Position numbers and translations under genes: made by a program
In this document: piece by piece, positions 1-64,000 of the stretch
How the letters are laid out: each line of letters begins with the position of its first letter
How positions within the stretch are numbered: position 1 is the stretch's first letter
Assembly (NCBI GenBank): GCA_016178505.1
Contig: JACOTG010000002.1
Span: forward strand, 1 to 64,000
DNA length: 64,000 bases
Source of the DNA: Planctomycetota bacterium
GTDB lineage: Bacteria > Planctomycetota > JACOTG01
Reading direction: 5' to 3'
The notes under the pieces: generated by a model
Told to the model about the DNA's origin: nothing
The model's input: only the letters and a program-made list of their open reading frames with translations
The model's database searches: none

Positions 1-102
1 GAGAACGGTAACGTGATCGCCGTCCGCGAGGAGCCTCTCGACGAGGTGCGAACCGATGAATCCGGCGCCACCGGTCACGAGCACTCGAAGTCGGCCGATC
101 AT
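1..102 (-). CDS. NAD-dependent epimerase/dehydratase, N-terminus (truncated by window edge)
   Basis: Reading the minus strand from ATG at 102 gives an open frame of 34 codons to the window edge. It contains the nucleotide-binding motif [11 protein letters not shown] of extended short-chain dehydrogenases that act on nucleotide sugars. A GGAGAGG ribosome site lies a few bases upstream of the ATG. The gene diverges from the kinase gene. The fold is clear but the substrate is not, because the catalytic YxxxK region lies outside the window. Confidence 0.8.
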
Positions 103-259
103 TTTCCTCTCCGGTTTCCACGCCGAATGTGGCGTCGTCGTTTCGCCTCGAAACGAGTAACCGCCCGACGTCGACGGCCGTCCGCCGTCGAAAATCTCCA
201 CGCCGTGGACGCCGTCTCGCCCCATCGGGCGCAGTCGGACGTCGCTAGTCCCGCAAAAA

Positions 260-292
260 TTGCACGATAGGTTCGGGAACGAAACGTATAAT
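260..292 (+). promoter_or_regulatory. Candidate promoter of the Ser/Thr kinase gene
   Basis: A perfect TATAAT lies at 287-292, with TTGCAC at 260-265 as the best upstream hexamer, although the 21-bp spacing is long. The placement puts transcription start near 299. That argues against translation starting at the upstream in-frame TTG (260) and for the GTG at 350. The rest of 103-349 is non-coding divergent spacer. Confidence 0.4.
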
Positions 293-349
293 CCGCGTCT
301 TCACGTCCGGGCAACGTGGAAATTCGAATCAAAAAAGAGAGAGCCTCGG

Positions 350-2698
350 GTGCCGACGAACACCTGCTCGAGCTGCGGAACCAACTTCGACTTGCGCTTC
401 AAATTTTGCCCTAATTGCGGCGCGACGCTCACCGGCACGTCACCCCAAACCCACTCGCTCGCCGGCAAAGTCATGCGCGGCAAGTACCGCCTCGTCCGGA
501 AGGTCGGCGAGGGCAGCATGGGGACCGTGTACGAAGCCGAGCACGTCCAGCTCCACAAGCGAGTCGCGGTGAAGGTACTCCATCCGGATCTTTACCTCAG
601 CGAAGAAGCGCTCAATCGCTTTCAGCAGGAAGGAATCGCGGCCGGCCGATTCAACCACCCAAACGCGATCCAGATCTTCGATTTCGACAAGGGCGAGGAC
701 GACACGGTGTACCTCGCCATGGAGTACGTGGACGGCCGCACCCTCCGCGACATCATCCACCAAGACGGAGCGCTGCCGATCGCACGAGCGGTGAGCATCA
801 TCGAGCAGGTCTTGCGGGCCGTCGGTGAAGCGCATCGGCAAGGCATCGTCCACCGAGACCTCAAGCCCGACAACATCATGGTGCTGCCGGAGCACGAGGG
901 AGAAGACTCGGTCACCGTGAAGGTTCTCGATTTCGGCATGGCGAAGATCAAGGACTACAGCGAGACGCTTCGCACGCAGGCGGGCCGCATCATGGGGACG
1001 CCGCTCTACATGTCGCCGGAGCAGACGAAGGGTGATGCGGCAGACCGGCGCTCGGACATCTACGCCGTGGGTCTCGTTCTTTATGAGGCGCTAACGGGCA
1101 GGCCGGCATTCCAAGGAAAGTCGGTCACTGAGATCCTTCTCAAGCAAGGAAGCGAGAAGCCGGTGCCTCCGTCGCAGAAGCGCCCGGATCTCGCGATCAC
1201 GCGTGACGTCGACCGGGTCGTCATGAAAGCGCTTTCGAAGAACCCCGACCAACGATGCCAGAGCGCCGAGGAAATGCTCGACGAGCTTCTCGCCGCGACG
1301 GGAGTCGAGGCGGCTGCGGCGAGCCCGCGGCTCGCTCGTCGAGAGCGCACCGTTTCGATGGCACCGCCGAAACGGCGTCGCGGTCCGATGATTTGGATCG
1401 TCGCCGGGGTCGGCGCGGTGGTCGTCGTCGTCGCGGCGCTCGTTTTGTCGGCGTCGGGACGGGGCTCGGGGGCGCACGCGACCCGTGTTTCGCTGAAGCC
1501 GGAACGGTCGCGCTCGTCGGCCGAGGCGCAGTACGTCTCGCTCCTCGGCGAAGCGTCTCGTCACTTGAAAGCTCGCCGATACAATGATGCGCTCGAGGCG
1601 CTGAAGTCCGCGCTCGACTCTCCGGTGAAGGACGCCGAGGGTTACTACCTTCGCGGGCAGGCGTTTCTCGGCAAAAAGGATCGCACGACCGCCACCGCGG
1701 ACTTCCAGGAAGCATCGCGTCTCGACCCGACGTACGCCGAGCCGCACGACGCGCTCGGTGTGCTTGCACTCGACGACGGCAAGTTCGGGGAAGCCGGAAC
1801 CGAACTACAGAAGGCAATCGAGCTGAACCCGAACCTCGCCGAGCCGCACCTGCATCGCGGTCGAGCGCTCTCGAACCTCGGAAACCAAACCGAAGCGGAA
1901 AAGGAAGTGCGTGAGGCGCTTCGTTGCGATCCCTCGTCGGCACCGGCACACGCGACTCTCGCCGACCTCCAGCTGCGACAGGGTCAGCGGGACGAGGCCA
2001 TCAAGAGCCTCACCCAGGCGAAGCGTCACGATCCACTCTGGGCCGCCCCGCGCGAGTCTCTCGGCGATCTCTACACGCGCCTCGGCCGCACGGACGACGC
2101 GCTTCGTGAGTACGACGAAGCGTTCAGCCTATCGCCGAAGCAAGCGACGCTCGCACTCAAACTAGGGATGACCCAGCAGGCGCTCCAGAAGTCGACGGAC
2201 GCGACCAAGAGCTTCCGTGCCGCCGTGGAAGCCGACGCGGCTTCATTCGACGCGCACCTCGTCCTCGGCGCGGAGCTCGCGGAGGAAAAGTCGTTCGACG
2301 AGGCAACGAAAGAGCTGGAGCGCGCCGTCCAACTGCAGCCCAAGAGCGCGCGCGCGCTCTGTACGCTCGGCGACGTCCTCCGTGCGCAGGGGAAACACGA
2401 CGACGCGGCACGGCGCTATCGCGAGGCATTCGACGCCGACGACAAGTCGCCGCTGGCGGCGCGGAATCTCGGATTCCTGGCGTTCGAGGCGCAGAACTAC
2501 GATGAGGCTCTTTCGATGCTCGAAACGGCGCGCGAGCGCGCCGACGACCGTCCCATGACGTACTACGCACTCGGCATCCTCTACATGGACTACTTCCCCG
2601 ACACCGTGCAATCGACCGAGTGTTTCCAGAAATACCGCGACCTCGGCGGCACCGATCCGCAAGTCGCGCGTTGGATGGCCGAGATTCGCGATCGATAG
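350..2698 (+). CDS. Membrane Ser/Thr protein kinase (PknB/Hanks type) with zinc ribbon and TPR repeats
   Basis: About 782 residues from GTG 350. Order: a zinc ribbon with two CxxC pairs (C6, C9, C20, C23); a Hanks kinase domain at about 45-315 with GEGSMGTVYEA loop, catalytic Lys75, HRDLKPDN (D170) and DFG (D194); a basic linker; one transmembrane helix at about 347-367; then TPR repeats to the end. The catalytic set is complete, so an active kinase is expected. The N-terminal half should be cytoplasmic and the TPR part extracytoplasmic, which suggests sensing or scaffolding across the membrane. The start is chosen because a TATAAT box lies between the upstream TTG and this GTG, and because translation then begins right at the zinc ribbon. 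The transporter gene follows after 3 bases. Confidence 0.9.
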   Translation: MPTNTCSSCGTNFDLRFKFCPNCGATLTGTSPQTHSLAGKVMRGKYRLVRKVGEGSMGTVYEAEHVQLHKRVAVKVLHPDLYLSEEALNRFQQEGIAAGRFNHPNAIQIFDFDKGEDDTVYLAMEYVDGRTLRDIIHQDGALPIARAVSIIEQVLRAVGEAHRQGIVHRDLKPDNIMVLPEHEGEDSVTVKVLDFGMAKIKDYSETLRTQAGRIMGTPLYMSPEQTKGDAADRRSDIYAVGLVLYEALTGRPAFQGKSVTEILLKQGSEKPVPPSQKRPDLAITRDVDRVVMKALSKNPDQRCQSAEEMLDELLAATGVEAAAASPRLARRERTVSMAPPKRRRGPMIWIVAGVGAVVVVVAALVLSASGRGSGAHATRVSLKPERSRSSAEAQYVSLLGEASRHLKARRYNDALEALKSALDSPVKDAEGYYLRGQAFLGKKDRTTATADFQEASRLDPTYAEPHDALGVLALDDGKFGEAGTELQKAIELNPNLAEPHLHRGRALSNLGNQTEAEKEVREALRCDPSSAPAHATLADLQLRQGQRDEAIKSLTQAKRHDPLWAAPRESLGDLYTRLGRTDDALREYDEAFSLSPKQATLALKLGMTQQALQKSTDATKSFRAAVEADAASFDAHLVLGAELAEEKSFDEATKELERAVQLQPKSARALCTLGDVLRAQGKHDDAARRYREAFDADDKSPLAARNLGFLAFEAQNYDEALSMLETARERADDRPMTYYALGILYMDYFPDTVQSTECFQKYRDLGGTDPQVARWMAEIRDR

Positions 2699-2701
2699 CG
2701 A

Positions 2702-4018
2702 GTGCTCTCCTCCCCCGCTCTCCCGTTTGCCGCGTCCCTCGGACGGGAGCTGTCGGTCGTGTGGATCGCGCCATTCGTGTTGATCCTCGCGGCGATCGCG
2801 ATCCTGCCACTCGTCGCGCCCCACTTCTGGGAGAAGAACGCAAACAAAGGAATTCTCGCACTCGTTCTCGGAGCGCCTGTCCTCGTGCTGCTCTTCGCGA
2901 AGGGACCTCCGGGCGCCGCCGAGGTCGGTCACACGGCGAAGGACTACGTCTCGTTCATCGTGCTCCTCGGAAGCCTGTTCATCGTGTCGGGCGGCATCCT
3001 CGTCCGCGGATCGCTTCGCGCGACGCCGGTTTTCAACGTGGGCTTTCTCGCGCTCGGGGCGCTTCTCGCGTCGTTCATCGGCACGACTGGAGCTTCGATG
3101 CTGCTCATCCGCCCGCTGCTGCGAGCCAACACGGGTCGCGCAAACATCGCCATCGTCGTGGTCTTCTTCATCTTCGTCGTCAGCAACATCGGCGGGAGCC
3201 TGACGCCGCTCGGCGATCCGCCGCTGTTTCTGGGCTACCTGAAGGGCGTGCCGTTCGAATGGACGCTTCGACTCCTTCCTCATTGGGCGACCACGACGGG
3301 CATCGTGCTCACGGTGTTCTTCGTGATCGACGTTCTAGCGGCACGGCGGCATCGGATCGCGCCCGTGATTCCTACCGCGGCCGAGCCCGTGCGCATCGAC
3401 GGTGCGATCAACTTCCTGTTCCTCGGAGGCATCGTCGCCTCGGCGTTTCTGAGCGGGCGCGACGCTTGGCCTTGGGGCGTGCAGGAAAGCGCGATGGCGC
3501 TGATGGCGTTGCTGTCGCTGGCGGCGACGTCGACATCCGTGCGCCTCGACAATCGCTTCACGTACGGTCCGATCATCGAGGTCGCAGTCCTCTTCGCCGG
3601 CATCTTCGCGACGATGATTCCGGCGCTCTTGATCCTCCACGATCGAGCAGGGAGCCTCGGAATCTCAAAGCCGTCGCACTTCTTCTGGGCGTCCGGGATG
3701 CTGTCGAGCTTCCTCGACAATGCGCCGACGTATCTCACGTTTCTTTCCGTCGCCCAGGGTCTCGGCCCGGCGACCGACGGAGGCGGCATGCTCGCACTCC
3801 ACGACGGCGCGGTGTCTCACACGCTCCTCACCGCGATCTCCTGCGGCGCGGTGTTCATGGGCGCGAACTCCTACATCGGAAACGGACCGAACTTCATGGT
3901 GAAGGCCGTCGCCGAGGAGAGCGGAGTGAAGATGCCGAGCTTCTTCGGCTACATGGGGTATTCGACCGCGATCCTGATTCCGACGTTCATCGTGCTGACG
4001 CTCGTGTTCTTCGCGTGA
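2702..4018 (+). CDS. Sodium:proton antiporter-like / CitMHS-type membrane transporter
   Basis: A 438-residue polytopic membrane protein with about ten hydrophobic segments. The motif GGSLTPLGDPPLFLGYL near residue 170 and a second hairpin motif with SYIGNGPNFM near residue 395 are typical of the ion-transporter superfamily (NhaD, ArsB, citrate transporters). The two repeats around Asn/Thr/Gly-rich re-entrant loops support a secondary transporter. The GTG start at 2702 is 3 bases after the kinase stop, suggesting co-transcription. The transported ion cannot be read from the sequence; Na+/H+ exchange is the family-based guess. Confidence 0.75.
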   Translation: MLSSPALPFAASLGRELSVVWIAPFVLILAAIAILPLVAPHFWEKNANKGILALVLGAPVLVLLFAKGPPGAAEVGHTAKDYVSFIVLLGSLFIVSGGILVRGSLRATPVFNVGFLALGALLASFIGTTGASMLLIRPLLRANTGRANIAIVVVFFIFVVSNIGGSLTPLGDPPLFLGYLKGVPFEWTLRLLPHWATTTGIVLTVFFVIDVLAARRHRIAPVIPTAAEPVRIDGAINFLFLGGIVASAFLSGRDAWPWGVQESAMALMALLSLAATSTSVRLDNRFTYGPIIEVAVLFAGIFATMIPALLILHDRAGSLGISKPSHFFWASGMLSSFLDNAPTYLTFLSVAQGLGPATDGGGMLALHDGAVSHTLLTAISCGAVFMGANSYIGNGPNFMVKAVAEESGVKMPSFFGYMGYSTAILIPTFIVLTLVFFA

Positions 4019-4031
4019 TCGCGTCCCACCG

Positions 4032-4715
4032 TCAGACCGCGGCCGGACCGCCTGGCTCGCGATCGTCGACGCGAATCGTGTCGGGCGAAACGATGCCGCT
4101 CGAGAGCACGAGCTTCATCCCTTCCTCGACCGTCAGGCTCGTCTCGATCACCTCGGATTCCGGCACGAGAACGAGCATGCCGCCGGTCGGGTTCGGCGTC
4201 GTCGGAATGAAAACGTTGAGCAGGCTACGGCCGTCTTCGGTGCGGATGGTTCCCGTGACGAACCCGATGACCTTCACGCCCTGCCTCGGGTAATCGACGA
4301 ACACGACGCGCTTGAAGCTCTGGCGCCCCGCCGGCGTGAATTGCTGCGAGATCTGCTTGAACGTGCCATAGAGCGTCTTCACGAGAGGCAGGTTCGAGAG
4401 GAAGCGGTCGACGCTCTCGATCAGGTGCTGTCCGAACAACTGCGTCGCGCCGAGCCCGACCAGGTAAACCACGAGCAGCGTGAAGATGATGCCGAGGCCG
4501 GGAATCGGAATGTGAATGACCTTCAAGACGAGCGGCGCGAGGATCCCGTCCATCCATTTGAAGACAGCCGTTAGGATGACCGCGGTGACATAGATCGGGA
4601 CGAGAACGATGATGCCGGCCGTCAGCTTCGTGCGAAGGTGACGGCGCAACCAGCGGAGGCGGCGGCTTCTCCACGGCGAAACCGTTCCGTCCGGCTCGTG
4701 GAATTCGTCCTTCAT
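4032..4715 (-). CDS. DUF502 family membrane protein
   Basis: A 227-residue protein with two transmembrane helices (about 33-55 and 72-98), followed by the conserved DUF502 region: NLPLVKTLYGTFKQ, a FVDYPRQG segment and PTTPNPTGGMLVLVP. The biochemical role of the family is unknown. Its ATG overlaps the argH stop (ATGA, 4712-4715), so it is the last gene of the arginine operon and probably translationally coupled to argH. It ends close to the convergent transporter gene. Confidence 0.85.
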   Translation of the reverse strand: MKDEFHEPDGTVSPWRSRRLRWLRRHLRTKLTAGIIVLVPIYVTAVILTAVFKWMDGILAPLVLKVIHIPIPGLGIIFTLLVVYLVGLGATQLFGQHLIESVDRFLSNLPLVKTLYGTFKQISQQFTPAGRQSFKRVVFVDYPRQGVKVIGFVTGTIRTEDGRSLLNVFIPTTPNPTGGMLVLVPESEVIETSLTVEEGMKLVLSSGIVSPDTIRVDDREPGGPAAV

Positions 4716-6100
4716 CTTCGTTTCGGCCTGGTTCGTTTCAGGTACCGTTGCACTTCGCGAATGGCACTGCGTACGCGCCGCGGCGCAGTACCGCCGGCGA
4801 CATCTCGGGCCGCAACCGCCCGCACCGGGTCGAGCGCGCGGAAGACGTCGGGCCCGACACGCGGCGCCGCGGCGCGCAGCTCGGCGAGAGTCAGCGATTG
4901 CAACTCCACCCCTCGCTTGCGGGCCACGGCCACCAGCTCCCCGACTTGACGGTGCGCACGCCGGAACGGCACGCCGCGTCGCACCAGGTACTCGGCAAAG
5001 TCGGTGGCGTTCAGTCCGCCGCCGAGGTCGACCGGACCGCTCCGCACCCGCAATCCCTCCACGGCTTCGCGCATGGCGTCGAGCGCGAGCCGCACCGTGT
5101 CGAGGGCGTCGAACAGTCCCTCTTTGTCTTCCTGAAGGTCGCGATTATAGGCGAGCGGCAAACCCTTGAGGACCGTGAGCATCGCGAGCAAATGTCCGAA
5201 GACGCGGCCACTCTTGCCGCGCACCAGCTCGAACGCGTCCGGGTTCTTCTTCTGCGGCATCATCGACGAGCCGGTCGTCGAGCGATCCGACAGCTGCAGG
5301 AACGCGAACTCGTCGGACGTCCACAGCACGAGATCCTCCGAGAGTCGCGACAGGTGCGCCATCAGCAGCGCGAGCGCGGCCTCGGTCTCGACGACGAAGT
5401 CGCGGTCGGCCACCGCGTCGAGACTGTTGAGCGTGATGCCCCGTAGCCCGAGTGCACGGGCGGCGATCGTGCGGTCTAGCCGAAGCGTCGTGCCGGCGCA
5501 CGCACCGGAGCCGAGCGGCGAGATCGCGGTTCGGCGACGCGCATCGGCGAGACGCTCGCGATCGCGGCGCAGAGGCTCGACGTGCGCGAGCACGGCATGC
5601 GCCAGCAGGATAGGCTGTGCGCGGCGGAGGTGCGTGTACGCCGGCACGATCACGTCGGTCGTTCGCGATGCAAGCCCGACGAGCGCCGCTGCAAGCGCGT
5701 GCACCCGGGAGTCCACGTCGCCGATCGAGCCGAGCACGTGCAATCGAAGATCGAGCGCAACCTGATCGTTTCGGCTTCGACCGGCATGAATGCGCTCACC
5801 CGCCACGCCAGCGATCTCGATCAGGCGCCGTTCGAGATTCAGGTGGACGTCCTCGTCGGCTTCGCGCCAGGGAAACTTGCCGGCCGCGATCTCCTTCTCG
5901 ATCACGTCGAGGGCACGATCGATCTTGCGCAAGTCGCCGGCACTGAGAAGGCGAGCCGCCCGAAGCGTCCGCGCGTGTGCCCGCGTGCCCGCGATGTCCT
6001 CACGGTGCAGGCGTCGATCGAAGCCGATCGACACCGAGAGCTTTGCGAGCGCCTTTCCCGTCTCCTCCCGAAAAGCCCCGCCCCAGAGTTTTCGGCTCAT
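4712..6100 (-). CDS. argH: Argininosuccinate lyase
   Basis: 462 residues, the usual length. Cleaves argininosuccinate to arginine and fumarate, the last step of arginine synthesis. The start MSRKLWGGAF is typical of ArgH. The fumarase/aspartase superfamily signature GSSMMPQKKNPD is present, as are HAGRSRNDQ near the N-terminus and the TxH pair in YTHLRRAQP. The frame stays open upstream, but ATG 6100 is chosen because it matches the family start and overlaps the argE stop (ATGA 6097-6100). Next-to-last gene of the minus-strand arg operon. Confidence 0.95.
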   Translation of the reverse strand: MSRKLWGGAFREETGKALAKLSVSIGFDRRLHREDIAGTRAHARTLRAARLLSAGDLRKIDRALDVIEKEIAAGKFPWREADEDVHLNLERRLIEIAGVAGERIHAGRSRNDQVALDLRLHVLGSIGDVDSRVHALAAALVGLASRTTDVIVPAYTHLRRAQPILLAHAVLAHVEPLRRDRERLADARRRTAISPLGSGACAGTTLRLDRTIAARALGLRGITLNSLDAVADRDFVVETEAALALLMAHLSRLSEDLVLWTSDEFAFLQLSDRSTTGSSMMPQKKNPDAFELVRGKSGRVFGHLLAMLTVLKGLPLAYNRDLQEDKEGLFDALDTVRLALDAMREAVEGLRVRSGPVDLGGGLNATDFAEYLVRRGVPFRRAHRQVGELVAVARKRGVELQSLTLAELRAAAPRVGPDVFRALDPVRAVAARDVAGGTAPRRVRSAIREVQRYLKRTRPKRR

Positions 6101-7164
6101 CGCCGCGCCGCCTCCGGAACGAGCGCAAAGTAGGCCCGCGCCAGCGACGAGTAGGTCGCGGGCGCCGCGTCGAGCGCTGAGAGATCGATCCACTCGTCGG
6201 GCTGGTGCGAGGCCGCACCCGACCCCGGCCCGAACACGATCGACGGCACGTGCGCGACGTGAACGAGGTCCGTGACCCCGTCGAACCCGGTGACGCGAGA
6301 TCCCGGTTGCGACGCGAGGGCGGCGCGCGCGATCGCCGACGCCGGGTCGCCGGCCACGGGTTGCAGTCGCTGCGAGAGCACTTCAACGTCGGAGTCGATC
6401 GATCGGCGCACGTGGTCGATCAAGGTCGCGTTGTCGAAGGCCGGAATCGTCCGCGCGTCGATCGTGAACCGGCATCGGTCCGGGATCACGTTCGATTTCA
6501 CGCCGCCTTGAACCATCGTCACCGCGAGCGTGGGCGGGCCGAGGATCGGATCACGCGCTTCCATTCGCTGCGCCTCGAGCTTCGCGATGTCGCGCGCCGC
6601 ACGGTAGATCGCGTTCTCGGCTTGTTGCGGTCGCGCGGCGTGGCCGGAGCGGCCGTTTGCAACGCACTGGAGCTTCACGAGACCCTTCTGCGACACCGCG
6701 ACTTCGAAGCCGTTGGGCTCGCCGACGACTGCGGCGTCGAACGGGGGCAACTCGCGCACGAGCACCTCGAGGCCCTGCCCGCCGGTCTCTTCGTCGCACG
6801 TAGCGGCGAACAGGATGCGCCCCGGGATCGTCTCGTCCCACGCGCAGAACGCGGCGAGCATCGATGCCACGGATGCCTTCGCATCGTTTGCACCGAGGCC
6901 CACGAGACGATCTGCGGTCAGGCGCGGCGTCCACGGATCGCCGGTCCAACCCTCCGCAGGCGGCACGGTGTCCACGTGCGAGTTCCAAAGCAGCGTCGGC
7001 CCGTCTCGGCCTCGCATGGCCCACACGTTACGGCCGGAGCGATGCGGGGCGACCCCGGCGGCGGCGATCGAATCGGCGACGAAGTCGCGTGCGGCTGCCT
7101 CGTTGCCCGAGACGCTGGGAATGGACACGAGGCTCCGAAGGAGGTCTCGAACGCCGAAGCTCAT
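6097..7164 (-). CDS. argE: M20-family deacylase, ArgE type (N-acetyl/N-succinyl-citrulline or -ornithine deacylase)
   Basis: 355 residues with an M20 di-zinc metallopeptidase fold: H63 and D65 in HVDTVPP, D94 in GANDAKAS, the catalytic pair in CDEETGG (125-126), E149 in VGEPNG, and a C-terminal SHQPDEW. In the canonical pathway ArgE deacylates acetylornithine. Because the transcarbamylase in this operon is of the N-acylornithine type, this enzyme more likely removes the acyl group from N-acylcitrulline, as in Xanthomonas and Bacteroides. Its ATG follows a gap holding direct repeats; its stop overlaps argH. The acyl specificity is inferred. Confidence 0.85.
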   Translation of the reverse strand: MSFGVRDLLRSLVSIPSVSGNEAAARDFVADSIAAAGVAPHRSGRNVWAMRGRDGPTLLWNSHVDTVPPAEGWTGDPWTPRLTADRLVGLGANDAKASVASMLAAFCAWDETIPGRILFAATCDEETGGQGLEVLVRELPPFDAAVVGEPNGFEVAVSQKGLVKLQCVANGRSGHAARPQQAENAIYRAARDIAKLEAQRMEARDPILGPPTLAVTMVQGGVKSNVIPDRCRFTIDARTIPAFDNATLIDHVRRSIDSDVEVLSQRLQPVAGDPASAIARAALASQPGSRVTGFDGVTDLVHVAHVPSIVFGPGSGAASHQPDEWIDLSALDAAPATYSSLARAYFALVPEAARR

Positions 7165-7171
7165 CGATTCA

Positions 7172-7319
7172 CGATTCTCTAACGGACCTCATTGGTGGCT
7201 CATGCTTATTCGCACGCCGAGTCGACCACCCGATGGCCCCTTTTCCCTAACGACCCGCATTGCTCGTCGATGGTCATTCGCACGCCGACTTCACCATCGT
7301 ATAGCCCCTATTCCCTGAC
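7172..7319 (-). repeat. Tandem imperfect direct repeat, period 68 bp, about 2.2 copies
   Basis: On the minus strand three copies start at 7319, 7251 and 7183 with the core GTYAGRGAAWMG followed by GGGGCYAT; the third is cut off by the argE start. Copies 1 and 2 also share TCGGCGTGCGAAT and CAATG. Copy 1 carries the last ArgB codons, so a duplication starting at the argB 3' end is likely. This is the only sizeable gap inside the otherwise overlapping argC-argH part of the operon. Confidence 0.7.
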
Positions 7320-8198
7320 GATCATCGTTCCGCTCCCCGTCTCCGTGAAGACTTCGTCGAGGAGCGCGTTTCGCTTCGTTCCGTTCACGATGTGGACCGA
7401 GCCGACGCCGCGCTCGACGACGCGCACGCTCTCCTCGAGCTTCGCGATCATGCCCCCGTGGATCGACTTCTTCCTCAAGAGGGTTCGCGCTTCTTTGCCG
7501 GTCATGCGCGAGATGAGGCTCGAGGGATCCTCGATGTCCAGGTAGACGCCGTCGACGTCGCTCGCCATCAGGAGCTTCTCGGCGCCGAGGCCGATCGCCA
7601 TCTCGCACGCAATCGCATCGGCGTTCACGTTGAAGACGTTGCCTTCGGAGTCTGCGGCGAGCGGTGAGATCACGGGAAGATAGTCGTTGTCGAGCAGCGT
7701 GTGCAGGAGCCGCGGGTTCACTTCGACGACGTCGCCGACGTTGCCGAAATCGATCGTCTCGCGCCGCCCCGTCTCGCGGTTGAGCAGACGCGTGAGGCCG
7801 CGCTTCCTCGCGAGCACGATGTTGCCGTCGATGCCGCTGAGGCCGACGCCGTCGATCCCCTTCTTGCGCAGGCCCGAGAGGATCTCGGTGCAGATCTTTC
7901 CAGCAAACACCATCTTGACGATGTCGAGCGTCGCGTCATCCGTGATCCGACGCCCGTTCACGATGCGCGGCTTGATCCCGAGCTGCTCCGACAGGCGCGT
8001 CGCCTGAATGCCGCCGCCGTGGACGACGACGATCCGAATGCCGACCTGGTGCAGGAGCGCGACTTCCTCGGCGAGCGAGTGCAGATGCTCGAGGTTCTCG
8101 GTCACCTTGCCGGAGATCTTGATGACGAAGATCTTCCTCTTGAAGCGCTTTATATAAGGAAGCGCCTCACGCAGAATGTCGATCTTGACCTTGTCCAT
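7308..8198 (-). CDS. argB: N-acylglutamate kinase (acetylglutamate kinase family)
   Basis: 296 residues of the amino-acid kinase family. Visible motifs are the N-terminal VIKISGK, VVVHGGG near residue 60, GLSGIDG, the NVNADAIA segment and ASDVDGVY. It should phosphorylate the side chain of N-acylglutamate, the second step of the pathway. The loop after HGGG reads IQ where typical ArgB has PQ, a substitution in the substrate region that may fit a different acyl group. AGGAAAG precedes ATG 8198, and only 12 bases separate it from the argF' stop. Confidence 0.9.
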   Translation of the reverse strand: MDKVKIDILREALPYIKRFKRKIFVIKISGKVTENLEHLHSLAEEVALLHQVGIRIVVVHGGGIQATRLSEQLGIKPRIVNGRRITDDATLDIVKMVFAGKICTEILSGLRKKGIDGVGLSGIDGNIVLARKRGLTRLLNRETGRRETIDFGNVGDVVEVNPRLLHTLLDNDYLPVISPLAADSEGNVFNVNADAIACEMAIGLGAEKLLMASDVDGVYLDIEDPSSLISRMTGKEARTLLRKKSIHGGMIAKLEESVRVVERGVGSVHIVNGTKRNALLDEVFTETGSGTMIVRE

Positions 8199-8210
8199 TT
8201 CTTTCCTGAT

Positions 8211-9212
8211 TCAGCGCGTCGCCAAGAGGAACTCCAGAATCGCCTTCTGCGCGTGAAGCCGGTTTTCGGCTTGATCGAGCACGATCGAGCGCGGTCCATC
8301 GAGGACCGAGTCCGCGACGACGACGTTTCGCCGCACCGGGAGACAGTGCATGAATCGCGCGCCGGCCCCGCGCGCCATCTTCTCCTCGGTGACCAGCCAG
8401 TCGCGATGGTCCGCGCGCGCTCGCTTCTCGTTCTCCCAGTCGCCGTACCACTCGATTCCGCCCCACGACTTGGCGTAGACGACGTCGGCGCCGCGGAAAC
8501 CCTCGGTCGCGTCCGACGTGACGTGCAACGAGCCACCCGACCGTTTCGCGTTGGCCGACGCGGCGGCCATCACGGCGACGGGAAGTCCGAAGCCCTCCGG
8601 GTGCGCGAGCGTGACGTCCATGCCGAGTCGCGTCGCGACGTGAACGACCGCCGTCGGCACGGCCATCGGCAGCGGTTTCGGGTGATACGCCCAAGTGAGC
8701 AGGAGCTTTCGCCCGCGCGTCGGACCGAGCTTCTCGCGCAGCGTGAGCGCGTCGGCAAGTGCCTGGCACGGGTGATCGCGCATCGACTCGAGGTTGAGGA
8801 CCGGAATGCCCGCGTGCCGCGCAAACCCCGCGATCACGGGGTCGGCGAGATCCTCCTCGAGGTTCTTCATCTTCGGAAACGAGCGGACGCCGAGCGCCTG
8901 CACGTATCGCCCGAGGACCGCAGCGCCTTCGCGCACGTGCTCGGCCTTGTCGCCGTCCATGACGGCGCCGTCCCTGTACTCCATGTCCCAGACGCCGGCG
9001 CCGACGTCGAGCGTCACGGGCGTGCCGCCGAGCTGCGACACGGCGAGGTCCATCGACACGCGCGTCCGCAGCGACGGGTTGAAGAAGAGGAGGCCGACGG
9101 CCTTCCCGAGAAGCGCCGACGACGACTCGCCACGCTTGAAGCGCGCCGCCAGCTCGAGAATCCCTTCGAACTCGGTGTCTCCGAGATCCTGCGTCGACAG
9201 GAGGTGCTTCAC
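8211..9212 (-). CDS. argF': N-acylornithine transcarbamylase, predicted N-succinylornithine type
   Basis: 333 residues from GTG 9212, which overlaps the argD stop (GTGA 9209-9212). Carbamoyl-phosphate motif NPSLRTR (45-51), HPCQ, and HCLPVRRN are present. Features specific to acetyl- and succinylornithine transcarbamylases rather than ordinary OTCase are W75, MDGDKAEH at 85-92, TWAYHPKPLP, DVVYAKSWG and the HCLPVRRN tail. As I recall the family, the residue after the DGDx motif is Glu92 in Xanthomonas acetyl-enzyme and Pro90 in Bacteroides succinyl-enzyme; here it is Ala90. The carboxylated Lys of the acetyl-enzyme (HCLPLRRNVK) is Val here. Both point to the succinyl type, although the in vivo substrate is inferred. 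Confidence 0.85.
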   Translation of the reverse strand: MKHLLSTQDLGDTEFEGILELAARFKRGESSSALLGKAVGLLFFNPSLRTRVSMDLAVSQLGGTPVTLDVGAGVWDMEYRDGAVMDGDKAEHVREGAAVLGRYVQALGVRSFPKMKNLEEDLADPVIAGFARHAGIPVLNLESMRDHPCQALADALTLREKLGPTRGRKLLLTWAYHPKPLPMAVPTAVVHVATRLGMDVTLAHPEGFGLPVAVMAAASANAKRSGGSLHVTSDATEGFRGADVVYAKSWGGIEWYGDWENEKRARADHRDWLVTEEKMARGAGARFMHCLPVRRNVVVADSVLDGPRSIVLDQAENRLHAQKAILEFLLATR

Positions 9213-10336
9213 ACGCACTCCCGCAGCACGCCGAGGAATCGGTCGATCTCGTTCGGGCCGAGCGTGAGCGGCGGAAGGAGCCGCAACACTTTCCCATCGC
9301 TCGCGCCGCCCACGAGCACGCCGCGTTCGAACAAGCGGTCGCGGACGGGCTTCGCGTCGCGGGCGAGCACGATGCCGAGGAGATAGCCGAGCCCTCGCAC
9401 GTCGGCAACGCCGGGAATCGCCAGTGCACCACGACGCAATCGCTCGCTGCCCTCCCGAACGCGGTCGAGGAGCCGCTCTTCTCCGATGACGCGCACGGTC
9501 GCCTCGGCCGCCGCGCACGCGAGCATGCCGCCGCCGAACGTCGTTCCGTACTCCTCGTTCTTCACGCGCGCGGCGATGGCGGAGGACACGAGCACGGCAC
9601 CCATCGGCACGCCCGACGCGATCCCCTTTGCGAGCGAAACGAGATCCGGCACGACGCCGTCGCGGCCGGCGAAGAAAAACGCTCCCGTGCGACCGAACCC
9701 GGTCTGGACTTCGTCGAAGATCAAGCACGCACCGCGGCGATCGCACAGCTCGCGAAGCCCGCGGAAATACTCGGGCGGCGCCGTGCGCACGCCCGCCATC
9801 GATTGCACCGGCTCGAGGAGGACGGCGGCCGTCGCCGTCGTCACCGCGCGCTCCATGTGCGCAAGATCGCCAAATGGGACGAAGCGATGTTCGGGCACCG
9901 GCGGGTCCTGAAGCGCCCGGTACTTTTCCATCCCGGTCGCGGAGATCGCGTCGGCCGTTCGCCCATGAAAGCCGCCGTCCGTCGAGACGACTTCACGTCG
10001 CCCGGTGTGGCGGCGCGCGAGGCGCATGGCGTTCTCGTTCGCCTCGGTGCCCGAGTTCACGAAGAACACGTGCGTCAGCGGTGGCGGCGCCTCGGCGACG
10101 ATCGCGGACGCCGCGCGCGTGCGCACGTCCGAGCCGACGACGTTCGAATAGAACAGGAGCTTGCCGGCCTGCTCGCGAATCGCAGCAACGACGGCCGGAT
10201 GGCAATGGCCGGTCGAGGCGACCGCGTGGCCGCCGTAGAGATCGAGGAACTCGCGGCCCGTCGCGTCGAAGACGGAGCAGCCTTCGCCGCGGACGAGCGT
10301 GACGGGCAGCTGTGAGTAGGTCGGAAGCTCGCTCAC
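9209..10336 (-). CDS. argD: Acylornithine aminotransferase (class III, PLP)
   Basis: 375 residues from GTG 10336. Class III aminotransferase with NSGTEANE (94-101), FDEVQTGFGRTG with D208 for the PLP ring, and the Schiff-base lysine K237 in SLAKGIASG. It converts N-acylglutamate semialdehyde to N-acylornithine with glutamate as amino donor. The frame runs much further upstream, but this start is set by a GGGAGG ribosome site 7 bases away and by the GTGA overlap with the argC stop (10333-10336). Confidence 0.92.
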   Translation of the reverse strand: MSELPTYSQLPVTLVRGEGCSVFDATGREFLDLYGGHAVASTGHCHPAVVAAIREQAGKLLFYSNVVGSDVRTRAASAIVAEAPPPLTHVFFVNSGTEANENAMRLARRHTGRREVVSTDGGFHGRTADAISATGMEKYRALQDPPVPEHRFVPFGDLAHMERAVTTATAAVLLEPVQSMAGVRTAPPEYFRGLRELCDRRGACLIFDEVQTGFGRTGAFFFAGRDGVVPDLVSLAKGIASGVPMGAVLVSSAIAARVKNEEYGTTFGGGMLACAAAEATVRVIGEERLLDRVREGSERLRRGALAIPGVADVRGLGYLLGIVLARDAKPVRDRLFERGVLVGGASDGKVLRLLPPLTLGPNEIDRFLGVLRECV

Positions 10337-11361
10337 GGATCGCCTCCCGGCATCTTCAACGCCGTCGCCTCGTCGAAGCCGAGCATGAGGTTCATCGACT
10401 GGACGGCCTGTCCGGCGCCGCCCTTCACGAGGTTGTCGATCGCCACGAAGATTCGCGTGACGCCGTCGCCCGCCGCGAAACCGACGTCCGCGAAGTTCGT
10501 GTTCGCGACGTTTGCGACGTCGGGCGATGCACTGCCCCCGTCGATCGGGAGCCGCACGAAGTACGCGCGTTCGTAGAAGCGCGCGAAGAGCGGCCGCGGA
10601 TCGATCGCGACCGGGACGAGTGCCGTGACGAAGATGCCGCGAACGAGCGGCGCCGAATGGGTCTGCAAGTGCACGCGGAACGGCCCGCCCACGTCGCCGA
10701 GCGCTTGCACGATCTCCGGCAGGTGCTGGTGACCGTCGGTCTTGTAGGCGTAAAACGCATTCGCGCGTCGCGGGTGGTGCGTGTTCTCGGCCGGCGTCGC
10801 GCCCGAGCCCGACGACCCGGTGACCGCATCGACCACCGCCGCCTCCGCCGCACCCTCGGCTGCAATCGGCGCGAGCGCAAGCGTCACCGCGGTCGCGAAA
10901 CAGCCGGGGCTGGCCACGGCACGCGCGCTCCGGATCGAATCGCAAAATAGCTCGGGCAAGCCGTAGATGAACTGCTTCTGCGCTTCCATCGCGCCGTGCT
11001 CGTGCTTGTAGTAGCGCTTGAACGCGGCGGCATCGCGCAGACGGAAGTCGCCCGAGAGATCCACGATTCGCGCCTTCGTCTCGAGGAGCCTCGGGACCAG
11101 CTCGAGCGAGGCGAGGTTCGGCGCAGCGAGGAACATCAGGTCGACGCCTTCTGCAACCTCTTCGGGCGCGTCGCCCGTGAACTTCAGATCGCACAGGCGG
11201 CGAAGATTTCGGTGCACGTCGGCGACCGGCTTGCCCGCGTTCTTCTGCGAGCAGACGGCCGCGATCTCGATGCCCGGGTGGAACAGCAGGATGCGAAGCA
11301 GCTCGGCGGCACCATAGCCCGAGCCACCGACGATCGCGATCTTCTTCTTCGGCGTCGTCAT
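10333..11361 (-). CDS. argC: N-acyl-gamma-glutamyl-phosphate reductase
   Basis: 342 residues, usual length. An N-terminal NADP-binding segment IAIVGGSGYGAAELLR and the catalytic cysteine C154 in ASPGCFAT identify type I ArgC, supported by GSSGSGATP and the HPRRANAFYAY region. Reduces the acyl-glutamyl phosphate made by ArgB to the semialdehyde used by ArgD. Its ATG overlaps the stop of a 25-codon ORF (ATGA 11358-11361), so translation may depend on that ORF. Confidence 0.95.
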   Translation of the reverse strand: MTTPKKKIAIVGGSGYGAAELLRILLFHPGIEIAAVCSQKNAGKPVADVHRNLRRLCDLKFTGDAPEEVAEGVDLMFLAAPNLASLELVPRLLETKARIVDLSGDFRLRDAAAFKRYYKHEHGAMEAQKQFIYGLPELFCDSIRSARAVASPGCFATAVTLALAPIAAEGAAEAAVVDAVTGSSGSGATPAENTHHPRRANAFYAYKTDGHQHLPEIVQALGDVGGPFRVHLQTHSAPLVRGIFVTALVPVAIDPRPLFARFYERAYFVRLPIDGGSASPDVANVANTNFADVGFAAGDGVTRIFVAIDNLVKGGAGQAVQSMNLMLGFDEATALKMPGGDP

Positions 11362-11435
11362 GGGAGCGCGCCTTCGCCGAGCCCGCGCGCGGTCACGCGC
11401 GACCCGTTGCAGTCGATCGAGCGGCGCCGCGTCAT
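11358..11435 (-). CDS. 25-codon Arg-rich coupling ORF between the P-loop gene and argC
   Basis: Minus-strand ORF of 25 residues starting MTRRRSIDCNGSR and ending in ALP. Its ATG overlaps the stop of the P-loop gene (ATGA 11432-11435), and its TGA overlaps the argC ATG (ATGA 11358-11361). A gap bridged exactly by overlaps on both sides is unlikely to be accidental and would let ribosomes pass from one gene to the next. Codons 3-5 are consecutive Arg codons and five of 25 residues are Arg, so a regulatory role is possible. No homology is recognisable and it may be only a coupling device. Confidence 0.5.
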   Translation of the reverse strand: MTRRRSIDCNGSRVTARGLGEGALP

Positions 11436-12451
11436 CGGTGCACTTCCTCGTACACGACGCCGTACAGCTCTCGCCCGCTCGTGATCGCGTTCGCAGCCGG
11501 CAGTCCCAGCTCGTTCCGGATGTAGCTCGTCCCCATCTCGTTGTCGGTCACCGGCCCCGCCATGCACGAGATGTGGAGTCCGCGTTGATCCATGATCGCT
11601 TTCGCCCCCCACGCGGCGACGAGGTCGTTGGCGCACATCACGAGCGCCTTCACGTGGGACAGGATCTCCTTGTCCTCGAAGAACGTCGGGACTTGGTAGC
11701 CGCCGATGATTCCGTCCCCGAGCTCGACGACGATGAGGTCCGGCTTCTTTTCGGTGAGCGACGACAGGATCGCCTTGGCAACGGGCGCGACGTTCTCGAT
11801 GGTTGCCGTCGACGGCAGCCCGCAGTCGAGGAACGAAAGCGTCGCGAACGCTCCGTGGTCCTCCATGTCGAGCGTGTCCTTGAGGCAGGCAATCCCGGTG
11901 AGCTTGCACGCGGCGACGCGCGCACCGTTGCGAGAAAATCGTTTGATCAGCTCGGAAGCGACGTGGGTCTTGCCGGAGTTCATGCAAGTGCCCGCTACGA
12001 CGATCAGCGGCGCACACTGCTCGAGTCGATCGACGAGCGGCAGGGCCTTTTCGGCGATGTTGACGGTCTTTCCGTTCCGGACGACCATGCCCAGCACTTC
12101 CACCTCGAGCGGCGGGCCGAGATCGAGATTGCGGCTCGTGCACCGGCCGATCACTCCGCCGAGATTGAGGATGTGCAGGGTGTCGCCCGGGTGAATCGTC
12201 TCCGGAACGACTCCGACGAAGCCCTTGAGTGCGCGACGGAATCCGAGCGCGCCCGCCAGAACGTCGCCGCGGTTGATCTTCGCCATGCGACCGGTGACCA
12301 GCTCGAGACGATCGTAGACGTTCTTCTCCATCATCGCGCGAACGACGATGACGTTGCCCGCCTTCGCCTCGCAGTGGCCCGCGATTTCCTCCTCGCGACG
12401 CAACTTCGCGTTTAGCGTCGAGGAGCCGATCTTGTCCAATACGACTTTCAT
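11432..12451 (-). CDS. P-loop NTPase of unknown function in the arginine operon
   Basis: 339 residues in two parts. The first 140 look like a mostly beta domain with no motif I recognise. The second part begins with a Walker A, GTCMNSGKT (154-162), then an LTGIACLKDTLD segment, IVVELGDG around 240-247 and an AGPVTDNEMG region. The shape recalls dethiobiotin-synthetase/MobB-type P-loop proteins and, more loosely, the DUF1611/DgcN group, one member of which I recall being reported as a D-glutamate N-acetyltransferase. The operon otherwise lacks ArgA or ArgJ, so a role in N-acylating glutamate is a testable guess. Start ATG 12451 follows GAAGGA. Confidence 0.7.
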   Translation of the reverse strand: MKVVLDKIGSSTLNAKLRREEEIAGHCEAKAGNVIVVRAMMEKNVYDRLELVTGRMAKINRGDVLAGALGFRRALKGFVGVVPETIHPGDTLHILNLGGVIGRCTSRNLDLGPPLEVEVLGMVVRNGKTVNIAEKALPLVDRLEQCAPLIVVAGTCMNSGKTHVASELIKRFSRNGARVAACKLTGIACLKDTLDMEDHGAFATLSFLDCGLPSTATIENVAPVAKAILSSLTEKKPDLIVVELGDGIIGGYQVPTFFEDKEILSHVKALVMCANDLVAAWGAKAIMDQRGLHISCMAGPVTDNEMGTSYIRNELGLPAANAITSGRELYGVVYEEVHR

Positions 12452-12559
12452 CTTTCTGGTGTCCTTCGCTCGTTCGTCGGCACGGTGGCCTTCGCGAGCG
12501 TCATTCGTGTCGTGACATTCGTCGTCTGCGCGCCGGCGCCTTCGCCGGTGCGAGCGCCG

Positions 12560-13813
12560 TCAATGCCGCGACGTTTTTCGTCTACTTTTCGGGGTCTTCG
12601 CTTTCGCGTGCGTCGTCGCCGACGCCGGCGCCGCGGCCGCTCGCTTGCCGGCGAGTCGCCACAAGAGGGACGGCAGCGCTTGCACCTTCCCGAATCCACG
12701 CGCTTCCTTGCCGTCGAGAAGGGTATTCGTCTCGCCGTAGCGCACGCCTTCGAGGTTCATCAGCGAATACGGGCTCCTCACCCCGACGACCCAAATGCTC
12801 CCCCGGTAGAGGCGCACGCGCGCTTCGCCGGTGACACGTGATTGCGTCGATCGCAGGAACGCGCGAATGTCTTCGAGCGCCGGCTCGAACGCGAGACCCT
12901 CGTGGAGGAGTCGGCCGTACGTCTCGCCGAGCGGCGATTTCAGTTCTTGCTGCGTCTTCGTGAGCACGAGCTTCTCGAGTTCGCGATGCGCCTGCACCAA
13001 GATGAGCGGCGCCGGCGCTTCGAAGAAGATCCGGCCCTTGATCCCGAGGATCGTGTCCCCGAGGTGGACGCCTCGGCCGACCGAGTGATGGAGCGCGCGC
13101 TCGTTGAGACGCCTCACGATCTCGAGGCCGGACAACTTCTGCCCCGCGAGAGAAACAGGAAGCCCTTCCTCGAAGCCGATCACGATCTCTTCGGGATCGG
13201 ACGCCAAGACCGCCTCGGGCGGACCGGCCCAAGGATCGTGCGTTTCGCCGCCGCCGATGGTCGTGCCCCACAGCCCTTCGTTGATCGAGTAGTCGCGCGT
13301 TCGAATCTCTTGGGGAAAGCCGTGCTTCCTCAGAAAGTCGTACTCGTCCTTGCGGGAGACGCCGAGGTCGCGCACCGGAGCCAGGACCACCAGTTCGGGG
13401 GCGAGCACCGAGAAGGCGACGTCGAATCGAAATTGGTCGTTCCCGGCGACGGTGCAACCGTGCGCGATCGCCGTGACGTGAAGCTGACGCGCCAAGTCGA
13501 CCACGAGCCGCGCCTGAATCGCACGCTCCGCCGCCACGGACAGCGGATAGACTCCTCCACGAAGCACGTTGCCGTGGATCAGCGTCGTCACGTACTCGTC
13601 GTAAACCAACGCGCGTCCGTCGAGGGTTTGGTGCTTCACGGCGCCGAGGTCGAGAGCCTTCTTCTCGATCGCCGCCAACTCCACCGCTGTGAAGCCGCCG
13701 GTGTCCACGGTTGCCGTGAACACGTCCATTCCCTTCTCCTCGCGCAAGTGAACCAGGCAGAAGGAAGTGTCCAGCCCGCCGGAAAACGCCAGTACGACCT
13801 TCGGTCTCGCCAT
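12560..13813 (-). CDS. argG: Argininosuccinate synthase
   Basis: 417 residues, first structural gene of the arg operon. The pyrophosphate loop AFSGGLDTS (9-17) and later motifs such as AHGCTVAGNDQ, TRDYSINEGLWG and the C-terminal YGETNTLLD fit ArgG. It condenses citrulline and aspartate using ATP. The last ~25 residues form an Ala/Lys/Arg-rich tail that is not part of the usual enzyme. ATG 13813 follows AAAGGA with 7-base spacing. The gene lies just downstream of a predicted arginine-sensing attenuator. 108 bases without recognisable content separate it from the P-loop gene. Confidence 0.95.
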   Translation of the reverse strand: MARPKVVLAFSGGLDTSFCLVHLREEKGMDVFTATVDTGGFTAVELAAIEKKALDLGAVKHQTLDGRALVYDEYVTTLIHGNVLRGGVYPLSVAAERAIQARLVVDLARQLHVTAIAHGCTVAGNDQFRFDVAFSVLAPELVVLAPVRDLGVSRKDEYDFLRKHGFPQEIRTRDYSINEGLWGTTIGGGETHDPWAGPPEAVLASDPEEIVIGFEEGLPVSLAGQKLSGLEIVRRLNERALHHSVGRGVHLGDTILGIKGRIFFEAPAPLILVQAHRELEKLVLTKTQQELKSPLGETYGRLLHEGLAFEPALEDIRAFLRSTQSRVTGEARVRLYRGSIWVVGVRSPYSLMNLEGVRYGETNTLLDGKEARGFGKVQALPSLLWRLAGKRAAAAPASATTHAKAKTPKSRRKTSRH

Positions 13814-13904
13814 TTCTCAGTCCTTTGTCTTCGTCATCTCTTCGAATCGACGCCGGCCGTTGCGGACCGCCTCGATCACGTCACGTTCGCTCGTGTGTCA
13901 AACG

Positions 13905-13939
13905 AAAAAACCCACCGCCGCAAGCCCGGCAGTGGGTTT
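13905..13939 (-). terminator. Rho-independent terminator of the arg attenuator
   Basis: On the minus strand a 13-bp stem (AAACCCAC, one T-G wobble, GCCG) with loop GGCTTG is followed directly by a T-run (T6 including stem Ts at 13905-13910). It lies between the leader peptide stop (13964) and argG (13813), inside the transcribed leader, so it acts as an attenuator rather than an end-of-gene terminator. Confidence 0.85.
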
Positions 13940-13963
13940 CGGAAACTCCCTTGGTGGACGAAC

Positions 13964-14071
13964 TCACCTCTCCGGACCCGCCAGGCTCGCCTGGCGGATG
14001 CGCCTGACCCTGGCCTCCCGGACGGTGCCCGGCGTGCCGAAGTCGACGGATCGAAGAGTCTCGTGAGTCAT
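13964..14071 (-). CDS. argL: Arg-rich leader peptide of the arginine operon
   Basis: 35 codons from ATG 14071 to TGA 13964. Seven residues are Arg, five of them within residues 18-26 (REARVRRIR). Codons used are CGA, CGG, AGG, AGG, CGC, CGC and AGG; AGG appears uncommon in neighbouring genes. The Arg cluster ends exactly where the first attenuator hairpin begins. There is no obvious Shine-Dalgarno sequence; the predicted promoter would start the RNA within a few bases of the ATG, so translation may be leaderless. The gene symbol is descriptive, not taken from a database. Confidence 0.8.
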   Translation of the reverse strand: MTHETLRSVDFGTPGTVREARVRRIRQASLAGPER

Positions 14072-14079
14072 GGGGATGC

Positions 14080-14107
14080 AGTTAATCAAATCGTGCCTGG
14101 ATGTCAA
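14080..14107 (-). promoter_or_regulatory. Promoter of the arginine operon
   Basis: Minus strand: consensus TTGACA at 14107-14102, 16-bp spacer, TTAACT at 14085-14080 preceded by TG (extended -10). The -35 overlaps the stop codon of the upstream gene. Expected transcription start is about 14071-14073, at or just before the leader peptide ATG. Confidence 0.75.
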
Positions 14108-15000
14108 CGCTTGGTCGCTCGAAGAGCAGCGATGAATTCCTTTTCGGTCGCATCGAGGTCGCCGGAGACGGCCTTCTGCACCGGACTGTCCGCGACCGCA
14201 TCGCCGCGGACGACCTTTCGGACGAAGTCGTCGAACACCGCTGAGGTATCCGGGCGCAGATGGCGCAAGTAGTAGATGAACGCGCCAATCTCCAAGTAGT
14301 GGTTTTCCGTGTAGGACTCGACCCCATCACGCATCAGCTTCGGCAGCGGGACGGGCAAGCCCTTCTGCCATCGCTCGCCGAGCGAGGGGACGTATGCCGT
14401 CCACGGGTCCAGGCGCATGTACATCTCGAAATACGACGCCAACCCTTCGTCGAGCCATGCAGGCAGCGTCGTGGGCGAGGTCGCTGCGAGGTACTGGTGA
14501 AAAGCGGCATGCGTCGCGAGGATCTTCGTGTAGTCGGGACTATCCGACGACGGCGCGACGTAGGTCGCAACGGGTCGTTCGGCGTTCTGCGTCGAGTAGA
14601 AGCTGCCGTAGTTCGAGGAATGCTGCGCACCGTTGGTGGTTCCGAACTGGTTGTACTCCTCGATCGTGCGGAAGACGAACACGTTCATCAAGTCGCTTCG
14701 GCTCGGCTGCGCGTCGAGGAGCCGCTGGAACTGAACGCGCATCTTCTCGAGAACGTCGGCGATCGTTCGCGCGACGGAGTAGGTGTCGTTGCAGCGGACT
14801 CTGTAGTGAGCCGTCGCGATCTGAAACGCGTTCGCGAACTGCGAGCGATCGGGACGCATCTTGAGGGTGGATTCGTAATCGGTTTGCAGCTTCGAGGAGA
14901 TCTCGGAAACTCGTGCGTCGATCCGCTCGGCGAGCGGATCCTGCGACGCACCTGTTTGTGAGACGACGAGCCACGCGAGCGTCGCGATGCCGTGAATCAT
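14104..15000 (-). CDS. Secreted gluzincin-like protein (DUF1570/peptidase MA-like) with altered active site
   Basis: 298 residues with an N-terminal signal-like hydrophobic stretch. The region THAAFHQYL (163-171) followed by PAWLDEGLASYFE matches gluzincin metallopeptidases, where the first motif is HExxH and the later Glu is the third zinc ligand. Here the catalytic Glu is Ala165, while H164, H168 and E185 remain. Zinc binding may persist without hydrolysis. GGAGG stands 6 bases before ATG 15000. Its stop codon overlaps the arg operon -35 box. Substrate and role are unknown. Confidence 0.7.
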   Translation of the reverse strand: MIHGIATLAWLVVSQTGASQDPLAERIDARVSEISSKLQTDYESTLKMRPDRSQFANAFQIATAHYRVRCNDTYSVARTIADVLEKMRVQFQRLLDAQPSRSDLMNVFVFRTIEEYNQFGTTNGAQHSSNYGSFYSTQNAERPVATYVAPSSDSPDYTKILATHAAFHQYLAATSPTTLPAWLDEGLASYFEMYMRLDPWTAYVPSLGERWQKGLPVPLPKLMRDGVESYTENHYLEIGAFIYYLRHLRPDTSAVFDDFVRKVVRGDAVADSPVQKAVSGDLDATEKEFIAALRATKR

Positions 15001-15059
15001 GGCCGACCTCCAAGATGAATGGCGCCCGTATACGGGCGATCGGCACGACGATTGGAAAA

Positions 15060-15284
15060 CTATGCGATGGACTTCACGTCGAGAACGGCGGCGCCGCGCT
15101 TTCCGGCTAGCTCGCGAATCTCGGGCTCCGACTCCGCCTCCACTTCGAGCGCGACGGTTGGCGGTGAATCGTCGGTCGTGCGGCGGACGGGAATGAACGA
15201 ACTAGAGTAGCCGTTCTCTCGGACCGCACGATCGCAGAGCAAGGCGTCGAGCGTCGACGGGAACGTGATCAGGAAACGTTTCAT
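15060..15284 (-). CDS. Small DUF3343-like protein
   Basis: 74 residues from ATG 15284, which has GAGAGG five bases upstream. The opening MKRFLITFPSTLDALLCDRA and the following FIPVRR resemble DUF3343, small proteins proposed as sulfur/selenium carriers. The Cys-Gly motif usually found in the middle of that family is absent here (DDSPPTVALEV instead); the only Cys is C16. The family assignment is therefore tentative. Confidence 0.5.
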   Translation of the reverse strand: MKRFLITFPSTLDALLCDRAVRENGYSSSFIPVRRTTDDSPPTVALEVEAESEPEIRELAGKRGAAVLDVKSIA

Positions 15285-15416
15285 CGGACCTCTCACTTCT
15301 CGTTGCGGAATCCAGCGCAGGATTCTAGATGGCGCCGGCTCAGATGCAACCAACAAGAGCCGATTTACCGAACGATACTGCGATTCGCCGAAGACGAATC
15401 CCGCACGCCGTCGGCC

Positions 15417-16643
15417 CTACTTGCGGCGGATCGCAACGACGATCGTGCGGTCGTCGTCTTGATCGGCGTGGGCCCACGTCTCGGCGGCCTTCAAGATTCT
15501 CCGGCAGATCTCCTTTGCGCCCGAATTGCGGCTCCGTCGGATGATCTCGCGGAGTCGTTCCTCTCCGAATTCTTTGCCGGCGCCGTTCCGCGCTTCCGTG
15601 ATCCCGTCGGTGTAGAGGCACACGACGTCGCCGGCCTTCAGCTTGTAGGTCCCGCGCATGTAGTGGACGTCCGGATTGATCCCGAGAATCGGTCCCCCTT
15701 CGCGAAGCAGGTGGAAGTTCCCGTGCGAGTAGACGAGCGCGGGGTGGCCGGCCGAGGTGTAGACCATTTGGTTCAGCGGATCGACCTCGCCGTAGAAGAG
15801 CGTGGTGAACTTGCCCGTGAGCGAGTCCCGGCAGAGGATCCGGTTGATGCGCTCGATCATGCGCGTGATCTTGATCTCGCCCATCATCCCCATGTGGATC
15901 GCGGTGTGGACGTCGCGAGCCATGAGCGCAGCCGGCAGGCCATGGCCCGACGCATCGGCGATGATGATCGCCATCCCGCCGCCCGCCATCTCTACGAAAT
16001 CGAAGAGGTCGCCGCCGACCTTCTCCTTTTCCGCGGGGAGGCTCTCGCCATAGATGTCATAGCCCGGAAGCTGGGGAATCGTCTTCGGCAGGATGCTGAG
16101 CTGGATGTCGCGCGCTTCGAGGAAGATCGCCTCGTAACGGCGCTGCTCCAGGTTGTAGTTGATCACGTGGCGCACGATGTCGAGGAACGACAGGATCTGC
16201 TGGCGATCTTCGAACTTCTTCGTCGTGACGTCGAACGCGATCAGGAAGTCGTTGGCCTCGCCGACCGAGATCGCGGCGAACTCCCGGACGCCGAGCTCCG
16301 ACTCGATCTTTTCGTCGTACTCGAGGTCGCCGGGCTCCGCGTAGAGCGACTTCTCGCGCACGAGGCGCCCGAGGAGAGCTTCGCCGAATTGGACCGTCGT
16401 GCCGATCGGGAGCGGCTTTCGGCCGCCGACTCGCGACACGAGGCGAAAGCGGCCGCCGTTCTTGTGCCAGACGCGCCCGCCGATGATGGGAATCCCCGGG
16501 TCCTCGACGATCGAAACGAGCAGCCGCTCGCACAGCTCGCGTGCGTTCGTCGACTTCTCGATCGACTGCACGATCTCGTCGAGCTTTCGATAGAGTGGGC
16601 GACCGTCGAGGTAGAGTTTTTCGCCCGCGTGCGTCGTTGCCAG
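15417..16643 (-). CDS. SpoIIE-type PP2C Ser/Thr phosphatase with GAF-like sensor
   Basis: 408 residues if translation starts at CTG 16643. An N-terminal GAF-like region is followed by a linker (RRYEAIFLEARDIQLSILPK) typical of RsbU-like phosphatases and a PP2C/SpoIIE domain with GGDLFDF, ADASGHGLPA and YTDGITEA metal-binding motifs. It should dephosphorylate Ser/Thr on a regulator such as an anti-sigma antagonist. Start choice: TATAAT at 16669-16674 limits the transcript, and GGGAGG sits 5 bases before an in-frame CTG. The only other start is GTG 16571, with no ribosome site. Confidence 0.8.
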   Translation of the reverse strand: MATTHAGEKLYLDGRPLYRKLDEIVQSIEKSTNARELCERLLVSIVEDPGIPIIGGRVWHKNGGRFRLVSRVGGRKPLPIGTTVQFGEALLGRLVREKSLYAEPGDLEYDEKIESELGVREFAAISVGEANDFLIAFDVTTKKFEDRQQILSFLDIVRHVINYNLEQRRYEAIFLEARDIQLSILPKTIPQLPGYDIYGESLPAEKEKVGGDLFDFVEMAGGGMAIIIADASGHGLPAALMARDVHTAIHMGMMGEIKITRMIERINRILCRDSLTGKFTTLFYGEVDPLNQMVYTSAGHPALVYSHGNFHLLREGGPILGINPDVHYMRGTYKLKAGDVVCLYTDGITEARNGAGKEFGEERLREIIRRSRNSGAKEICRRILKAAETWAHADQDDDRTIVVAIRRK

Positions 16644-16668
16644 GGGTGCCTCCCGAAGAAAGGCGCGG

Positions 16669-16674
16669 ATTATA
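16669..16674 (-). promoter_or_regulatory. -10 box (TATAAT) of the SpoIIE phosphatase gene
   Basis: Perfect TATAAT on the minus strand, with transcription start expected near 16662. No good -35 hexamer is seen. It lies just before the stop codon of the methyltransferase gene. Confidence 0.5.
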
Positions 16675-16689
16675 GAACCCGTTTCGGGA

Positions 16690-17346
16690 TCAGACGAGTT
16701 GGATGTCGATCTTCGGGGCGACGAGAAGCTCGCGGCGTGGTGCGCGAATGGGCTTCACCGCGGTGAGATTCGCCACCATCTCGACGACGACGTTTCTGCG
16801 AGACATCACTTCCTCGAGGACTTGATCCGCGGCTCGCCCCCGAAATCGGCTTTCCTTCAATCGAAGCACGATGCGATCGGGCTGCCAGTCGCCGCGATAT
16901 CCGTAGTCGGCGCGCCAATACGCCGGCTGGGAGAAGTATGCGAATGAATTGATGAAGTACGGTCGCACGTGCGTCGGATCCTCGAAGGCATCATCCGACG
17001 AACCGTACGGCAACTGGATGACGAACTTCGCGTCGGGCTTCGCAATCCGGTGCATCTCCTCCATGAGTGCAAGCGTATTGCGAACGTGCTCGAACACGTG
17101 GTTTCCCATGATCAAGTCGAAGTAATTCTCCGGGAACGGCAATAGAGTGCGTTTGCAGTCGTCGAGGTCCGCGACGACGTCGACGCCCGGCAACGCCATG
17201 ACGTCCAGGTTGACCCAGCCGGGAATCGGAGTTCGCCCGCAGCCGAGATGGAGCTTGCGCTCCTGTGCGCCGAGCGGGGCCAACGACTGGACCATTCGAG
17301 TCTCTTTCGCTTCGAGAGTACCTGCTTCCCAAGCTGCGGTTCTCAT
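16690..17346 (-). CDS. SAM-dependent methyltransferase (Methyltransf_11 type)
   Basis: About 218 residues from ATG 17346; ATG 17295 is an alternative with AAAGAG upstream. The SAM-binding loop KLHLGCGRTPIPGWVNLD and a later FDLIMGNHVFEHV motif match small class I methyltransferases often found among polysaccharide or lipid genes. The C-terminal half has no catalytic hint of substrate. It follows the MutM-like gene on the same strand, 81 bases downstream. Confidence 0.8.
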   Translation of the reverse strand: MRTAAWEAGTLEAKETRMVQSLAPLGAQERKLHLGCGRTPIPGWVNLDVMALPGVDVVADLDDCKRTLLPFPENYFDLIMGNHVFEHVRNTLALMEEMHRIAKPDAKFVIQLPYGSSDDAFEDPTHVRPYFINSFAYFSQPAYWRADYGYRGDWQPDRIVLRLKESRFRGRAADQVLEEVMSRRNVVVEMVANLTAVKPIRAPRRELLVAPKIDIQLV

Positions 17347-17427
17347 CGGCACTCGCAACGCGAAGCTTGATCCCTTGCGAGTCGCCGTTCGACGTCTCCC
17401 CGGATTCGTGCTGCGCGCCGGACGGGA

Positions 17428-18351
17428 TCACGATGAGCTGGACGGCTTCGCGCCCGGGTTGCGGCGTTCCTCCATCTCCTCGAGAGTGCTCGGCCAGTCC
17501 TCGTGGAGAAGCCGCGACAGCGCGCGATCGGCTAGGAGCCGGCCGTTCGTTTGGCAGGTCGGGCAATAGTTCGTCTCGTTCTCCGCGTAGACGATTCGTT
17601 GAATCGGCGAGGCGCACGTCGGGCAAGGCCTGCCGTACCGGCCGTGCGCGGCCATTCCATCGCGAAACGCGGTGACCTTCTCGGGGAATCCGCCGAGGGC
17701 CTCCTGGCGCAGTCGTTCGAGCCAAGCCTCGAGCGTCCTGCGCGTCGACGCGTACAGGCGCGCGATCTCCACATCGTCGAGCTTCCGGGTGAGCTTCACC
17801 GGCGACAGGTGCGCGGCGTGAAGGATCTCGTCCGAGTATGCATTGCAGATCCCGCTGAAGAGTCGCGGGTCGGTGAGCGCGCGCTTCAGTGTGTGGTTCT
17901 CTCGGACCAGCGCGGCGCGAAACGCATCGAGCGTGGCCTCGAGGGGCTCGAGGCCTCCCGGATCGAGCGCTTGCAGATCGGCGGCGCCTCGAACGACGCG
18001 CAGCCACGCTCGTTTTTTCGTGCTCGCCTCCGTGAGGAGGAGCGTGCCGGTCGAGAAGTCGAACGCCGCGAGACCGATCTTCGTCGGGATCTTGTCCCCG
18101 CGGTCGCACCAGCGGAGGCGGCCCGAGATCATCAGGTGGATCACGAGGTAGAGGTCGTCGTCGAGCACGATGACGATGCGCTTCCCGAGCCGGCGAACGT
18201 CGACGACGCGCTTGCCCAGCGCGATCGAAACCGGCGGCTCGACCGACCGCAGGAGAAACGGGCTCGCCAGACTGACGGCGGCGAGCACGGCGCCGGCAAT
18301 GCGATTCCTCAGGCACTCGACGTAGACGACGACGTCCGGAAGCTCGGGCAT
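17428..18351 (-). CDS. mutM: Formamidopyrimidine-DNA glycosylase family protein (Fpg/Nei)
   Basis: 307 residues from ATG 18351. MPELPDV gives the catalytic Pro2 and Glu3 of Fpg/Nei glycosylases. A helix-two-turn-helix region lies around residues 140-230, and a zinc finger with CPTC...CPTC ends at QTNGR near residue 275. This base-excision enzyme removes oxidised purines and nicks the site. About 30 residues follow the zinc finger. The frame extends upstream, but the Pro2 requirement fixes the start. Fpg versus Nei specificity is not certain. Confidence 0.88.
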   Translation of the reverse strand: MPELPDVVVYVECLRNRIAGAVLAAVSLASPFLLRSVEPPVSIALGKRVVDVRRLGKRIVIVLDDDLYLVIHLMISGRLRWCDRGDKIPTKIGLAAFDFSTGTLLLTEASTKKRAWLRVVRGAADLQALDPGGLEPLEATLDAFRAALVRENHTLKRALTDPRLFSGICNAYSDEILHAAHLSPVKLTRKLDDVEIARLYASTRRTLEAWLERLRQEALGGFPEKVTAFRDGMAAHGRYGRPCPTCASPIQRIVYAENETNYCPTCQTNGRLLADRALSRLLHEDWPSTLEEMEERRNPGAKPSSSS

Positions 18352-18481
18352 GGCGACGAATCGTGTCAGCGAAGTGATCGGATGACAAGGCGGTGCGGCG
18401 ATGGGTGGATGTTGTCGTTCGGAGTCTGCCACGTTATGCGGGACCGGTTCCGGCAGCGCGTGCCTGGCACCGTTAGCCGGC

Positions 18482-18510
18482 TTGTTGTCGGGTGGGTGAG
18501 CCCTTATCCT
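18482..18510 (+). promoter_or_regulatory. Candidate promoter of the GH63-like lipoprotein gene
   Basis: TTGTTG at 18482-18487, 17-bp spacer, TATCCT at 18505-18510. Expected transcription start (about 18517) coincides with the ATG at 18518, where no Shine-Dalgarno sequence is present, suggesting a leaderless mRNA. Confidence 0.5.
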
Positions 18511-18517
18511 TCCGCGG

Positions 18518-20272
18518 ATGAAACGAACTTCGATTGCGTTGTCGCTGGCCTTCGTTGCGACGTCGTGTCATTCGACTCGTCCGGGCATCGCGCCGCCTTC
18601 CGGCCCCGCACCGCAAAACGTCGTCGCGCGCGCGATCGCGTATGATCGCGTGCTCGTCCGTTGGGAAGCACCGGCCTCGGGATCGCCCACCGAGTACGTC
18701 GTTTATCGAGACGGCGCCCAGGTCGCGCGAACGCCACAGCGCGAAATCGTCGACGGCGAGGTTGCCGCCGCGAGTGCCGCACCGCTGCGATATGAAGTGG
18801 CCGCGCGGTTCGGCGACGGGCCCGGCGCGCGCTCGGCCTCGGTCGAGGCGTTGCACGACCGACCCCGCGACGGCATTCCCGAACCGTTCCTCGCGGAGCA
18901 CCCTCATTGGGTCGACCTCTACCAGAAGGCATGGGATCTCGCATGGACGAAGATCCAGTACCCGACGGCAAAGAATCGCTTCGTGTCGCCGTACATGGAC
19001 GAGGCGTTCAACCCGCACACGTTTCAGTGGGACACCTGCTTCATGGTGCTGTTCGGACGCTATGCGGGCGGCGTTTTCCCAGGCATCCACTCGTTCGACA
19101 ACTTCTACGCGAAGCAGCACGACGACGGCTTCATCTGCCGAGAGATCGTCGAGGAGGACGGCTCGGACTTCTTCACGACCGACTCGGATCAGGCGATTAA
19201 CCCTCCGTTGTTCGCGTGGGTCGAGTGGGAATCTTACCGATTCACGGGGGACAAGGATCGATTGAAGGCCGTGCTGCCGCACCTCGTGAGCTACTTCCGA
19301 TGGATCCAGGACCATCGTCGCCGCGCGAACGGCTTCTACTGGACGAGCAACCTCGGAAGCGGGATGGACAATTCGCCGCGCCAAGCCGACGGATGGATCG
19401 ACCTCACCGCGCAGCAAGCCCTCGCCGCGCTCTCGATCGCGAAGATCGCCGACCAAGTCGAGGACGCGACGACCTCGGAGACCTTTCGCTACGAGTACCG
19501 ACTGTTGAAAGACCTCGTGAACGAAAAGGCGTGGGACCCAGAGGATCAGATCTACTACGACCTGGCGGCGGACGGCTCGTTCGCGAAGGCGAAGACGGCG
19601 GCGTGCTTCTGGCCGCTCCTGGCGCAGATTCCGTCGCTCACGCAAGCCGCGGGACTCGTGTATCACCTGAACGATCCGAAGGAGTTCCGCCGGCCGCACT
19701 CGTTCCCGACGCTATCAGCCGATCATCCGCAGTACGACCCGAAGGGCGGCTACTGGCTGGGCGCGGTCTGGCCTCCGACCTGGTTTGCGACCGTGAAAGG
19801 GCTCGAGGCGTACGGGCTCACTGACTTCGCATACGACGCGACCTTGAATCACCTGGAGAATCTCTCGGCCGTGTTTCAGTCCACCGGCACGATCTACGAG
19901 AACTACTCGCCCGAGAAGGCGATGCCGGGAGAACCGGCGCGCGGCGACTTCGTCGGGTGGAGTGGCGTGGGGCCGATCGCCGCGTTGATCGAGAACGTGA
20001 TCGGAGTTCAGGTGAGCGCGCCGCGAAACCTCGTGCAGTGGCGCATCCGCCTCACGGAAGAGCACGGCATCAAGCACCTTCGCTTCGGCGAGCACGACGT
20101 GTCGCTGCGCTGCGAGAAGCGTGTCGCTGGCGGCCCGTGCCACCTCACGATCGAGACCGAGAAACCGATCACGCTCGTCGTCGACCCAGGCTTCGGCCCG
20201 CACCTCGTCGACATCCCTGCAGGCGGCGCGAAGTTCACGTTGAAGAACCCGGCCCTCCCCGCGGAGGATTGA
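18518..20272 (+). CDS. Lipoprotein glycoside hydrolase, GH63/GH37-like (alpha/alpha)6 barrel
   Basis: 584 residues. A lipobox (VATSC, Cys17) predicts lipid anchoring; a fibronectin III-like segment covers about 35-110; the rest is a trehalase/glucosidase-like barrel. The motifs FQWDTCFM, SGMDNSPR and YENYSPEKAMPG and a late GWSGVGPIAALIENVIG fit GH63/GH37 enzymes that cleave alpha-linked glucose or mannose. Probably acts in the periplasm or at the outer surface. The exact substrate (trehalose, mannosylglycerate or other alpha-glycoside) is not evident. Confidence 0.75.
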   Translation: MKRTSIALSLAFVATSCHSTRPGIAPPSGPAPQNVVARAIAYDRVLVRWEAPASGSPTEYVVYRDGAQVARTPQREIVDGEVAAASAAPLRYEVAARFGDGPGARSASVEALHDRPRDGIPEPFLAEHPHWVDLYQKAWDLAWTKIQYPTAKNRFVSPYMDEAFNPHTFQWDTCFMVLFGRYAGGVFPGIHSFDNFYAKQHDDGFICREIVEEDGSDFFTTDSDQAINPPLFAWVEWESYRFTGDKDRLKAVLPHLVSYFRWIQDHRRRANGFYWTSNLGSGMDNSPRQADGWIDLTAQQALAALSIAKIADQVEDATTSETFRYEYRLLKDLVNEKAWDPEDQIYYDLAADGSFAKAKTAACFWPLLAQIPSLTQAAGLVYHLNDPKEFRRPHSFPTLSADHPQYDPKGGYWLGAVWPPTWFATVKGLEAYGLTDFAYDATLNHLENLSAVFQSTGTIYENYSPEKAMPGEPARGDFVGWSGVGPIAALIENVIGVQVSAPRNLVQWRIRLTEEHGIKHLRFGEHDVSLRCEKRVAGGPCHLTIETEKPITLVVDPGFGPHLVDIPAGGAKFTLKNPALPAED

Positions 20273-20277
20273 GCAGG

Positions 20278-21165
20278 TCAGCGGCGGCTCGGGCGCTTCG
20301 TCGATTTCGGCCGCGGCGTCGGTCCGTTGCTCATGAGGCTCGGCTTCGGCGAGTGGTTGAACCGCGGGTTCTTGTGCATGCTCGAACCGAGCATCGAGAA
20401 TCCCTGCAGCATCTGCGCATTCTTGTCCAGGGCGCTCGACGCGGCGTCGCGCCGGCCCGCGAGAAGGCCCCGCGATTTCGGCGAATTGAGGACGCCGAGA
20501 GCCGCGCGACGCTGCGAGTCCGATCCGAACGTCGCGAGGTCGAACACGTCGGCCCGACTCCCGCGCGCGACGTCGAAGAGCTTGGCAGGGCCATCGGTGA
20601 GCTTCGACTGGAAATCGAAGAGCTTCTGCGTCGTCGCGCGATCATAAGGGCTCATCGTGGACTTCTCGCCCGCGGCGGCGGACGACTTCAGCGACTCCGC
20701 AGCGTTCTTCACCTCGGACGAATCGAGCTTGCCGTCGCCGTTCGCGTCGGCGGCCTGGTACTTCTCCTCGGCGAGCGTCTTCGTGTATTCGTAGGCGCGC
20801 ACCGCTTCGGTCTGCCCGATCTTGCCGTCGCCGTTCGCGTCGAACTTCTGGACGAAGTCGTTCCACGCGTCGCTTCGCTTCGCGGCGGCCACGACCTCGT
20901 CCGCGTAGGGCAGCGCCACGAAGTACGTCTGCATCTCGGTCGTCGTGACTTGGCCGTCGTCGTCGGTGTCCATTTCGTCGGCCACGTCAGACTCTGCTTC
21001 GATGGCAAGCGCCAGGAACGCAGCCTTGATCTCGTTCGGCTCGAGAACGCCGTCGTGATCGAGGTCGTACGCGCGAATCTGGTCTTCGCTGAGAGACGGG
21101 TAGTCCTTGTCGGTGGACGAAGCGAACGCCAGTGCAACGGGGAGAAGGAGCGAGGTGAAGGTCAT
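20278..21165 (-). CDS. Secreted EF-hand calcium-binding protein
   Basis: 295 residues from ATG 21165, with CGGAG upstream. After a short signal-like N-terminus come four canonical EF-hand loops (DxDxDG...E) at about 34-45, 66-77, 109-120 and 140-151. The C-terminal half is a low-complexity Ser/Ala/Arg-rich tail with no recognised domain. The frame is open far upstream, but homology-like content begins here. It converges on the glycosidase gene with 5 bases between stops. Function beyond Ca2+ binding is unknown. Confidence 0.75.
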   Translation of the reverse strand: MTFTSLLLPVALAFASSTDKDYPSLSEDQIRAYDLDHDGVLEPNEIKAAFLALAIEAESDVADEMDTDDDGQVTTTEMQTYFVALPYADEVVAAAKRSDAWNDFVQKFDANGDGKIGQTEAVRAYEYTKTLAEEKYQAADANGDGKLDSSEVKNAAESLKSSAAAGEKSTMSPYDRATTQKLFDFQSKLTDGPAKLFDVARGSRADVFDLATFGSDSQRRAALGVLNSPKSRGLLAGRRDAASSALDKNAQMLQGFSMLGSSMHKNPRFNHSPKPSLMSNGPTPRPKSTKRPSRR

Positions 21166-21348
21166 CGGTGACTCCGTTTCGTGTGATGCGACCGACGAGG
21201 AGAACCCGGACGTCGCGGAGGGCTTACGTCTCGCGCGGGAAGGAAAATCTATCGCGAGCGGCAACGCTTTCAAGGTGAGACCCGGCTTCGTACCGAGCCG
21301 GCACGGTGGCTGGTATGATCTCCCGCGGAATCGCCGAAGGAGGCACCG

Positions 21349-21939
21349 ATGAACTGTTCGAAATGCGGTCAGGCCGTCGCCGATGGAAGCGCGTTTTGCA
21401 ATCGCTGCGGGGCGCCGATCGCGGCGCTCGCTCCTCCGGTCCCGCCGCCGTCCCAGCCCGAGACGGAGATCTGGGCAGGTCGATTCAGCGGCAAGAGCAT
21501 GGGGCTCGCGGTCGTCGCGCTCGTGGCATTCGCCGCAGCTCTCGTCGTCCTGTTCGTGGCGAAGCCGGACTTGCCGCGGTGGCTGGCGCTCACGCTCGGC
21601 GGAATGTGGACGCTCTTCGCTCTGATCCTGCTCGTGCGATTCCTCGTCGAGCGTTGGACCGTTCGCTACCGGCTCACGACCGAACGGCTGTTCGAAGAGA
21701 AGGGTCTCTTGCGGCGCGAGGTCACCGAGCTGGAGTTGATTCGCGTCGACGACGTCTCGTTCGCGCAGAACGTGATCGAACGTCTCTTCAACGTGGGCTC
21801 CGTCTCGATCTCCTCGACGGATTCGGATGAGCCGCGCCTCGTCCTTCGCGGAATCGCGGGGCCCGAAATGGTGAAGGAGATGATCCGCTCGCAGATGAAG
21901 CGACTGCGTCAAGGCACCGTTCAACTCAAGGAGATCTAG
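21349..21939 (+). CDS. Zinc-ribbon and bacterial PH domain membrane protein
   Basis: 196 residues. An N-terminal zinc ribbon (CSKCG...CNRCG) is followed by a Pro-rich linker, two hydrophobic helices (about 52-72 and 78-98), then a YdbS-like bacterial PH domain containing YRLTTERLFEEKGLL and ERLFNVGSVSI. AAGGAGG precedes ATG 21349 at good spacing. The same zinc-ribbon style as in the kinase at 350 suggests a shared local habit of regulatory membrane proteins. Role unknown. Confidence 0.75.
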   Translation: MNCSKCGQAVADGSAFCNRCGAPIAALAPPVPPPSQPETEIWAGRFSGKSMGLAVVALVAFAAALVVLFVAKPDLPRWLALTLGGMWTLFALILLVRFLVERWTVRYRLTTERLFEEKGLLRREVTELELIRVDDVSFAQNVIERLFNVGSVSISSTDSDEPRLVLRGIAGPEMVKEMIRSQMKRLRQGTVQLKEI

Positions 21940-22712
21940 AACAGCGAGCGGGACTGGCCACCGTCCACGTTGATGCACGCGCCGGCGACGAGGCTCGCGC
22001 GCGACGAGCACAGGAACGCGACCACCGCAGCGATTTCCTCGGGCGTGCCGAAGCGGCCGAGCGGGAGGTCGCGCTTCACGAACTCGGCGATCGCCTGCGG
22101 ATTTTCCCGCTGTCGTCGGTCCCAGCTTCCACCCGGATGCAGCACCGAGCCCGGCGCCACGCTGTTCACGAGGATGCCCTCCCGCACGAGCTCGCGTGCG
22201 AGAGACTTCGTGAACGCGATGAGCGCTGCCTTCGCCGCGTTGTAGCTGACGGCACCACCCCACTCGCGGCCGAAGATCGACGACACGTTCACGATGCGCC
22301 CGCCTCCCGAACGCCGCATCTCCGGAACCGCGCGACGCACGAGCCGCACGGCCGCGCGAAAATTGAGGTCGAACACAGAGTCCCAGTCCGATTCCGGCGC
22401 GGTGAAGGTCGGGTCTCCGCGGGAGCCACCTGTGTTGCACACGAGTATGTCGACGCGACCGAACCGGCGAGCGGTCTCGTCCACGAACGACTCGCAGCCG
22501 GCAACGGTCGCGAGGTCTGAGCGCACCGCATGAACCCGAGTCTCACCCGCGACCGTGCGAAGCTCGTCGAGCGTGTGCGCGAGATCCGCCTCGCCGCGAG
22601 CCGCAATCGATACAGACGCACCCTCGCGCGCCAATTCGAGTGCGATGGCGCGCCCGATCCCGCGACTCCCACCCGAAACCAACGCGACTCTTCCAACGAT
22701 CCCGAGGTCCAT
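21936..22712 (-). CDS. Short-chain dehydrogenase/reductase (FabG-like)
   Basis: 258 residues. NAD(P)-binding GGSRGIGRAIA, the NTGG motif, catalytic Ser in NVSSIFG and the YxxxK pair in SYNAAKAAL give a complete classical SDR, ending with CINVDGGQSRSLF. Likely a 3-oxoacyl or sugar/alcohol reductase; substrate not determinable. The stop codon shares a CTAG palindrome with the stop of the convergent PH-domain gene. The open frame continues upstream of ATG 22712, but this start gives the family N-terminus. Confidence 0.85.
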   Translation of the reverse strand: MDLGIVGRVALVSGGSRGIGRAIALELAREGASVSIAARGEADLAHTLDELRTVAGETRVHAVRSDLATVAGCESFVDETARRFGRVDILVCNTGGSRGDPTFTAPESDWDSVFDLNFRAAVRLVRRAVPEMRRSGGGRIVNVSSIFGREWGGAVSYNAAKAALIAFTKSLARELVREGILVNSVAPGSVLHPGGSWDRRQRENPQAIAEFVKRDLPLGRFGTPEEIAAVVAFLCSSRASLVAGACINVDGGQSRSLF

Positions 22713-22799
22713 CGTCCGCTTCCCTGGTTCCCCTGCGCGGATGCCGCACTTCGAAATCGCTCGGTCGGCATCCGTGGCACTCGCGCGCAGGAGGGCGCA

Positions 22800-22805
22800 T
22801 ATACT
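22800..22805 (+). promoter_or_regulatory. -10 box (TATACT) of the GT9 gene
   Basis: TATACT 12 bases before the ATG at 22818, implying a 5' leader of only about six bases. No convincing -35 hexamer. Confidence 0.4.
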
Positions 22806-22817
22806 AGCCGCCCGACC

Positions 22818-23690
22818 ATGAACCGTCTCGTCTTCGTCCACGCCGGAGCCGTCGGCGACTTCGTCGTGACGCTGCCCGTGCTGGAGGCGCTTCGCGACGC
22901 GAACCCGAGTGCGCGGATCACCATCCTCGGCCGTCCTCACATCGCCGCGCTCGCACTGGACGGCGGGCTCGCCGATTCGGTGTTCGACGTGGAACGGGCC
23001 TGGGTCTCGACGCTCTTCGGCCCACATCCGTCTGCACCGAAGGACGTGCTCCGCTGCGACCTGTGCGTGACGTTCCTTCTCGATCCCACATTCGCCCGCA
23101 ACCTCTGCGCGTGCGGCGCGGCGCGGGTGCTCGAGGGAACGTACCAAGGGCCCGACGACGACGAAGTCCATTGGGCCGACCTCGCGATGTCCGTGCTCGA
23201 TCCCGTTGGACTCGCCCGCCGTCCCGCAGTGCCTCGGCTGCGCCCATCGCCGGCATCGATCGCCGCGATCGCTGACGTCCCCGAGCGCTTCGTCGCGGTG
23301 AATCCGGGAACGGGCGGCGTTCGCAAGCGATGGCCGATCGATTGCTGGACATCGCTCCTCGATGCGGTCGACGCGCCGCTCGTCGTGCTCGGCGGACCCG
23401 GCGACGAGGAACTCGTGAAAGAGATTCGTTGCACGCTCGGACGCGCTCTCACGTCATGGATCGTCGATCGCCCGCTGCCGGCCGTGGCTGGGCTTCTCAC
23501 GCGGGCGCGAGCGTACGTGGGTTGCGATTCGGGGATCACGCATCTCGCGGCCGCCGTCGGCTGCCCTACGCTCGCGCTCTTCGGTCCGACCGACCCGGCT
23601 CGGTTCGCGCCTCGCGGCGAGCAGGTCACCACTCTTCGAAACGCGACCGCCGCTGCGGCGATCGCCTGGCTCCAGGAGAGACTCCATTGA
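22818..23690 (+). CDS. GT9 family (ADP-heptose:LPS heptosyltransferase-like) glycosyltransferase
   Basis: 290 residues. The N-terminal VFVHAGAVGDFVVTLPVLEAL and the C-terminal nucleotide-sugar region (LGGPGDEEL, YVGCDSGITHLAAAVGCPTLALFGPTDP) are hallmarks of GT9. These enzymes extend the lipopolysaccharide inner core in Gram-negative bacteria, which agrees with the lipid A modification genes elsewhere in the window. Shorter than WaaC/WaaF (about 320-350), so the precise acceptor is uncertain. The stop overlaps the TTG start of the next gene. Confidence 0.85.
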   Translation: MNRLVFVHAGAVGDFVVTLPVLEALRDANPSARITILGRPHIAALALDGGLADSVFDVERAWVSTLFGPHPSAPKDVLRCDLCVTFLLDPTFARNLCACGAARVLEGTYQGPDDDEVHWADLAMSVLDPVGLARRPAVPRLRPSPASIAAIADVPERFVAVNPGTGGVRKRWPIDCWTSLLDAVDAPLVVLGGPGDEELVKEIRCTLGRALTSWIVDRPLPAVAGLLTRARAYVGCDSGITHLAAAVGCPTLALFGPTDPARFAPRGEQVTTLRNATAAAAIAWLQERLH

Positions 23691-24838
23691 AGCAACTTCT
23701 CGTTTTCGTCCCCGCGTTGCTCGCGAGCGCGTGCCGCACGGAGACCGTCGCACCGCGCAGTTGGGACCTCGACGCCGTGATCGCCGGCACGACTCTGCGC
23801 GACGACGAGGCGTTTCGCTCGATCGAGCTTCGAAATGCGGGCGGTCCGGTGAGCCAGCACCTGGTGCTTTGCAAGGGATCCATTCCGGCGCACGTGCATC
23901 TCGAACACGACGAAACGGTGCTCTTGCTCCGCGGCGCGGGCGAGATGCGCGTCGGCGACGAAACGGTCGCGATGAAGCCGGCGACGCTCGTGCACGTCCC
24001 TGCTGGAACGGTTCACTCGTTTCGCACGACGAGCGCCGAGCGAGCCGCTGCGCTCTCGTGCTTCACGCCGGCGTTCGACGGGAAGGACCGGATCTTCGTC
24101 GATGACCCGAATCCGAAGCCTCGGTCCACCGCAGCGGCTCACGCGTCGGTGAGCGAGTTCTTCGATGCTCATTTCTCCGGCGTGGCGTGGCGCGATAACG
24201 TCCTTCGCGACTACGTCACAGCATCCCCGATCATCTTGCCCGCAGCGCTCGCGGTCAGCGCGGTCGCGGTCTCGCCGTGGGACGACGACGTGCAGCGGAA
24301 TTTCCAGAGCAAGCTCGGGGACACGCCGGCGATCGCCAGCTTCACGCTCGGAGCGCTCGTCGTGGGTTCGCTCGCTCTCGGCATCGGCGCTCCGGGTCCG
24401 GGTCGCACCGCATCGGACGAGACGTGGACGCAAGCCGAGGCGTTCGGCATCACGATCGGCGCGACCTCACTGTTGAAGGGCGTCGTTCACAAGCGGCGGC
24501 CGGGCGGCTCGAACAGCAGCTCGGCGTTCGTTTCGGGTCACGCATCGGGAGCGTTTGCGGCGGCGACTCTGATCGAAGCCAACTCGGGCCCGACGTTCGG
24601 CATCCCGGCGTACGGCCTCGCCGCACTCACGGGATTCTCGCGGATCGAAGCTGGCCGACATTCGCCGTCGGACGTTCTGGTGGGCGCCGCCCTCGGGACG
24701 TTCGTGGCCGGAGCGATCGATGCGCTGCACTTCGGGACCGGCCGCGAAGGCAAGGGAATCGCGAGCCAGGCGACGTCGTTCGAATTCGGGCCCGGACAGA
24801 ACGGCGGCGTCGAACTGGCGCTCAACGTCCGCTTCTGA
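23687..24838 (+). CDS. Lipoprotein fusing a cupin domain to a PAP2 phosphatase
   Basis: 383 residues from TTG 23687, which overlaps the GT9 stop (TTGA) and has AGGAGAG six bases upstream. The lipobox ends at Cys16. Residues about 50-130 form a cupin with metal-type residues in AHVHLEHDE and PAGTVH. Residues about 170-345 form a membrane PAP2 phosphatase with all three motifs: K264-x6-RP, SGH (283-285) and SRIEAGRHSPSD (318-329). PAP2 enzymes dephosphorylate lipid phosphates such as undecaprenyl pyrophosphate or lipid A. The combination with a cupin is unusual. Confidence 0.8.
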   Translation: MKQLLVFVPALLASACRTETVAPRSWDLDAVIAGTTLRDDEAFRSIELRNAGGPVSQHLVLCKGSIPAHVHLEHDETVLLLRGAGEMRVGDETVAMKPATLVHVPAGTVHSFRTTSAERAAALSCFTPAFDGKDRIFVDDPNPKPRSTAAAHASVSEFFDAHFSGVAWRDNVLRDYVTASPIILPAALAVSAVAVSPWDDDVQRNFQSKLGDTPAIASFTLGALVVGSLALGIGAPGPGRTASDETWTQAEAFGITIGATSLLKGVVHKRRPGGSNSSSAFVSGHASGAFAAATLIEANSGPTFGIPAYGLAALTGFSRIEAGRHSPSDVLVGAALGTFVAGAIDALHFGTGREGKGIASQATSFEFGPGQNGGVELALNVRF

Positions 24839-24843
24839 TCGCG

Positions 24844-24872
24844 TTGACAGTCTCCGACCCGAGAATTATGTT
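24844..24872 (+). promoter_or_regulatory. Promoter of the peroxiredoxin gene
   Basis: Consensus TTGACA at 24844-24849, exact 17-bp spacer, TATGTT at 24867-24872. It starts 5 bases after the preceding stop codon. The leader of about 44 bases ends in GGAGG before the ATG. Confidence 0.7.
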
Positions 24873-24922
24873 TGCCCCCCGCTTCGCGTTCGGAATCGTC
24901 TCCCCCCACTTGGAGGTTTGAC

Positions 24923-25390
24923 ATGGCTGACATGATTCAGGTCGGAAAGCCGGCCCCCGATTTCACGCTCAAGAACCAGGACGGACAGGAAGTGAAGCTG
25001 TCGCAGTTCAAGGGCAAGAACAACGTCGTCCTCGCGTTCTATCCGCTCGACTTCTCGCCCGTGTGCTCGAAGGAGCACGTTTGCTTCGTCAGCGACCACA
25101 ACAAGTTCGACGGCGTCAAGGCGGAGGTTCTCGGCATCAGCGTCGACTCGGTCTGGTCGCACAAGGCGTTCGCCGAGAAGGTGGGGATCAAGTATCCGCT
25201 CCTCGCCGATTTCCACCCGAAGGGAAAGGTGGCCGACAGCTACGGCCTCTACCTCGCGGACAAGGGCATCTCGGCGCGCGCGACCGTCGTCGTCGACAAG
25301 CAAGGCATCGTTCGCTACGTGAAGACGGAGGAGATTCCGCAGACGCGCAACAACGCGGACATCATCACCGCGCTGTCGAAGCTCAATTAG
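24923..25390 (+). CDS. Peroxiredoxin (AhpC/TSA family)
   Basis: 155 residues. Thioredoxin fold with the peroxidatic motif DFSPVCSKEHVC: C48 is the peroxidatic cysteine and C54 a possible resolving partner, spaced one residue wider than in typical Bcp/PrxQ proteins. Reduces hydrogen peroxide or alkyl hydroperoxides in the cytoplasm (no signal peptide). Own promoter with perfect TTGACA and a GGAGG site; single-gene unit. An inverted-repeat element begins at its last base. Confidence 0.9.
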   Translation: MADMIQVGKPAPDFTLKNQDGQEVKLSQFKGKNNVVLAFYPLDFSPVCSKEHVCFVSDHNKFDGVKAEVLGISVDSVWSHKAFAEKVGIKYPLLADFHPKGKVADSYGLYLADKGISARATVVVDKQGIVRYVKTEEIPQTRNNADIITALSKLN

Positions 25391-25632
25391 GATCCGTGAC
25401 AAAATAACGTGAGCGTATTGCCGAGGGATTTTCGTGTGGGGCGAGGCGCGACGAGGAAGCGACCTGGAGGGTCGCTGACGAGGAGCAACGACGCCGAGAG
25501 CCCGCAACTGCGGGTCTCTCGGTCGATCGGGTCGATCGGCACGCCGATCGACCCCGCGCGAAAAGACCCGGCAAGACGCCGCGAGCGCCGAATCGCAACT
25601 GCGATTTGGCGCGATTATTTTGTCACGGGTCC
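25390..25632. mobile_element. 243-bp MITE-like inverted-repeat element between two convergent stop codons
   Basis: Ends are inverted repeats: GGATCCGTGACAAAATAA on the left and its near-perfect complement on the right (one mismatch in 18). Between them lie four hairpins: 25458-25476 (7-bp stem), 25495-25521 (11 bp, loop AACT), 25529-25554 (perfect 11 bp), and 25585-25612 (11 of 12, loop AACT). There is no reading frame. The left tip is the last base of the peroxiredoxin TAG, and the right tip abuts the permease stop, so it fills the intergenic space exactly. It could be a non-autonomous mobile element, a bidirectional terminator, or a structured RNA. Confidence 0.65.
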
Positions 25633-26985
25633 TTAGCTCGTCGCATCCTGCGGGCGCGGCGTCATGCGTCGCGCCCGCATCCACCCCCAGTAGATCGGCA
25701 CGCCCGCACCGATCACCGCGAGCCCCTTCCACACGGTCGCTCGATCGTTGATCAGCATGTTCACGAGCAGTAGTCCCGCAGCGACGAGCAGGAGGGCCGG
25801 CGCCCACGGGTAGCCGATCACGCGAAACGGCCGCGGTAGATCCGGCTCGCGCCGACGCAGCTTGAACAGCGCGATCACGTTCATCACGCCCGCCAGCCAG
25901 ATGACGAAGATCGTGAGCGACACGAGCTGGTCGAAGTCGGGAATCACGAGGATGAACGCGAGCGCGGCGCCCGCTTGCAGGAGCAGCGCGCCGATCGGCG
26001 TGCCGCCCGCCGTCACGCGCGTCGCGAAGTCGAAGAAGAGTCCGTCGCGAGCCATCGCATACGTGATGCGCGGGCCCGACAAGAGCTGCGCGTTCATGGA
26101 GTCGAGGATCGTCACGAGCGCAACCGCAATGATGAACGTCTCGGCGAAGCGTCCAAACACGACGCCGGCCGCGACGCCGGCCGGAAGGTCCGAATCGGCG
26201 AGGACCTTGGGGCCGAGAACTTTCAGTAGGCCAAAGTTCAAGAAGACATAGAGAACGGTGATCGATCCCACGGCGATGGCGATGGCGCGCGGGACATTGC
26301 GACCTGGGTGGTGCACTTCCTCGCCGAGCGTGACCACGTCGCCATAGCCATCGTAGGACCAAAGGACCGGCTGCAGCGCGAGCCCCATGGCGACGGCCAT
26401 CGCCGACAAGGAAGGCGGCGCGACAGCTTTGACCTGCGTCAGGAAGTGCTCGTGCGTAGTCATGAGCCCAACCCCGAGCGCAACGAGTCCCGCGAGCTTC
26501 ACGACCGTCAGCCCGTTCTGTGCGGTCCGTCCGACTCGCAGTCCTGCAGCGTTGAGCGCCGTCAGTAGAACGAGCGCGACGATCGCGGCGCCGGTGACGC
26601 CTCCCGGCATGCCCGGAACGGCACGTGACAAGTATTCGCTGAACGGCACCGCTAGCGCCGCAACGCTTCCCGGATACGTGATCAGCGACGACGACCAGCC
26701 GTAGAGGAACGCCGGAAACGGCCCGTACGCGCGGCGGATGTACGCGTACCAGCCGCCGGCGCGCGGCATCATCGCGGATAGCTCGGCGAGCACCTGCGCG
26801 TCGAGGAACGCGTAGAGGCCGCCCAACAGCCACGCGACGAGAATGAGTGATTCGGTGCCGACGAAGTGACGGGCCACCTCGCCGGGCGCGCGAAAGATCC
26901 CGACGCCCACGGCAACGCCGATCGAGACGGCCGCGCCGTCGAGCGGGCCGAGGATGCGCAGGAGCCAGCGGCGCTCGCTCGCCAT
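25633..26985 (-). CDS. APC-superfamily amino acid permease
   Basis: 450 residues with about twelve transmembrane helices. The N-terminal GVAVGVGIFRAPG is the substrate-binding helix-1 motif (G-S/V-G-I-F) of amino acid/polyamine transporters, and YDGYGDVVTLGEEV in helix 6 is also typical. Start ATG 26985 lies 5 bases after the stop of the M24 peptidase gene, so peptide cleavage and amino acid uptake are probably coordinated. The specific amino acid is not predictable. Confidence 0.85.
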   Translation of the reverse strand: MASERRWLLRILGPLDGAAVSIGVAVGVGIFRAPGEVARHFVGTESLILVAWLLGGLYAFLDAQVLAELSAMMPRAGGWYAYIRRAYGPFPAFLYGWSSSLITYPGSVAALAVPFSEYLSRAVPGMPGGVTGAAIVALVLLTALNAAGLRVGRTAQNGLTVVKLAGLVALGVGLMTTHEHFLTQVKAVAPPSLSAMAVAMGLALQPVLWSYDGYGDVVTLGEEVHHPGRNVPRAIAIAVGSITVLYVFLNFGLLKVLGPKVLADSDLPAGVAAGVVFGRFAETFIIAVALVTILDSMNAQLLSGPRITYAMARDGLFFDFATRVTAGGTPIGALLLQAGAALAFILVIPDFDQLVSLTIFVIWLAGVMNVIALFKLRRREPDLPRPFRVIGYPWAPALLLVAAGLLLVNMLINDRATVWKGLAVIGAGVPIYWGWMRARRMTPRPQDATS

Positions 26986-26990
26986 GCGGG

Positions 26991-28271
26991 CTAGATCGAC
27001 TCGAGCTTCGCAGGCGGATGCGAGAGGACCTCGCAGCCGTTCTCGGTGATGAGGATCATGTCCTCGATGCGGACGCCGAGTTCGCCGGGAATGTAGATGC
27101 CGGGCTCGACCGTGGTCGTGTTTCCGGGTTCGAGGAGTCGCGTGTTCCCCTCGACGAGATACGGAGCTTCGTGTCCTTCCATCCCGATGCCGTGTCCGAG
27201 GCGATGCGTGAAGTATTGTCCGTAGCCCGCATCGACAATGACCTTTCGCGCCGCGCGGTCGACTTCCTGGCACGGCACGCCCGGTCCCGCGGTCCGGAAG
27301 CCGGCGGCCTGCGCCTCGTGAACGACGTTCCAGACTTCGGCGACCTTCGCGGTCGGCTTCCAGAGCACGCGCGTGCGCGTGATGTCGGACTTGTAGCCCT
27401 GAACGTCGGTCCCCCCGTCGCACAAGAGTGGGATGCCTTCCCGCACGGGCTCGTGCTTCGCCGTTCCGTGCGGATACGCGGCGTTCGGTCCGAACAGGAC
27501 GAGCGCACCGCCGCCGGTGCCGAGGCGCGCCATCGCCGTCGAGACGGCCGCGCCGAATTCGCTCTCGCTCGTCCCCTCCTTCACGGCCGCGAACGCCACG
27601 TCGTACGACTTCTCCGTGACCTCGATCGCCTTGCGCATGAAGGCCACCTCGGCGGGCGACTTCACGGTTCGCATCGCGTCGAGGATCTTCGCGCCGTCGA
27701 CGGCAGTGATCGCAGGCGCGGCTCTCGCGACGCCCCGCACGACGAAGTATCGCGTCGTCGGCTCGAGTGCGATGCGTCCGGCGCGCGCGTTCGACTCGGC
27801 GAGGAGCTCGGCGACTCGTTGGTACGGATCCTCGTGCTCCTGCCAGATGCGAAACGTCGTGAACGGCGAGCCTTCACGTGCTCGGGATTCTTCGAACGCG
27901 GGGCAGACGACCGCGGGCTCGCCCCACGCGGGGATCCACACGAGGAAGAGGCGCTCGCTTCGCCCGAATCCGATGGCCGTGAGGTACGAAAGGTTCGTGC
28001 TCGATTCGAGGAGGATTCCATCGATCCCCTCCTCGTTGAGGAGCGATCGCAGTCGATCGAGGCGCACGCGATACGCGTCGCGCTCGAGCGCCTTGACTCC
28101 CGCGAGGAGGCTGTCCATGCTGCCCGCGAGGGACGCGGCGCCGGAGCTCGAGTCCGAGTGCAACGGCATCGAACGACATGCGGGCAGCGCGGCCGCCGCG
28201 CCGAGAGTCGCGAGAAAAGCGCGACGGTTCACGTTCCTGGGTTCGGCTGCGGTCGGGTTGCGCGAATCCAT
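26991..28271 (-). CDS. Tat-exported M24 metallopeptidase (Xaa-Pro aminopeptidase-like)
   Basis: 426 residues. A twin-arginine signal (NRRAFLATLG at about 15-24) ends in a lipobox-like LPAC. After a creatinase N-domain comes the pita-bread domain with the five metal ligands in CDGGTDV, SDITRT, HRLGHGIGMEGHE, TVEPGIY and VRIEDM. It likely removes N-terminal residues before proline from peptides in the periplasm. GAGGTGG precedes ATG 28271. Co-transcribed with the permease. Confidence 0.88.
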   Translation of the reverse strand: MDSRNPTAAEPRNVNRRAFLATLGAAAALPACRSMPLHSDSSSGAASLAGSMDSLLAGVKALERDAYRVRLDRLRSLLNEEGIDGILLESSTNLSYLTAIGFGRSERLFLVWIPAWGEPAVVCPAFEESRAREGSPFTTFRIWQEHEDPYQRVAELLAESNARAGRIALEPTTRYFVVRGVARAAPAITAVDGAKILDAMRTVKSPAEVAFMRKAIEVTEKSYDVAFAAVKEGTSESEFGAAVSTAMARLGTGGGALVLFGPNAAYPHGTAKHEPVREGIPLLCDGGTDVQGYKSDITRTRVLWKPTAKVAEVWNVVHEAQAAGFRTAGPGVPCQEVDRAARKVIVDAGYGQYFTHRLGHGIGMEGHEAPYLVEGNTRLLEPGNTTTVEPGIYIPGELGVRIEDMILITENGCEVLSHPPAKLESI

Positions 28272-28375
28272 GGGCCCACCTCAATGCGACTCGTCCTGAT
28301 TTCGAGGCGGCACATGATGCGCCCCCGCGTGCGCGAGGGTCAAGCGGTCGAAAGGCGGGAGGGCCGGCGATCAGC

Positions 28376-29590
28376 TCACGATGCGTCGAGCTGCATCAGC
28401 CCTTGGAATGCCTGGCGTCCGGCGTCGCCCTCGGGGTCGAGCTCCATGGCCTTGCGCAGGTGTTCGCGGGCTTTGTCGACGGCGCCCTCGTGGAAGTAGC
28501 AACTGCCGAGCGTGTAGTGTCCCCAAGCGTCCTCCGGCGCGATCTTCACTTGGAGCTTCAGCTGCTTGATCGCTTTCTTCCACTGGCGCTGGTTCGCGTA
28601 GATGCGGCCCAGGCCGCGACATGCCCAGTAGTATTGCGGATCGATCCGTTGCGCCCGACCAAAGTACTTCACCGCTTTCTCGGTCAGTCCCTTCTCTTCG
28701 TAACCGATCGCGAGGTTCGCGAAGACGTCCTTGTTGGTCGGATTCCAGCGTCGCGACAGATGCCACTGTCGGATGGCCTCGTCGATGTTGTTGAGGTTGG
28801 CGTAGCAGAGCCCCAGCTCCGCGTGCGCTTCACCCATCGCCTCAGGATCGATGAGGTTCTTGATCGAGAGCTGATAGTAGTGAATCGCGCTCGCGAGCTT
28901 CTTTCCCTCTTTGTAGAGGTAGGCGATGTTTCGGTACGCGTGGCCGAGCGTCGGATCGAAGCGGGAGGAGCGTTTGTAGTGAACCAGCTTTTCCTCGCGG
29001 CATCCCGACAACCGCCGCGCGATCACGAACGAACGGAACGCGTCGAAGCTCGGCGTCAGCGGATGGCGCAGACGATAGCGGTAGTACTTGCGAACGTCGG
29101 GACGCCGTGTGACGCGCCAGCTGAGCGCTTTCTTCATTCCTTCGAAGACCTGCCGGTGAATGTCGTGCAGCTCGTCCATCGTGATTCGGAAGCCGCCGCT
29201 GCCCTCGCCGCTCGACGGCTGGTTCATGAGGGTGAACTCGAAGCTCACGACCGGTTCGGGCCGGTCGACGTCGAATAGCGTCACCGACAGCGTGAGTGAC
29301 CGAAGCAGTTGACGCGAGCGCCCCTCGGTCGTGATCCGACCGGTGAGGGCCTGAGACGCGCCGGCCTCGCGCGCCATCTCCCGGATCGCGGCGTCCGATT
29401 GTGGACGCTTCGGCGTGACGCCGTCCTTCGGTTCGCCGCCGATCGGATAGAGGTCGACGTACGACTCCTCGCCGATCAGCTCCAGGAACTCCTGGATTCC
29501 GAAAACGAAGAGGTGCTCGAATTCGGTGACTTCATCCCGCAACGACGTTCGCTCGAACGGGATCAAGGCGATTCGCTGCTCTCTCTTCAT
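28376..29590 (-). CDS. TPR repeat protein with N-terminal alpha/beta domain
   Basis: 404 residues. The first about 190 residues contain an IALIPFER opening and a GRITTEG segment, recalling domains that precede TPRs in adenylate-cyclase-like or transcription regulators. At least five TPR units follow from about 200 to the end, with the usual spacing of Ala/Gly and Tyr positions. No signal peptide. GGGAGAGG precedes ATG 29590. Likely a protein-interaction scaffold; role unknown. Confidence 0.7.
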   Translation of the reverse strand: MKREQRIALIPFERTSLRDEVTEFEHLFVFGIQEFLELIGEESYVDLYPIGGEPKDGVTPKRPQSDAAIREMAREAGASQALTGRITTEGRSRQLLRSLTLSVTLFDVDRPEPVVSFEFTLMNQPSSGEGSGGFRITMDELHDIHRQVFEGMKKALSWRVTRRPDVRKYYRYRLRHPLTPSFDAFRSFVIARRLSGCREEKLVHYKRSSRFDPTLGHAYRNIAYLYKEGKKLASAIHYYQLSIKNLIDPEAMGEAHAELGLCYANLNNIDEAIRQWHLSRRWNPTNKDVFANLAIGYEEKGLTEKAVKYFGRAQRIDPQYYWACRGLGRIYANQRQWKKAIKQLKLQVKIAPEDAWGHYTLGSCYFHEGAVDKAREHLRKAMELDPEGDAGRQAFQGLMQLDAS

Positions 29591-30190
29591 CCGACCTCTC
29601 CCTCTGATCGCTGAACCAGCACTCGAACTCTTTGTCTCGAACCACCGACTGACGACCTCAGCGAGGGGACGTATCGGCGCGAGGGTGAGCGAAAGTTGAG
29701 ATCAGCGAGCCGAGGGGTGACACACGGGCAATCCGTTGCGAATCGCCCACTTCTGTCGGGATCAACGGATGTGTGAGTGAAAACCTCTCTCACCGACCAT
29801 CGCGGCCAAATTCGCCGATGGCCCGCGAGACGCGCCAACGGCGCCCTTGCGGGCACCATTCGAGGTTCGTTCACGAATGGGCCCGCGAGTTGCGAACACC
29901 ATTCGAGTGGCGATCCTCGGAGGAAGCGGCGAGAGCCGGGAAGATTGGCACTGCCAGATGGTCGCGACGGGATCGCCACTCATTCGAGTCGCCGAAAAAA
30001 AACGGTCTTAGCTGGCCGATCACGTCCTTCTGTGGCGCCTCGAAACGCGGGATTGGGTCCCACGTTTCGAGGCGTCGTCGTTTTCGGACGCATTGAAGAC
30101 GCGCACAGACCGCGTTAGCATCGATGCCTCGGCGAGGCGATTCGATTCTTCGAGCGTCGTCGGCCCCGCGGCGACTCGGCGGAGGTTTTC
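29591..30190. other. 600-bp intergenic region with inverted repeats, no gene
   Basis: No frame here has plausible coding character. Visible structure: a 12-bp stem 30036-30047/30063-30074 (CGCCTCGAAACG) extended by an inner GGGA/TCCC; a CCATTCG/CGAATGG pair around 29860-29880; an ATCCGTTG/CAACGGAT pair around 29730-29770; and two copies of CACCATTCGAG. The downstream end carries the promoter of the polysaccharide cluster. It may be an eroded repeat element. Confidence 0.5.
30093..30121 (+). promoter_or_regulatory. Candidate promoter of the polysaccharide cluster
   Basis: TTGAAG at 30093-30098, 17-bp spacer, TAGCAT at 30116-30121. The leader of about 60 bases contains a short GCCTC/GAGGC hairpin at its 5' end and a GGAGG site 5 bases before GTG 30191. 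Confidence 0.45.
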
Positions 30191-30931
30191 GTGTTGGACG
30201 TCGTGGCATCGACGCGACCGAAGTTGTCCGTTTGCCTCGTGACTCAAAACGCAGCCCCTCTCCTTCCACGACTCCTGGCGAACGTCGAAGGCGTTGCCGA
30301 CGAGATCGTCGCCGTCGACGGCGGCAGCTCCGACGGATCGCAGGAGATCCTGCAAGCCCACGCAAAAGTGCGATTCTTCCAGCGTCCGTTCGACGGACGG
30401 TTCGCGGAGCAGAAGAACTTCGCGTTCGATGCGGCTCGGGGTGAATGGATCCTGATCGTCGACTCCGACGAACTGCTCGGCGATCGGCTGCGCGCGAAGA
30501 TCCCCGATCTCGTGCGGACGCAGCGCTACACGCACTACAAATTCGCGCGCTACTGGGTGCTCACGGGACCGCCGTGGACCTACGTGCGGTCGAGCACTCA
30601 CTTTCCCGATTTCCAGCTTCGACTCTTTCGCAATCTGCCCGTGTTTCGGTACGCGCCCGATCGGATGCTTCACCATCACTTCCCGGCGGATGGACGCGGC
30701 CGCGGGAAGAAATGCCGCCGCCTCCACCTCTTCCACTTCGATTTCGTCGTGGCCGATCGCGCGGCACGCGAGCGAAAGTTCCGCCGCTATTCCGAGATCG
30801 AGCCACAAACGACGTCCACTTCGCGGATGTACCTCTACGAGGATTTCGACTATCGCGAGCGACGGTGTCGTGAGCCTCTCGCCGGAGTGCAATTCGACCA
30901 GCCGGTCGCGCACTCGAGCCGAAGATCATGA
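30191..30931 (+). CDS. GT2 family glycosyltransferase (WaaE/KdtX-like)
   Basis: 246 residues from GTG 30191, chosen for GGAGG five bases upstream. A GT-A fold with DEIVAVDGGSSDGS, AEQKNFAFDAARGEW and the DxD-type IVDSDE; this pattern is shared with the lipopolysaccharide core glucosyltransferase WaaE group. Transfers a sugar from a nucleotide donor in the cytoplasm. The stop overlaps the ATG of the next gene (ATGA 30928-30931), so the two are coupled. Confidence 0.82.
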   Translation: MLDVVASTRPKLSVCLVTQNAAPLLPRLLANVEGVADEIVAVDGGSSDGSQEILQAHAKVRFFQRPFDGRFAEQKNFAFDAARGEWILIVDSDELLGDRLRAKIPDLVRTQRYTHYKFARYWVLTGPPWTYVRSSTHFPDFQLRLFRNLPVFRYAPDRMLHHHFPADGRGRGKKCRRLHLFHFDFVVADRAARERKFRRYSEIEPQTTSTSRMYLYEDFDYRERRCREPLAGVQFDQPVAHSSRRS

Positions 30932-32088
30932 AAGTCGCATCCGCCGTCGCCCGCGTGCTGATCGTCTCGGGACGAGCGGATCTCTCAGGCGCACCGAGGT
31001 GTGTACTCGACCTCGTGCGCGGGCTCGACCGCGATCGGTTTCAGCCTGAGGTCGTCTTGGGCGAGACGGGAGCACTCTCCAGATACCTCGGCGCGGAGGG
31101 CGTAGGAGTCGACGTCGTCGACGGACGAAAGATCCGCGCCCTGACGGGAATCTTCGACGCCGTGAACACGATCCGGCGTTCGCGTCCGGATCTCGTTCAC
31201 GTGAATCGTGCCGTTGCATTCTCGAAGAAGTTCGCCCTGGCCTCGCGACTCGCAGGAGTTCCCGTCGTCTGGCACCTTCACGACGAGTTCGTCAATTCCC
31301 GCATGCGGCGACGCATCCCTTGGATCCGCCGTCTCGCGACGCGCGTCGTCTCCTGCTCCGAACGCGTCGCTAGCCAGGCTCGAATCGACGGTACGGTACT
31401 CATCGCCAACGGAACGCGCTTCGACGGCCTCGCCCCGACAGACGAGCTGCGCGATCGGGCCGCGCGTCATGGGGTCACCGACTCGCCATTCCGATTTCTC
31501 TTCGTTGGGATGATCGAACCGCGCAAGAACGTGCACCTATTGGTCGAATCCGCGCAACGTGTCTTGGACCGTCATCCACGGACCGACTTCCTCGCCGTCG
31601 GAGGTGGGAACTGGCCGGAGTACCGAAAGCAGGTGGCTGAGAAAATCGCGGCGTTGGGACTCGGCGAGCGCTTCCGTCTCCTCGAAGCGCAAGAGGACGT
31701 TGCGCCTTTCTACGCCGCGAGCAACGTGCTCGTGCTTCCGTCGTCGAGCGAAGCGTTTCCTCGCGTCATCCTCGAGGCGGGCGCTCACGGTCTGCCGACG
31801 GTGGCAACTGCAGTGGGCGATCTTCCGCGGCTCATCCGCGACGGTGAGACCGGATGGCTCATCGATCCGAACGAGCTGGACGCGGATCGACTCGCTGGAG
31901 AACTCTGCGTCGTACGCGGTCTCGGAGCGGAAGCGGTCGCCGCGCGAGGTCGTGCGGCGCACCAGTGGCTTCGCGATCGTTACGATATCCACGATTACGT
32001 GGATGCGTTCGAAGCTTTGTACGACGAGATCCTCGGTCGCACACGAGTGCCCCGCGGCTCGCCGGCGATGGCGAATTCGAACGGCTGA
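30928..32088 (+). CDS. GT4 family glycosyltransferase
   Basis: 386 residues, GT-B fold. The acceptor half includes VWHLHDEFV; the donor half has FLFVGMIEPRKN, and the retaining GT4 signature E-x7-E reads EAFPRVILEAG around residues 274-284. Builds a surface glycan (O-antigen, capsule or core). Overlaps the preceding GT2 gene. The promoter of the next gene lies just past its stop. Confidence 0.85.
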   Translation: MKVASAVARVLIVSGRADLSGAPRCVLDLVRGLDRDRFQPEVVLGETGALSRYLGAEGVGVDVVDGRKIRALTGIFDAVNTIRRSRPDLVHVNRAVAFSKKFALASRLAGVPVVWHLHDEFVNSRMRRRIPWIRRLATRVVSCSERVASQARIDGTVLIANGTRFDGLAPTDELRDRAARHGVTDSPFRFLFVGMIEPRKNVHLLVESAQRVLDRHPRTDFLAVGGGNWPEYRKQVAEKIAALGLGERFRLLEAQEDVAPFYAASNVLVLPSSSEAFPRVILEAGAHGLPTVATAVGDLPRLIRDGETGWLIDPNELDADRLAGELCVVRGLGAEAVAARGRAAHQWLRDRYDIHDYVDAFEALYDEILGRTRVPRGSPAMANSNG

Positions 32089-32100
32089 GCGTCCGCTTCG

Positions 32101-32128
32101 TTGTTGCCTCGGATCCGACGTCTATTAT
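32101..32128 (+). promoter_or_regulatory. Candidate promoter of the O-antigen-ligase-like gene
   Basis: TTGTTG at 32101-32106, 16-bp spacer, TATTAT at 32123-32128, ATG at 32139. The transcript leader would be only about four bases; no Shine-Dalgarno is present. Confidence 0.5.
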
Positions 32129-32138
32129 CCTGCGCCAC

Positions 32139-33614
32139 ATGGGAACAGCCGGTCGCGCGTGGATCGCCCGCTTGCTCGAGGCGCTCCTCCTGATCGCAGC
32201 GGCAATGACGATCGTCGTTCTCGCCCTTGGCGGATTCTCGTTTCGCGTCGGCCCGATCCGCGTCCTGGTCACGAATGCGGTCAACCCGGCTCTGTTCGTC
32301 GTGCTGCTCGCCCTCCTTCGAATCGTGCTGGGCGTATCCACGGATCGATTGATCCCACTTCTCGCTCGCGCCATCGAGTGGGGCACGTTCGCGTTGCTCG
32401 CGCTCGCGCCATTCCACAACCTCCGAAGCGTATCGAGTGCGACGGCCATCGCGTTGTTCGCACTCCTGATCCTCCAATGGCTGCTCACGCGGCGATCGCC
32501 CGTCCGAAAGACACCGCTCCTGTGGCCGTCGGTCGCGCTCACGGCCGCTTCCTTGGCCGCAGCGCTGTCGTCGTCCAGCTGGTCGTACGACACCACCGAG
32601 TTCGTCAGGGGCTCGGGCGTCTACCTGACCGTGTTCGTCGCTGCGACCGCTGGTTTCCGCGACGAACGTGCGGCTCGCCGGCTGCTGATCGTGGGCGCGG
32701 CGTCGCTCGCGTGCGTCCTGGCAATCGGTTTCGTCCGTCTCGCTTCGGGGGCCGACGAACGATTCGTCGCTTACTTGGATTGGTACGCGAAGGCCGGGCT
32801 CTATCTCGCAGTCGTTCTGCCGATCGTCGGCGGCGCGCTTCTCGCCACGCGCTCGGCGCCCGGACGCGCGGCGCTCGGGGCGTTGTTGATCGCGGGACTG
32901 ATCGGACTCGCGATGACGATGTCCCGTGGAGCGTGGGTCGCGGCGGCTGCAGCCGCGATCGTCTTCGCATTGCTCGTCGAGCGTCGGCTGTTCATCGTTT
33001 TCTTCGCTAGCGCCCTCGTCGCATGGATCGCGTTGCCGGTGAGCTACCGGGCGCGAGTCTTCTCGATCGTCGAGTTCCAGCGGTATATGGAGTCGGGACC
33101 GACGGCACCGCTCGGCAATCGATCGATTGCGTGGCGTTGCGGGCTCGAGATGGCCGGCGAGCACCCACTGCTCGGCTCCGGGCCCGGCGAGCGCCACTTT
33201 CAAGAGACGTTCGCGCAGAAGCCGTACGCAAAAGGCGCCGGTGAGGACGTGAAGCACGCGCACAACGTCTACCTGCAACTGCTCGTGGAAACGGGAATCA
33301 TCGGACTGGCCGCGTTTCTCTGGGTGCTCCTGACGATGACGATTCTTGCCGTGCGTCGATGGCGCCGCGCGGAGTCCGCTTGGTCCCGTGGCATCGCCGC
33401 AGGAATCGCGGCGTCGCTGAGCGCGCTTTGGGTCTACGGATTCTCCGATCACTACTACTCGTGCCCTCACGGTGAGGTTACGACACTCTTCTGGATGCTG
33501 GGCGTCGTGCTCGTCGCGCTCGCGCCGAGTGCTACTGATCCGGTCGAACGAACGACCTCACGAATCGACGCCGGCCGCGCCGCGAACCTCGCATCGACGT
33601 CCGCCCAGGCCTGA
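32139..33614 (+). CDS. O-antigen ligase / Wzy-like membrane protein
   Basis: 491 residues with about twelve hydrophobic helices. The large periplasmic loop between late helices contains LLGSGPGERHF and HAHNVYLQLLVETGIIGL, the conserved Wzy_C/WaaL histidine region. Such proteins join or polymerise undecaprenyl-linked glycans in the periplasm. Flanked by glycosyltransferases, which supports a surface polysaccharide role. Start ATG 32139 rather than an upstream in-frame codon because it begins the first hydrophobic segment and follows a promoter-like sequence. Ligase versus polymerase cannot be decided. Confidence 0.8.
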   Translation: MGTAGRAWIARLLEALLLIAAAMTIVVLALGGFSFRVGPIRVLVTNAVNPALFVVLLALLRIVLGVSTDRLIPLLARAIEWGTFALLALAPFHNLRSVSSATAIALFALLILQWLLTRRSPVRKTPLLWPSVALTAASLAAALSSSSWSYDTTEFVRGSGVYLTVFVAATAGFRDERAARRLLIVGAASLACVLAIGFVRLASGADERFVAYLDWYAKAGLYLAVVLPIVGGALLATRSAPGRAALGALLIAGLIGLAMTMSRGAWVAAAAAAIVFALLVERRLFIVFFASALVAWIALPVSYRARVFSIVEFQRYMESGPTAPLGNRSIAWRCGLEMAGEHPLLGSGPGERHFQETFAQKPYAKGAGEDVKHAHNVYLQLLVETGIIGLAAFLWVLLTMTILAVRRWRRAESAWSRGIAAGIAASLSALWVYGFSDHYYSCPHGEVTTLFWMLGVVLVALAPSATDPVERTTSRIDAGRAANLASTSAQA

Positions 33615-33626
33615 CGGGCGCCTCGG

Positions 33627-34385
33627 TCAGTCGAGCGACGTCACTGCGGCAATGCCAGGCTCCGTCACGCGCAACAAGCCGATCCCCAACTCGCGGCCGG
33701 TGTCGTCCGGATGCACGATCTCTTCGCTTTCGAAGCGAGTGCGGAGCTGGTTCCACAATCGATCGACCTGAGTCTCTCCGTCGGTGCTCGGACGAATGTC
33801 GTGCATCGCGATCAGCCCGCCTGCACGAACCAGAGGGCCATAGAGCAAGAAGTCGGTCTTCACCCCCGAGTAGGTGTGGTCTGCATCGATGAACAGGAAG
33901 TCGATGGGCGCGCCTCCGAATACCTCGCGAACGATCGCGACGGTTTCCGCTCGGTGGGAGTCTCGGCGCAGGAGGCGGATGACTTGATCTCGTCGAGCGA
34001 AGGAGCGGTAGAACGCCTCTCGACACTCAGGATAGCCTCCGCCGAATCGTCCGCCCGGAAGGTCGATGCTGCAGAGTGTCGCATCGGCCGCGGCAGCTTG
34101 GGTCCAGAGGTAGAGCGTGCCCCCTCGCGCCGTCCCGATCTCCAAAATGCGCTTCGGCTGCAGTTGCGAGACGGCGTCGAACAGGCGATCGATCTCGGCC
34201 GCGGTTTGCATCGGCTTTATCGACTTGAAATGGCCGGATCCGACGAACGCGAAAGGAAGGGCAAGACGGAGTCGAGTCGTCGAAAGGCGACGCTGCAACC
34301 ACCGAACTTCTCGAATCGCGCGGCGACAGTCGCGAGACGCCGTGAGATCGTGGAGGAAGTCGTTGATGCGCCTCGATCGAGACAT
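33627..34385 (-). CDS. Class I SAM-dependent methyltransferase (CmcI/Methyltransf_24-like)
   Basis: 252 residues. RILEIGTARGGTLYLW is the SAM-binding loop, and DFLFIDADHTYSGVKTD matches the acidic motif of the Methyltransf_24/CmcI group, followed by AMHDIRPS. Members often modify sugars in polysaccharide clusters. It lies on the opposite strand inside the cluster, converging with the ligase-like gene (12 bases between stops). Confidence 0.82.
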   Translation of the reverse strand: MSRSRRINDFLHDLTASRDCRRAIREVRWLQRRLSTTRLRLALPFAFVGSGHFKSIKPMQTAAEIDRLFDAVSQLQPKRILEIGTARGGTLYLWTQAAAADATLCSIDLPGGRFGGGYPECREAFYRSFARRDQVIRLLRRDSHRAETVAIVREVFGGAPIDFLFIDADHTYSGVKTDFLLYGPLVRAGGLIAMHDIRPSTDGETQVDRLWNQLRTRFESEEIVHPDDTGRELGIGLLRVTEPGIAAVTSLD

Positions 34386-34527
34386 GATTCTTCCCTATTT
34401 CGCCGCCGCGCGGCGAGGTGTCAAGCGCGGCCGATCTCGGCCGTCTCGGTCCGGGTCTCGCAGCCGGTGGCGGCGAGTCGCCTCGACGTTGCTGTTCGCA
34501 TCGAGGCGCGTAAGGTATTTTCGAGCA

Positions 34528-36237
34528 ATGATGGTGCGCGACGGATTTCGCTCGACGGAAGCCGGGGTGCCGCCTCGGTGGAGCGTCGATGCATTCTGGA
34601 TCCAACCCGATTCACTGAGTCCGCACCGCATTTTGGTCGCCTCGGGCTGGTGCCTCTCAACCGGTGACGCGCATTCCCCGGGAGTCGTGCTTCGCTGCAA
34701 CGGCGAAGTGCACGACGGGCTCGCGCAGGTCGAACGACCCGATGTCCGCCGCAGGGCGCGCGGGATGCACGTCAACGTTTGCGGCTTTCGCGGCCGGGTG
34801 TTCGTCACGCCGGAGATGCGCGAGTTCGATTTGGTCCTCGCCGACTCCGGAATCGTGATCGCGGCCGGCACCATCGCGGAACTCGAACGGCGATTTCCGG
34901 CGCGGTCGATGGGACCGACGGCGAGAACTCTCCTGCGAATCGCCTCCGGGGTCCAAGAGGCGTGGCGCGGGCGGCGCGCGCCAGATCGGGGCACGGCTAC
35001 CGACGACGCGACGAGCGTCGCCGATCGCGGCGCTGCCGGCGATGTCCCGCGCAGCGTCGTCCTTTTCGCTCACAATCTGAATCTCGAGGGCGCGACGATG
35101 GTGCTCGTGCGGATCGCCGAAGCGGTGCGAACTCGGCAAGACCTGTCGCCGATGGTCGTCTCATTCGTCGATGGTCCCGCCCGAGCAAGACTCGCGGAGC
35201 GAGGCGTTTCGGTGTCTCTGCTCCCCGCCGCGGACACGACGCTGGCTGGCGGCTGGCGCGGATTCCTAAAGCTCGAGCGCACGGTCGCCGCGACGCGCAG
35301 GGCACTCGCCGCGCATCGACCATCGCTCGTCATCGTGAACACTCTGGAGAGCTTCTGCGCCGTGAATGCGGCTCATCGTCTCGGGGCGCCCGTGATCTGG
35401 TTGATCCACGAACACTACTCGCCAGACGTGCTGCAGCGTGTCGTCGCCCGCGTCGCACTGCCTGCAATGGAGCGCGCTCTCAAACGAGCTGATCGGGTGG
35501 TCTTCGTTTCGGAGGAGACACGTGAACTTTTCGCGCATCACGATTCGGGCGGCCGCTTCGTGGTGTGCCCGAACACTCTCGACGAAGATCCCCTCGCGAG
35601 TGGTACACGCCTGGCGGACCGCGAAAGCTCGCGACGAAGTCTCGGCATCGAGCCTGGCGACATGTTGGCCCTCTCCGTCGGAACGATCTGCAGCCGCAAG
35701 GATCAGACGACGCTCGTCGAATCCATTCGGATTCTCGCCGATCGTTGCCCGAACGTCCGAGCGGTGCTCGTCGGACTTCGCGAGGGGGAGCCGTTCAGCC
35801 GCGTCATCGAAGAGAACGTTCGTCGACCCGGCATCGACGGCCGCGTTCGACTGGTGCGCGAATCGATCGACGTCGATCGGTACTACCGAGCTGCGGATGT
35901 TTTCGTCCTGAGCTCGCGAATCGAGTCCTGCTCTTTGGCGGTGCTCGAAGCCATGGGTCACGGGCTACCGATCGTTACGACGCTCTGCGGCGGCGTGCGG
36001 GAACAGGTGCGCATCGGAGAGAATGCACTGTCGTTCGAGTTCGGCGACGCCGCCCAACTCGCCCGCCACCTCGAGATTCTCTTTCGCGACGGGGAGACGC
36101 GACGACGCATGGGCGAACGATCGCGAGCTCGCTTTCTCGCGTGGCACAAGCCGGAGGAATCGAGGGCCCGCTACCTCGATCTGATCGAGTCCGTCCTCAC
36201 CGGCCGCGACGCCGATCGGGGCAGGACACGAGCGTGA
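34528..36237 (+). CDS. GT4 glycosyltransferase with an extra N-terminal domain
   Basis: 569 residues from ATG 34528 (a second ATG follows directly). Residues about 20-125 form a beta-rich domain with WCLSTGDAHSP, of a kind seen on some polysaccharide glycosyltransferases, perhaps for glycan binding. After an Arg/Ala-rich linker, residues 175-560 are a GT-B enzyme with LSVGTICSRKDQ and the retaining motif ESCSLAVLEAMGHGLP. Its stop overlaps the GTG of the next GT2 gene. Confidence 0.8.
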   Translation: MMVRDGFRSTEAGVPPRWSVDAFWIQPDSLSPHRILVASGWCLSTGDAHSPGVVLRCNGEVHDGLAQVERPDVRRRARGMHVNVCGFRGRVFVTPEMREFDLVLADSGIVIAAGTIAELERRFPARSMGPTARTLLRIASGVQEAWRGRRAPDRGTATDDATSVADRGAAGDVPRSVVLFAHNLNLEGATMVLVRIAEAVRTRQDLSPMVVSFVDGPARARLAERGVSVSLLPAADTTLAGGWRGFLKLERTVAATRRALAAHRPSLVIVNTLESFCAVNAAHRLGAPVIWLIHEHYSPDVLQRVVARVALPAMERALKRADRVVFVSEETRELFAHHDSGGRFVVCPNTLDEDPLASGTRLADRESSRRSLGIEPGDMLALSVGTICSRKDQTTLVESIRILADRCPNVRAVLVGLREGEPFSRVIEENVRRPGIDGRVRLVRESIDVDRYYRAADVFVLSSRIESCSLAVLEAMGHGLPIVTTLCGGVREQVRIGENALSFEFGDAAQLARHLEILFRDGETRRRMGERSRARFLAWHKPEESRARYLDLIESVLTGRDADRGRTRA

Positions 36238-37814
36238 CCGACTGGCACCGCCTTCGCAAACTCCCCTACTACGCCGTTCGGCCGCGACTTCTGAAGACTC
36301 AGTTGAATGAGCGGCAGCGCCGAGCGGCCGCATATCGAAGCGCGCTCGCTCGAGGGGATTTGCTCGTCGTCCCGGAACCAAGAAACGGAAAGACTGCATT
36401 CACGGTCGCCACACCCGTGCACGACGTTCCGGACCGCATTCTCCGCGACGCCATTCGATCCGTGAAAGAGCAGACTTACGATCGGTGGGAACTCGTTCTC
36501 TTCGATGACTCGCCCTCGAACCGAGGTTTGGCGCGCCTCCTCGACGACGAAATGCGTTCGTGCTCGCGCATCCGCGTCCTCCGAGAAAGAACCGGCGTCG
36601 GCATCTCGCGAGCGAGCAACCGCATCCTCGAGGAGGCTCGTGGCGAATACGTCGTCTTCCTCGATCACGACGACGTCCTCCATCCGCGAGCGCTAGAGCT
36701 TGCCGCTCGTTGCATCGCCGAGCGCCCCGACGTGGACTGGCTCTTCACGGACGAGGACAAGGTCGACGAGAGCGGCGAGCATCACGAGCCGTGCTTCAAG
36801 CCAGGCTGGTCCCACCACCTGCTCCTCGCGTTCAACTACGTGTGCCACATGCGCGTGGTACGACGGCAGAAGCTGCTGGAGATCGGGGGATACCGTCCGG
36901 AGTTCGATGGAGCACAGGACTACGACGCCGCATTGCGGATGCTGCGCGCCGGCGGCGTATTCGTCCATCTGCCTGGCGTGCTCTACGACTGGCGCGCGAT
37001 CCCCGGATCGACCGCGATGCGCACGTCCGAAAAATCGATGGGCCAAGAACGCGCGGTGAGCAGTCTCGAGGAACATCTTCGATCGTGGCCCGCCGGAGGC
37101 GGCGTGGACGTTCGCGTTCTCGTCCCGGGCGGCAACGTCTTTCACGCGCGGCGGAAGCCTCCGGCCGACTTTGGGGTCACCGTGTTGATGACTCGAGAGC
37201 GCGCGAGCGCTCGACACGCACTCCTCGACCGCGTGTTCGATCGACGCCCTCATGAGCTCATCGAGTTGACTTCTGAGCCGGATGCCGGGAGCGAAGTCCT
37301 CATGGATGCACTCGAGCGCGCGGCGCATCCGGTCGTGTTCATGGCGCCGGACGGCCCGTTCGATCGAGAACAGATCGAGGAGGTGCTGGCCCTCTTGATG
37401 GTCCCGCGGACGGCGCTCGTGGCCGGGCGGCAAGTGAAACGGGGCCGAGTCGATTGCAGCGGTTGGGTGGTCACCGATCGACGAACGTTGCACGATCCGT
37501 GGAAGGGACTCCGCCGGAGAGATCGCGGCTATCTCAACTCGGCGCTGTCGGCGAGTCCGAGGTTCATGCCACCCCTTCGAGGCTGGGCGGCGTGGAAGAA
37601 CTCCGTCGTCGAAGCGTGGCGCCGTGCGAGCGGAGAGCCGGCGGGCTGGCGGCTCGCGACGGGCTTTCACCGATGCGGATACGAGGTCGTGACGACGCCG
37701 CGGGTCGAGTGGCACCACGCCGAACCGACGGAGCCCCCGAGTGGACCCGCGCCGTCGGACGCTCCCGTCCGATGGCGAGACTGGATGGAGCGATACGCAG
37801 TGGCCGAACTCTAG
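36234..37814 (+). CDS. GT2 glycosyltransferase, large form
   Basis: 526 residues from GTG 36234 (GTGA overlap with the upstream stop; AGGA upstream). GT-A domain at about 60-290 with YDRWELVLFDDSPSN, a metal-binding FLDHDDVLHP, WLFTDEDKVDE and DYDAALRML motifs typical of rhamnosyl/glucosyl GT2 enzymes of O-antigen synthesis. The C-terminal 200 residues have no clear family match and may be a second, degenerate GT domain. Last gene of this plus-strand run. Confidence 0.8.
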   Translation: MTDWHRLRKLPYYAVRPRLLKTQLNERQRRAAAYRSALARGDLLVVPEPRNGKTAFTVATPVHDVPDRILRDAIRSVKEQTYDRWELVLFDDSPSNRGLARLLDDEMRSCSRIRVLRERTGVGISRASNRILEEARGEYVVFLDHDDVLHPRALELAARCIAERPDVDWLFTDEDKVDESGEHHEPCFKPGWSHHLLLAFNYVCHMRVVRRQKLLEIGGYRPEFDGAQDYDAALRMLRAGGVFVHLPGVLYDWRAIPGSTAMRTSEKSMGQERAVSSLEEHLRSWPAGGGVDVRVLVPGGNVFHARRKPPADFGVTVLMTRERASARHALLDRVFDRRPHELIELTSEPDAGSEVLMDALERAAHPVVFMAPDGPFDREQIEEVLALLMVPRTALVAGRQVKRGRVDCSGWVVTDRRTLHDPWKGLRRRDRGYLNSALSASPRFMPPLRGWAAWKNSVVEAWRRASGEPAGWRLATGFHRCGYEVVTTPRVEWHHAEPTEPPSGPAPSDAPVRWRDWMERYAVAEL

Positions 37815-37874
37815 TCGAGCGTCGTCGAACACGAATCGCGCCCGCGTCGGAAACGACCACGGCAGTCCAAGGCG

Positions 37875-38435
37875 CTACGTGAGCCCGAGCGCCGGAGCGA
37901 TCCCTTTCATCGCTGCGAGCACGACGGCAATGTGGTCGTCGAGCGGGACGCCGAGATCAGCCGCTGCACGCTCGATCTGATCGCGGTCGACGCCGCGCGC
38001 AAATTCCTTCTTCTTCCACTTCTTCAGCACCGACGACACTTCCATGTCCGTGATCCCTCGGTTCGGCCGCACGAGCGCGCACGCCTGAACGATCCCGACG
38101 GTCTCGTCGACGGCGTAGAGTGACTTGTCGAGCAGGCTCACGCGAGGCAGCGCTTGCAGCTCGTTGTGCGCGCGAATGGCGTAGATGAGCGGCTCCGGGA
38201 AACCCTTCGCAGCCAAGATCTCGGCGCCGCGAAACGTGTGCTCGGAGAGTGCCGGCCACCGCTCGTAGTCGAAGTCGTGGAGCAGCCCGGTGGCTCCCCA
38301 CAGGGGCACGTTCTCGCTGAAGCGATCCGCGTAGGCACGCATCGCCGCCTCGGCACCCAACGCGTGCTTCAGCAAACTCTCGGACTTCGTGTACTCGTTC
38401 AGCAACGCCCACGCCACCTCTCGATCGACGATCAT
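37875..38435 (-). CDS. HD-domain hydrolase
   Basis: 186 residues. The HD metal residues are in KHALGAEAAM (His) and GLLHDFDYERWP (HD), with further His in SEHTFRG and RAHNE. Close to the small HD proteins often annotated as hydrolases acting on nucleotides or phosphoesters; no partner domain. Conserved length and complete ligand set suggest activity, substrate unknown. Converges with the GT2 gene and diverges from the MBL gene. Confidence 0.8.
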   Translation of the reverse strand: MIVDREVAWALLNEYTKSESLLKHALGAEAAMRAYADRFSENVPLWGATGLLHDFDYERWPALSEHTFRGAEILAAKGFPEPLIYAIRAHNELQALPRVSLLDKSLYAVDETVGIVQACALVRPNRGITDMEVSSVLKKWKKKEFARGVDRDQIERAAADLGVPLDDHIAVVLAAMKGIAPALGLT

Positions 38436-38513
38436 TTGGAGTTCCCTCGAATGCGCGCCGTCAGGACGATGGATTCTCGATCAGGGATCATGGATCGGCC
38501 ACCCGGCCGAACC

Positions 38514-38519
38514 TAGAAT
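38514..38519 (+). promoter_or_regulatory. -10 box (TAGAAT) of the MBL-fold hydrolase gene
   Basis: TAGAAT nine bases before the ATG at 38528, with no ribosome site between; probable near-leaderless transcript. No good -35 box. Confidence 0.4.
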
Positions 38520-38527
38520 GCCCCGCA

Positions 38528-39163
38528 ATGGCCATCAAGGTGCTCGTCGAAACCGTCGGTCCGTTCTCCGAGAACAGCTATTTCCTCGTCGACGAGGAAA
38601 CTCGGGAGGCCGTCGCCGTCGATCCGGGCGACGAGGCGCCGCGACTCCTCGCCGTCGTGCGCCGGCACGATCTCACCGTGCGCTGGATCCTGAACACGCA
38701 TGGCCACCTCGACCACGTCGGAGCCGTTGCCGAGCTGAAGGAAGCGACTCGCGCGCCGTTTCACATCCACAAAGCCGACCTCTTCCTCGTCGAGGCTATC
38801 CCGGAGCAAGCGGCGCTCTTCGGACTGCGGCCGCCGCCGATACCGCGCATCGACGGCTACCTCGAAGAAGGCGACGTGTTCACGTTTGGAAAGGGACCGG
38901 TCCGCATCGAGGTGATCGAGACGCCCGGACACACGCCCGGTGGCGTGACGTTTCGCGTCGGCGACGACCTGTTCGTCGGCGATGCGCTCTTCGCGGGATC
39001 GATCGGTCGCACGGACTTGCCGGGCGGCGACACTGAAACGCTGCTTCGCTCGATACGCGAGCGGCTGCTCGCGTTTCCCGACGGCGCGCGAGTCTACTCG
39101 GGGCACGGCCCGGCTACCACGATCGGTCGCGAGCGTCGCACGAACCCCTTTCTGCAGGACTGA
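38528..39163 (+). CDS. Metallo-beta-lactamase fold hydrolase (glyoxalase II-like)
   Basis: 211 residues. The di-zinc motif THGHLDHVG (H58, H60, D62, H63), TPGHTPGG, VGDALF and the late YSGHGP are all in place, as in GloB-like thioesterases of about this size. It likely hydrolyses a glutathione-type or other thioester in the cytoplasm. No signal peptide. The exact substrate is not evident, since the C-terminal helical domain of true GloB is absent. Confidence 0.85.
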   Translation: MAIKVLVETVGPFSENSYFLVDEETREAVAVDPGDEAPRLLAVVRRHDLTVRWILNTHGHLDHVGAVAELKEATRAPFHIHKADLFLVEAIPEQAALFGLRPPPIPRIDGYLEEGDVFTFGKGPVRIEVIETPGHTPGGVTFRVGDDLFVGDALFAGSIGRTDLPGGDTETLLRSIRERLLAFPDGARVYSGHGPATTIGRERRTNPFLQD

Positions 39164-39204
39164 ACATCGATCTGTGACGCGGGCATCGGATCCGCGATCG
39201 AGAT

Positions 39205-39978
39205 TCAAGCGCCGGCGCGCGGCCGCTGCGTCACGCGAATGTCGCCGGTCGTGACTCGCACGTGCACATCCGGCCCGCCGCCGTTGATCGAGCCGTTGGC
39301 TCTTGCGCCAACGACCGAGTCTCGCGAGACCTTCACGTTCCCGTCGCACGCAATCGATCCAACGGTCGTTTCCGTGTCCAGGCGCGCTCCCTTCCCATTC
39401 GGAAGGCCAACCTTCACGTTGCCCGTGACGGTTTCGAGCGAGACCGGATGTTCGAGGTCCGACACGAAGACGTCGATCGTCCCGGTGACGACGTTCGCAG
39501 CCGCCGGCGTCGCGACGCCGCGCAGCATGACGTCACCCGTCGTGACGTGCACGTCTACGCCTCCCGTGAGCCCCTCGAGATCGACGTCACCCGTGACGAC
39601 TTTCACCTCGACGCGAGCCCACGCCGGCACCGTCAAGTGATAGGAGACGCCACCGCTGGCATGCCCCTCGAGAAGTCGGGTCACGACCGAGAGTCCGTCC
39701 GCGGTGGGTTCGACGTCGACGCGGATCCTCCCGAGATTCTCTCGAGCGTCTGCGTCGTCGCGACCCTGCGCTTCCTTTTCGGCGACGACGAGCACTTCAT
39801 CGCGATCCCACGTCTCGACGGCCACGTCGCCGGTGATGTTCTCCACCGACACGTGCGCGGCGTTCGCGGTCAGCGGCTTCTGAACACGGACTTCTTCCGT
39901 GGCCCGAACGGCACTCATGTATGCGCAGCTCGTCCCCGCCAAGAGGGTCAGCGCAAGGAATTCCATCGGCCGATGCAT
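39205..39978 (-). CDS. DUF4097 beta-helix lipoprotein
   Basis: 257 residues. A short hydrophobic N-terminus ends in GTSC (lipobox, Cys18). The rest repeats a 'VTGDV/TTGDV' pattern typical of DUF4097 proteins, which form a right-handed beta-solenoid. GAGGAGG stands five bases before ATG 39978. Likely anchored at the periplasmic or outer face; family function is unknown. Confidence 0.8.
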   Translation of the reverse strand: MHRPMEFLALTLLAGTSCAYMSAVRATEEVRVQKPLTANAAHVSVENITGDVAVETWDRDEVLVVAEKEAQGRDDADARENLGRIRVDVEPTADGLSVVTRLLEGHASGGVSYHLTVPAWARVEVKVVTGDVDLEGLTGGVDVHVTTGDVMLRGVATPAAANVVTGTIDVFVSDLEHPVSLETVTGNVKVGLPNGKGARLDTETTVGSIACDGNVKVSRDSVVGARANGSINGGGPDVHVRVTTGDIRVTQRPRAGA

Positions 39979-40065
39979 GATTGCCTCCTCGTCCCGTGGG
40001 GTTCCGCGACCGGTCGGCGATTGTGATCGTCCGCCAACCCTGCGTCAATCGCGCTGGATTCGACG

Positions 40066-41748
40066 ATGACTGGACGCTATTCTCGGCGAGTGCGCCCGCT
40101 CGACAAGACGGATACCGGCGACCGCTTCCTCATCGCCGTTCTCGTGGCTCTTTCGCTTTCACTGCTCATCGGATTGGGCACGCGATCGCTCTTCGATCCG
40201 GATGAATCGCGCTACGCGGAGATCCCCCGCGAGATGTTGGCCACGGGTGACTTCATCGTGCCGCATCTGTGGGGCGTGCCGTACCTCGAGAAGCCGCCGC
40301 TCGGATATTGGCTCGTCGCCGGTGCGTTCGCCCTCTTAGGCACGAGCGAATGGGTGGCGCGTCTGGTGCCGGCACTGTTCACCGTTGCGACGATCGCGCT
40401 CGTGGGCGTGCACGGCTCGAGGCTCCTCGGACGGCGTGGCGGACTCCTCGCGGCGGTGGTGCTCGCTTCGTCGGCGTTTCCGCTCGCGCTCGGACGCACG
40501 CTCGTGCTCGATCCGATCCTCTCCTTTTTCGTCACGGCGATCCTGCTGTGCGGCCATCGCCTCTGCATCGGCGACGGGAATGCCCCTCGACTGCGTGTTG
40601 CGGTCGCAATCGCGGCGGCCCTCGGCACGCTCACGAAGGGCCCCATCGCCGTCTTGCTTCCGGTCGTCGCTCTCGTCGCATCACAAATCGTGCGGCGCGA
40701 CGTCCGCGCATTGCGTCGCCTCGTCTCGCTGCCATCCGTCGCCCTATACGTCGCCGTCGTCGCACCGTGGTTCGTAGCTGTGTCGATTCGTGAAGCGGAC
40801 TTCCCGCGGTTCTTCGTCGTCGAACAACACCTTCGTCGCTACGCCTCGCCCGAGTACGAGCACGGCGAGAACGCTTGGACGCTCATCGGCACCGCACTCG
40901 GGGGGCTCGGGCCATGGCTCTTCGCGCTTCCGGGCGCACTGCTCGCACTTCGGCGGTGCGAACGAACGGATGTCGCACTCGGAGCGGCGATCTGGGCGCT
41001 CGTCATGGTCGCCGTCTTCCTTCCGTCGCAATCGAAGCTCGTGACTTACGTGCTCCCCGCGTTTCCCGCAATGGCGTGCCTCATCGCCGCCTCGCTGTCG
41101 ACTGCATCCTTGCGCGGCCCCGCTATCGCGACGGCAATCGTGTTCGCCGCGGGCGCGATAACCATTCCCCTGCTGCCCGCATTCGGGGGTCAATGGAACG
41201 AAGCGCTTCGTCGACTCGAGCCGGCGATCGCCGGCGGCGCGGTTGCCGCGGGCCTGGCCGCATGGGTCGCGCCACGCTCCCGCGATGCGGCAGTAGCGTC
41301 CCTCGCCGCAGTGTCCGTCTGCTTCCTCGTCGGCGCCGAGTCGGCCGCCGTCGAGATGACGCCGTGGCTCTGCTCGCGCGAGATCGCCGGCGTGCTCGGC
41401 GAACAGCGACGAGCGGACGAGCCCGTCCTCAACTACGGCAGTCCTCACCGGCACTCGCTCGTCTACTACTCCCGCCTGTTCCCGATTCAGGTCGGCTCGA
41501 GCGGCGAAAACGAGTATGGTTTTCGTCTCGCGGGCGAGAAGGATCGGCGTTGGTTCGGGGACCGCGACGACCTTCGCCGGGCGATCGGAGACGCACGCTC
41601 CGTCTGGCTGGTCGTCGACGAGCGCAACGAGAACCGGGTCAAGGCTCAGCTTCGAGGGTACGAGGTCGAGCTCGTTCGCCGCCAGGGCGAAGCGAGGCTG
41701 TTCCACGTGAAGTTGCCGCCGACCGCGATCGGGGACGACGTCAAGTGA
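40066..41748 (+). CDS. ArnT/PMT-like lipid-sugar glycosyltransferase (GT39/GT83), copy 1
   Basis: 560 residues with about twelve transmembrane helices. The first periplasmic loop carries DPDESRYAEIPREMLATGD, very close to the ArnT acid motif (DExRYAEIxREM), and LEKPPLGYWL follows. LTKGPIA and SQSKLVTYVLP are also typical. ArnT moves Ara4N from undecaprenyl phosphate to lipid A; of the four copies this one is closest to the ArnT signature. The stop overlaps the start of copy 2. Confidence 0.85.
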   Translation: MTGRYSRRVRPLDKTDTGDRFLIAVLVALSLSLLIGLGTRSLFDPDESRYAEIPREMLATGDFIVPHLWGVPYLEKPPLGYWLVAGAFALLGTSEWVARLVPALFTVATIALVGVHGSRLLGRRGGLLAAVVLASSAFPLALGRTLVLDPILSFFVTAILLCGHRLCIGDGNAPRLRVAVAIAAALGTLTKGPIAVLLPVVALVASQIVRRDVRALRRLVSLPSVALYVAVVAPWFVAVSIREADFPRFFVVEQHLRRYASPEYEHGENAWTLIGTALGGLGPWLFALPGALLALRRCERTDVALGAAIWALVMVAVFLPSQSKLVTYVLPAFPAMACLIAASLSTASLRGPAIATAIVFAAGAITIPLLPAFGGQWNEALRRLEPAIAGGAVAAGLAAWVAPRSRDAAVASLAAVSVCFLVGAESAAVEMTPWLCSREIAGVLGEQRRADEPVLNYGSPHRHSLVYYSRLFPIQVGSSGENEYGFRLAGEKDRRWFGDRDDLRRAIGDARSVWLVVDERNENRVKAQLRGYEVELVRRQGEARLFHVKLPPTAIGDDVK

Positions 41749-43475
41749 TCGCGCACGAGGATCGAAAGCCGATCGCCGCATTGCTCGCACTCTCGTTCGT
41801 CCTTTTCTTCGTCGGGATCGCGCACTACGACCTCGACCTCAAGGCGGAGCCTCGCGAGGGCATCACCGCCTGGGAGACGATTCACGGCGACCACTGGTAC
41901 CTCCCGAAGCTGAACGGCGAACTCTTGCCCGAAAAACCTCTCGTCTTCCCGTGGCTCGTTGCCGGCTCGTGCGCGCTGTTCGGCGAGGGATCGACGTTCA
42001 GCGCACGATTGCCGTCGGCCGTGATGGCGACCCTTCTCGTGCTCGTGGTGTTCGGAATCGGGAAGCGTCTACTCGGACGTCGCGGCGGGTTTCTCGCCGC
42101 GCTGTTCACGGCAACGACGGCGCTGGTCATCAGCCTTGCGCGACGGTCCCGTGTCGACATGACGCTGACGTTCTTCGTTTGCCTCGCGATCTACCTCTTC
42201 CTACGCGAGTACCAACGGGGGGAATCGAATCCCGAGTCGCGGCCGTCGTTGGTCACCGCGCTCCTCTTCTGGATCGCACTCGCGCTGGCGACGCTGACGA
42301 AGGGGCCGCTCGGCGCGATCCTCCCGGGGATCACGATCGGCAGCTTCCTGCTGGCGCGCCGAAAGCTGTCCGCCGTGAGGCGCCTTCGACCGCTCATCGG
42401 CGTCCCGGTTTACTTGGTCGTCGCCGGATCGTGGTACGCGCAGGGATTCCTTCGCGGCGGCGACGAGTTCGCGTACCGATCGTTCATGATGGAGAACCTC
42501 CTCATGTTCATCGGCAACGACGAGGGAGGAGGCCACATCCACGGATTCTTCTATCTGTGGCCGTACTTCTTCTCGAATGGCATCCCGTGGAGCCTGTTCG
42601 TTCCCGCAGCCATCGCGCTCGGCGTCAAGCGCCGTCAGTGGCGCGCCGATCGATTCCTGCTGCCGCTTCTTTGGCTCGCGGCGATGCTGCTCTTCTTCTC
42701 GATTGCGCGCGGAAAGCGCTCCGACTATCTGTTGCCGCTCTTGCCCGCCGCCGCATTGCTCGCCGCGGGATTGTGGGACGCTTGGATCGCCGAGCCGCGC
42801 AATGCAATCGTCAAGCGATTCGTTCTCGCATCGAGTGCCGTCGCCGGAATCGTCTGCGCCGCCGCATTGCTGGTCCTCGCACTCTTTCTGTTCATTCCGG
42901 CGTCGTCATGGCCCGAGTCGTTGACGCGATCGCGCGAGGCCGCGTCGGCCTTCGAGATCGTTCGCGCGCTCATGCACCGCCCGTCGGCCGTGATCCTGTT
43001 CGGTGCGAGCACCCTCTTCATCGGGATCGTTCCGTTCGCGTTGACGTGGCGGGGACGACCGGTACCGGCGCTGCTGTCGACGGCCACCGGCGTCGCAGCC
43101 GCAGCATTGCTCGCGGCGTTCGAGGCGATGCCGAAGGTCCAGGACCGCGAGTCGCTGAAACCGCTCGCGCAGCAGATCGAGGCAACGGTGCCGAGAGCCG
43201 CGCCGCTGTACAACCACGACGCCTTCGAGTGGCAGGTCATGTACTACACGCGCCGCCGAATCCCGACGCTCGACGATTCCGGGTTTGCTCGCTTTCTCGC
43301 GGATCCGAACGGCGGTTACTGTCTCCTCACGCGCGGCGCATACGATGATCTCGAGCCGGCTGCGCGACAAAACCTCGAGATCGCACTCCGCGCAACTCGC
43401 CCTTATTCCGACCCGCGCGAGCAACACCTCGTCGTGAAGCGCATCCCGCCGCGCGCGAACGCATCAGGCGGCTGA
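41745..43475 (+). CDS. ArnT/PMT-like glycosyltransferase, copy 2
   Basis: 576 residues from GTG 41745, overlapping copy 1 by GTGA. Same topology, with LPEKPLVFPWL, RSRVDMTLTF, LTKGPLGAIL and RGKRSDYLLPLLP. The first-loop acidic motif is changed to KAEPREGITAWE, so the usual Asp-Glu pair is not preserved in place. It may use another lipid-linked sugar or partner with copy 1. Translational coupling suggests equal production of the two. Confidence 0.8.
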   Translation: MIAHEDRKPIAALLALSFVLFFVGIAHYDLDLKAEPREGITAWETIHGDHWYLPKLNGELLPEKPLVFPWLVAGSCALFGEGSTFSARLPSAVMATLLVLVVFGIGKRLLGRRGGFLAALFTATTALVISLARRSRVDMTLTFFVCLAIYLFLREYQRGESNPESRPSLVTALLFWIALALATLTKGPLGAILPGITIGSFLLARRKLSAVRRLRPLIGVPVYLVVAGSWYAQGFLRGGDEFAYRSFMMENLLMFIGNDEGGGHIHGFFYLWPYFFSNGIPWSLFVPAAIALGVKRRQWRADRFLLPLLWLAAMLLFFSIARGKRSDYLLPLLPAAALLAAGLWDAWIAEPRNAIVKRFVLASSAVAGIVCAAALLVLALFLFIPASSWPESLTRSREAASAFEIVRALMHRPSAVILFGASTLFIGIVPFALTWRGRPVPALLSTATGVAAAALLAAFEAMPKVQDRESLKPLAQQIEATVPRAAPLYNHDAFEWQVMYYTRRRIPTLDDSGFARFLADPNGGYCLLTRGAYDDLEPAARQNLEIALRATRPYSDPREQHLVVKRIPPRANASGG

Positions 43476-43547
43476 CGCGAACGTCATCCGGGTGACGAGC
43501 GGCAACGTCTATCGAATCCGTGTCGCGTGACGCCCTCGCTCTCGGCG

Positions 43548-44909
43548 TCAGCCTCCGCCCGCGCCGAGGCCACCGCCGAAGTCGAGCGGCGAGACGGGTG
43601 AGCGCGCCGTTCGTTCGACGCCGGCCTCGGCAAAAGGGCGAAGCCGAAGCGTCAGGATCGCCGCCAGCAACAGGAAGAGGGCGCCAAACCCCGCGTCGCA
43701 AAGCGCCGACAAGGCGAGAAGGGTCCGCTCAGCGAATAGGGGTTCTTTCGTGAGAGCGATCAATCCGAACGCTGCAAGTCCGGCGATCGTCCATGATCGG
43801 CGCGACGGCTCGACGCCGCGCGGTCGCAGGATGAACCCGCCCGCAACCATGTAGACCCAGATCAGCGAGATCAGGTGCGCCTTGCGTGTTTCCGGCGACA
43901 CCAGGTGAACCGTGAGGATCACCGCCGCGATCTCGAGCGGGAGCCGCAGCGGATCGTCGCGCCGCGTTCGCGAGAACAGGCCGAAGAGGAGCAGCGCGAC
44001 GATTGCAACGTTGAGCACGAGGATGGCCCGCGACACGTCGGCCGATGGCCAGTCGGTCACGTTGACGAAGAGGTCACCATAGCGCTCCGAGGTCGCGGTC
44101 CGCGCCTGGAGCAGGTGACGCAGGAACGCGGTCGTCGAGATCCCCGGCGAGTAACCGACGCCCGCCTCGTAGTTGGAGAACATCTGCGATCCACGTGAGA
44201 GCCACTGGCGCGTCAGCTCCCAGTGGCGCACCGGACCGAGCACGATCGAAGGCACGATGAATCCGAAGATCGCGAGCCCGACGAACGCTCCGCCGACCGC
44301 TTTCCAACGCCGGCGCAGCGCCAGATACGGGACGAGCGCGAGGGGGGTGTACTTGATCGTCGCCGCGAGCCCGATCGCGACACCGGCGAGCCCGTCGCGC
44401 TTGCCGTCGTAACGGCAGATCCAGTACGCCCCGAGAATCTCGAAGAAGAAGTTCGTGACGTTGACCTGCCCCGTTTTCAAGTTGTGAACGAGGAGGTTCG
44501 ACACCGCCGCGACGACGAGGATCGCCCACCACGACGCGCCGCCTCGCGGGAACACCACGCGATACGCCATCCAAAACGCGCCGGCGATGTACGCGACGTT
44601 GATCGCATACCAGAAGAACCCGGCGACGCTGACCGGCAATGACCCGAACGGCGCCATCCAGATCGCGAATAACGGGTGGTACTTGAAGCCGAGATCGGGA
44701 GCGGCGGGTCCGTAGATTGCATTGCCGGTCACGAGGTTTCGCCCCCCGTACCAGTAGCGCGTGAAGTCGGTGTCGTCGGCGTTGTGAACGGCTTGGATGC
44801 AGACGATGACGACGGCGATCACGATGCCCGCTGCCGCCGCAATACCAAGCCGCTTGCGGAATGCAGCATCGTCCCATCGCCGTCGAAGTCCGTCGACGAA
44901 CGCGCTCAA
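43548..44909 (-). CDS. GT87-like (DUF2029) membrane mannosyltransferase-type protein
   Basis: 453 residues from TTG 44909, which overlaps the upstream gene's TGA (TTGA 44906-44909) and has GAGGAG upstream. About ten helices. The first extracytoplasmic loop has DDTDFTRYWYGGRNL, and LKTGQVNV and YHPLFAIWMAP are typical of DUF2029/GT87 polyprenol-phosphate-sugar transferases. The C-terminus ends in a Gly-rich tail. Transcribed against the ArnT-like genes with the lipoprotein gene. Sugar and acceptor unknown. Confidence 0.75.
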   Translation of the reverse strand: MSAFVDGLRRRWDDAAFRKRLGIAAAAGIVIAVVIVCIQAVHNADDTDFTRYWYGGRNLVTGNAIYGPAAPDLGFKYHPLFAIWMAPFGSLPVSVAGFFWYAINVAYIAGAFWMAYRVVFPRGGASWWAILVVAAVSNLLVHNLKTGQVNVTNFFFEILGAYWICRYDGKRDGLAGVAIGLAATIKYTPLALVPYLALRRRWKAVGGAFVGLAIFGFIVPSIVLGPVRHWELTRQWLSRGSQMFSNYEAGVGYSPGISTTAFLRHLLQARTATSERYGDLFVNVTDWPSADVSRAILVLNVAIVALLLFGLFSRTRRDDPLRLPLEIAAVILTVHLVSPETRKAHLISLIWVYMVAGGFILRPRGVEPSRRSWTIAGLAAFGLIALTKEPLFAERTLLALSALCDAGFGALFLLLAAILTLRLRPFAEAGVERTARSPVSPLDFGGGLGAGGG

Positions 44910-46270
44910 GGCCGAGACTCCTCGAGAAGACCGTGGCGTCGAGCCATCCAGTACGCCAGAAGATAATCGACGCCCGCGTACTCCTGGTCCCCTTCGGCGT
45001 CGAGATCTCCGTCCAGCTCGTACGGATCGCTCTTCCAATACATGCTCGACATTGGTCGCTGGTTGATGGGAAGCGCAACCGCCGACTTCGGCTTGCCTTT
45101 CCGATTGGTCCACGCCGAGAGGGGCACGTCGGCGCGGCCGCGGTTGTCGACCGGCAAGACTCGCTTCGTCTCCGGGAAGAGTCGCAGCGTCTCGCGGATG
45201 TCGGCGAGAGTATCGGGCTCCTCACGGCGAAGCGCACAGTGGATCGACGCGAAGAGAGCGTTGTGCTCGCCGCTGACGGCCTCCCAGATGCCGTCGATCC
45301 CTCGCTCGATGGGAGCCCGGACCTCAGGCTCGGTCTCGAGCCGAAGCACGGTGTAGTAGCTCAGAAACGACATCATGTCGTTCGAGTGGTTCGTCTTGCC
45401 GAACGCCTCGAACTTCGCGTGCGCGCACGCCTCGGGATAGCGCTCGCGAACGAGACGCAAATGTCGCGACTCGATCGCCGCGTCCCCCGTCGCGTGCGCC
45501 GCCGAAGAGAAGATCGCGAGTGCGATCAGTGCATTCGGGCCGAGCGGCACGGGCCCTATCCACGCCTCGAGCCCGGCGTACGTCGTCGCCTTGCCGTGCG
45601 CGTCGCGAATGACGAGGTCGTTCCGATCGAGGAAGTGCGCGATCTCGCCGAGGTCGCGCCGAATCGCGTCGCGCGTGTCGCCTGCGGGCAGGAGGTCGTA
45701 CGCGGTCGCGTATCCGAACGCGACGCCGCAGTACTGGTCCTTGCTCACGTCGCCTTTGACCCAGTAACGATCGTACGGCGGTGCGGCGCGAGACCAAACG
45801 CCCTGGTCGCCTCGAATCGCCGCTTCGTCGGGCTCCGGGTCGATGGTGCGCGCGAGCAATCCCGGCACGCCCGTTACGCGCTGGAGGAGCGCGAGCCCAT
45901 CGACCAGGCGAGCCGCACAGTCGAGCGCGTCGCGATCTCCGGTGACCGACCAGCGAAGGGCCTCGGCGGCGAGTGCGCAACCGGTCCAGTATGCGGCATC
46001 TGCGAGATTGCCGTAGTGTCGTGGTCGCTCGCTTCGCTCTCGGAGCCGAATGGAGTACAGCACGACTCCCTCGGGCGCGACGTGACGCTCCCAAAGCTCT
46101 CGCTCGAAGAGATCCGCCTTTTCGGCGAGCGTCAACTTCCCCGGCCGATACTCGCGACGAACGACCGAAGGCGAATCTCGAATCGGGGGCGGCTGCGTCG
46201 TGTCACACGCGAGCCCGAGCAACGCAAGTGCGCAGCACGCTAGCGTCGATTCGCGTCGAATTCCTCGCAA
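44906..46270 (-). CDS. Lipoprotein with probable helical-barrel domain, unknown function
   Basis: About 454 residues from TTG 46270, chosen because GGAG lies upstream and a signal sequence with a lipobox (LLGLAC) then begins at once; an upstream ATG would add 36 charged residues. The mature part is rich in Trp/Tyr and helical segments (YWTGCALAAEAL, YGYATAYDLL, NHSNDMMSFLSYY), resembling alpha/alpha-barrel carbohydrate-active proteins, but I see no catalytic signature I can name. Coupled to the GT87-like gene. Confidence 0.6.
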   Translation of the reverse strand: MRGIRRESTLACCALALLGLACDTTQPPPIRDSPSVVRREYRPGKLTLAEKADLFERELWERHVAPEGVVLYSIRLRERSERPRHYGNLADAAYWTGCALAAEALRWSVTGDRDALDCAARLVDGLALLQRVTGVPGLLARTIDPEPDEAAIRGDQGVWSRAAPPYDRYWVKGDVSKDQYCGVAFGYATAYDLLPAGDTRDAIRRDLGEIAHFLDRNDLVIRDAHGKATTYAGLEAWIGPVPLGPNALIALAIFSSAAHATGDAAIESRHLRLVRERYPEACAHAKFEAFGKTNHSNDMMSFLSYYTVLRLETEPEVRAPIERGIDGIWEAVSGEHNALFASIHCALRREEPDTLADIRETLRLFPETKRVLPVDNRGRADVPLSAWTNRKGKPKSAVALPINQRPMSSMYWKSDPYELDGDLDAEGDQEYAGVDYLLAYWMARRHGLLEESRP

Positions 46271-46404
46271 GCCCGCGTCTCCGTTCGTCGACTCTCGATG
46301 AGCACGTGAACGTCTCCCAACGACGCAACGGGATTCTACTCGCCCGCGAGCGTGACGTGGGAAATCGATGGCGATCACTCGGCTCGATTCCTAGACTCCC
46401 TGCG

Positions 46405-48012
46405 ATGATCGTGAATCGTCGAGCCCTTCTCGGCGTCGGCGGCGTGCTCGTCCTCGCGGCGATCCTGTTCTTCACCGCGTTGGGACGGCGCGGTTTCTGG
46501 GAACCTGATGAGCCGACCTTCCCGGCGGTCGCGCAAGAGATGCGGGCGGCCAACGAGTGGGTGTTGCCGCTTCTCAACGGTGGGCTCTATTCCGAGAAGC
46601 CGATCCTCAATTACTGGTTGATGCTCGCGAGCGCGCGCGTGTTCGGAAGGCTCGACGAATGGACGGCGCGCTTGCCGGCAGCGCTCCTCGGCGTGCTCGG
46701 CGTCTGCCTCACGTGGATCCTCGGTCGCCGATTGTTTGGCGAGCGCGCAGGAATCCTCGGTGCGCTCGTCATCGCGCTGACACCGCTCTGGTTCCAGATG
46801 TCGCGGTTCGCGTACACGGACGGACCGTTCGCCGTCTTCGTTCTCGCAAGCCTCGTTCTCTTCCATCGCGGATGGTCGGACGAACACCGGCGCGGCGTCT
46901 CCTACGCGCTCGCCTGGTTGGCGCTCGGTCTCGCCGTCCTCACGAAGGGACCGCTCGCGCTCGTACTCGTGGGCCTCACCGTCGTCACGTTTCTCGCGAT
47001 CGTCCGAGACGTGCGCCACCTGTTGCGCTTCGACTTCCTCGTCGGAGTCCTGCTCTTCGCAGCGATCGTCGTACCGTGGTACGTGATCGCTTGCCATCGC
47101 GGCGGTCCCCAGTTCACCGAGGACCTGCTCGTCCGTCAGAACTTCGGTCGATTTTCCGGCGAGACAGACAGCCACCGCCAACCGCCGTGGTTCTACCTCG
47201 GCACCCTGCCCGTCGACTTGTTCCCGTGGAGTCTCTTTCTGCCCGGCGCGGTCTGGCAGCTCGCTCGAGAGTGGCGCTCGGGCGGGCGGCGACGCGAGGC
47301 CGCATTTCTCGTCGCAGCGACGGTGCCGGCGTTTCTGTTCCTTTCGATCACGAGCTCCAAGCAAGGCAAGTACCTGTTGCCGATCTACCCGATGATCGCG
47401 ATCGCCATCGGTGCACACCTCGACTCCGTCGCCGCGCGGTGGCGCGCCGGTGCGACACTGCTGGCCGGAGGCACACTCGCCTTGGCAGGGATCGCCGGTG
47501 CGCTCTTCGCCGCAGGAGTTGGGCGCGTGCCCTACGACGAATTCCGGCCGATCGCCGCGATCGCCGCCGTCATCGCACTCGCGGGCGGTATCGCGATTCT
47601 CGCGCTCGTCCGGGCTCGCCGGCATCTCGGCGCGACGCTGGCGCTCGCAGCCGCCGTCGGTGGGATCTTCTTCGTCCTCGACGTCGCGGTCTTCCCGACG
47701 CTCGATCCCTACAAGTCCCCGAAGCCGCTCTGCGACCGCATCGTCGCGCGACTCGGCGGTGCGCCCGAGTTCGCGATCTACGGCAACTACCGCGAAGGGT
47801 TTTCCTACTACACGCGCCGGCACATCGTCGAGCTAAAGCAAGAGAGCGCCCTCGCGAGCTACCTCGACCGCCCCGAACGCGCGTTCGTCGTCATGCGTGA
47901 CGAAGCGTGGTCCAAGCTCCCGCCGACTTTGACTCGACGCCTTCAGCTCCTCGCCGAGGGCGACGTCGGGAGCAAGTCGTACGTTTTTCTCGGGAGGCTC
48001 GATACGCCATGA
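46405..48012 (+). CDS. ArnT/PMT-like glycosyltransferase, copy 3
   Basis: 535 residues. First loop EPDEPTFPAVAQEMR, then YSEKPILNYWL, RFAYTDGPF, LTKGPLALV and SSKQGKYLLPIYP: the GT39/GT83 pattern with the acidic pair kept. The start is ATG 46405, eight bases after TAGACT, so the transcript leader is short. The C-terminal soluble tail includes NYREGFSYYTRRHIVEL, similar to copy 2. The stop overlaps the copy 4 ATG. Confidence 0.82.
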   Translation: MIVNRRALLGVGGVLVLAAILFFTALGRRGFWEPDEPTFPAVAQEMRAANEWVLPLLNGGLYSEKPILNYWLMLASARVFGRLDEWTARLPAALLGVLGVCLTWILGRRLFGERAGILGALVIALTPLWFQMSRFAYTDGPFAVFVLASLVLFHRGWSDEHRRGVSYALAWLALGLAVLTKGPLALVLVGLTVVTFLAIVRDVRHLLRFDFLVGVLLFAAIVVPWYVIACHRGGPQFTEDLLVRQNFGRFSGETDSHRQPPWFYLGTLPVDLFPWSLFLPGAVWQLAREWRSGGRRREAAFLVAATVPAFLFLSITSSKQGKYLLPIYPMIAIAIGAHLDSVAARWRAGATLLAGGTLALAGIAGALFAAGVGRVPYDEFRPIAAIAAVIALAGGIAILALVRARRHLGATLALAAAVGGIFFVLDVAVFPTLDPYKSPKPLCDRIVARLGGAPEFAIYGNYREGFSYYTRRHIVELKQESALASYLDRPERAFVVMRDEAWSKLPPTLTRRLQLLAEGDVGSKSYVFLGRLDTP

Positions 48013-49667
48013 CCGGACGATCGCGCGGATTTCTCGTCTTGTTGGCTGCGCTGCTGGTTGCGTTTTGGATTTATGGGGGCACGCGACCGCTCGACAACAC
48101 CGACGAAGGACGCGATGCCCAGATCACGCGCGAGATGCTCGACAGCGGTGATTGGGTGCTCCCGCACCTGAATGGAAAGCCGCTACCGTGGAAGCCGATG
48201 CTCTACCACTGGGTGTCGGGAATTGCGTCGATTCCGGCGGGCCACGTCAGCGAGCTGACTGCGGCATTGCCCTCGATCCTCGCCGCGATCCTCTGCGCGC
48301 TCTTGACCTTCGATATGGCGAAGCGCCTGTTCGGTTCGCGGCGTGCGGGACTCGTGGCAGCCGCAGCGCTTCTCACCTCGAGTCAGTTCCTCGTCAAGAG
48401 CGTGTCGGCGCAGTACGACATGACGCTTACCGGGTTCACGACGCTCGCGATTTGGGCGTTCTGGCGGTCGACGTGCGCGCGGTCGTCCGGCACATCGCTC
48501 GGCTTCTCGCTACTCTTCTACGCCGCGATGGGATTGGGAACGATCACGAAGGGTCCGGTCGGCATCCTCGTCCCCGGAATCGTCGCCGTCGGATACCTCT
48601 GGCTGAGGCGCGACTGGTTCGGGATCTTTCGCACGTCTCCGTGGTTCGGAGTGCCACTCCTCCTGGCGGTCGCGGTGCCCTGGTACTGGGCTACCTACGT
48701 CCGCGGCGGGAAGGAGTTCTTCGACGAGATCTTCTGGCACCAGAACTTCACGAGATTCACGAACGCGTTCGACCACGCCGCTGGGCCGCACTACTACTTC
48801 ATCCAATTCACCGGCGGCTCGCTGCCGTGGAGCCCCCTTGCGATCGCCGCGATCCCGTTTCTGTTCCTGCGCACTCGAGGCAAGTGGCGGATTCGACGGC
48901 GATCGAGAGCCCTGTTTCCTCTCGCTTGGTTCGTCATCGTCTTTGCATTCTTCACGGCGTCGACGAGCAAGCGCCCGAACTACATCCTTCCTCTCTATCC
49001 GGCGGCAGCCTTGCTCGCCGCGGGTTTCGTCGAGGCCGTACTCCGGTCGCGGCACTCGGACCTGCGCGTCGTTCTGCGCCGCCTCGTGACGGCGATCGGC
49101 GTTGCACTGCTCGTCGCATTCCCGGCACCCGTCGTCGCCGCGTTCGTCCAGGACCGTGAACGAACGATCGGCGAGGCGCTCGCCGTCGGCCTGCCGGGGA
49201 CCCTCGCGCTCATCGCGTCAGGCGTTGCGGTCGTTGCGTTCGCTCGCCGCGATCGGCTCGGCCGCGCCGTCGCCTCGATCGCCCTCGCGTCCGCGGCCTT
49301 GCACGTGGTGGGGCTGTTCACCTTGATCGCCTCGCCCGACGGCCCATTTCACGCCCGCGCTTTCGCCGAGCGTGCGCGACACGAAGTAGGAGCCGTTGCG
49401 ACGATCGGCTTCTTCAACACGTTCTCGCCCGGGATCCTCTACTACCTGGGTGAGCCGATTCCCGTCGACGACTTCCAAGGGGCGAACGCAACGGATCAGC
49501 TCGTCTCGAAGCTCGTGCAACGGGGACAACCGATCCACCTCATCCTCAAGAAGAAGAACGAGGCGACGGATTGGCCGGACCGCGATCGAGTCCAGCTCAC
49601 GCCGCTGTTCACCCGCCGCGTCGGATCGCACGAACTCACGCTCGGACGCGCCACTCTCGCGCGTTGA
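48009..49667 (+). CDS. ArnT/PMT-like glycosyltransferase, copy 4
   Basis: 552 residues from ATG 48009 (ATGA overlap with copy 3). First loop NTDEGRDAQITREML retains the Asp-Glu pair, followed by WKPMLYHWV, SAQYDMTLTGF, ITKGPVGIL and STSKRPNYILPLYP. Polytopic with a periplasmic C-terminal tail. Probably acts on an undecaprenyl-linked sugar; specificity versus the other copies unknown. Confidence 0.82.
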   Translation: MTGRSRGFLVLLAALLVAFWIYGGTRPLDNTDEGRDAQITREMLDSGDWVLPHLNGKPLPWKPMLYHWVSGIASIPAGHVSELTAALPSILAAILCALLTFDMAKRLFGSRRAGLVAAAALLTSSQFLVKSVSAQYDMTLTGFTTLAIWAFWRSTCARSSGTSLGFSLLFYAAMGLGTITKGPVGILVPGIVAVGYLWLRRDWFGIFRTSPWFGVPLLLAVAVPWYWATYVRGGKEFFDEIFWHQNFTRFTNAFDHAAGPHYYFIQFTGGSLPWSPLAIAAIPFLFLRTRGKWRIRRRSRALFPLAWFVIVFAFFTASTSKRPNYILPLYPAAALLAAGFVEAVLRSRHSDLRVVLRRLVTAIGVALLVAFPAPVVAAFVQDRERTIGEALAVGLPGTLALIASGVAVVAFARRDRLGRAVASIALASAALHVVGLFTLIASPDGPFHARAFAERARHEVGAVATIGFFNTFSPGILYYLGEPIPVDDFQGANATDQLVSKLVQRGQPIHLILKKKNEATDWPDRDRVQLTPLFTRRVGSHELTLGRATLAR

Positions 49668-49770
49668 CGTCCCGCCCTCCGACCTAAAGGTTTTCCCCGG
49701 GCACCGACGATAGCTTTGCTGTTTCGATCTGCGCCAAGGATCCGATACCGAACACTGGTGAGGTGCGTAG

Positions 49771-50670
49771 ATGAACCGACGGCAATGGCTCGCAACGACA
49801 ATCGTCCTCGGCTCTGCCCTCCTCCTCGGAATCGCAACGCGGCCCGCGTCGCCGTCGGAGCCCAAGGCCGACGCGCCCGCAGGGATCCGAGTCTTCCACT
49901 TCGGCGTTTACACGAGCGAGAAAGCGACGGAGATGTACACGACGTTCGCGCCGATCCTGGAAACGGCTGCTGACTTTCTTTCCACGACGCTGAAGAGTCG
50001 AATCGACTTCGAAATCGAGGTCGGTCGCAACTACGACGCCTCGATCCAGGATCTCGCCGGAGGCAAGGTCGACTTCGCGCGTTTCGGTCCGGCGTCCTAC
50101 ATCACCGCAAAATCGATGGAGCCGGGCCTCCAGATCGTGGCCATGGAAGTGAAAGACGGCCAGAAGACGTTCGACGGCGTCGTCGTCACCAAGAAGTCGA
50201 GTCCGATCCAATCCCTGGCCGACCTCAAGGGAAAGACGTTCGCGTTCGGAGACAAGAACTCGACGATCGGACGCTACCTCGCTCAAGAAGCGCTCGCGAA
50301 GGCGGGCGTTCATCGCAAGGATCTCGCGAAGTCCGAGTACATCGATCGGCACGACAGGGTCGCGAGCGCCGTCCTCCACGCGGAATTCGACGCCGGCGCC
50401 GTCAAGGAAGACACCTATCTGAAGATGAAAGAGAAGGACGAAGGACTTCGCGAGATCGCGCGGCTCAGAAACGTCACGAAGCCGTGGCTCGCGCGACGGG
50501 GCCTCGATCCGGCGATCATCGAAGGACTGCGCGCGTTCCTCCTGCAGTACAAGGACCAAACGGCTCTCAAGCGTCTCGAAGGCATGACCGGATTCGCGGT
50601 CGGCGACGACGCCGACTTCGATTCGATTCGAGCGGCGATGTCCGCGTCCGAACTCTTCGATCGCGAATGA
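49771..50670 (+). CDS. PhnD-like phosphate/phosphonate-binding periplasmic protein
   Basis: 299 residues with an N-terminal signal sequence (MNRRQWLATTIVLG). Type II periplasmic-binding fold: DFARFGPASYITA, GVVVTKKSSPIQSLADLKGKTFAFGDKNST and HAEFDAGAVKEDTY match PhnD/phosphite-binding proteins. No ABC permease or ATPase follows. A histidine kinase starts 24 bases downstream, so the protein more likely feeds a signal to the sensor than serves uptake. GAGGTG precedes the ATG. Confidence 0.85.
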   Translation: MNRRQWLATTIVLGSALLLGIATRPASPSEPKADAPAGIRVFHFGVYTSEKATEMYTTFAPILETAADFLSTTLKSRIDFEIEVGRNYDASIQDLAGGKVDFARFGPASYITAKSMEPGLQIVAMEVKDGQKTFDGVVVTKKSSPIQSLADLKGKTFAFGDKNSTIGRYLAQEALAKAGVHRKDLAKSEYIDRHDRVASAVLHAEFDAGAVKEDTYLKMKEKDEGLREIARLRNVTKPWLARRGLDPAIIEGLRAFLLQYKDQTALKRLEGMTGFAVGDDADFDSIRAAMSASELFDRE

Positions 50671-50694
50671 CGGGCACAAGAACGTAGCGGCAAG

Positions 50695-52626
50695 ATGGAC
50701 TGGCGACACGGAATCCAGACACGAATCACGGCGATCACGCTCGTGATCTCGCTCGTCGCCGTCGGCGCGTCCGGCTACGCCTTGCTCGCCACCGAGCGAG
50801 CCAACTTCGACGAGGAGACGCGAAAGCGCGGCGAGGCCGTCGCGCAAACGCTAGGGCGCGCGAGCTTGGAAGCCATCGTCAAGAAGGACTGGCCGGTCCT
50901 CGAATCGAACCTCGAATTCACGGGCAATGCCGACCCAGACGTCGCGTTCATCCGCGTGCTGGTCGGGAGCCGCGAAGTCGCTCGATTCCGGCGGGCGCTG
51001 GTCGCCGACTCGTCCGGCCAGGAACCGATCCTCACGATCAGCACGCCCGCTCGAATCGAAGGCCGAGAGCTGGCAACCTTCGAGTTGGGCTTCGACCTGC
51101 GACGAGCGCGGGCGCTGATCTTCCGGCGCTCCGTCTTCCTGGCGCTCGGCGTTCTCGCGACGCTCGTCCTCCTTTCGGTCGTGATCTCCCTCGCGCTTCG
51201 TCGCGTCGTCGTCCGCCCTCTTCAAGGGTTGTGCGCGTTCGCCGAAGCGGTCGAAGGCGGCAACCTCGGCGCACGAGTCACGCATCTCTCCGACGACGAA
51301 ACCGGACTTCTCGGACGCAAGCTGAACTCGATGGCAACGAGCCTGAAGACGCGAAGCCGCGAGGTGGAGCGCGCGCGACGTCTCCTCGAACAGCGAAATC
51401 GCGAATTGGCGAAGAAGATCGAGGAGCTGCGTCGGGCGAATCAGGCGAAGAGCAACTTCCTTGCATCCATGTCGCACGAGCTACGCACGCCGTTGAACGG
51501 AATCCTCGGGTTCATCGACCTCATTCGCGGCGGATTCGCATCGGGCGAAGCCGAAGCGCAGGAGTTCCTCGCAAACGCGCGCCAGAGCGGCCTCCACCTC
51601 CTCACGCTCATCGAGGATCTTCTGGACCTATCTAGAATCGAAGCCGGCCAAGTCGCGATCCAAGCCGAACGGGTCGACCCCGTCGAGATCGTCAACTCGG
51701 CGTGCATCGAGTCGGCATCGACGGCGAGCACCAAAGGTCTCAGCCTTCGGACTGACGTTGCCCCGAACGCGCAACCCGTGCTCGCGGATCGTCAACGACT
51801 TCGCCAAGTGCTGCTGCACCTCCTCTCCAACGCCGTGAAGTTCACCGACGAAGGCTCGATCGTGGTGCGGGTCAGCGCACCCCCGGGGCAAGACCACGTG
51901 CTCTTCGAGGTCGAGGACACCGGCAACGGCATTCCACCGGAGCAGCGAGCGACGGTGTTCGAGAAGTTCCTTCAGCTCGACCAAGGAACCACGCGGAAAC
52001 ACGGCGGCTCGGGTCTCGGTCTCGCGATCTCGAAGAACCTCGTCGAGCGCATGGGTGGGCGCATCTGGATCGACGGCGCGCGCGAGGGCAAGGGAACGCG
52101 CGTGCGCTTCACGATTCCGGTGCATGCCATCGACGTTTCACCGGCCCCGCCCGACACGGAGCCCCGTGATCGCCCGCTCGTCCTCGTCGTCGAGAACGAC
52201 TCCTCGACCCGCTCCCTCGTGCGAACAGCGTTGCGCAAGGCAGGACACCGCGTCGCCGAGGCAATCGATGCAGACGGTGCGGTGAAGCTGGCGCGCGGAA
52301 TCGTCCCCGATCTCGTGCTGCTCGACGTTGGACTTCCGAGCCGCGCGGACGCGACCTATCGAGACGGCATCCAGGCGTACGCTGCGCTGCAGCGCGACCC
52401 GATCACGGCAAGCATCCCGATCGTCCTCCTGACGGCCCACGACATCGCACAAATCCCTTCTGCAAAGTCTGCGTGGCCGAAAGAAAAAGCGCCTCGGATC
52501 TTGCGAAAGCCCGTGCCGATTTCAGTGCTTCTCGAGGCCGTCGACGAGTCCGTCGGAACGTACGGAAACCGTGCGCCTCTCCGAACGACGACGAGCTCCC
52601 CGCATGGCGAGGCCGAAGTCGCCTAG
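50695..52626 (+). CDS. Hybrid sensor histidine kinase with C-terminal receiver domain
   Basis: 643 residues. TM1 about 12-32, periplasmic sensor of about 110 residues, TM2 about 145-168, HAMP 168-220, coiled coil, HisKA with H261 in SMSHELRTPLN, HATPase with DTGNGIPPE and GGSGLGLAISKNL, then a receiver around 505-620 with ENDSSTR, phospho-acceptor LLDVGLP and a late Lys-Pro. It should autophosphorylate and pass phosphate internally; no DNA-binding partner is adjacent. The upstream PhnD-like gene probably supplies the ligand sensor. Confidence 0.92.
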   Translation: MDWRHGIQTRITAITLVISLVAVGASGYALLATERANFDEETRKRGEAVAQTLGRASLEAIVKKDWPVLESNLEFTGNADPDVAFIRVLVGSREVARFRRALVADSSGQEPILTISTPARIEGRELATFELGFDLRRARALIFRRSVFLALGVLATLVLLSVVISLALRRVVVRPLQGLCAFAEAVEGGNLGARVTHLSDDETGLLGRKLNSMATSLKTRSREVERARRLLEQRNRELAKKIEELRRANQAKSNFLASMSHELRTPLNGILGFIDLIRGGFASGEAEAQEFLANARQSGLHLLTLIEDLLDLSRIEAGQVAIQAERVDPVEIVNSACIESASTASTKGLSLRTDVAPNAQPVLADRQRLRQVLLHLLSNAVKFTDEGSIVVRVSAPPGQDHVLFEVEDTGNGIPPEQRATVFEKFLQLDQGTTRKHGGSGLGLAISKNLVERMGGRIWIDGAREGKGTRVRFTIPVHAIDVSPAPPDTEPRDRPLVLVVENDSSTRSLVRTALRKAGHRVAEAIDADGAVKLARGIVPDLVLLDVGLPSRADATYRDGIQAYAALQRDPITASIPIVLLTAHDIAQIPSAKSAWPKEKAPRILRKPVPISVLLEAVDESVGTYGNRAPLRTTTSSPHGEAEVA

Positions 52627-55600
52627 CCCTCGCAGAACTCGAGCGCCGCGAGCGCACCTTCGGCACCATTCCGGCGCACGACTCGTGCGCGTCTGACGGC
52701 TCCAGGAGCCAGCGCCCCGTCGACTGCCGTCGACGCACTGACTTCGATGAGGATCCCGTCCGGAATCGACGCGTCCGCTTCCACGAGCAGGCCCGAACGG
52801 CTCGCATTGCGCGCTCGCGCAACGAACGCACGATCGCCGGCGCGGATCTCCACCGGAGCGTCGCACGCCGTCCGCGGCATTCGACGCCGTTCGGCGCCGA
52901 CGAGCGTCACCACGCCGTCCGTCTCCAGCCGAACGAGATCGCCGTTCTTCACGGCCGACAGCATGCCCGGCACGCCGAACACCGCAGGCAAGTCGTACTC
53001 GCGCGCGACGATCGCCGCGTGGCAGAGCGCCCCTCCCATCTCGGTGACGACGCCGGCAGCCAACGGATAGAAGAGCGCCAGCGAAGCGTCCGCGGTCGGC
53101 GAAACGAGAATGTCACCGCGGCGCACGTTCGCCCGGTCCTCGTTGGTCTCGATTCGGCGCACGGGCCCGACGACCTCGGACGATCCGGCGACCCACGTTC
53201 CCGCGAGCTTGGAGCCATCGCCCGGGGCCGTCGTCGGCTTGCGCCTTGCTTCGAGCGCCTCGATCGCTTCGATGTCCAGCGCCTCATCGAGCGTCAGCCT
53301 CTCGAAGCATCGGCGCTCCGCGCGTCGCGCCTCGATCGCGGGCGGCCAGATCGCGCACTCGCTCGAGCAGGCCGCGATGGACTCCTCGAGCGTCAACAGG
53401 AACACGTCGTCGCCGATGCCAAGCCGCGTTCCCATCTCGAGCAACGTCTTCCGGATCTCGGCGACTTCGCGCAGGAACTCGTGCTTCGTGAACTCCTTCA
53501 AGGGTTCGTACGTCTCGAGAGCCTGGAGATCCGCTCGAAAGCGACGTTCCTTTCGCGGAGTCAGCCCGAGAGTTGCCACGTCTCGGACGTCATGCCGCCG
53601 CGCCGGCTCGCGTCCCGCCCGGCGCCGAGCCTCGAGTGCGGCCAGGAGCACGCCCGGATTCTCCCGGTGCCGGGGTTCGGCAAGCTCCCACTCCACCACC
53701 GCGCGATGACCGTACTCGGCGATCGCGTCGTCGATTCCGAGCCCGTCCATCGGAGCGGGTGCGGCCGCAATGAACGACGAAATCGGAACGGACTTGTCGC
53801 GCAAGACCGCCGAGACTCGGCCATAGGCGTGAGCCGCGACGAGGTTGACGATCTCCGCCTCCGCATAGGCCTCCCCCACGAACGTTGCTACCTGCTCGTC
53901 GAGCAGAGCCGCGAGATCGGTAGCAGGAAGGCGCGTCCGGTCGATCGCGGCCAGCCGTCGCACGCGCGCACGAAGCGCCGGGACGAGTTCGTTCGTCAGG
54001 CGATCCGCGGCACGACCGCGCTCGCGCAGAATACGACGTTCCGCGGTGGCAATACGCACGAGGTCGAGCGCACCTCGAGTCGGATACTGGCGCGCTTGCA
54101 TCGCCAAATCCTCGAACAGCCAGCCAAACGCGGTGACGACCGTTTCCTCCACTGGAACCGCCGAATCGAACGGAATGCTCATGCGCTCTGCCGCGATCGC
54201 GGCCGCTCCGTTCGCGCCGCGCAGACGCCGAAGCAGCGACAAGCTCGCCGGCGTCGGGAACGGAAGCTGCGCGCCGAGGTCGCCGCGACGCAGGCCGCGG
54301 AACGCTCTCCCGGCCGCGCGCGCGCGGTCGGAGAGTCGCGCCTTTTCGAACGCGATGAACCCCTCTTCCTCGCTGCCCCGGATCGTGGCCGTGATGGGAC
54401 GAGCCTGGAGGATCCAAAACTTCCCCGCCGCAAACGCCCACTCGATGTCTTGGGGCGCACCGAACACGTCCTCGAGCGCGATCACTCGATCGACCAGCGG
54501 CCCGAGGTCGATCGGTGGCGCGGGTCCGTTCGCGATGCGGCGACGGGATACGCGGCCGAATGAAGAGTGAACCGGGTTTCGCGACCCGTCGACGAGACCG
54601 ACGCCGAGTCCGTTCACGAGTTCGATCGAGAGACGCGAACCGTCTTTCGGGTCGCGGCTGAACGCAACCCCGGCGAATTCGGCCGGCACCATCGCTTGAA
54701 CGAGAACGCAGCAGCCGGCGCTTCGGCCTTTGTACGCCGCCGCACGTCCCGAGTCCGACGTGAGCGACGCGGCGACCTGGCGAACGGCGTCGACGATCCC
54801 GTTCCGCTCGACTCCGAGCACCGTGTCGAACAATCCGGCAAAGCTCTGCTCGGCGCCATCCTCGCCGATCGCGGAACTGCGCACGGCCACGCGATCAGCG
54901 CGGAGACGATCGAAGTGTTCGAGAATTGCCCGCTGTGCCGCCTCGTCGAAGCCGCGTTCGAAGAACTTTGTGGTCAACACGAAGCCCGGCGGCACCGCGA
55001 ATCCGGCACGCGCGAGGATCGACTCGTTCATCGCCTTGCCGCCGATGCCCGAGAACTTCCACGCGTCGCGAAGGGCGACGATCGGGACCGGCTCGATCAG
55101 CGCGCGTGGATGCGAAGTTCGGCCGAAGAACGCAATCTCGAGTGCAGCGAGCAAGAGGTTGACCGAGAGATAGAGACCCACGGCAGCCGAAAGCGGGCGA
55201 GCCACCGCGACGACGGCGACGCAGACGGCGATGCTGATTACCGCACCGACGCGTCGCTTCATCCGCCCCGTGAGCCACAGCTGCGAGAGGAACCCGAAGC
55301 CGGCCACGACGGGCAAGACGGAGAGCGGATCGGGTTTCGACAGATCGTCGATCCACCCGTGCACGAACGGTGCACCGACGAGATCCCTCGTGGTGGCGAG
55401 GAATGTGCCGAGCGCGATGAAAGCAACGAGCTGCAGCGCCGTGAACGCAAGTCCAGGGAGAATCGAAACGGCGTCCTTGCGGCCGCTTGCCTCGAGTCGG
55501 CGCGTGTTGCGAGCGGACGCGCGAGACAACGGGAGCAGGAGCAGCCGAATCGCAAACACGATCAGCAGGATCGCGCCCCCGAACCCGCCTCCGAACTTCG

Positions 55601-56729
55601 CGAGCTTCACGAACGCCGGCGAGAACGAGGCCGTCCACGGAATCGACGGAGGCTCCGGCGCGGGCTCCACGAACTCGTACGGCACCGTGTAGCGGCCGAG
55701 GTAGGAGTATCCGTTCGCCGCGAGCTTCGAACCGATGATCTTCGAATAGAACGAACTTCGCCGGTCGTAGCACGCGGTGATGTAGCGTCGATCGTGCGGC
55801 AGCGCGCGGACGCGCGCCATCAAGTCCGTGGACACGAGCCGGCGCGCCGTGATCTGCACCGCGCCCGGCAAGTGACCGGCGTTGAACTCGGCGTCGTAGC
55901 GAACGTCCAGGAACGTGACGCCGCCTTTCTTCCACTCGGCGGTCACCCGTTCGGTGTCGAGGAGCGTGTCCCGGTTCGGGTACTCGGGAACCTGACGAAT
56001 GTCGTCCGTGAGATGCGACTCGTCCATTGGTCGCTTCTCGTTGAACCACTTCTCGTACCCGCCGACCAAGAAGCGGCACTGAAGCCCGTGCTCGAGAAAC
56101 TCCTCGACCAACTCGCCGCTGCGATTGCCCGAGTAACACAGCAGGATGACCGGCTTCTTCGAATTTCGAATCAACGACGCATCCGCTTGGATGTCGGGGT
56201 AGCGGACGTGGATCGTCCCTGGGATGCGACCCATGGCGAATTCCTCGTCTTCGCGCACGTCGATGAGCAACGGCGGATCTCCCGAGTCGATCAACTTCTG
56301 GAGGGCTTCCGTCGAGATCGCGTGTGGATGAACGAGCTGCTTCTCGAGCGGCATCTCTTTGAGGGAGATGTCGTGGACCTCGGTGCCGTCCTGCTTCGAT
56401 TTCCGCGCGAGGTTCACCGAGAGGTGGCGGGCACGCTCATCACGGGCCGCTGACCACTGAAGCAAGTTGACGGCGAGCGACACGAAGAGGAGTGCGCACG
56501 CCGTCGCCAGGAGCTTTCGGGATGCGGTTCCGCCACGCTTTCCAGCCCGCGTCCCTCCCCTTCCGAACACGACCGCTCCGATCCCGGCGAGGACGACGGC
56601 GCCCACCTGCGCCAGGCCAGCGAACGCGTTCAGAAGAACGTCAGGCGGAGGAATCGCGTGCGCACGTGCGCACGGCAGAAGAAGGGTAGCGACAGAGACC
56701 GTCAAGACGGTCCGTGTGCGGCACCGCAT
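52623..56729 (-). CDS. Rhodanese-rhodanese-YidC-like-PEP-synthase-like-PilZ fusion protein
   Basis: 1368 residues in one frame, AGAGGAG before ATG 56729. Order: signal/TM region to about 95; rhodanese 1 about 135-235 with Cys198 in LLCYSGNRSG; rhodanese 2 about 250-350 with Cys320; five membrane segments about 380-540 whose IVFAIRLLLLPLS and WIDDLSKPDPLSVLPVV resemble YidC/Oxa1; PEP-synthase/PPDK ATP-grasp domain about 555-780 (GIGGKAMNE, VRSSAIGEDG, DIEWAFAAGKFWILQARPI); a helical linker; phosphohistidine domain with H1237 in GGALCHAAIVARE; PilZ about 1280-1368 with RRRMPR and NASRSG, the c-di-GMP motifs. The reaction is not known; a membrane-bound phosphotransferase gated by c-di-GMP is the inference. 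Confidence 0.85.
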   Translation of the reverse strand: MRCRTRTVLTVSVATLLLPCARAHAIPPPDVLLNAFAGLAQVGAVVLAGIGAVVFGRGGTRAGKRGGTASRKLLATACALLFVSLAVNLLQWSAARDERARHLSVNLARKSKQDGTEVHDISLKEMPLEKQLVHPHAISTEALQKLIDSGDPPLLIDVREDEEFAMGRIPGTIHVRYPDIQADASLIRNSKKPVILLCYSGNRSGELVEEFLEHGLQCRFLVGGYEKWFNEKRPMDESHLTDDIRQVPEYPNRDTLLDTERVTAEWKKGGVTFLDVRYDAEFNAGHLPGAVQITARRLVSTDLMARVRALPHDRRYITACYDRRSSFYSKIIGSKLAANGYSYLGRYTVPYEFVEPAPEPPSIPWTASFSPAFVKLAKFGGGFGGAILLIVFAIRLLLLPLSRASARNTRRLEASGRKDAVSILPGLAFTALQLVAFIALGTFLATTRDLVGAPFVHGWIDDLSKPDPLSVLPVVAGFGFLSQLWLTGRMKRRVGAVISIAVCVAVVAVARPLSAAVGLYLSVNLLLAALEIAFFGRTSHPRALIEPVPIVALRDAWKFSGIGGKAMNESILARAGFAVPPGFVLTTKFFERGFDEAAQRAILEHFDRLRADRVAVRSSAIGEDGAEQSFAGLFDTVLGVERNGIVDAVRQVAASLTSDSGRAAAYKGRSAGCCVLVQAMVPAEFAGVAFSRDPKDGSRLSIELVNGLGVGLVDGSRNPVHSSFGRVSRRRIANGPAPPIDLGPLVDRVIALEDVFGAPQDIEWAFAAGKFWILQARPITATIRGSEEEGFIAFEKARLSDRARAAGRAFRGLRRGDLGAQLPFPTPASLSLLRRLRGANGAAAIAAERMSIPFDSAVPVEETVVTAFGWLFEDLAMQARQYPTRGALDLVRIATAERRILRERGRAADRLTNELVPALRARVRRLAAIDRTRLPATDLAALLDEQVATFVGEAYAEAEIVNLVAAHAYGRVSAVLRDKSVPISSFIAAAPAPMDGLGIDDAIAEYGHRAVVEWELAEPRHRENPGVLLAALEARRRAGREPARRHDVRDVATLGLTPRKERRFRADLQALETYEPLKEFTKHEFLREVAEIRKTLLEMGTRLGIGDDVFLLTLEESIAACSSECAIWPPAIEARRAERRCFERLTLDEALDIEAIEALEARRKPTTAPGDGSKLAGTWVAGSSEVVGPVRRIETNEDRANVRRGDILVSPTADASLALFYPLAAGVVTEMGGALCHAAIVAREYDLPAVFGVPGMLSAVKNGDLVRLETDGVVTLVGAERRRMPRTACDAPVEIRAGDRAFVARARNASRSGLLVEADASIPDGILIEVSASTAVDGALAPGAVRRARVVRRNGAEGALAALEFCEG

Positions 56730-57214
56730 GCCCGAAGCTCCTCTGGGGTGATCTCGGCACGGACCCTCGGAGCCGCCTGATTTGTCGTCAGGCAGCAGGG
56801 TCAGATCGTGCGAGCTCGACGTCTCCAGAAGGCGTTTCGCGCAGCCGAACTCGGACGCCGGTCTAGTCCAGGCTTGGCGAAGGTACGGGTCGGTACTCGA
56901 TCAACGCCCCGACGCGCGGATCCCGACCTTTGACGCGCCCTCAGCAAGTATCCCGATCACGAAGACTGCGAGTCTCTCCAAGACAGCGTCGCACGTTACC
57001 AGGGTGCAAACAGAAGTCAACAGTTCACCGATTCCGTGCCACTAACGCGATGCCACCGCCGCCGAAGGACGCCGGCGTCGCCGCGCTTCGACCTCCAGCA
57101 ACCTCTCGAATGCGTTCTCGTCAACGACCGCGCAACCGGCTATAATCCGACCCTTTGCATTCCCGGTCCCCGAGGCGGAGCGGGCACCGGAACTTCCCTG
57201 AGGAGGCTTCTCGA
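56730..57214. other. Intergenic region upstream of the Ara4N operon
   Basis: 485 bases with no credible gene. It contains a small GCCTGA/TCAGGC hairpin at 56775-56793, the arnB promoter at 57118-57146, and a leader ending in AGGAGG. Confidence 0.6.
57118..57146 (+). promoter_or_regulatory. Promoter of the Ara4N operon
   Basis: TCGTCA at 57118-57123, 17-bp spacer, perfect TATAAT at 57141-57146. Transcription start near 57153 gives a leader of about 60 bases with AGGAGG before ATG 57215. No PmrA/PhoP-type direct repeats were recognised upstream. Confidence 0.6.
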
Positions 57215-58411
57215 ATGCCGACCCCGGAGCCGACGACGTCGGCCACGCCCGTTCGCGAAGTGTTCCTGCCGTTCGCCAAGCCCGTGCTCGGTGAGGAGGA
57301 AATCGCGGAAGTCGTCGACAGCCTGCGATCCGGCTGGCTGACGACGGGCCCGAAAGTCCAGAAGCTCGAGGAGGCCTTCCGCGCCTATACCGGCGCCCAC
57401 CACGCGATCGCCATTTCGTCGTGCACGGCCGCGCTTCACGTCGCGTACGCGGCGCTGGGAATCGGGCCGAACGACGAAATCGTCACGACGCCGATGACGT
57501 TCTCGGCGACCACGAACATGGCCGTAGTGCTCGGTGCGCGGCCGGTCTTCGTGGACATCGACCGCCACACCCTCAACATCGACGTCGAGCGCATCGAAGC
57601 CGCGATCACTCCGCGCACGAAGGCGATCGTCCCCGTTCATTTCGCCGGACAGCCCGTCGATCTCGACGGAGTGCACGAGATCGCGCGACGGCGCGGGGTC
57701 GCCGTGGTCGAGGACGCGGCTCACGCGATCGGGACGGAATACAAGGGCCGGCGCATCGGTGCGCTCTCGCAGATCACCTGCTTCTCTTTCCACCCCAACA
57801 AGAACGTCACGACCGGCGAAGGCGGACTCCTCACGACCGACGATTCGGGCCTCGCCGAGACGCTCATTCAGCTTCGGTTTCACGGTCTCGACAAGGACGC
57901 GTGGCGCCGGTTCACTCCCGGCGGAAACCCGCTCCCCACGCTCGTGCGACCGGGCTTCAAATACAACATGATGGACATTCAAGCAGCGATCGGGATCCAC
58001 CAGCTTCCGCGCCTCGAGGGCTTCATCAAGAAACGCACGACGCTCGCTGAGCGTTACCGGCGCGCGCTCGCGGAAGTCCCGGAGCTCCTGCTTCCGGAGT
58101 CGATGCCGTTCCCCCACCGGCACGCGTGGCATCTCTTCGCCGTGCTTCTCGACACGGATCGCGCGAAGATGGATCGCAACGAATTCATGTCACGCCTGAA
58201 GGCCGAGAACATCGGGACAGGAGTGCACTACACCGCCGTTCACCTCTTCCCCTGGTATCAGGAGAATCTCGGCGTTCGCCGAGGCGACTTCCCGAATGCC
58301 GAGTTCGTGAGTGATCGCATCTTGTCGCTGCCGCTCTGGCCCGGCATGGAAGCGCCCGACGTCGACGACGTCGTGGCTGCGATCAAGAGGGTACTCGGGA
58401 GGAAGCGGTGA
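57215..58411 (+). CDS. arnB: UDP-4-keto-pentose aminotransferase, ArnB-like (DegT/DnrJ/EryC1)
   Basis: 398 residues. PLP-dependent sugar aminotransferase with FSATTNMAVVLGARPVFVDID, VVEDAAHAIG (D167) and the Schiff-base lysine K196 in FHPNKNVTTGEGG. In the ArnB role it converts UDP-4-keto-arabinose to UDP-Ara4N. The assignment rests on the following arnC-, arnA- and arnD-like genes. AGGAGG is 8 bases before the ATG. The stop overlaps the GTG of the next gene. Confidence 0.9.
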   Translation: MPTPEPTTSATPVREVFLPFAKPVLGEEEIAEVVDSLRSGWLTTGPKVQKLEEAFRAYTGAHHAIAISSCTAALHVAYAALGIGPNDEIVTTPMTFSATTNMAVVLGARPVFVDIDRHTLNIDVERIEAAITPRTKAIVPVHFAGQPVDLDGVHEIARRRGVAVVEDAAHAIGTEYKGRRIGALSQITCFSFHPNKNVTTGEGGLLTTDDSGLAETLIQLRFHGLDKDAWRRFTPGGNPLPTLVRPGFKYNMMDIQAAIGIHQLPRLEGFIKKRTTLAERYRRALAEVPELLLPESMPFPHRHAWHLFAVLLDTDRAKMDRNEFMSRLKAENIGTGVHYTAVHLFPWYQENLGVRRGDFPNAEFVSDRILSLPLWPGMEAPDVDDVVAAIKRVLGRKR

Positions 58412-60240
58412 GCGCCGCGCGGAAGCGGCCGGCGGTCTCCACGGTCGTCCCCGTCTTCAACGAGGAAGCGAACCTGCCGGCGCTGTTTCAGCGGCTCAGC
58501 TCGACTCTCGACAAGATCGGCGTCGACTACGAGATGATCTTCGTCGACGACGGCTCGAGCGATCGCTCACTCGAACTGCTCGACGAGTTCGCGCGCCAAA
58601 ACGATCGAGTCGTCGTGGTCGAGTTCGTGCGCAATTTCGGCCAGCATGCGGCCGTTTTCGCCGGCTTCGAACGCGCGCGCGGGCAAGTCGTCGTGACGCT
58701 CGACGCGGATCTGCAGAACCCGCCGGAAGAGATACCGAAGCTCCTCGCAAAGATCGCCGAGGGCTACGACGTGGTGGGCGGCTGGCGCGCGGAGCGACAC
58801 GACTCCGTGCTTCGAAAGCTCCCGAGCAAGATCGTGAACCGCGTCATGTCGAAGGTGACCGGCGTGAAGCTCAACGACTACGGGTGCATGCTGCGCGCGT
58901 ACCGCCGGCCGGTCGTCAAGAGCATCTGCAAGTGCAACGAGATCTCGTCGTTCATCCCGGCGCTCGCGAACACGTTTGCCAAGCAAGGCAAGGTGTGTGA
59001 GGTGCCCGTCGATCATGCGGAGCGCGCGGCCGGCACGTCGAAGTACGGGCTCTTGAAGCTCATCAACCTGAACTTCGATCTGGTCACCGGCTTCTCGCGG
59101 CTGCCGCTCAAGATGACGACACTCCTCGGCGTGATCATCGCTCTCTTCGCGTTTGCGCTCGGCGCCTACATCATCATCATGCGAATCTTGCGGGGCGAGA
59201 GCTGGGCGCAGTTCGGAGTGTTCACGCTCTTCGCCGTTCAGTTCTTCCTCGTGGGGATGCTCTTCGTCTTCATGGGGCTCATGGGCGAGTACGTGGGCCG
59301 CATCTACAGTGAAGTGCGTCGTCGTCCCCGCTACGTGATTCGAAAGATCCATCGGTTTCGGTTTCAGTCCGGGACCGAAGGCCACGCCTGCCTGAGCGAA
59401 CTCCTCGGGCTCGGTGAGGAGGTGGTCGGGGTCGTCACGCACCACGACGACCCCGGCGAGGAAATCTACTTTCGCTCGGTCGGTGACCTGGCCGAGCGTC
59501 GGGGGATTCCCTGCTTTCGGCCGGACGATGCCAACGAGCCCACGTTCGTCGAGAGGCTTCGCGCGCTCCGGCCGGACATCATCTATTCCTTCTACTACCG
59601 CCGCCTCCTCGACGACCCGATCCTCGCGCTCGCGCCGAAGGGCGCGCTGAACCTGCATGGATCGCTCCTCCCCAAGTATCGGGGGCGATGCCCCGCGAAC
59701 TGGGTGATCATCCATGGGGAGTCGCGAACGGGAGTCACGTTGCACTACATGACGCGACGCGCGGACGCGGGCGACGTCGTCGCGCAAGAGGTGGTGCCGA
59801 TCGCTCCACGCGAGACCGCACTGACGCTCATGGGCAAGCTCGAAGCGGCGGCAGTCGTGCTCCTCCGCCGCACCGTGCCGCTCCTTCGCACCGGCACGGC
59901 ACCGCGCGTTCCGCAGGATTCGACGCAGGTCACGACCTTCGGCGGGCGTCGGCCGGAGGACGGCAGAATCGATTGGTCGCAATCCGCGGTCGCGATCGAC
60001 CGGCTCGTCCGAGCTGTCACGCATCCTTATCCGGGCGCCTTCACCATCGCGGGTGAAAAGAAGATCCTCGTGTGGGAGTCGCTGCCGCTGCCGCCGCGTT
60101 CGGGCGCCCGTCCGCTTCGCCCCGGTGAGTGGTCGGGCGACGTCGTTGGAACGGGCGACGGGCTCCTGCGAATCGTCCGCTGCCAACTCGAAGGTGAACG
60201 CGAGACGTCTGGACTGCAGCTCGCCGCGGAGGCGTCATGA
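58408..60240 (+). CDS. ArnC glycosyltransferase fused to an ArnA-type formyltransferase
   Basis: 610 residues from GTG 58408 (GTGA overlap; GGAGG upstream). Residues 1-310 are ArnC/DPMS-like: VPVFNEEANL, FVDDGSSD, TLDADLQNPPEE, two C-terminal helices (about 235-260, 270-295). Residues about 315-610 match the ArnA N-terminal formyltransferase: THHDDPGE, FSFYYRRLL, NLHGSLLPKYRGR, RADAG. N415, H417 and D453 have the same spacing as E. coli ArnA N102, H104 and D140. It should N-formylate UDP-Ara4N and attach it to undecaprenyl phosphate. In enterobacteria the formyltransferase is instead fused to the dehydrogenase. The first formyltransferase strand at the junction is diverged. Confidence 0.88.
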   Translation: MSAARKRPAVSTVVPVFNEEANLPALFQRLSSTLDKIGVDYEMIFVDDGSSDRSLELLDEFARQNDRVVVVEFVRNFGQHAAVFAGFERARGQVVVTLDADLQNPPEEIPKLLAKIAEGYDVVGGWRAERHDSVLRKLPSKIVNRVMSKVTGVKLNDYGCMLRAYRRPVVKSICKCNEISSFIPALANTFAKQGKVCEVPVDHAERAAGTSKYGLLKLINLNFDLVTGFSRLPLKMTTLLGVIIALFAFALGAYIIIMRILRGESWAQFGVFTLFAVQFFLVGMLFVFMGLMGEYVGRIYSEVRRRPRYVIRKIHRFRFQSGTEGHACLSELLGLGEEVVGVVTHHDDPGEEIYFRSVGDLAERRGIPCFRPDDANEPTFVERLRALRPDIIYSFYYRRLLDDPILALAPKGALNLHGSLLPKYRGRCPANWVIIHGESRTGVTLHYMTRRADAGDVVAQEVVPIAPRETALTLMGKLEAAAVVLLRRTVPLLRTGTAPRVPQDSTQVTTFGGRRPEDGRIDWSQSAVAIDRLVRAVTHPYPGAFTIAGEKKILVWESLPLPPRSGARPLRPGEWSGDVVGTGDGLLRIVRCQLEGERETSGLQLAAEAS

Positions 60241-60896
60241 GCACGGTCGAGGCACCGGCGCTTCCCGAGGTGCGACCCGAGGTCGTTCGCGGCGAGACGC
60301 CGTCCGCTCGAATCGGTGCCGTGCTCTTCAAGGTGCGCGGGTTCACGCCGGTGCCCTTCTATCTCGCGGGAATGCTCGTGCCATGGATGCGCGAGCCGAG
60401 ATGGCAGCTCGCATGGGCGATCGGATTGCCTCTGATCGTGATCGGCGAGGCGATTCGCCTCTGGTCGATCGCCCACATCGGACGCAGCGCGCGAACGCGG
60501 AAGGTGAAGGGGCGGAAGCTCGTGGCGAGCGGACCGTACGCTCTCGTCCGAAATCCCCTGTATGTCGGCAACGTGACCATCTACCTCGGGATCACTGCGG
60601 CATCCGGGCTCTTCTGGCTCGTGCCGCTGACTCTTCTTTGGTTCGCGTTCCAATACCATTGCATCGTGGCATGGGAGGAAGGCATCTTGCGTGAACGGCA
60701 AGGTGACGCTTACCTCGACTACATGAGCGTCGTGCCTCGGTGGATGCCGATGTGGCCGCAGGAGGGGCTTGGCACGGGGCCCGGCTATCCGTTCTCGGAG
60801 GTTCTTTTCCGCGAGCGCGATTCGCTCCTCGGTGTGATCGGCGTGACGCTGCTTCTCGCAGCGCGCGAGTGGGCGCGCCACGCCGGCTGGTTCTGA
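60237..60896 (+). CDS. Isoprenylcysteine carboxyl methyltransferase/PEMT-like membrane protein
   Basis: 219 residues from ATG 60237, overlapping the arnC-fusion stop (ATGA). About four transmembrane helices. SGPYALVRNPLYVGN and the late EEGILRERQGDAYLDYMSVVPRW fit the ICMT/phospholipid methyltransferase family, which methylate lipids or lipid-linked groups at the membrane using SAM. Such a gene is not part of the known enterobacterial arn operon; its tight coupling suggests it modifies the Ara4N lipid intermediate or the lipid product. Confidence 0.8.
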   Translation: MSTVEAPALPEVRPEVVRGETPSARIGAVLFKVRGFTPVPFYLAGMLVPWMREPRWQLAWAIGLPLIVIGEAIRLWSIAHIGRSARTRKVKGRKLVASGPYALVRNPLYVGNVTIYLGITAASGLFWLVPLTLLWFAFQYHCIVAWEEGILRERQGDAYLDYMSVVPRWMPMWPQEGLGTGPGYPFSEVLFRERDSLLGVIGVTLLLAAREWARHAGWF

Positions 60897-60913
60897 CAGA
60901 GAGAGGGAAAACA

Positions 60914-61963
60914 ATGAACGTTCTCATCACTGGAGGTGCGGGCTTCTTGGGGTCGCATCTCGGCGACTGGTTCCTCCAGCGAGGGCACACGGTCTATGCG
61001 CTCGACATAGCCAGCGACGCGAAGATCCGGCACAACCTCGAGAACACGAGGTTCCATTTCATCCCGGACTCCTTCCTGAACGTGGATATCCTCGAGAACC
61101 TCGTGGCGAAGTGCGAGCTGATCTATCACCTGGGCGCGGTCGTCGGCGTCGAGCACTACGTTTCCGATCCTTACAAAGTGCTCAACGTGAACGTGAACGG
61201 CATTCAGAACATCCTGCGGCTCGCGCATCGCTACGACCGCAAGGTCGTCTTCTCCTCGACCAGCGAAGTCTATGGGCGAAACCCCAAAGTGCCGTGGAAG
61301 GAGGACGACGACCGCGTGCTCGGGTCGACGCGGATCGACCGCTGGTGCTACTCGACGAGCAAGGCCGTCGGAGAGCACTTCTGCCTCGCTTACAAGAAAA
61401 TGGGCCTGCGCACCGTGATCCTTCGGTACTTCAACGTCTACGGCCCGCGTCTCGATGCCGTCGACAAGGGTCGCGTCGTGACGATCTTCCTCGGTCAGCT
61501 TTTGCGCGGCCAACCGATCACGGTCGTTGGAAACGGCTCGCAGACGCGCAGCTTCACCTATAGCGAGGACGCGATCGAGGCCACCGCGCAAGCGGGGCTG
61601 CGCAAGGAAGCGGACGGCGAAATCTTCAACATCGGCACCGACGTCGAGACCTCGATGCTCGAGTTGGCCAACGTCATGAGAGATGTCTTCGGCGGCCCCG
61701 CGAAGATCGAGTTCGTCCCGCAGCAAAAGATCTACGGAAACTCCTACGAGGACATTCAGCGCCGCGTCCCCGACGTCACGCGCATGAAAACCATTCTCGG
61801 CGTCACACCCAAGGTGGGATTGCGCGAAGGGCTCCGCCGGACCATCGAGTGGTTCAAGGAGAGCGAAGGCTGGATCGAGCCCAAGCCGGCGAAGAAGGCC
61901 GCCGCGAAGAAGCCGATGGTCAAGAAGGCGCCGTTCGCCTCCACGAAGAAGGCGAAGGTGTGA
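60914..61963 (+). CDS. NAD-dependent UDP-sugar dehydratase/decarboxylase, ArnA-dehydrogenase-like
   Basis: 349 residues. N-terminal VLITGGAGFLGSHLGDWF, then SSTSEVYG and the catalytic YxxxK in RWCYSTSK (Y146, K150), with RYFNVYGPRLD. In the operon it most likely performs oxidative decarboxylation of UDP-glucuronate to the UDP-4-keto-pentose used by ArnB, a job done by the C-terminal half of E. coli ArnA. The last 27 residues are a Lys/Ala/Pro-rich tail like that on ArgG. AGAGGG precedes ATG 60914. Confidence 0.85.
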   Translation: MNVLITGGAGFLGSHLGDWFLQRGHTVYALDIASDAKIRHNLENTRFHFIPDSFLNVDILENLVAKCELIYHLGAVVGVEHYVSDPYKVLNVNVNGIQNILRLAHRYDRKVVFSSTSEVYGRNPKVPWKEDDDRVLGSTRIDRWCYSTSKAVGEHFCLAYKKMGLRTVILRYFNVYGPRLDAVDKGRVVTIFLGQLLRGQPITVVGNGSQTRSFTYSEDAIEATAQAGLRKEADGEIFNIGTDVETSMLELANVMRDVFGGPAKIEFVPQQKIYGNSYEDIQRRVPDVTRMKTILGVTPKVGLREGLRRTIEWFKESEGWIEPKPAKKAAAKKPMVKKAPFASTKKAKV

Positions 61964-61967
61964 GACC

Positions 61968-62921
61968 GTGACCGTCGCGCCGCCGGGCGCCCGCGTCGTC
62001 GCGATCAAGGTCGACGTCGACACCTATCGCGGCGCTAGGGACGGCATCCCGCGCCTCCTTCGCGCGCTCGAGGAGGCGCGGGCGCGCGCGACGTTTTTCG
62101 TCACGTTCGGCCCCGACCATTCCGGTCGCGCCGTGCTGCGCGTGTTCACGCGGAAGGGCTTCCTGAAGAAGATGCTCCGCACGAACGCGACCAAGACGTA
62201 CGGCTTGTCGACGATGCTCAGTGGCACTCTTCTGCCTGGGAAGCTCGTCGGCGCGGGCTGCCCCGATCTCCTTCGCGACATCGACGCTGCCGGACACGAA
62301 GTCGGTATTCATGGTTGGAACCATGTTCGGTGGCACGATCGCCTGTTCCGCATGACCAAGGACGAGGTGCGCGAGGAGTATCGGCGCGCCGTCGACGCGT
62401 ACGTCGTTGCGCTCGGTCGTCCACCGAAGTCGGTCGCCGCTCCTGCGTGGCGTTGCACGGCGGAGAGCCTCTCGGTGCAGGACGAGATGAACCTCCTCTA
62501 CGCATCGGATCCGCGGGGAACGGAGCCGTTCTTCCCGCGCATCGGTTCTCAGACCTTCCGCACGATTCAAGTGCCGACGACATTCTCCACGCTCGACGAG
62601 ATGCTCGGTCGCGACGGCGTCACGGAGAACAACGTCCATGAAGCACTCCTTCGGGAGTGGGACCCGTCGCGTCTCGCGGTGCACACGATCCACACCGAGG
62701 GTGAAGGCAGCGCTTATCTCGACTCGTTCCGCCGCTGGCTCGCGCTCGCCCGGGAACGCGGCGCCGAGTTCGAGCGGCTGGATCGCATCGTGCCACAGTG
62801 GCTGGCGCAGCCGAGCGACATCCCGGTCTGCGAGGTCGTTCGCAAGGAGATCCCGGGGCGAGCCGGCGAGGTGTGCGTCCAGGAATCGACCGCCGTCGAG
62901 GCCGCTGCGCACCGCCGGTAG
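61968..62921 (+). CDS. arnD: Polysaccharide deacetylase-type 4-deformylase, ArnD-like
   Basis: 317 residues from GTG 61968, four bases after the previous stop. The metal-binding VDVDTYRG, the HGWNHVRWHDRL loop and late AVHTIHTEGEG match ArnD, which removes the formyl group from undecaprenyl-phosphate-4-formamido-arabinose at the periplasmic side. Length and motif order agree with E. coli ArnD (about 300). Last gene of the Ara4N operon. Confidence 0.9.
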   Translation: MTVAPPGARVVAIKVDVDTYRGARDGIPRLLRALEEARARATFFVTFGPDHSGRAVLRVFTRKGFLKKMLRTNATKTYGLSTMLSGTLLPGKLVGAGCPDLLRDIDAAGHEVGIHGWNHVRWHDRLFRMTKDEVREEYRRAVDAYVVALGRPPKSVAAPAWRCTAESLSVQDEMNLLYASDPRGTEPFFPRIGSQTFRTIQVPTTFSTLDEMLGRDGVTENNVHEALLREWDPSRLAVHTIHTEGEGSAYLDSFRRWLALARERGAEFERLDRIVPQWLAQPSDIPVCEVVRKEIPGRAGEVCVQESTAVEAAAHRR

Positions 62922-62959
62922 CATTCCGTTCCATCGCGACGCGCTGCCGCTCGATTCGT

Positions 62960-62988
62960 TTGACCCGCGCGACGGTCACGGTTACCTT
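62960..62988 (+). promoter_or_regulatory. Candidate promoter upstream of the metallopeptidase-like gene
   Basis: TTGACC at 62960-62965, 17-bp spacer, TACCTT at 62983-62988. The -10 is weak (three of six). It lies in the 161-base gap after arnD. Confidence 0.35.
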
Positions 62989-63082
62989 GCGTCCTTCGAC
63001 CTTCTCGGGCGTTCCTTCCATCACACATCAGGGGTCTTGCCATCGCCGCGTGCGTTCTTGCCGCGACGACACGAGAAGGGTC

Positions 63083-64000
63083 ATGTCGATTCTCCACGTC
63101 GTTCCGCTCCTCGCTCTCGTTGCGCCCGTCGAGACGGCACCCGACATGGCGCTTCGATTCGTCGAATCTCACGCGAGTCTCTTTCGCGCAAGATCGACCG
63201 AGCTTCGCCTCGACTACTCCGCGCGCGCCGCGAACCGGACCTACGTCGTCTTCGAACAGGCTCTGCGAGGAGTGCCCGTGCTCGGGAGCCAAGTCGTCTT
63301 TCGAGTCTTGGCGAACGATTGCATCCAAGCATTCGACGAACGGGGGACGATCGCCAACCTGGACATCGACCTCGCCCCCCACGTCTCCTGTGCCGATGCA
63401 GAAGACGCGTTCCTCGATCGGCTGCTCGAAGACGGATCCATCGAGGACTCGACGACGTTTCGATTCGACGACCCGACGCTCGCCATTCGGCCCGACGGCT
63501 CGGGAAGCCGGCTCGTTTGGCGCGTCCGCGTCTCGACGAGCGATCCGCTGGGCGCGTGGATCGGAATCGTCGACGCCCGAAGCGGCGAGACGCTCGACTC
63601 GACGAGCGACCTCTACTCGACCGACGTCAGCGGATCGGTCGATGCGCGAGCGCTCGTGTCGAACTCCTGCTTCGGCGACCCGCTCGACGTCGCTGAACTT
63701 CGTCATCTGAACGTCCGAGTCGCGAACGCCGGCGCGAGCTTCACGGACGAAACCGGCGCGTTCACCATCGCCAACGTCGATTCCTCCCCCGTGTTGCTCG
63801 TGGCGAATCTCACGGGTAGATGGATCGTCGTCAGCGATGCGACGAACCGCAATCTCTCCTGGAGCGGCTCGGTCACGCCGGGAAACCCGGTTGCCATCCA
63901 CTTTCTCGCGAGCGGCGGCTCCGAGATCGAGCTCGCTCAGACGAACGCATATGTGCACGGGAACGGCGTCCACGATTTCGTGAAAGCGCATGCGACGGTC
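63083..64000 (+). CDS. Secreted M36/M4-like metallopeptidase precursor, N-terminal part (runs off window)
   Basis: 306 codons open to the window edge. Starts at ATG 63083 with AAGGG close upstream, followed by a short signal-like stretch. FVESHASLFR and YVVFEQALRGVPVLGSQVVFRV match the FTP propeptide of thermolysin/fungalysin peptidases. A SGSVDARAL-to-VANLTG segment resembles a carboxypeptidase-regulatory beta domain inserted before the catalytic part, and NAYVHGNGVHDFVKAH recalls the M36 lead-in to its active site. The HExxH itself is beyond the edge, so catalytic competence cannot be checked. Confidence 0.6.
   Translation, partial: MSILHVVPLLALVAPVETAPDMALRFVESHASLFRARSTELRLDYSARAANRTYVVFEQALRGVPVLGSQVVFRVLANDCIQAFDERGTIANLDIDLAPHVSCADAEDAFLDRLLEDGSIEDSTTFRFDDPTLAIRPDGSGSRLVWRVRVSTSDPLGAWIGIVDARSGETLDSTSDLYSTDVSGSVDARALVSNSCFGDPLDVAELRHLNVRVANAGASFTDETGAFTIANVDSSPVLLVANLTGRWIVVSDATNRNLSWSGSVTPGNPVAIHFLASGGSEIELAQTNAYVHGNGVHDFVKAHATV

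Follow-up and report, generated by a model that had tools for sequence, protein, structure and literature searches.

A membrane fusion of tandem rhodaneses, a YidC-type core and a rifampin-phosphotransferase-type dikinase, linked to genes for a periplasmic binding protein and a hybrid histidine kinase

The 64,000-nucleotide stretch analysed here (the window; positions 1 to 64,000 of contig JACOTG010000002.1, assembly GCA_016178505.1, of a Planctomycetota bacterium) contains an open reading frame in which enzyme domains lie on both sides of a membrane block, and it raises the questions of whether such a gene is real and, if so, what its product might do. The frame (52623..56729, minus strand; P0001) has an ATG start with a plausible GAGGAG upstream, and its 1368 amino acids read in order as a signal peptide, two transmembrane (TM) helices, tandem rhodaneses, a 5-TM YidC core, a dikinase of the rifampin phosphotransferase (RPH) type and a PilZ domain; the domain calls are based on Pfam profile searches. 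The window genome is a draft of 313 contigs, and the earlier note on this DNA had named mis-joined sequence as a way in which the fusion might be spurious. We found 23 relatives from several bacterial groups with the same order of parts, 31–36% identical to the window protein where they align, in independent assemblies that include finished roseobacter plasmids (the finished-replicon carriers include Phaeobacter inhibens 2.10 and Ruegeria sp. TM1040). Purifying selection was seen in related pairs on all domains tested, dN being well below dS in every domain for which dS could be estimated. Because 22 proteins can be aligned, several of them from finished replicons, and the domains are under purifying selection, we take the single frame to be a real gene and have dropped a mis-join, whose chance we consider vanishingly small. 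Residue conservation is counted below in this alignment of 22 proteins, 21 of which reach His1237. Carriers of the fusion enzyme are sparse (11/392, 2/385 and 4/369 genomes in the three genome sets searched), and the roseobacter members are annotated merely as "PEP/pyruvate-binding domain-containing protein".

All features of the fusion protein described below lie on the minus strand. Residues 1–25 (56655..56729) form a predicted signal peptide that ends in AHA, ahead of a conserved IP(S/P)PD/ELV motif; I26, P27 and P29, just past it, are invariant. Hydropathy and loop net charge place two TM helices at residues ~37–55 and ~73–91 (56450..56621), and the loop between them is strongly positive (family mean net charge +4.9) and predicted to be cytoplasmic. 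The charge pattern of the protein fits a topology in which the rhodaneses are periplasmic and the dikinase cytoplasmic. Pfam matches two Rhodanese stretches (5e-26), and Pfam, alignment and fold model agree that domain 1 (residues ~138–240, 56010..56318; active-site loop C198-YSGNRS) and domain 2 (residues ~241–352, 55674..56009; C320-YDRRS) have the rhodanese fold with the catalytic Cys in a six-residue loop; in an AlphaFold model of the first 545 residues the rhodaneses alone are confident, and the membrane part has a pLDDT of <50. Cys198 and Cys320 sit where the earlier note had placed them. The former is present in 22 of 22 aligned proteins and the latter in 20 of 22, the two without Cys in that column being L153 (whose sequence has ambiguous bases) and L155 (on a short contig), and such intact cysteines are consistent with the sulfur transfer that had been hinted at.

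The membrane block that follows (residues 365–540, 55110..55637) had been thought to resemble YidC/Oxa1, and further searches bear this out. The 60KD_IMP/YidC match of the window member (residues 418–531; 7.8e-8) scores 32.9 bits against a Pfam cut-off of 35; the match is clear in relatives (1.7e-25 in L104 and 1.3e-20 in L026, with most between 1.7e-25 and 6e-12 and L027 at 8e-6), and hhalign aligns the fusion core with YidC at 99.8% probability (E 1.7e-27). A model of the fusion family also retrieves ordinary YidC from most genomes searched, and R395, the YidC-type arginine of the first core helix, is found in 22/22 aligned proteins. We regard the YidC ancestry of the block, as judged from these alignments, as firm. 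It is another matter whether the protein is a specialised YidC-type insertase that carries attached regulatory enzyme domains. True homology and the invariant basic residue of the first core helix would suit this idea, but the C1 cytoplasmic hairpin, present in most relatives, is shortened almost to absence in the window member, L027 has lost part of the core, and a separate ordinary YidC is encoded in the genomes of the relatives checked. Mean identity among relatives falls from 0.50 in rhodanese 2, the best conserved of all the domains, to 0.43 in the ATP-grasp and 0.29 in the YidC core, which comes last, and for this reason the core seems closer to a scaffold than to an insertase. We therefore hold a true insertase to be highly improbable.

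The cytoplasmic half consists of a PPDK_N ATP-grasp (residues 555–790, 54360..55067; Pfam 2.8e-38), an RPH-type substrate domain (residues 791–1185, 53175..54359) and a swivel phosphohistidine domain (residues 1186–1275, 52905..53174) in which the PEP-utilizers profile matches residues 1203–1268 at 1.4e-17. An ATP-grasp and phosphohistidine pair with H1237 had been described here as PEP-synthase-like; the pair is present and its histidine is invariant (21/21 aligned proteins reaching that column), but the label has to be dropped, as Pfam finds no PEP_utilizers_C barrel in the fusion enzyme and RPH is closer (top match in a fold search with the soluble half, 4.8e-31; model pLDDT 82). The PEP synthase model TIGR01418 gives 135 bits against a cut-off of 740. 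The order ATP-grasp, substrate domain and C-terminal swivel His, with no PEP-binding barrel, is that of RPH-type small-molecule dikinases. Half-reaction 1 of RPH needs K22, R117 and T136, and its second step a network of R666/E667/K670, alongside His825 (PMC4844700). K22, R117, T136 and His825 map to K565, R617, T636 and H1237, of which K565, R617 and H1237 are kept in relatives and T636 is Thr in the window member and Ser in most others; E763, Q775 and R777 of the ATP-grasp also have roles assigned from PMC4844700. R666-E667-K670 corresponds to the invariant K1078-E1079-K1082, with Glu and Lys kept and Arg replaced by Lys. The fold and the majority of the residues needed in each half-reaction are thus present for a predicted RPH-type phosphate transfer by a membrane enzyme, as the earlier note proposed. 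We do not claim a rifampin enzyme: the rifampin phosphotransferase model NF041857 gives 152 bits against a cut-off of 999, and the curated RPH, RedH and PigC models all score far below their cut-offs.

The C-terminal PilZ domain of the window member (residues 1280–1358, 52656..52892; Pfam 3.2e-5, above cut-off) has both c-di-GMP motifs, as had been observed, RxxxR being RRMPR at 1282 and [D/N]xSxxG being NASRSG at 1308. Among the 21 members whose C-terminus could be read, 9 have a PilZ-like tail and 5 carry both motifs, and a GGDEF-EAL protein adjoins the fusion gene in three relatives' loci, all three without PilZ. The suggested c-di-GMP control may hold for individual members such as the window protein; it cannot be a general control, because PilZ is absent from most relatives, nor does PilZ track with GGDEF-EAL neighbours.

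A PhnD-like binding protein and a hybrid histidine kinase, absent from the earlier note, are conserved as components of the system. In the window these are a periplasmic PhnD/PtxB-type binding protein (49771..50670, plus strand; PF12974, 4.6e-54) and a HAMP-HisKA-HATPase-REC hybrid histidine kinase (50695..52626, plus strand) whose gene is convergent with the enzyme gene and overlaps it by 4 bp. The fusion gene is linked to genes for the binding protein and a transducer in 19 of 23 loci; the transducer is usually a hybrid histidine kinase and, at three loci, a GGDEF-EAL protein. A linked binding-protein gene is missing from four carriers and a linked transducer from three, and in G045 and G195 the pair lies elsewhere in the genome. 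At genome level the partners co-occur in 10/11 carriers and 3/381 others (p 1.5e-16, or 6.8e-12 counted by genus), and distances within the module match one another (Mantel r 0.80), shared ancestry not being fully removed from any of these values. The module binding proteins score far higher with PtxB than with AioX, are of two types resembling phosphite/phosphonate or phosphate binders, and have no conserved Cys in the alignment made among themselves (in AioX the ligand-binding residue is Cys106). The hybrid kinase has no DNA-binding output, which counts against the control of the enzyme proposed below. Besides the binding protein and transducer, no neighbour recurs across groups in the relatives' loci examined, and no conserved sulfur-metabolism or resistance-gene neighbours were seen there. 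A zinc-uptake cluster, tviB and a MurR/RpiR regulator recur near the fusion gene among the roseobacter plasmids only.

What, then, might the enzyme do? From the parts and their order, the conserved residues, the gene association and the likely topology we infer sulfur chemistry outside, phosphotransfer inside and control running from sensor to enzyme, and our tentative reading (probability roughly 0.45) is a two-sided membrane enzyme under an oxyanion sensor, handling sulfane sulfur on one face and phosphorylating a small molecule on the other. The fusion enzyme would act as effector for a periplasmic sensor of its own: the PtxB/PhnD-like protein would bind a periplasmic anion, and the hybrid histidine kinase, or the GGDEF-EAL protein in some relatives, would relay this to the synthesis or activity of the enzyme, with PilZ supplying a c-di-GMP input in the window member and a minority of others. 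Outside, the two rhodaneses, held between membrane helices at the place of YidC's P1, would bear sulfane sulfur in persulfide form at Cys198 and Cys320. The YidC-derived five-helix bundle would join the halves, perhaps also presenting an amphipathic substrate. Inside, the ATP-grasp would phosphorylate His1237 (ATP to AMP + Pi), and the swivel domain would then move to the 390-residue substrate domain and hand the phosphate on to a small molecule in the manner of rifampin phosphotransferase.

Several other functions can be drawn from the same parts. The enzyme could be a membrane-anchored resistance or detoxification kinase, acting on a toxic or antibiotic-like molecule that permeates the membrane and phosphorylating it on entry, with rhodaneses that bind or detoxify it. 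RPH is the closest solved relative, known substrates of RPH-type dikinases are small hydroxylated compounds, rifampin and phenols among them (PMC4844700, PMC12167813), and the sparse distribution and plasmid location look accessory. Such a kinase would leave unexplained both the conserved oxyanion-type sensor and the strong conservation of rhodanese 2, and the conserved neighbours include no resistance genes; we think it unlikely. A hybrid kinase or GGDEF-EAL protein is nearly always encoded beside the fusion gene, and some members have PilZ; this would instead suit a phosphorelay or signalling receptor, in which the dikinase would use ATP to donate phosphate to a protein, for example the receiver of the kinase next door, and the rhodaneses would respond to redox or sulfur state. 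This seems quite improbable: the protein retains an RPH-type substrate domain with its phosphate-binding residues, a sign of a small-molecule acceptor, and some carriers have no linked binding protein or transducer (above).

The two halves might also act on one product. Outside sulfane sulfur could cross the membrane and be activated inside to a thiophosphate-like product, compare selenophosphate synthesis; two active-looking rhodaneses and a dikinase of the ATP to AMP + Pi type do stand in one chain, and both binding-protein types resemble binders of phosphorus oxyanions. No sulfur route through a YidC-type core is known, though, the fusion protein has no cytoplasmic sulfur carrier and a substrate domain of such size suggests that the acceptor is organic, so that we rate this scheme very unlikely. 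A broader sensor-gated coupling of outside sulfur chemistry to inside phosphorylation, for example yielding a product that bears sulfur and phosphate, with the YidC-derived core serving as passage or docking site and not as an insertase, is something of a long shot.

Each part of the two-sided, sensor-controlled enzyme that we favour is of a known kind, but, in agreement with the earlier note, we found no described system joining rhodaneses, a YidC core and a dikinase in the open-access literature, and we know of no other YidC-type core inside an enzyme. If right, our reading would add a cell-envelope sensor-effector module of a new kind, a first known enzyme use of a YidC-type core and a branch of the RPH-type dikinases that is tethered to the membrane. 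With YidC/Oxa1 insertases the fusion shares the five-TM core, the first-core-helix basic residue, the DLS-PDP periplasmic motif, the predicted topology and a periplasmic domain between two helices ahead of the core; it differs in having two rhodaneses in place of P1, a C-terminus that runs on into an enzyme and, in the window member, a reduced C1 hairpin. Tandem-domain sulfurtransferases (Francisella 6MXV, P. aeruginosa 1YT8) likewise have at least two rhodanese folds in a row, whereas the fusion keeps both cysteines and its pair is inserted in a membrane protein and predicted to be periplasmic. RPH (RPH-Lm, PDB 5FBS/5HV1) and the dikinases HpeHI and phenylphosphate synthase have the same domain order, and the equivalents of RPH K22, R117, T/S136, E667, K670 and H825 are conserved at ~19–20% identity; RPH is soluble and ~870 aa long, whereas the fusion's module stands behind a membrane and periplasmic half, has Lys for the second-step Arg666 and may be followed by PilZ. 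PEP synthase and pyruvate phosphate dikinase share the ATP-grasp and phosphohistidine swivel domain; the fusion lacks their PEP_utilizers_C barrel and has the swivel as the last, C-terminal domain of the enzyme part. A parallel in layout is arsenic oxyanion sensing by AioX/ArxX/ArrX-S-R, where a periplasmic binding protein of the PhnD fold likewise partners a sensor kinase, with an effector enzyme alongside (PMC5908839); here the binding protein is nearer PtxB than AioX by sequence, the kinase is a hybrid with no DNA-binding regulator, and the effector is no molybdoenzyme.

The fusion enzyme is encoded on the minus strand at 52623-56729 as one open frame of 1368 codons from an ATG with a GAGGAG-like site on its 5' side, and a genome search found no second copy of the gene in the window's genome. 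Pfam recovers the five kinds of domain in the order given in the earlier note: two rhodaneses, 60KD_IMP (YidC; slightly below the Pfam cut-off), a PPDK_N ATP-grasp, a phosphohistidine swivel and PilZ, and Cys198, Cys320 and His1237 lie at the positions that the note gave.

This architecture is a real protein family, with full-length relatives in Hyphomicrobium, Granulosicoccaceae, a Rhodoferax bin and on plasmids and megaplasmids of roseobacters (25 plasmid records carry a relative at ≥80% coverage). Carriers number 11 of 392 genomes in the window's phylum, a count that includes the window, 2 of 385 in the class to which the Hyphomicrobium locus belongs, and 4 of 369 in that of the Rhodoferax locus. 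Identity to the window protein is 31–33% in the first aligned set and 36% for the nearest relative. C198 and R395 are present in 22/22 aligned proteins and C320 in 20/22, and H1237, whose conservation the earlier note had left in question, is in all 21 long enough to reach it. Between closely related family members dN is well below dS in all domains with estimable dS; the longest branch of the tree belongs to the window member, which nonetheless retains every key residue checked. The earlier note's PilZ with both c-di-GMP motifs is present in the window member, but is not general: among 21 members whose C-terminus can be read, nine end in a PilZ-like tail and five show both motifs (window, L104, L156, L158 and L167). 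PilZ is an optional, not a defining, part. The enzymes of loci L024 and L165 carry an Arg-rich tail where PilZ would be.

The membrane block does align with YidC. Its profile matches one built from ordinary YidC proteins of the searched genomes with probability 99.8 (E 1.7e-27, 200 columns, entire core covered), in relatives the match to the YidC family reaches 1.7e-25, a model built on residues 300-600 also retrieves ordinary YidC in most genomes searched (318/392 with a match at 1e-10), and the invariant Arg395 in the first core helix occupies the position of YidC's basic residue. Hydropathy gives a signal peptide plus seven helices. The loops predicted to lie inside carry charges of +4.9 and +5.2, and those outside are negative or close to neutral, which predicts periplasmic rhodaneses and a cytoplasmic dikinase. 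Insertase function is unlikely, since the C1 cytoplasmic hairpin is almost absent in the window member, ~40 columns of core are lost in the Rhodoferax member (L027, 3376-7194, plus strand, which has no linked sensor pair), and the core is the family's least conserved domain.

Six-residue rhodanese loops go with sulfur transfer and seven-residue loops with Cdc25-type phosphatases. Both rhodaneses hold their catalytic Cys in six-residue loops (CYSGNR and CYDRRS), and the fold is modelled with confidence and matches sulfurtransferases, as the earlier reading had it; both may transfer sulfur. Among relatives, mean identity is higher in rhodanese 2 than in any other domain, so these domains are not vestigial.

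The predicted structure of the soluble half (pLDDT 82, pTM 0.77) has rifampin phosphotransferase (RPH) structures as its top fold matches (4.8e-31), with low global TM-scores (0.24–0.36), as expected with movable domains. The half-reaction residues K22, R117, T136, R666, E667, K670 and His825 of RPH-Lm, a structurally solved member (PMC4844700), correspond to window K565, R617, T636, K1078, E1079, K1082 and H1237. Pfam found no PEP-binding barrel in the window protein, which scores far below the cut-offs of curated PEP synthase and RPH models; missing barrel and score rule out PEP synthase identity, and on these grounds the half is classed as a predicted RPH-type dikinase. Of the proposed PEP-synthase-like phosphotransferase, the ATP-grasp and phosphohistidine pair therefore stand and the PEP synthase likeness gives way to RPH.

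Pfam places a PhnD-type binding protein gene (49771-50670) and a hybrid histidine kinase gene (50695-52626) beside the fusion gene, and binding protein and transducer genes are neighbours of the enzyme gene in 19/23 loci, in divergent, convergent or co-directional orientation. The transducer is a HAMP-PAS-GGDEF-EAL protein at L025, L028 and L166, and the binding protein at L025 and L028 is of a different, phosphate-binder-like type; two genomes (G045, G195) have the sensor pair elsewhere than the enzyme. Among the 392 genomes the specific binding protein occurs in 10/11 enzyme carriers versus 3/381 others (p 1.5e-16; by genus 7/7 versus 3/260, p 6.8e-12), the gene in the eleventh carrier being cut by a contig end. 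Enzyme and binding-protein distances correlate (Mantel r 0.80, 0/2000 permutations), to which shared ancestry contributes. Sequence comparison puts the binding protein nearest to PtxB and PhnD, followed by ArrX and AioX. In three enzyme-free genomes (L187, L188, L189) it adjoins a kinase-like gene, so the sensor pair can stand alone. A 773-aa protein (L190, 6466-8787, minus strand, G319) holds a binding-protein relative (230 bits), apparently as one domain, and the binding proteins at L024 (6110-7594, plus strand) and L165 (14582-15883, minus strand) have a long C-terminal extension with a common end.

Other genes lie near the module. A plus-strand 610-aa frame (58408-60240) joins a family-2 glycosyltransferase (residues 11-172, ArnC-like) to a complete formyltransferase (337-606, ArnA-like), directly preceded by a DegT aminotransferase (57155-58411); together they are possibly a fused L-Ara4N-type sugar-modification unit. 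The glycosyltransferase cluster at 35565-49667 (three PMT/ArnT-type genes, GT87 and GT2) is not kept beside enzyme relatives elsewhere. On roseobacter plasmids (L106-L110) the module adjoins a znuABC-type zinc uptake cluster, usually also with tviB and a MurR/RpiR regulator.

Tool results underlie the domains and their order, the residues, the topology and the gene association; the chemistry, the ligand and any coupling are inferred. Our preferred interpretation is a membrane enzyme under sensor control that would carry out sulfane-sulfur chemistry on the outside and, on the inside, phosphorylate a small molecule in the manner of RPH. Like the earlier note, we found no description of the joined combination in the open-access literature searched, which covers few subscription papers, so its novelty is provisional; the novelty would lie in the joined system, each part singly being of a known kind. 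The pairing of a periplasmic binding protein with a sensor kinase has a precedent in AioX with AioS (PMC5908839). The soluble half resembles RPH in fold and keeps equivalents of most of its half-reaction residues, with K1078 in place of R666. YidC homology, hydropathy and loop charges together indicate that the enzyme follows YidC's overall plan of helix layout and predicted topology, whereas the P1 periplasmic domain is swapped for two rhodaneses and the tail is lengthened by an enzyme.
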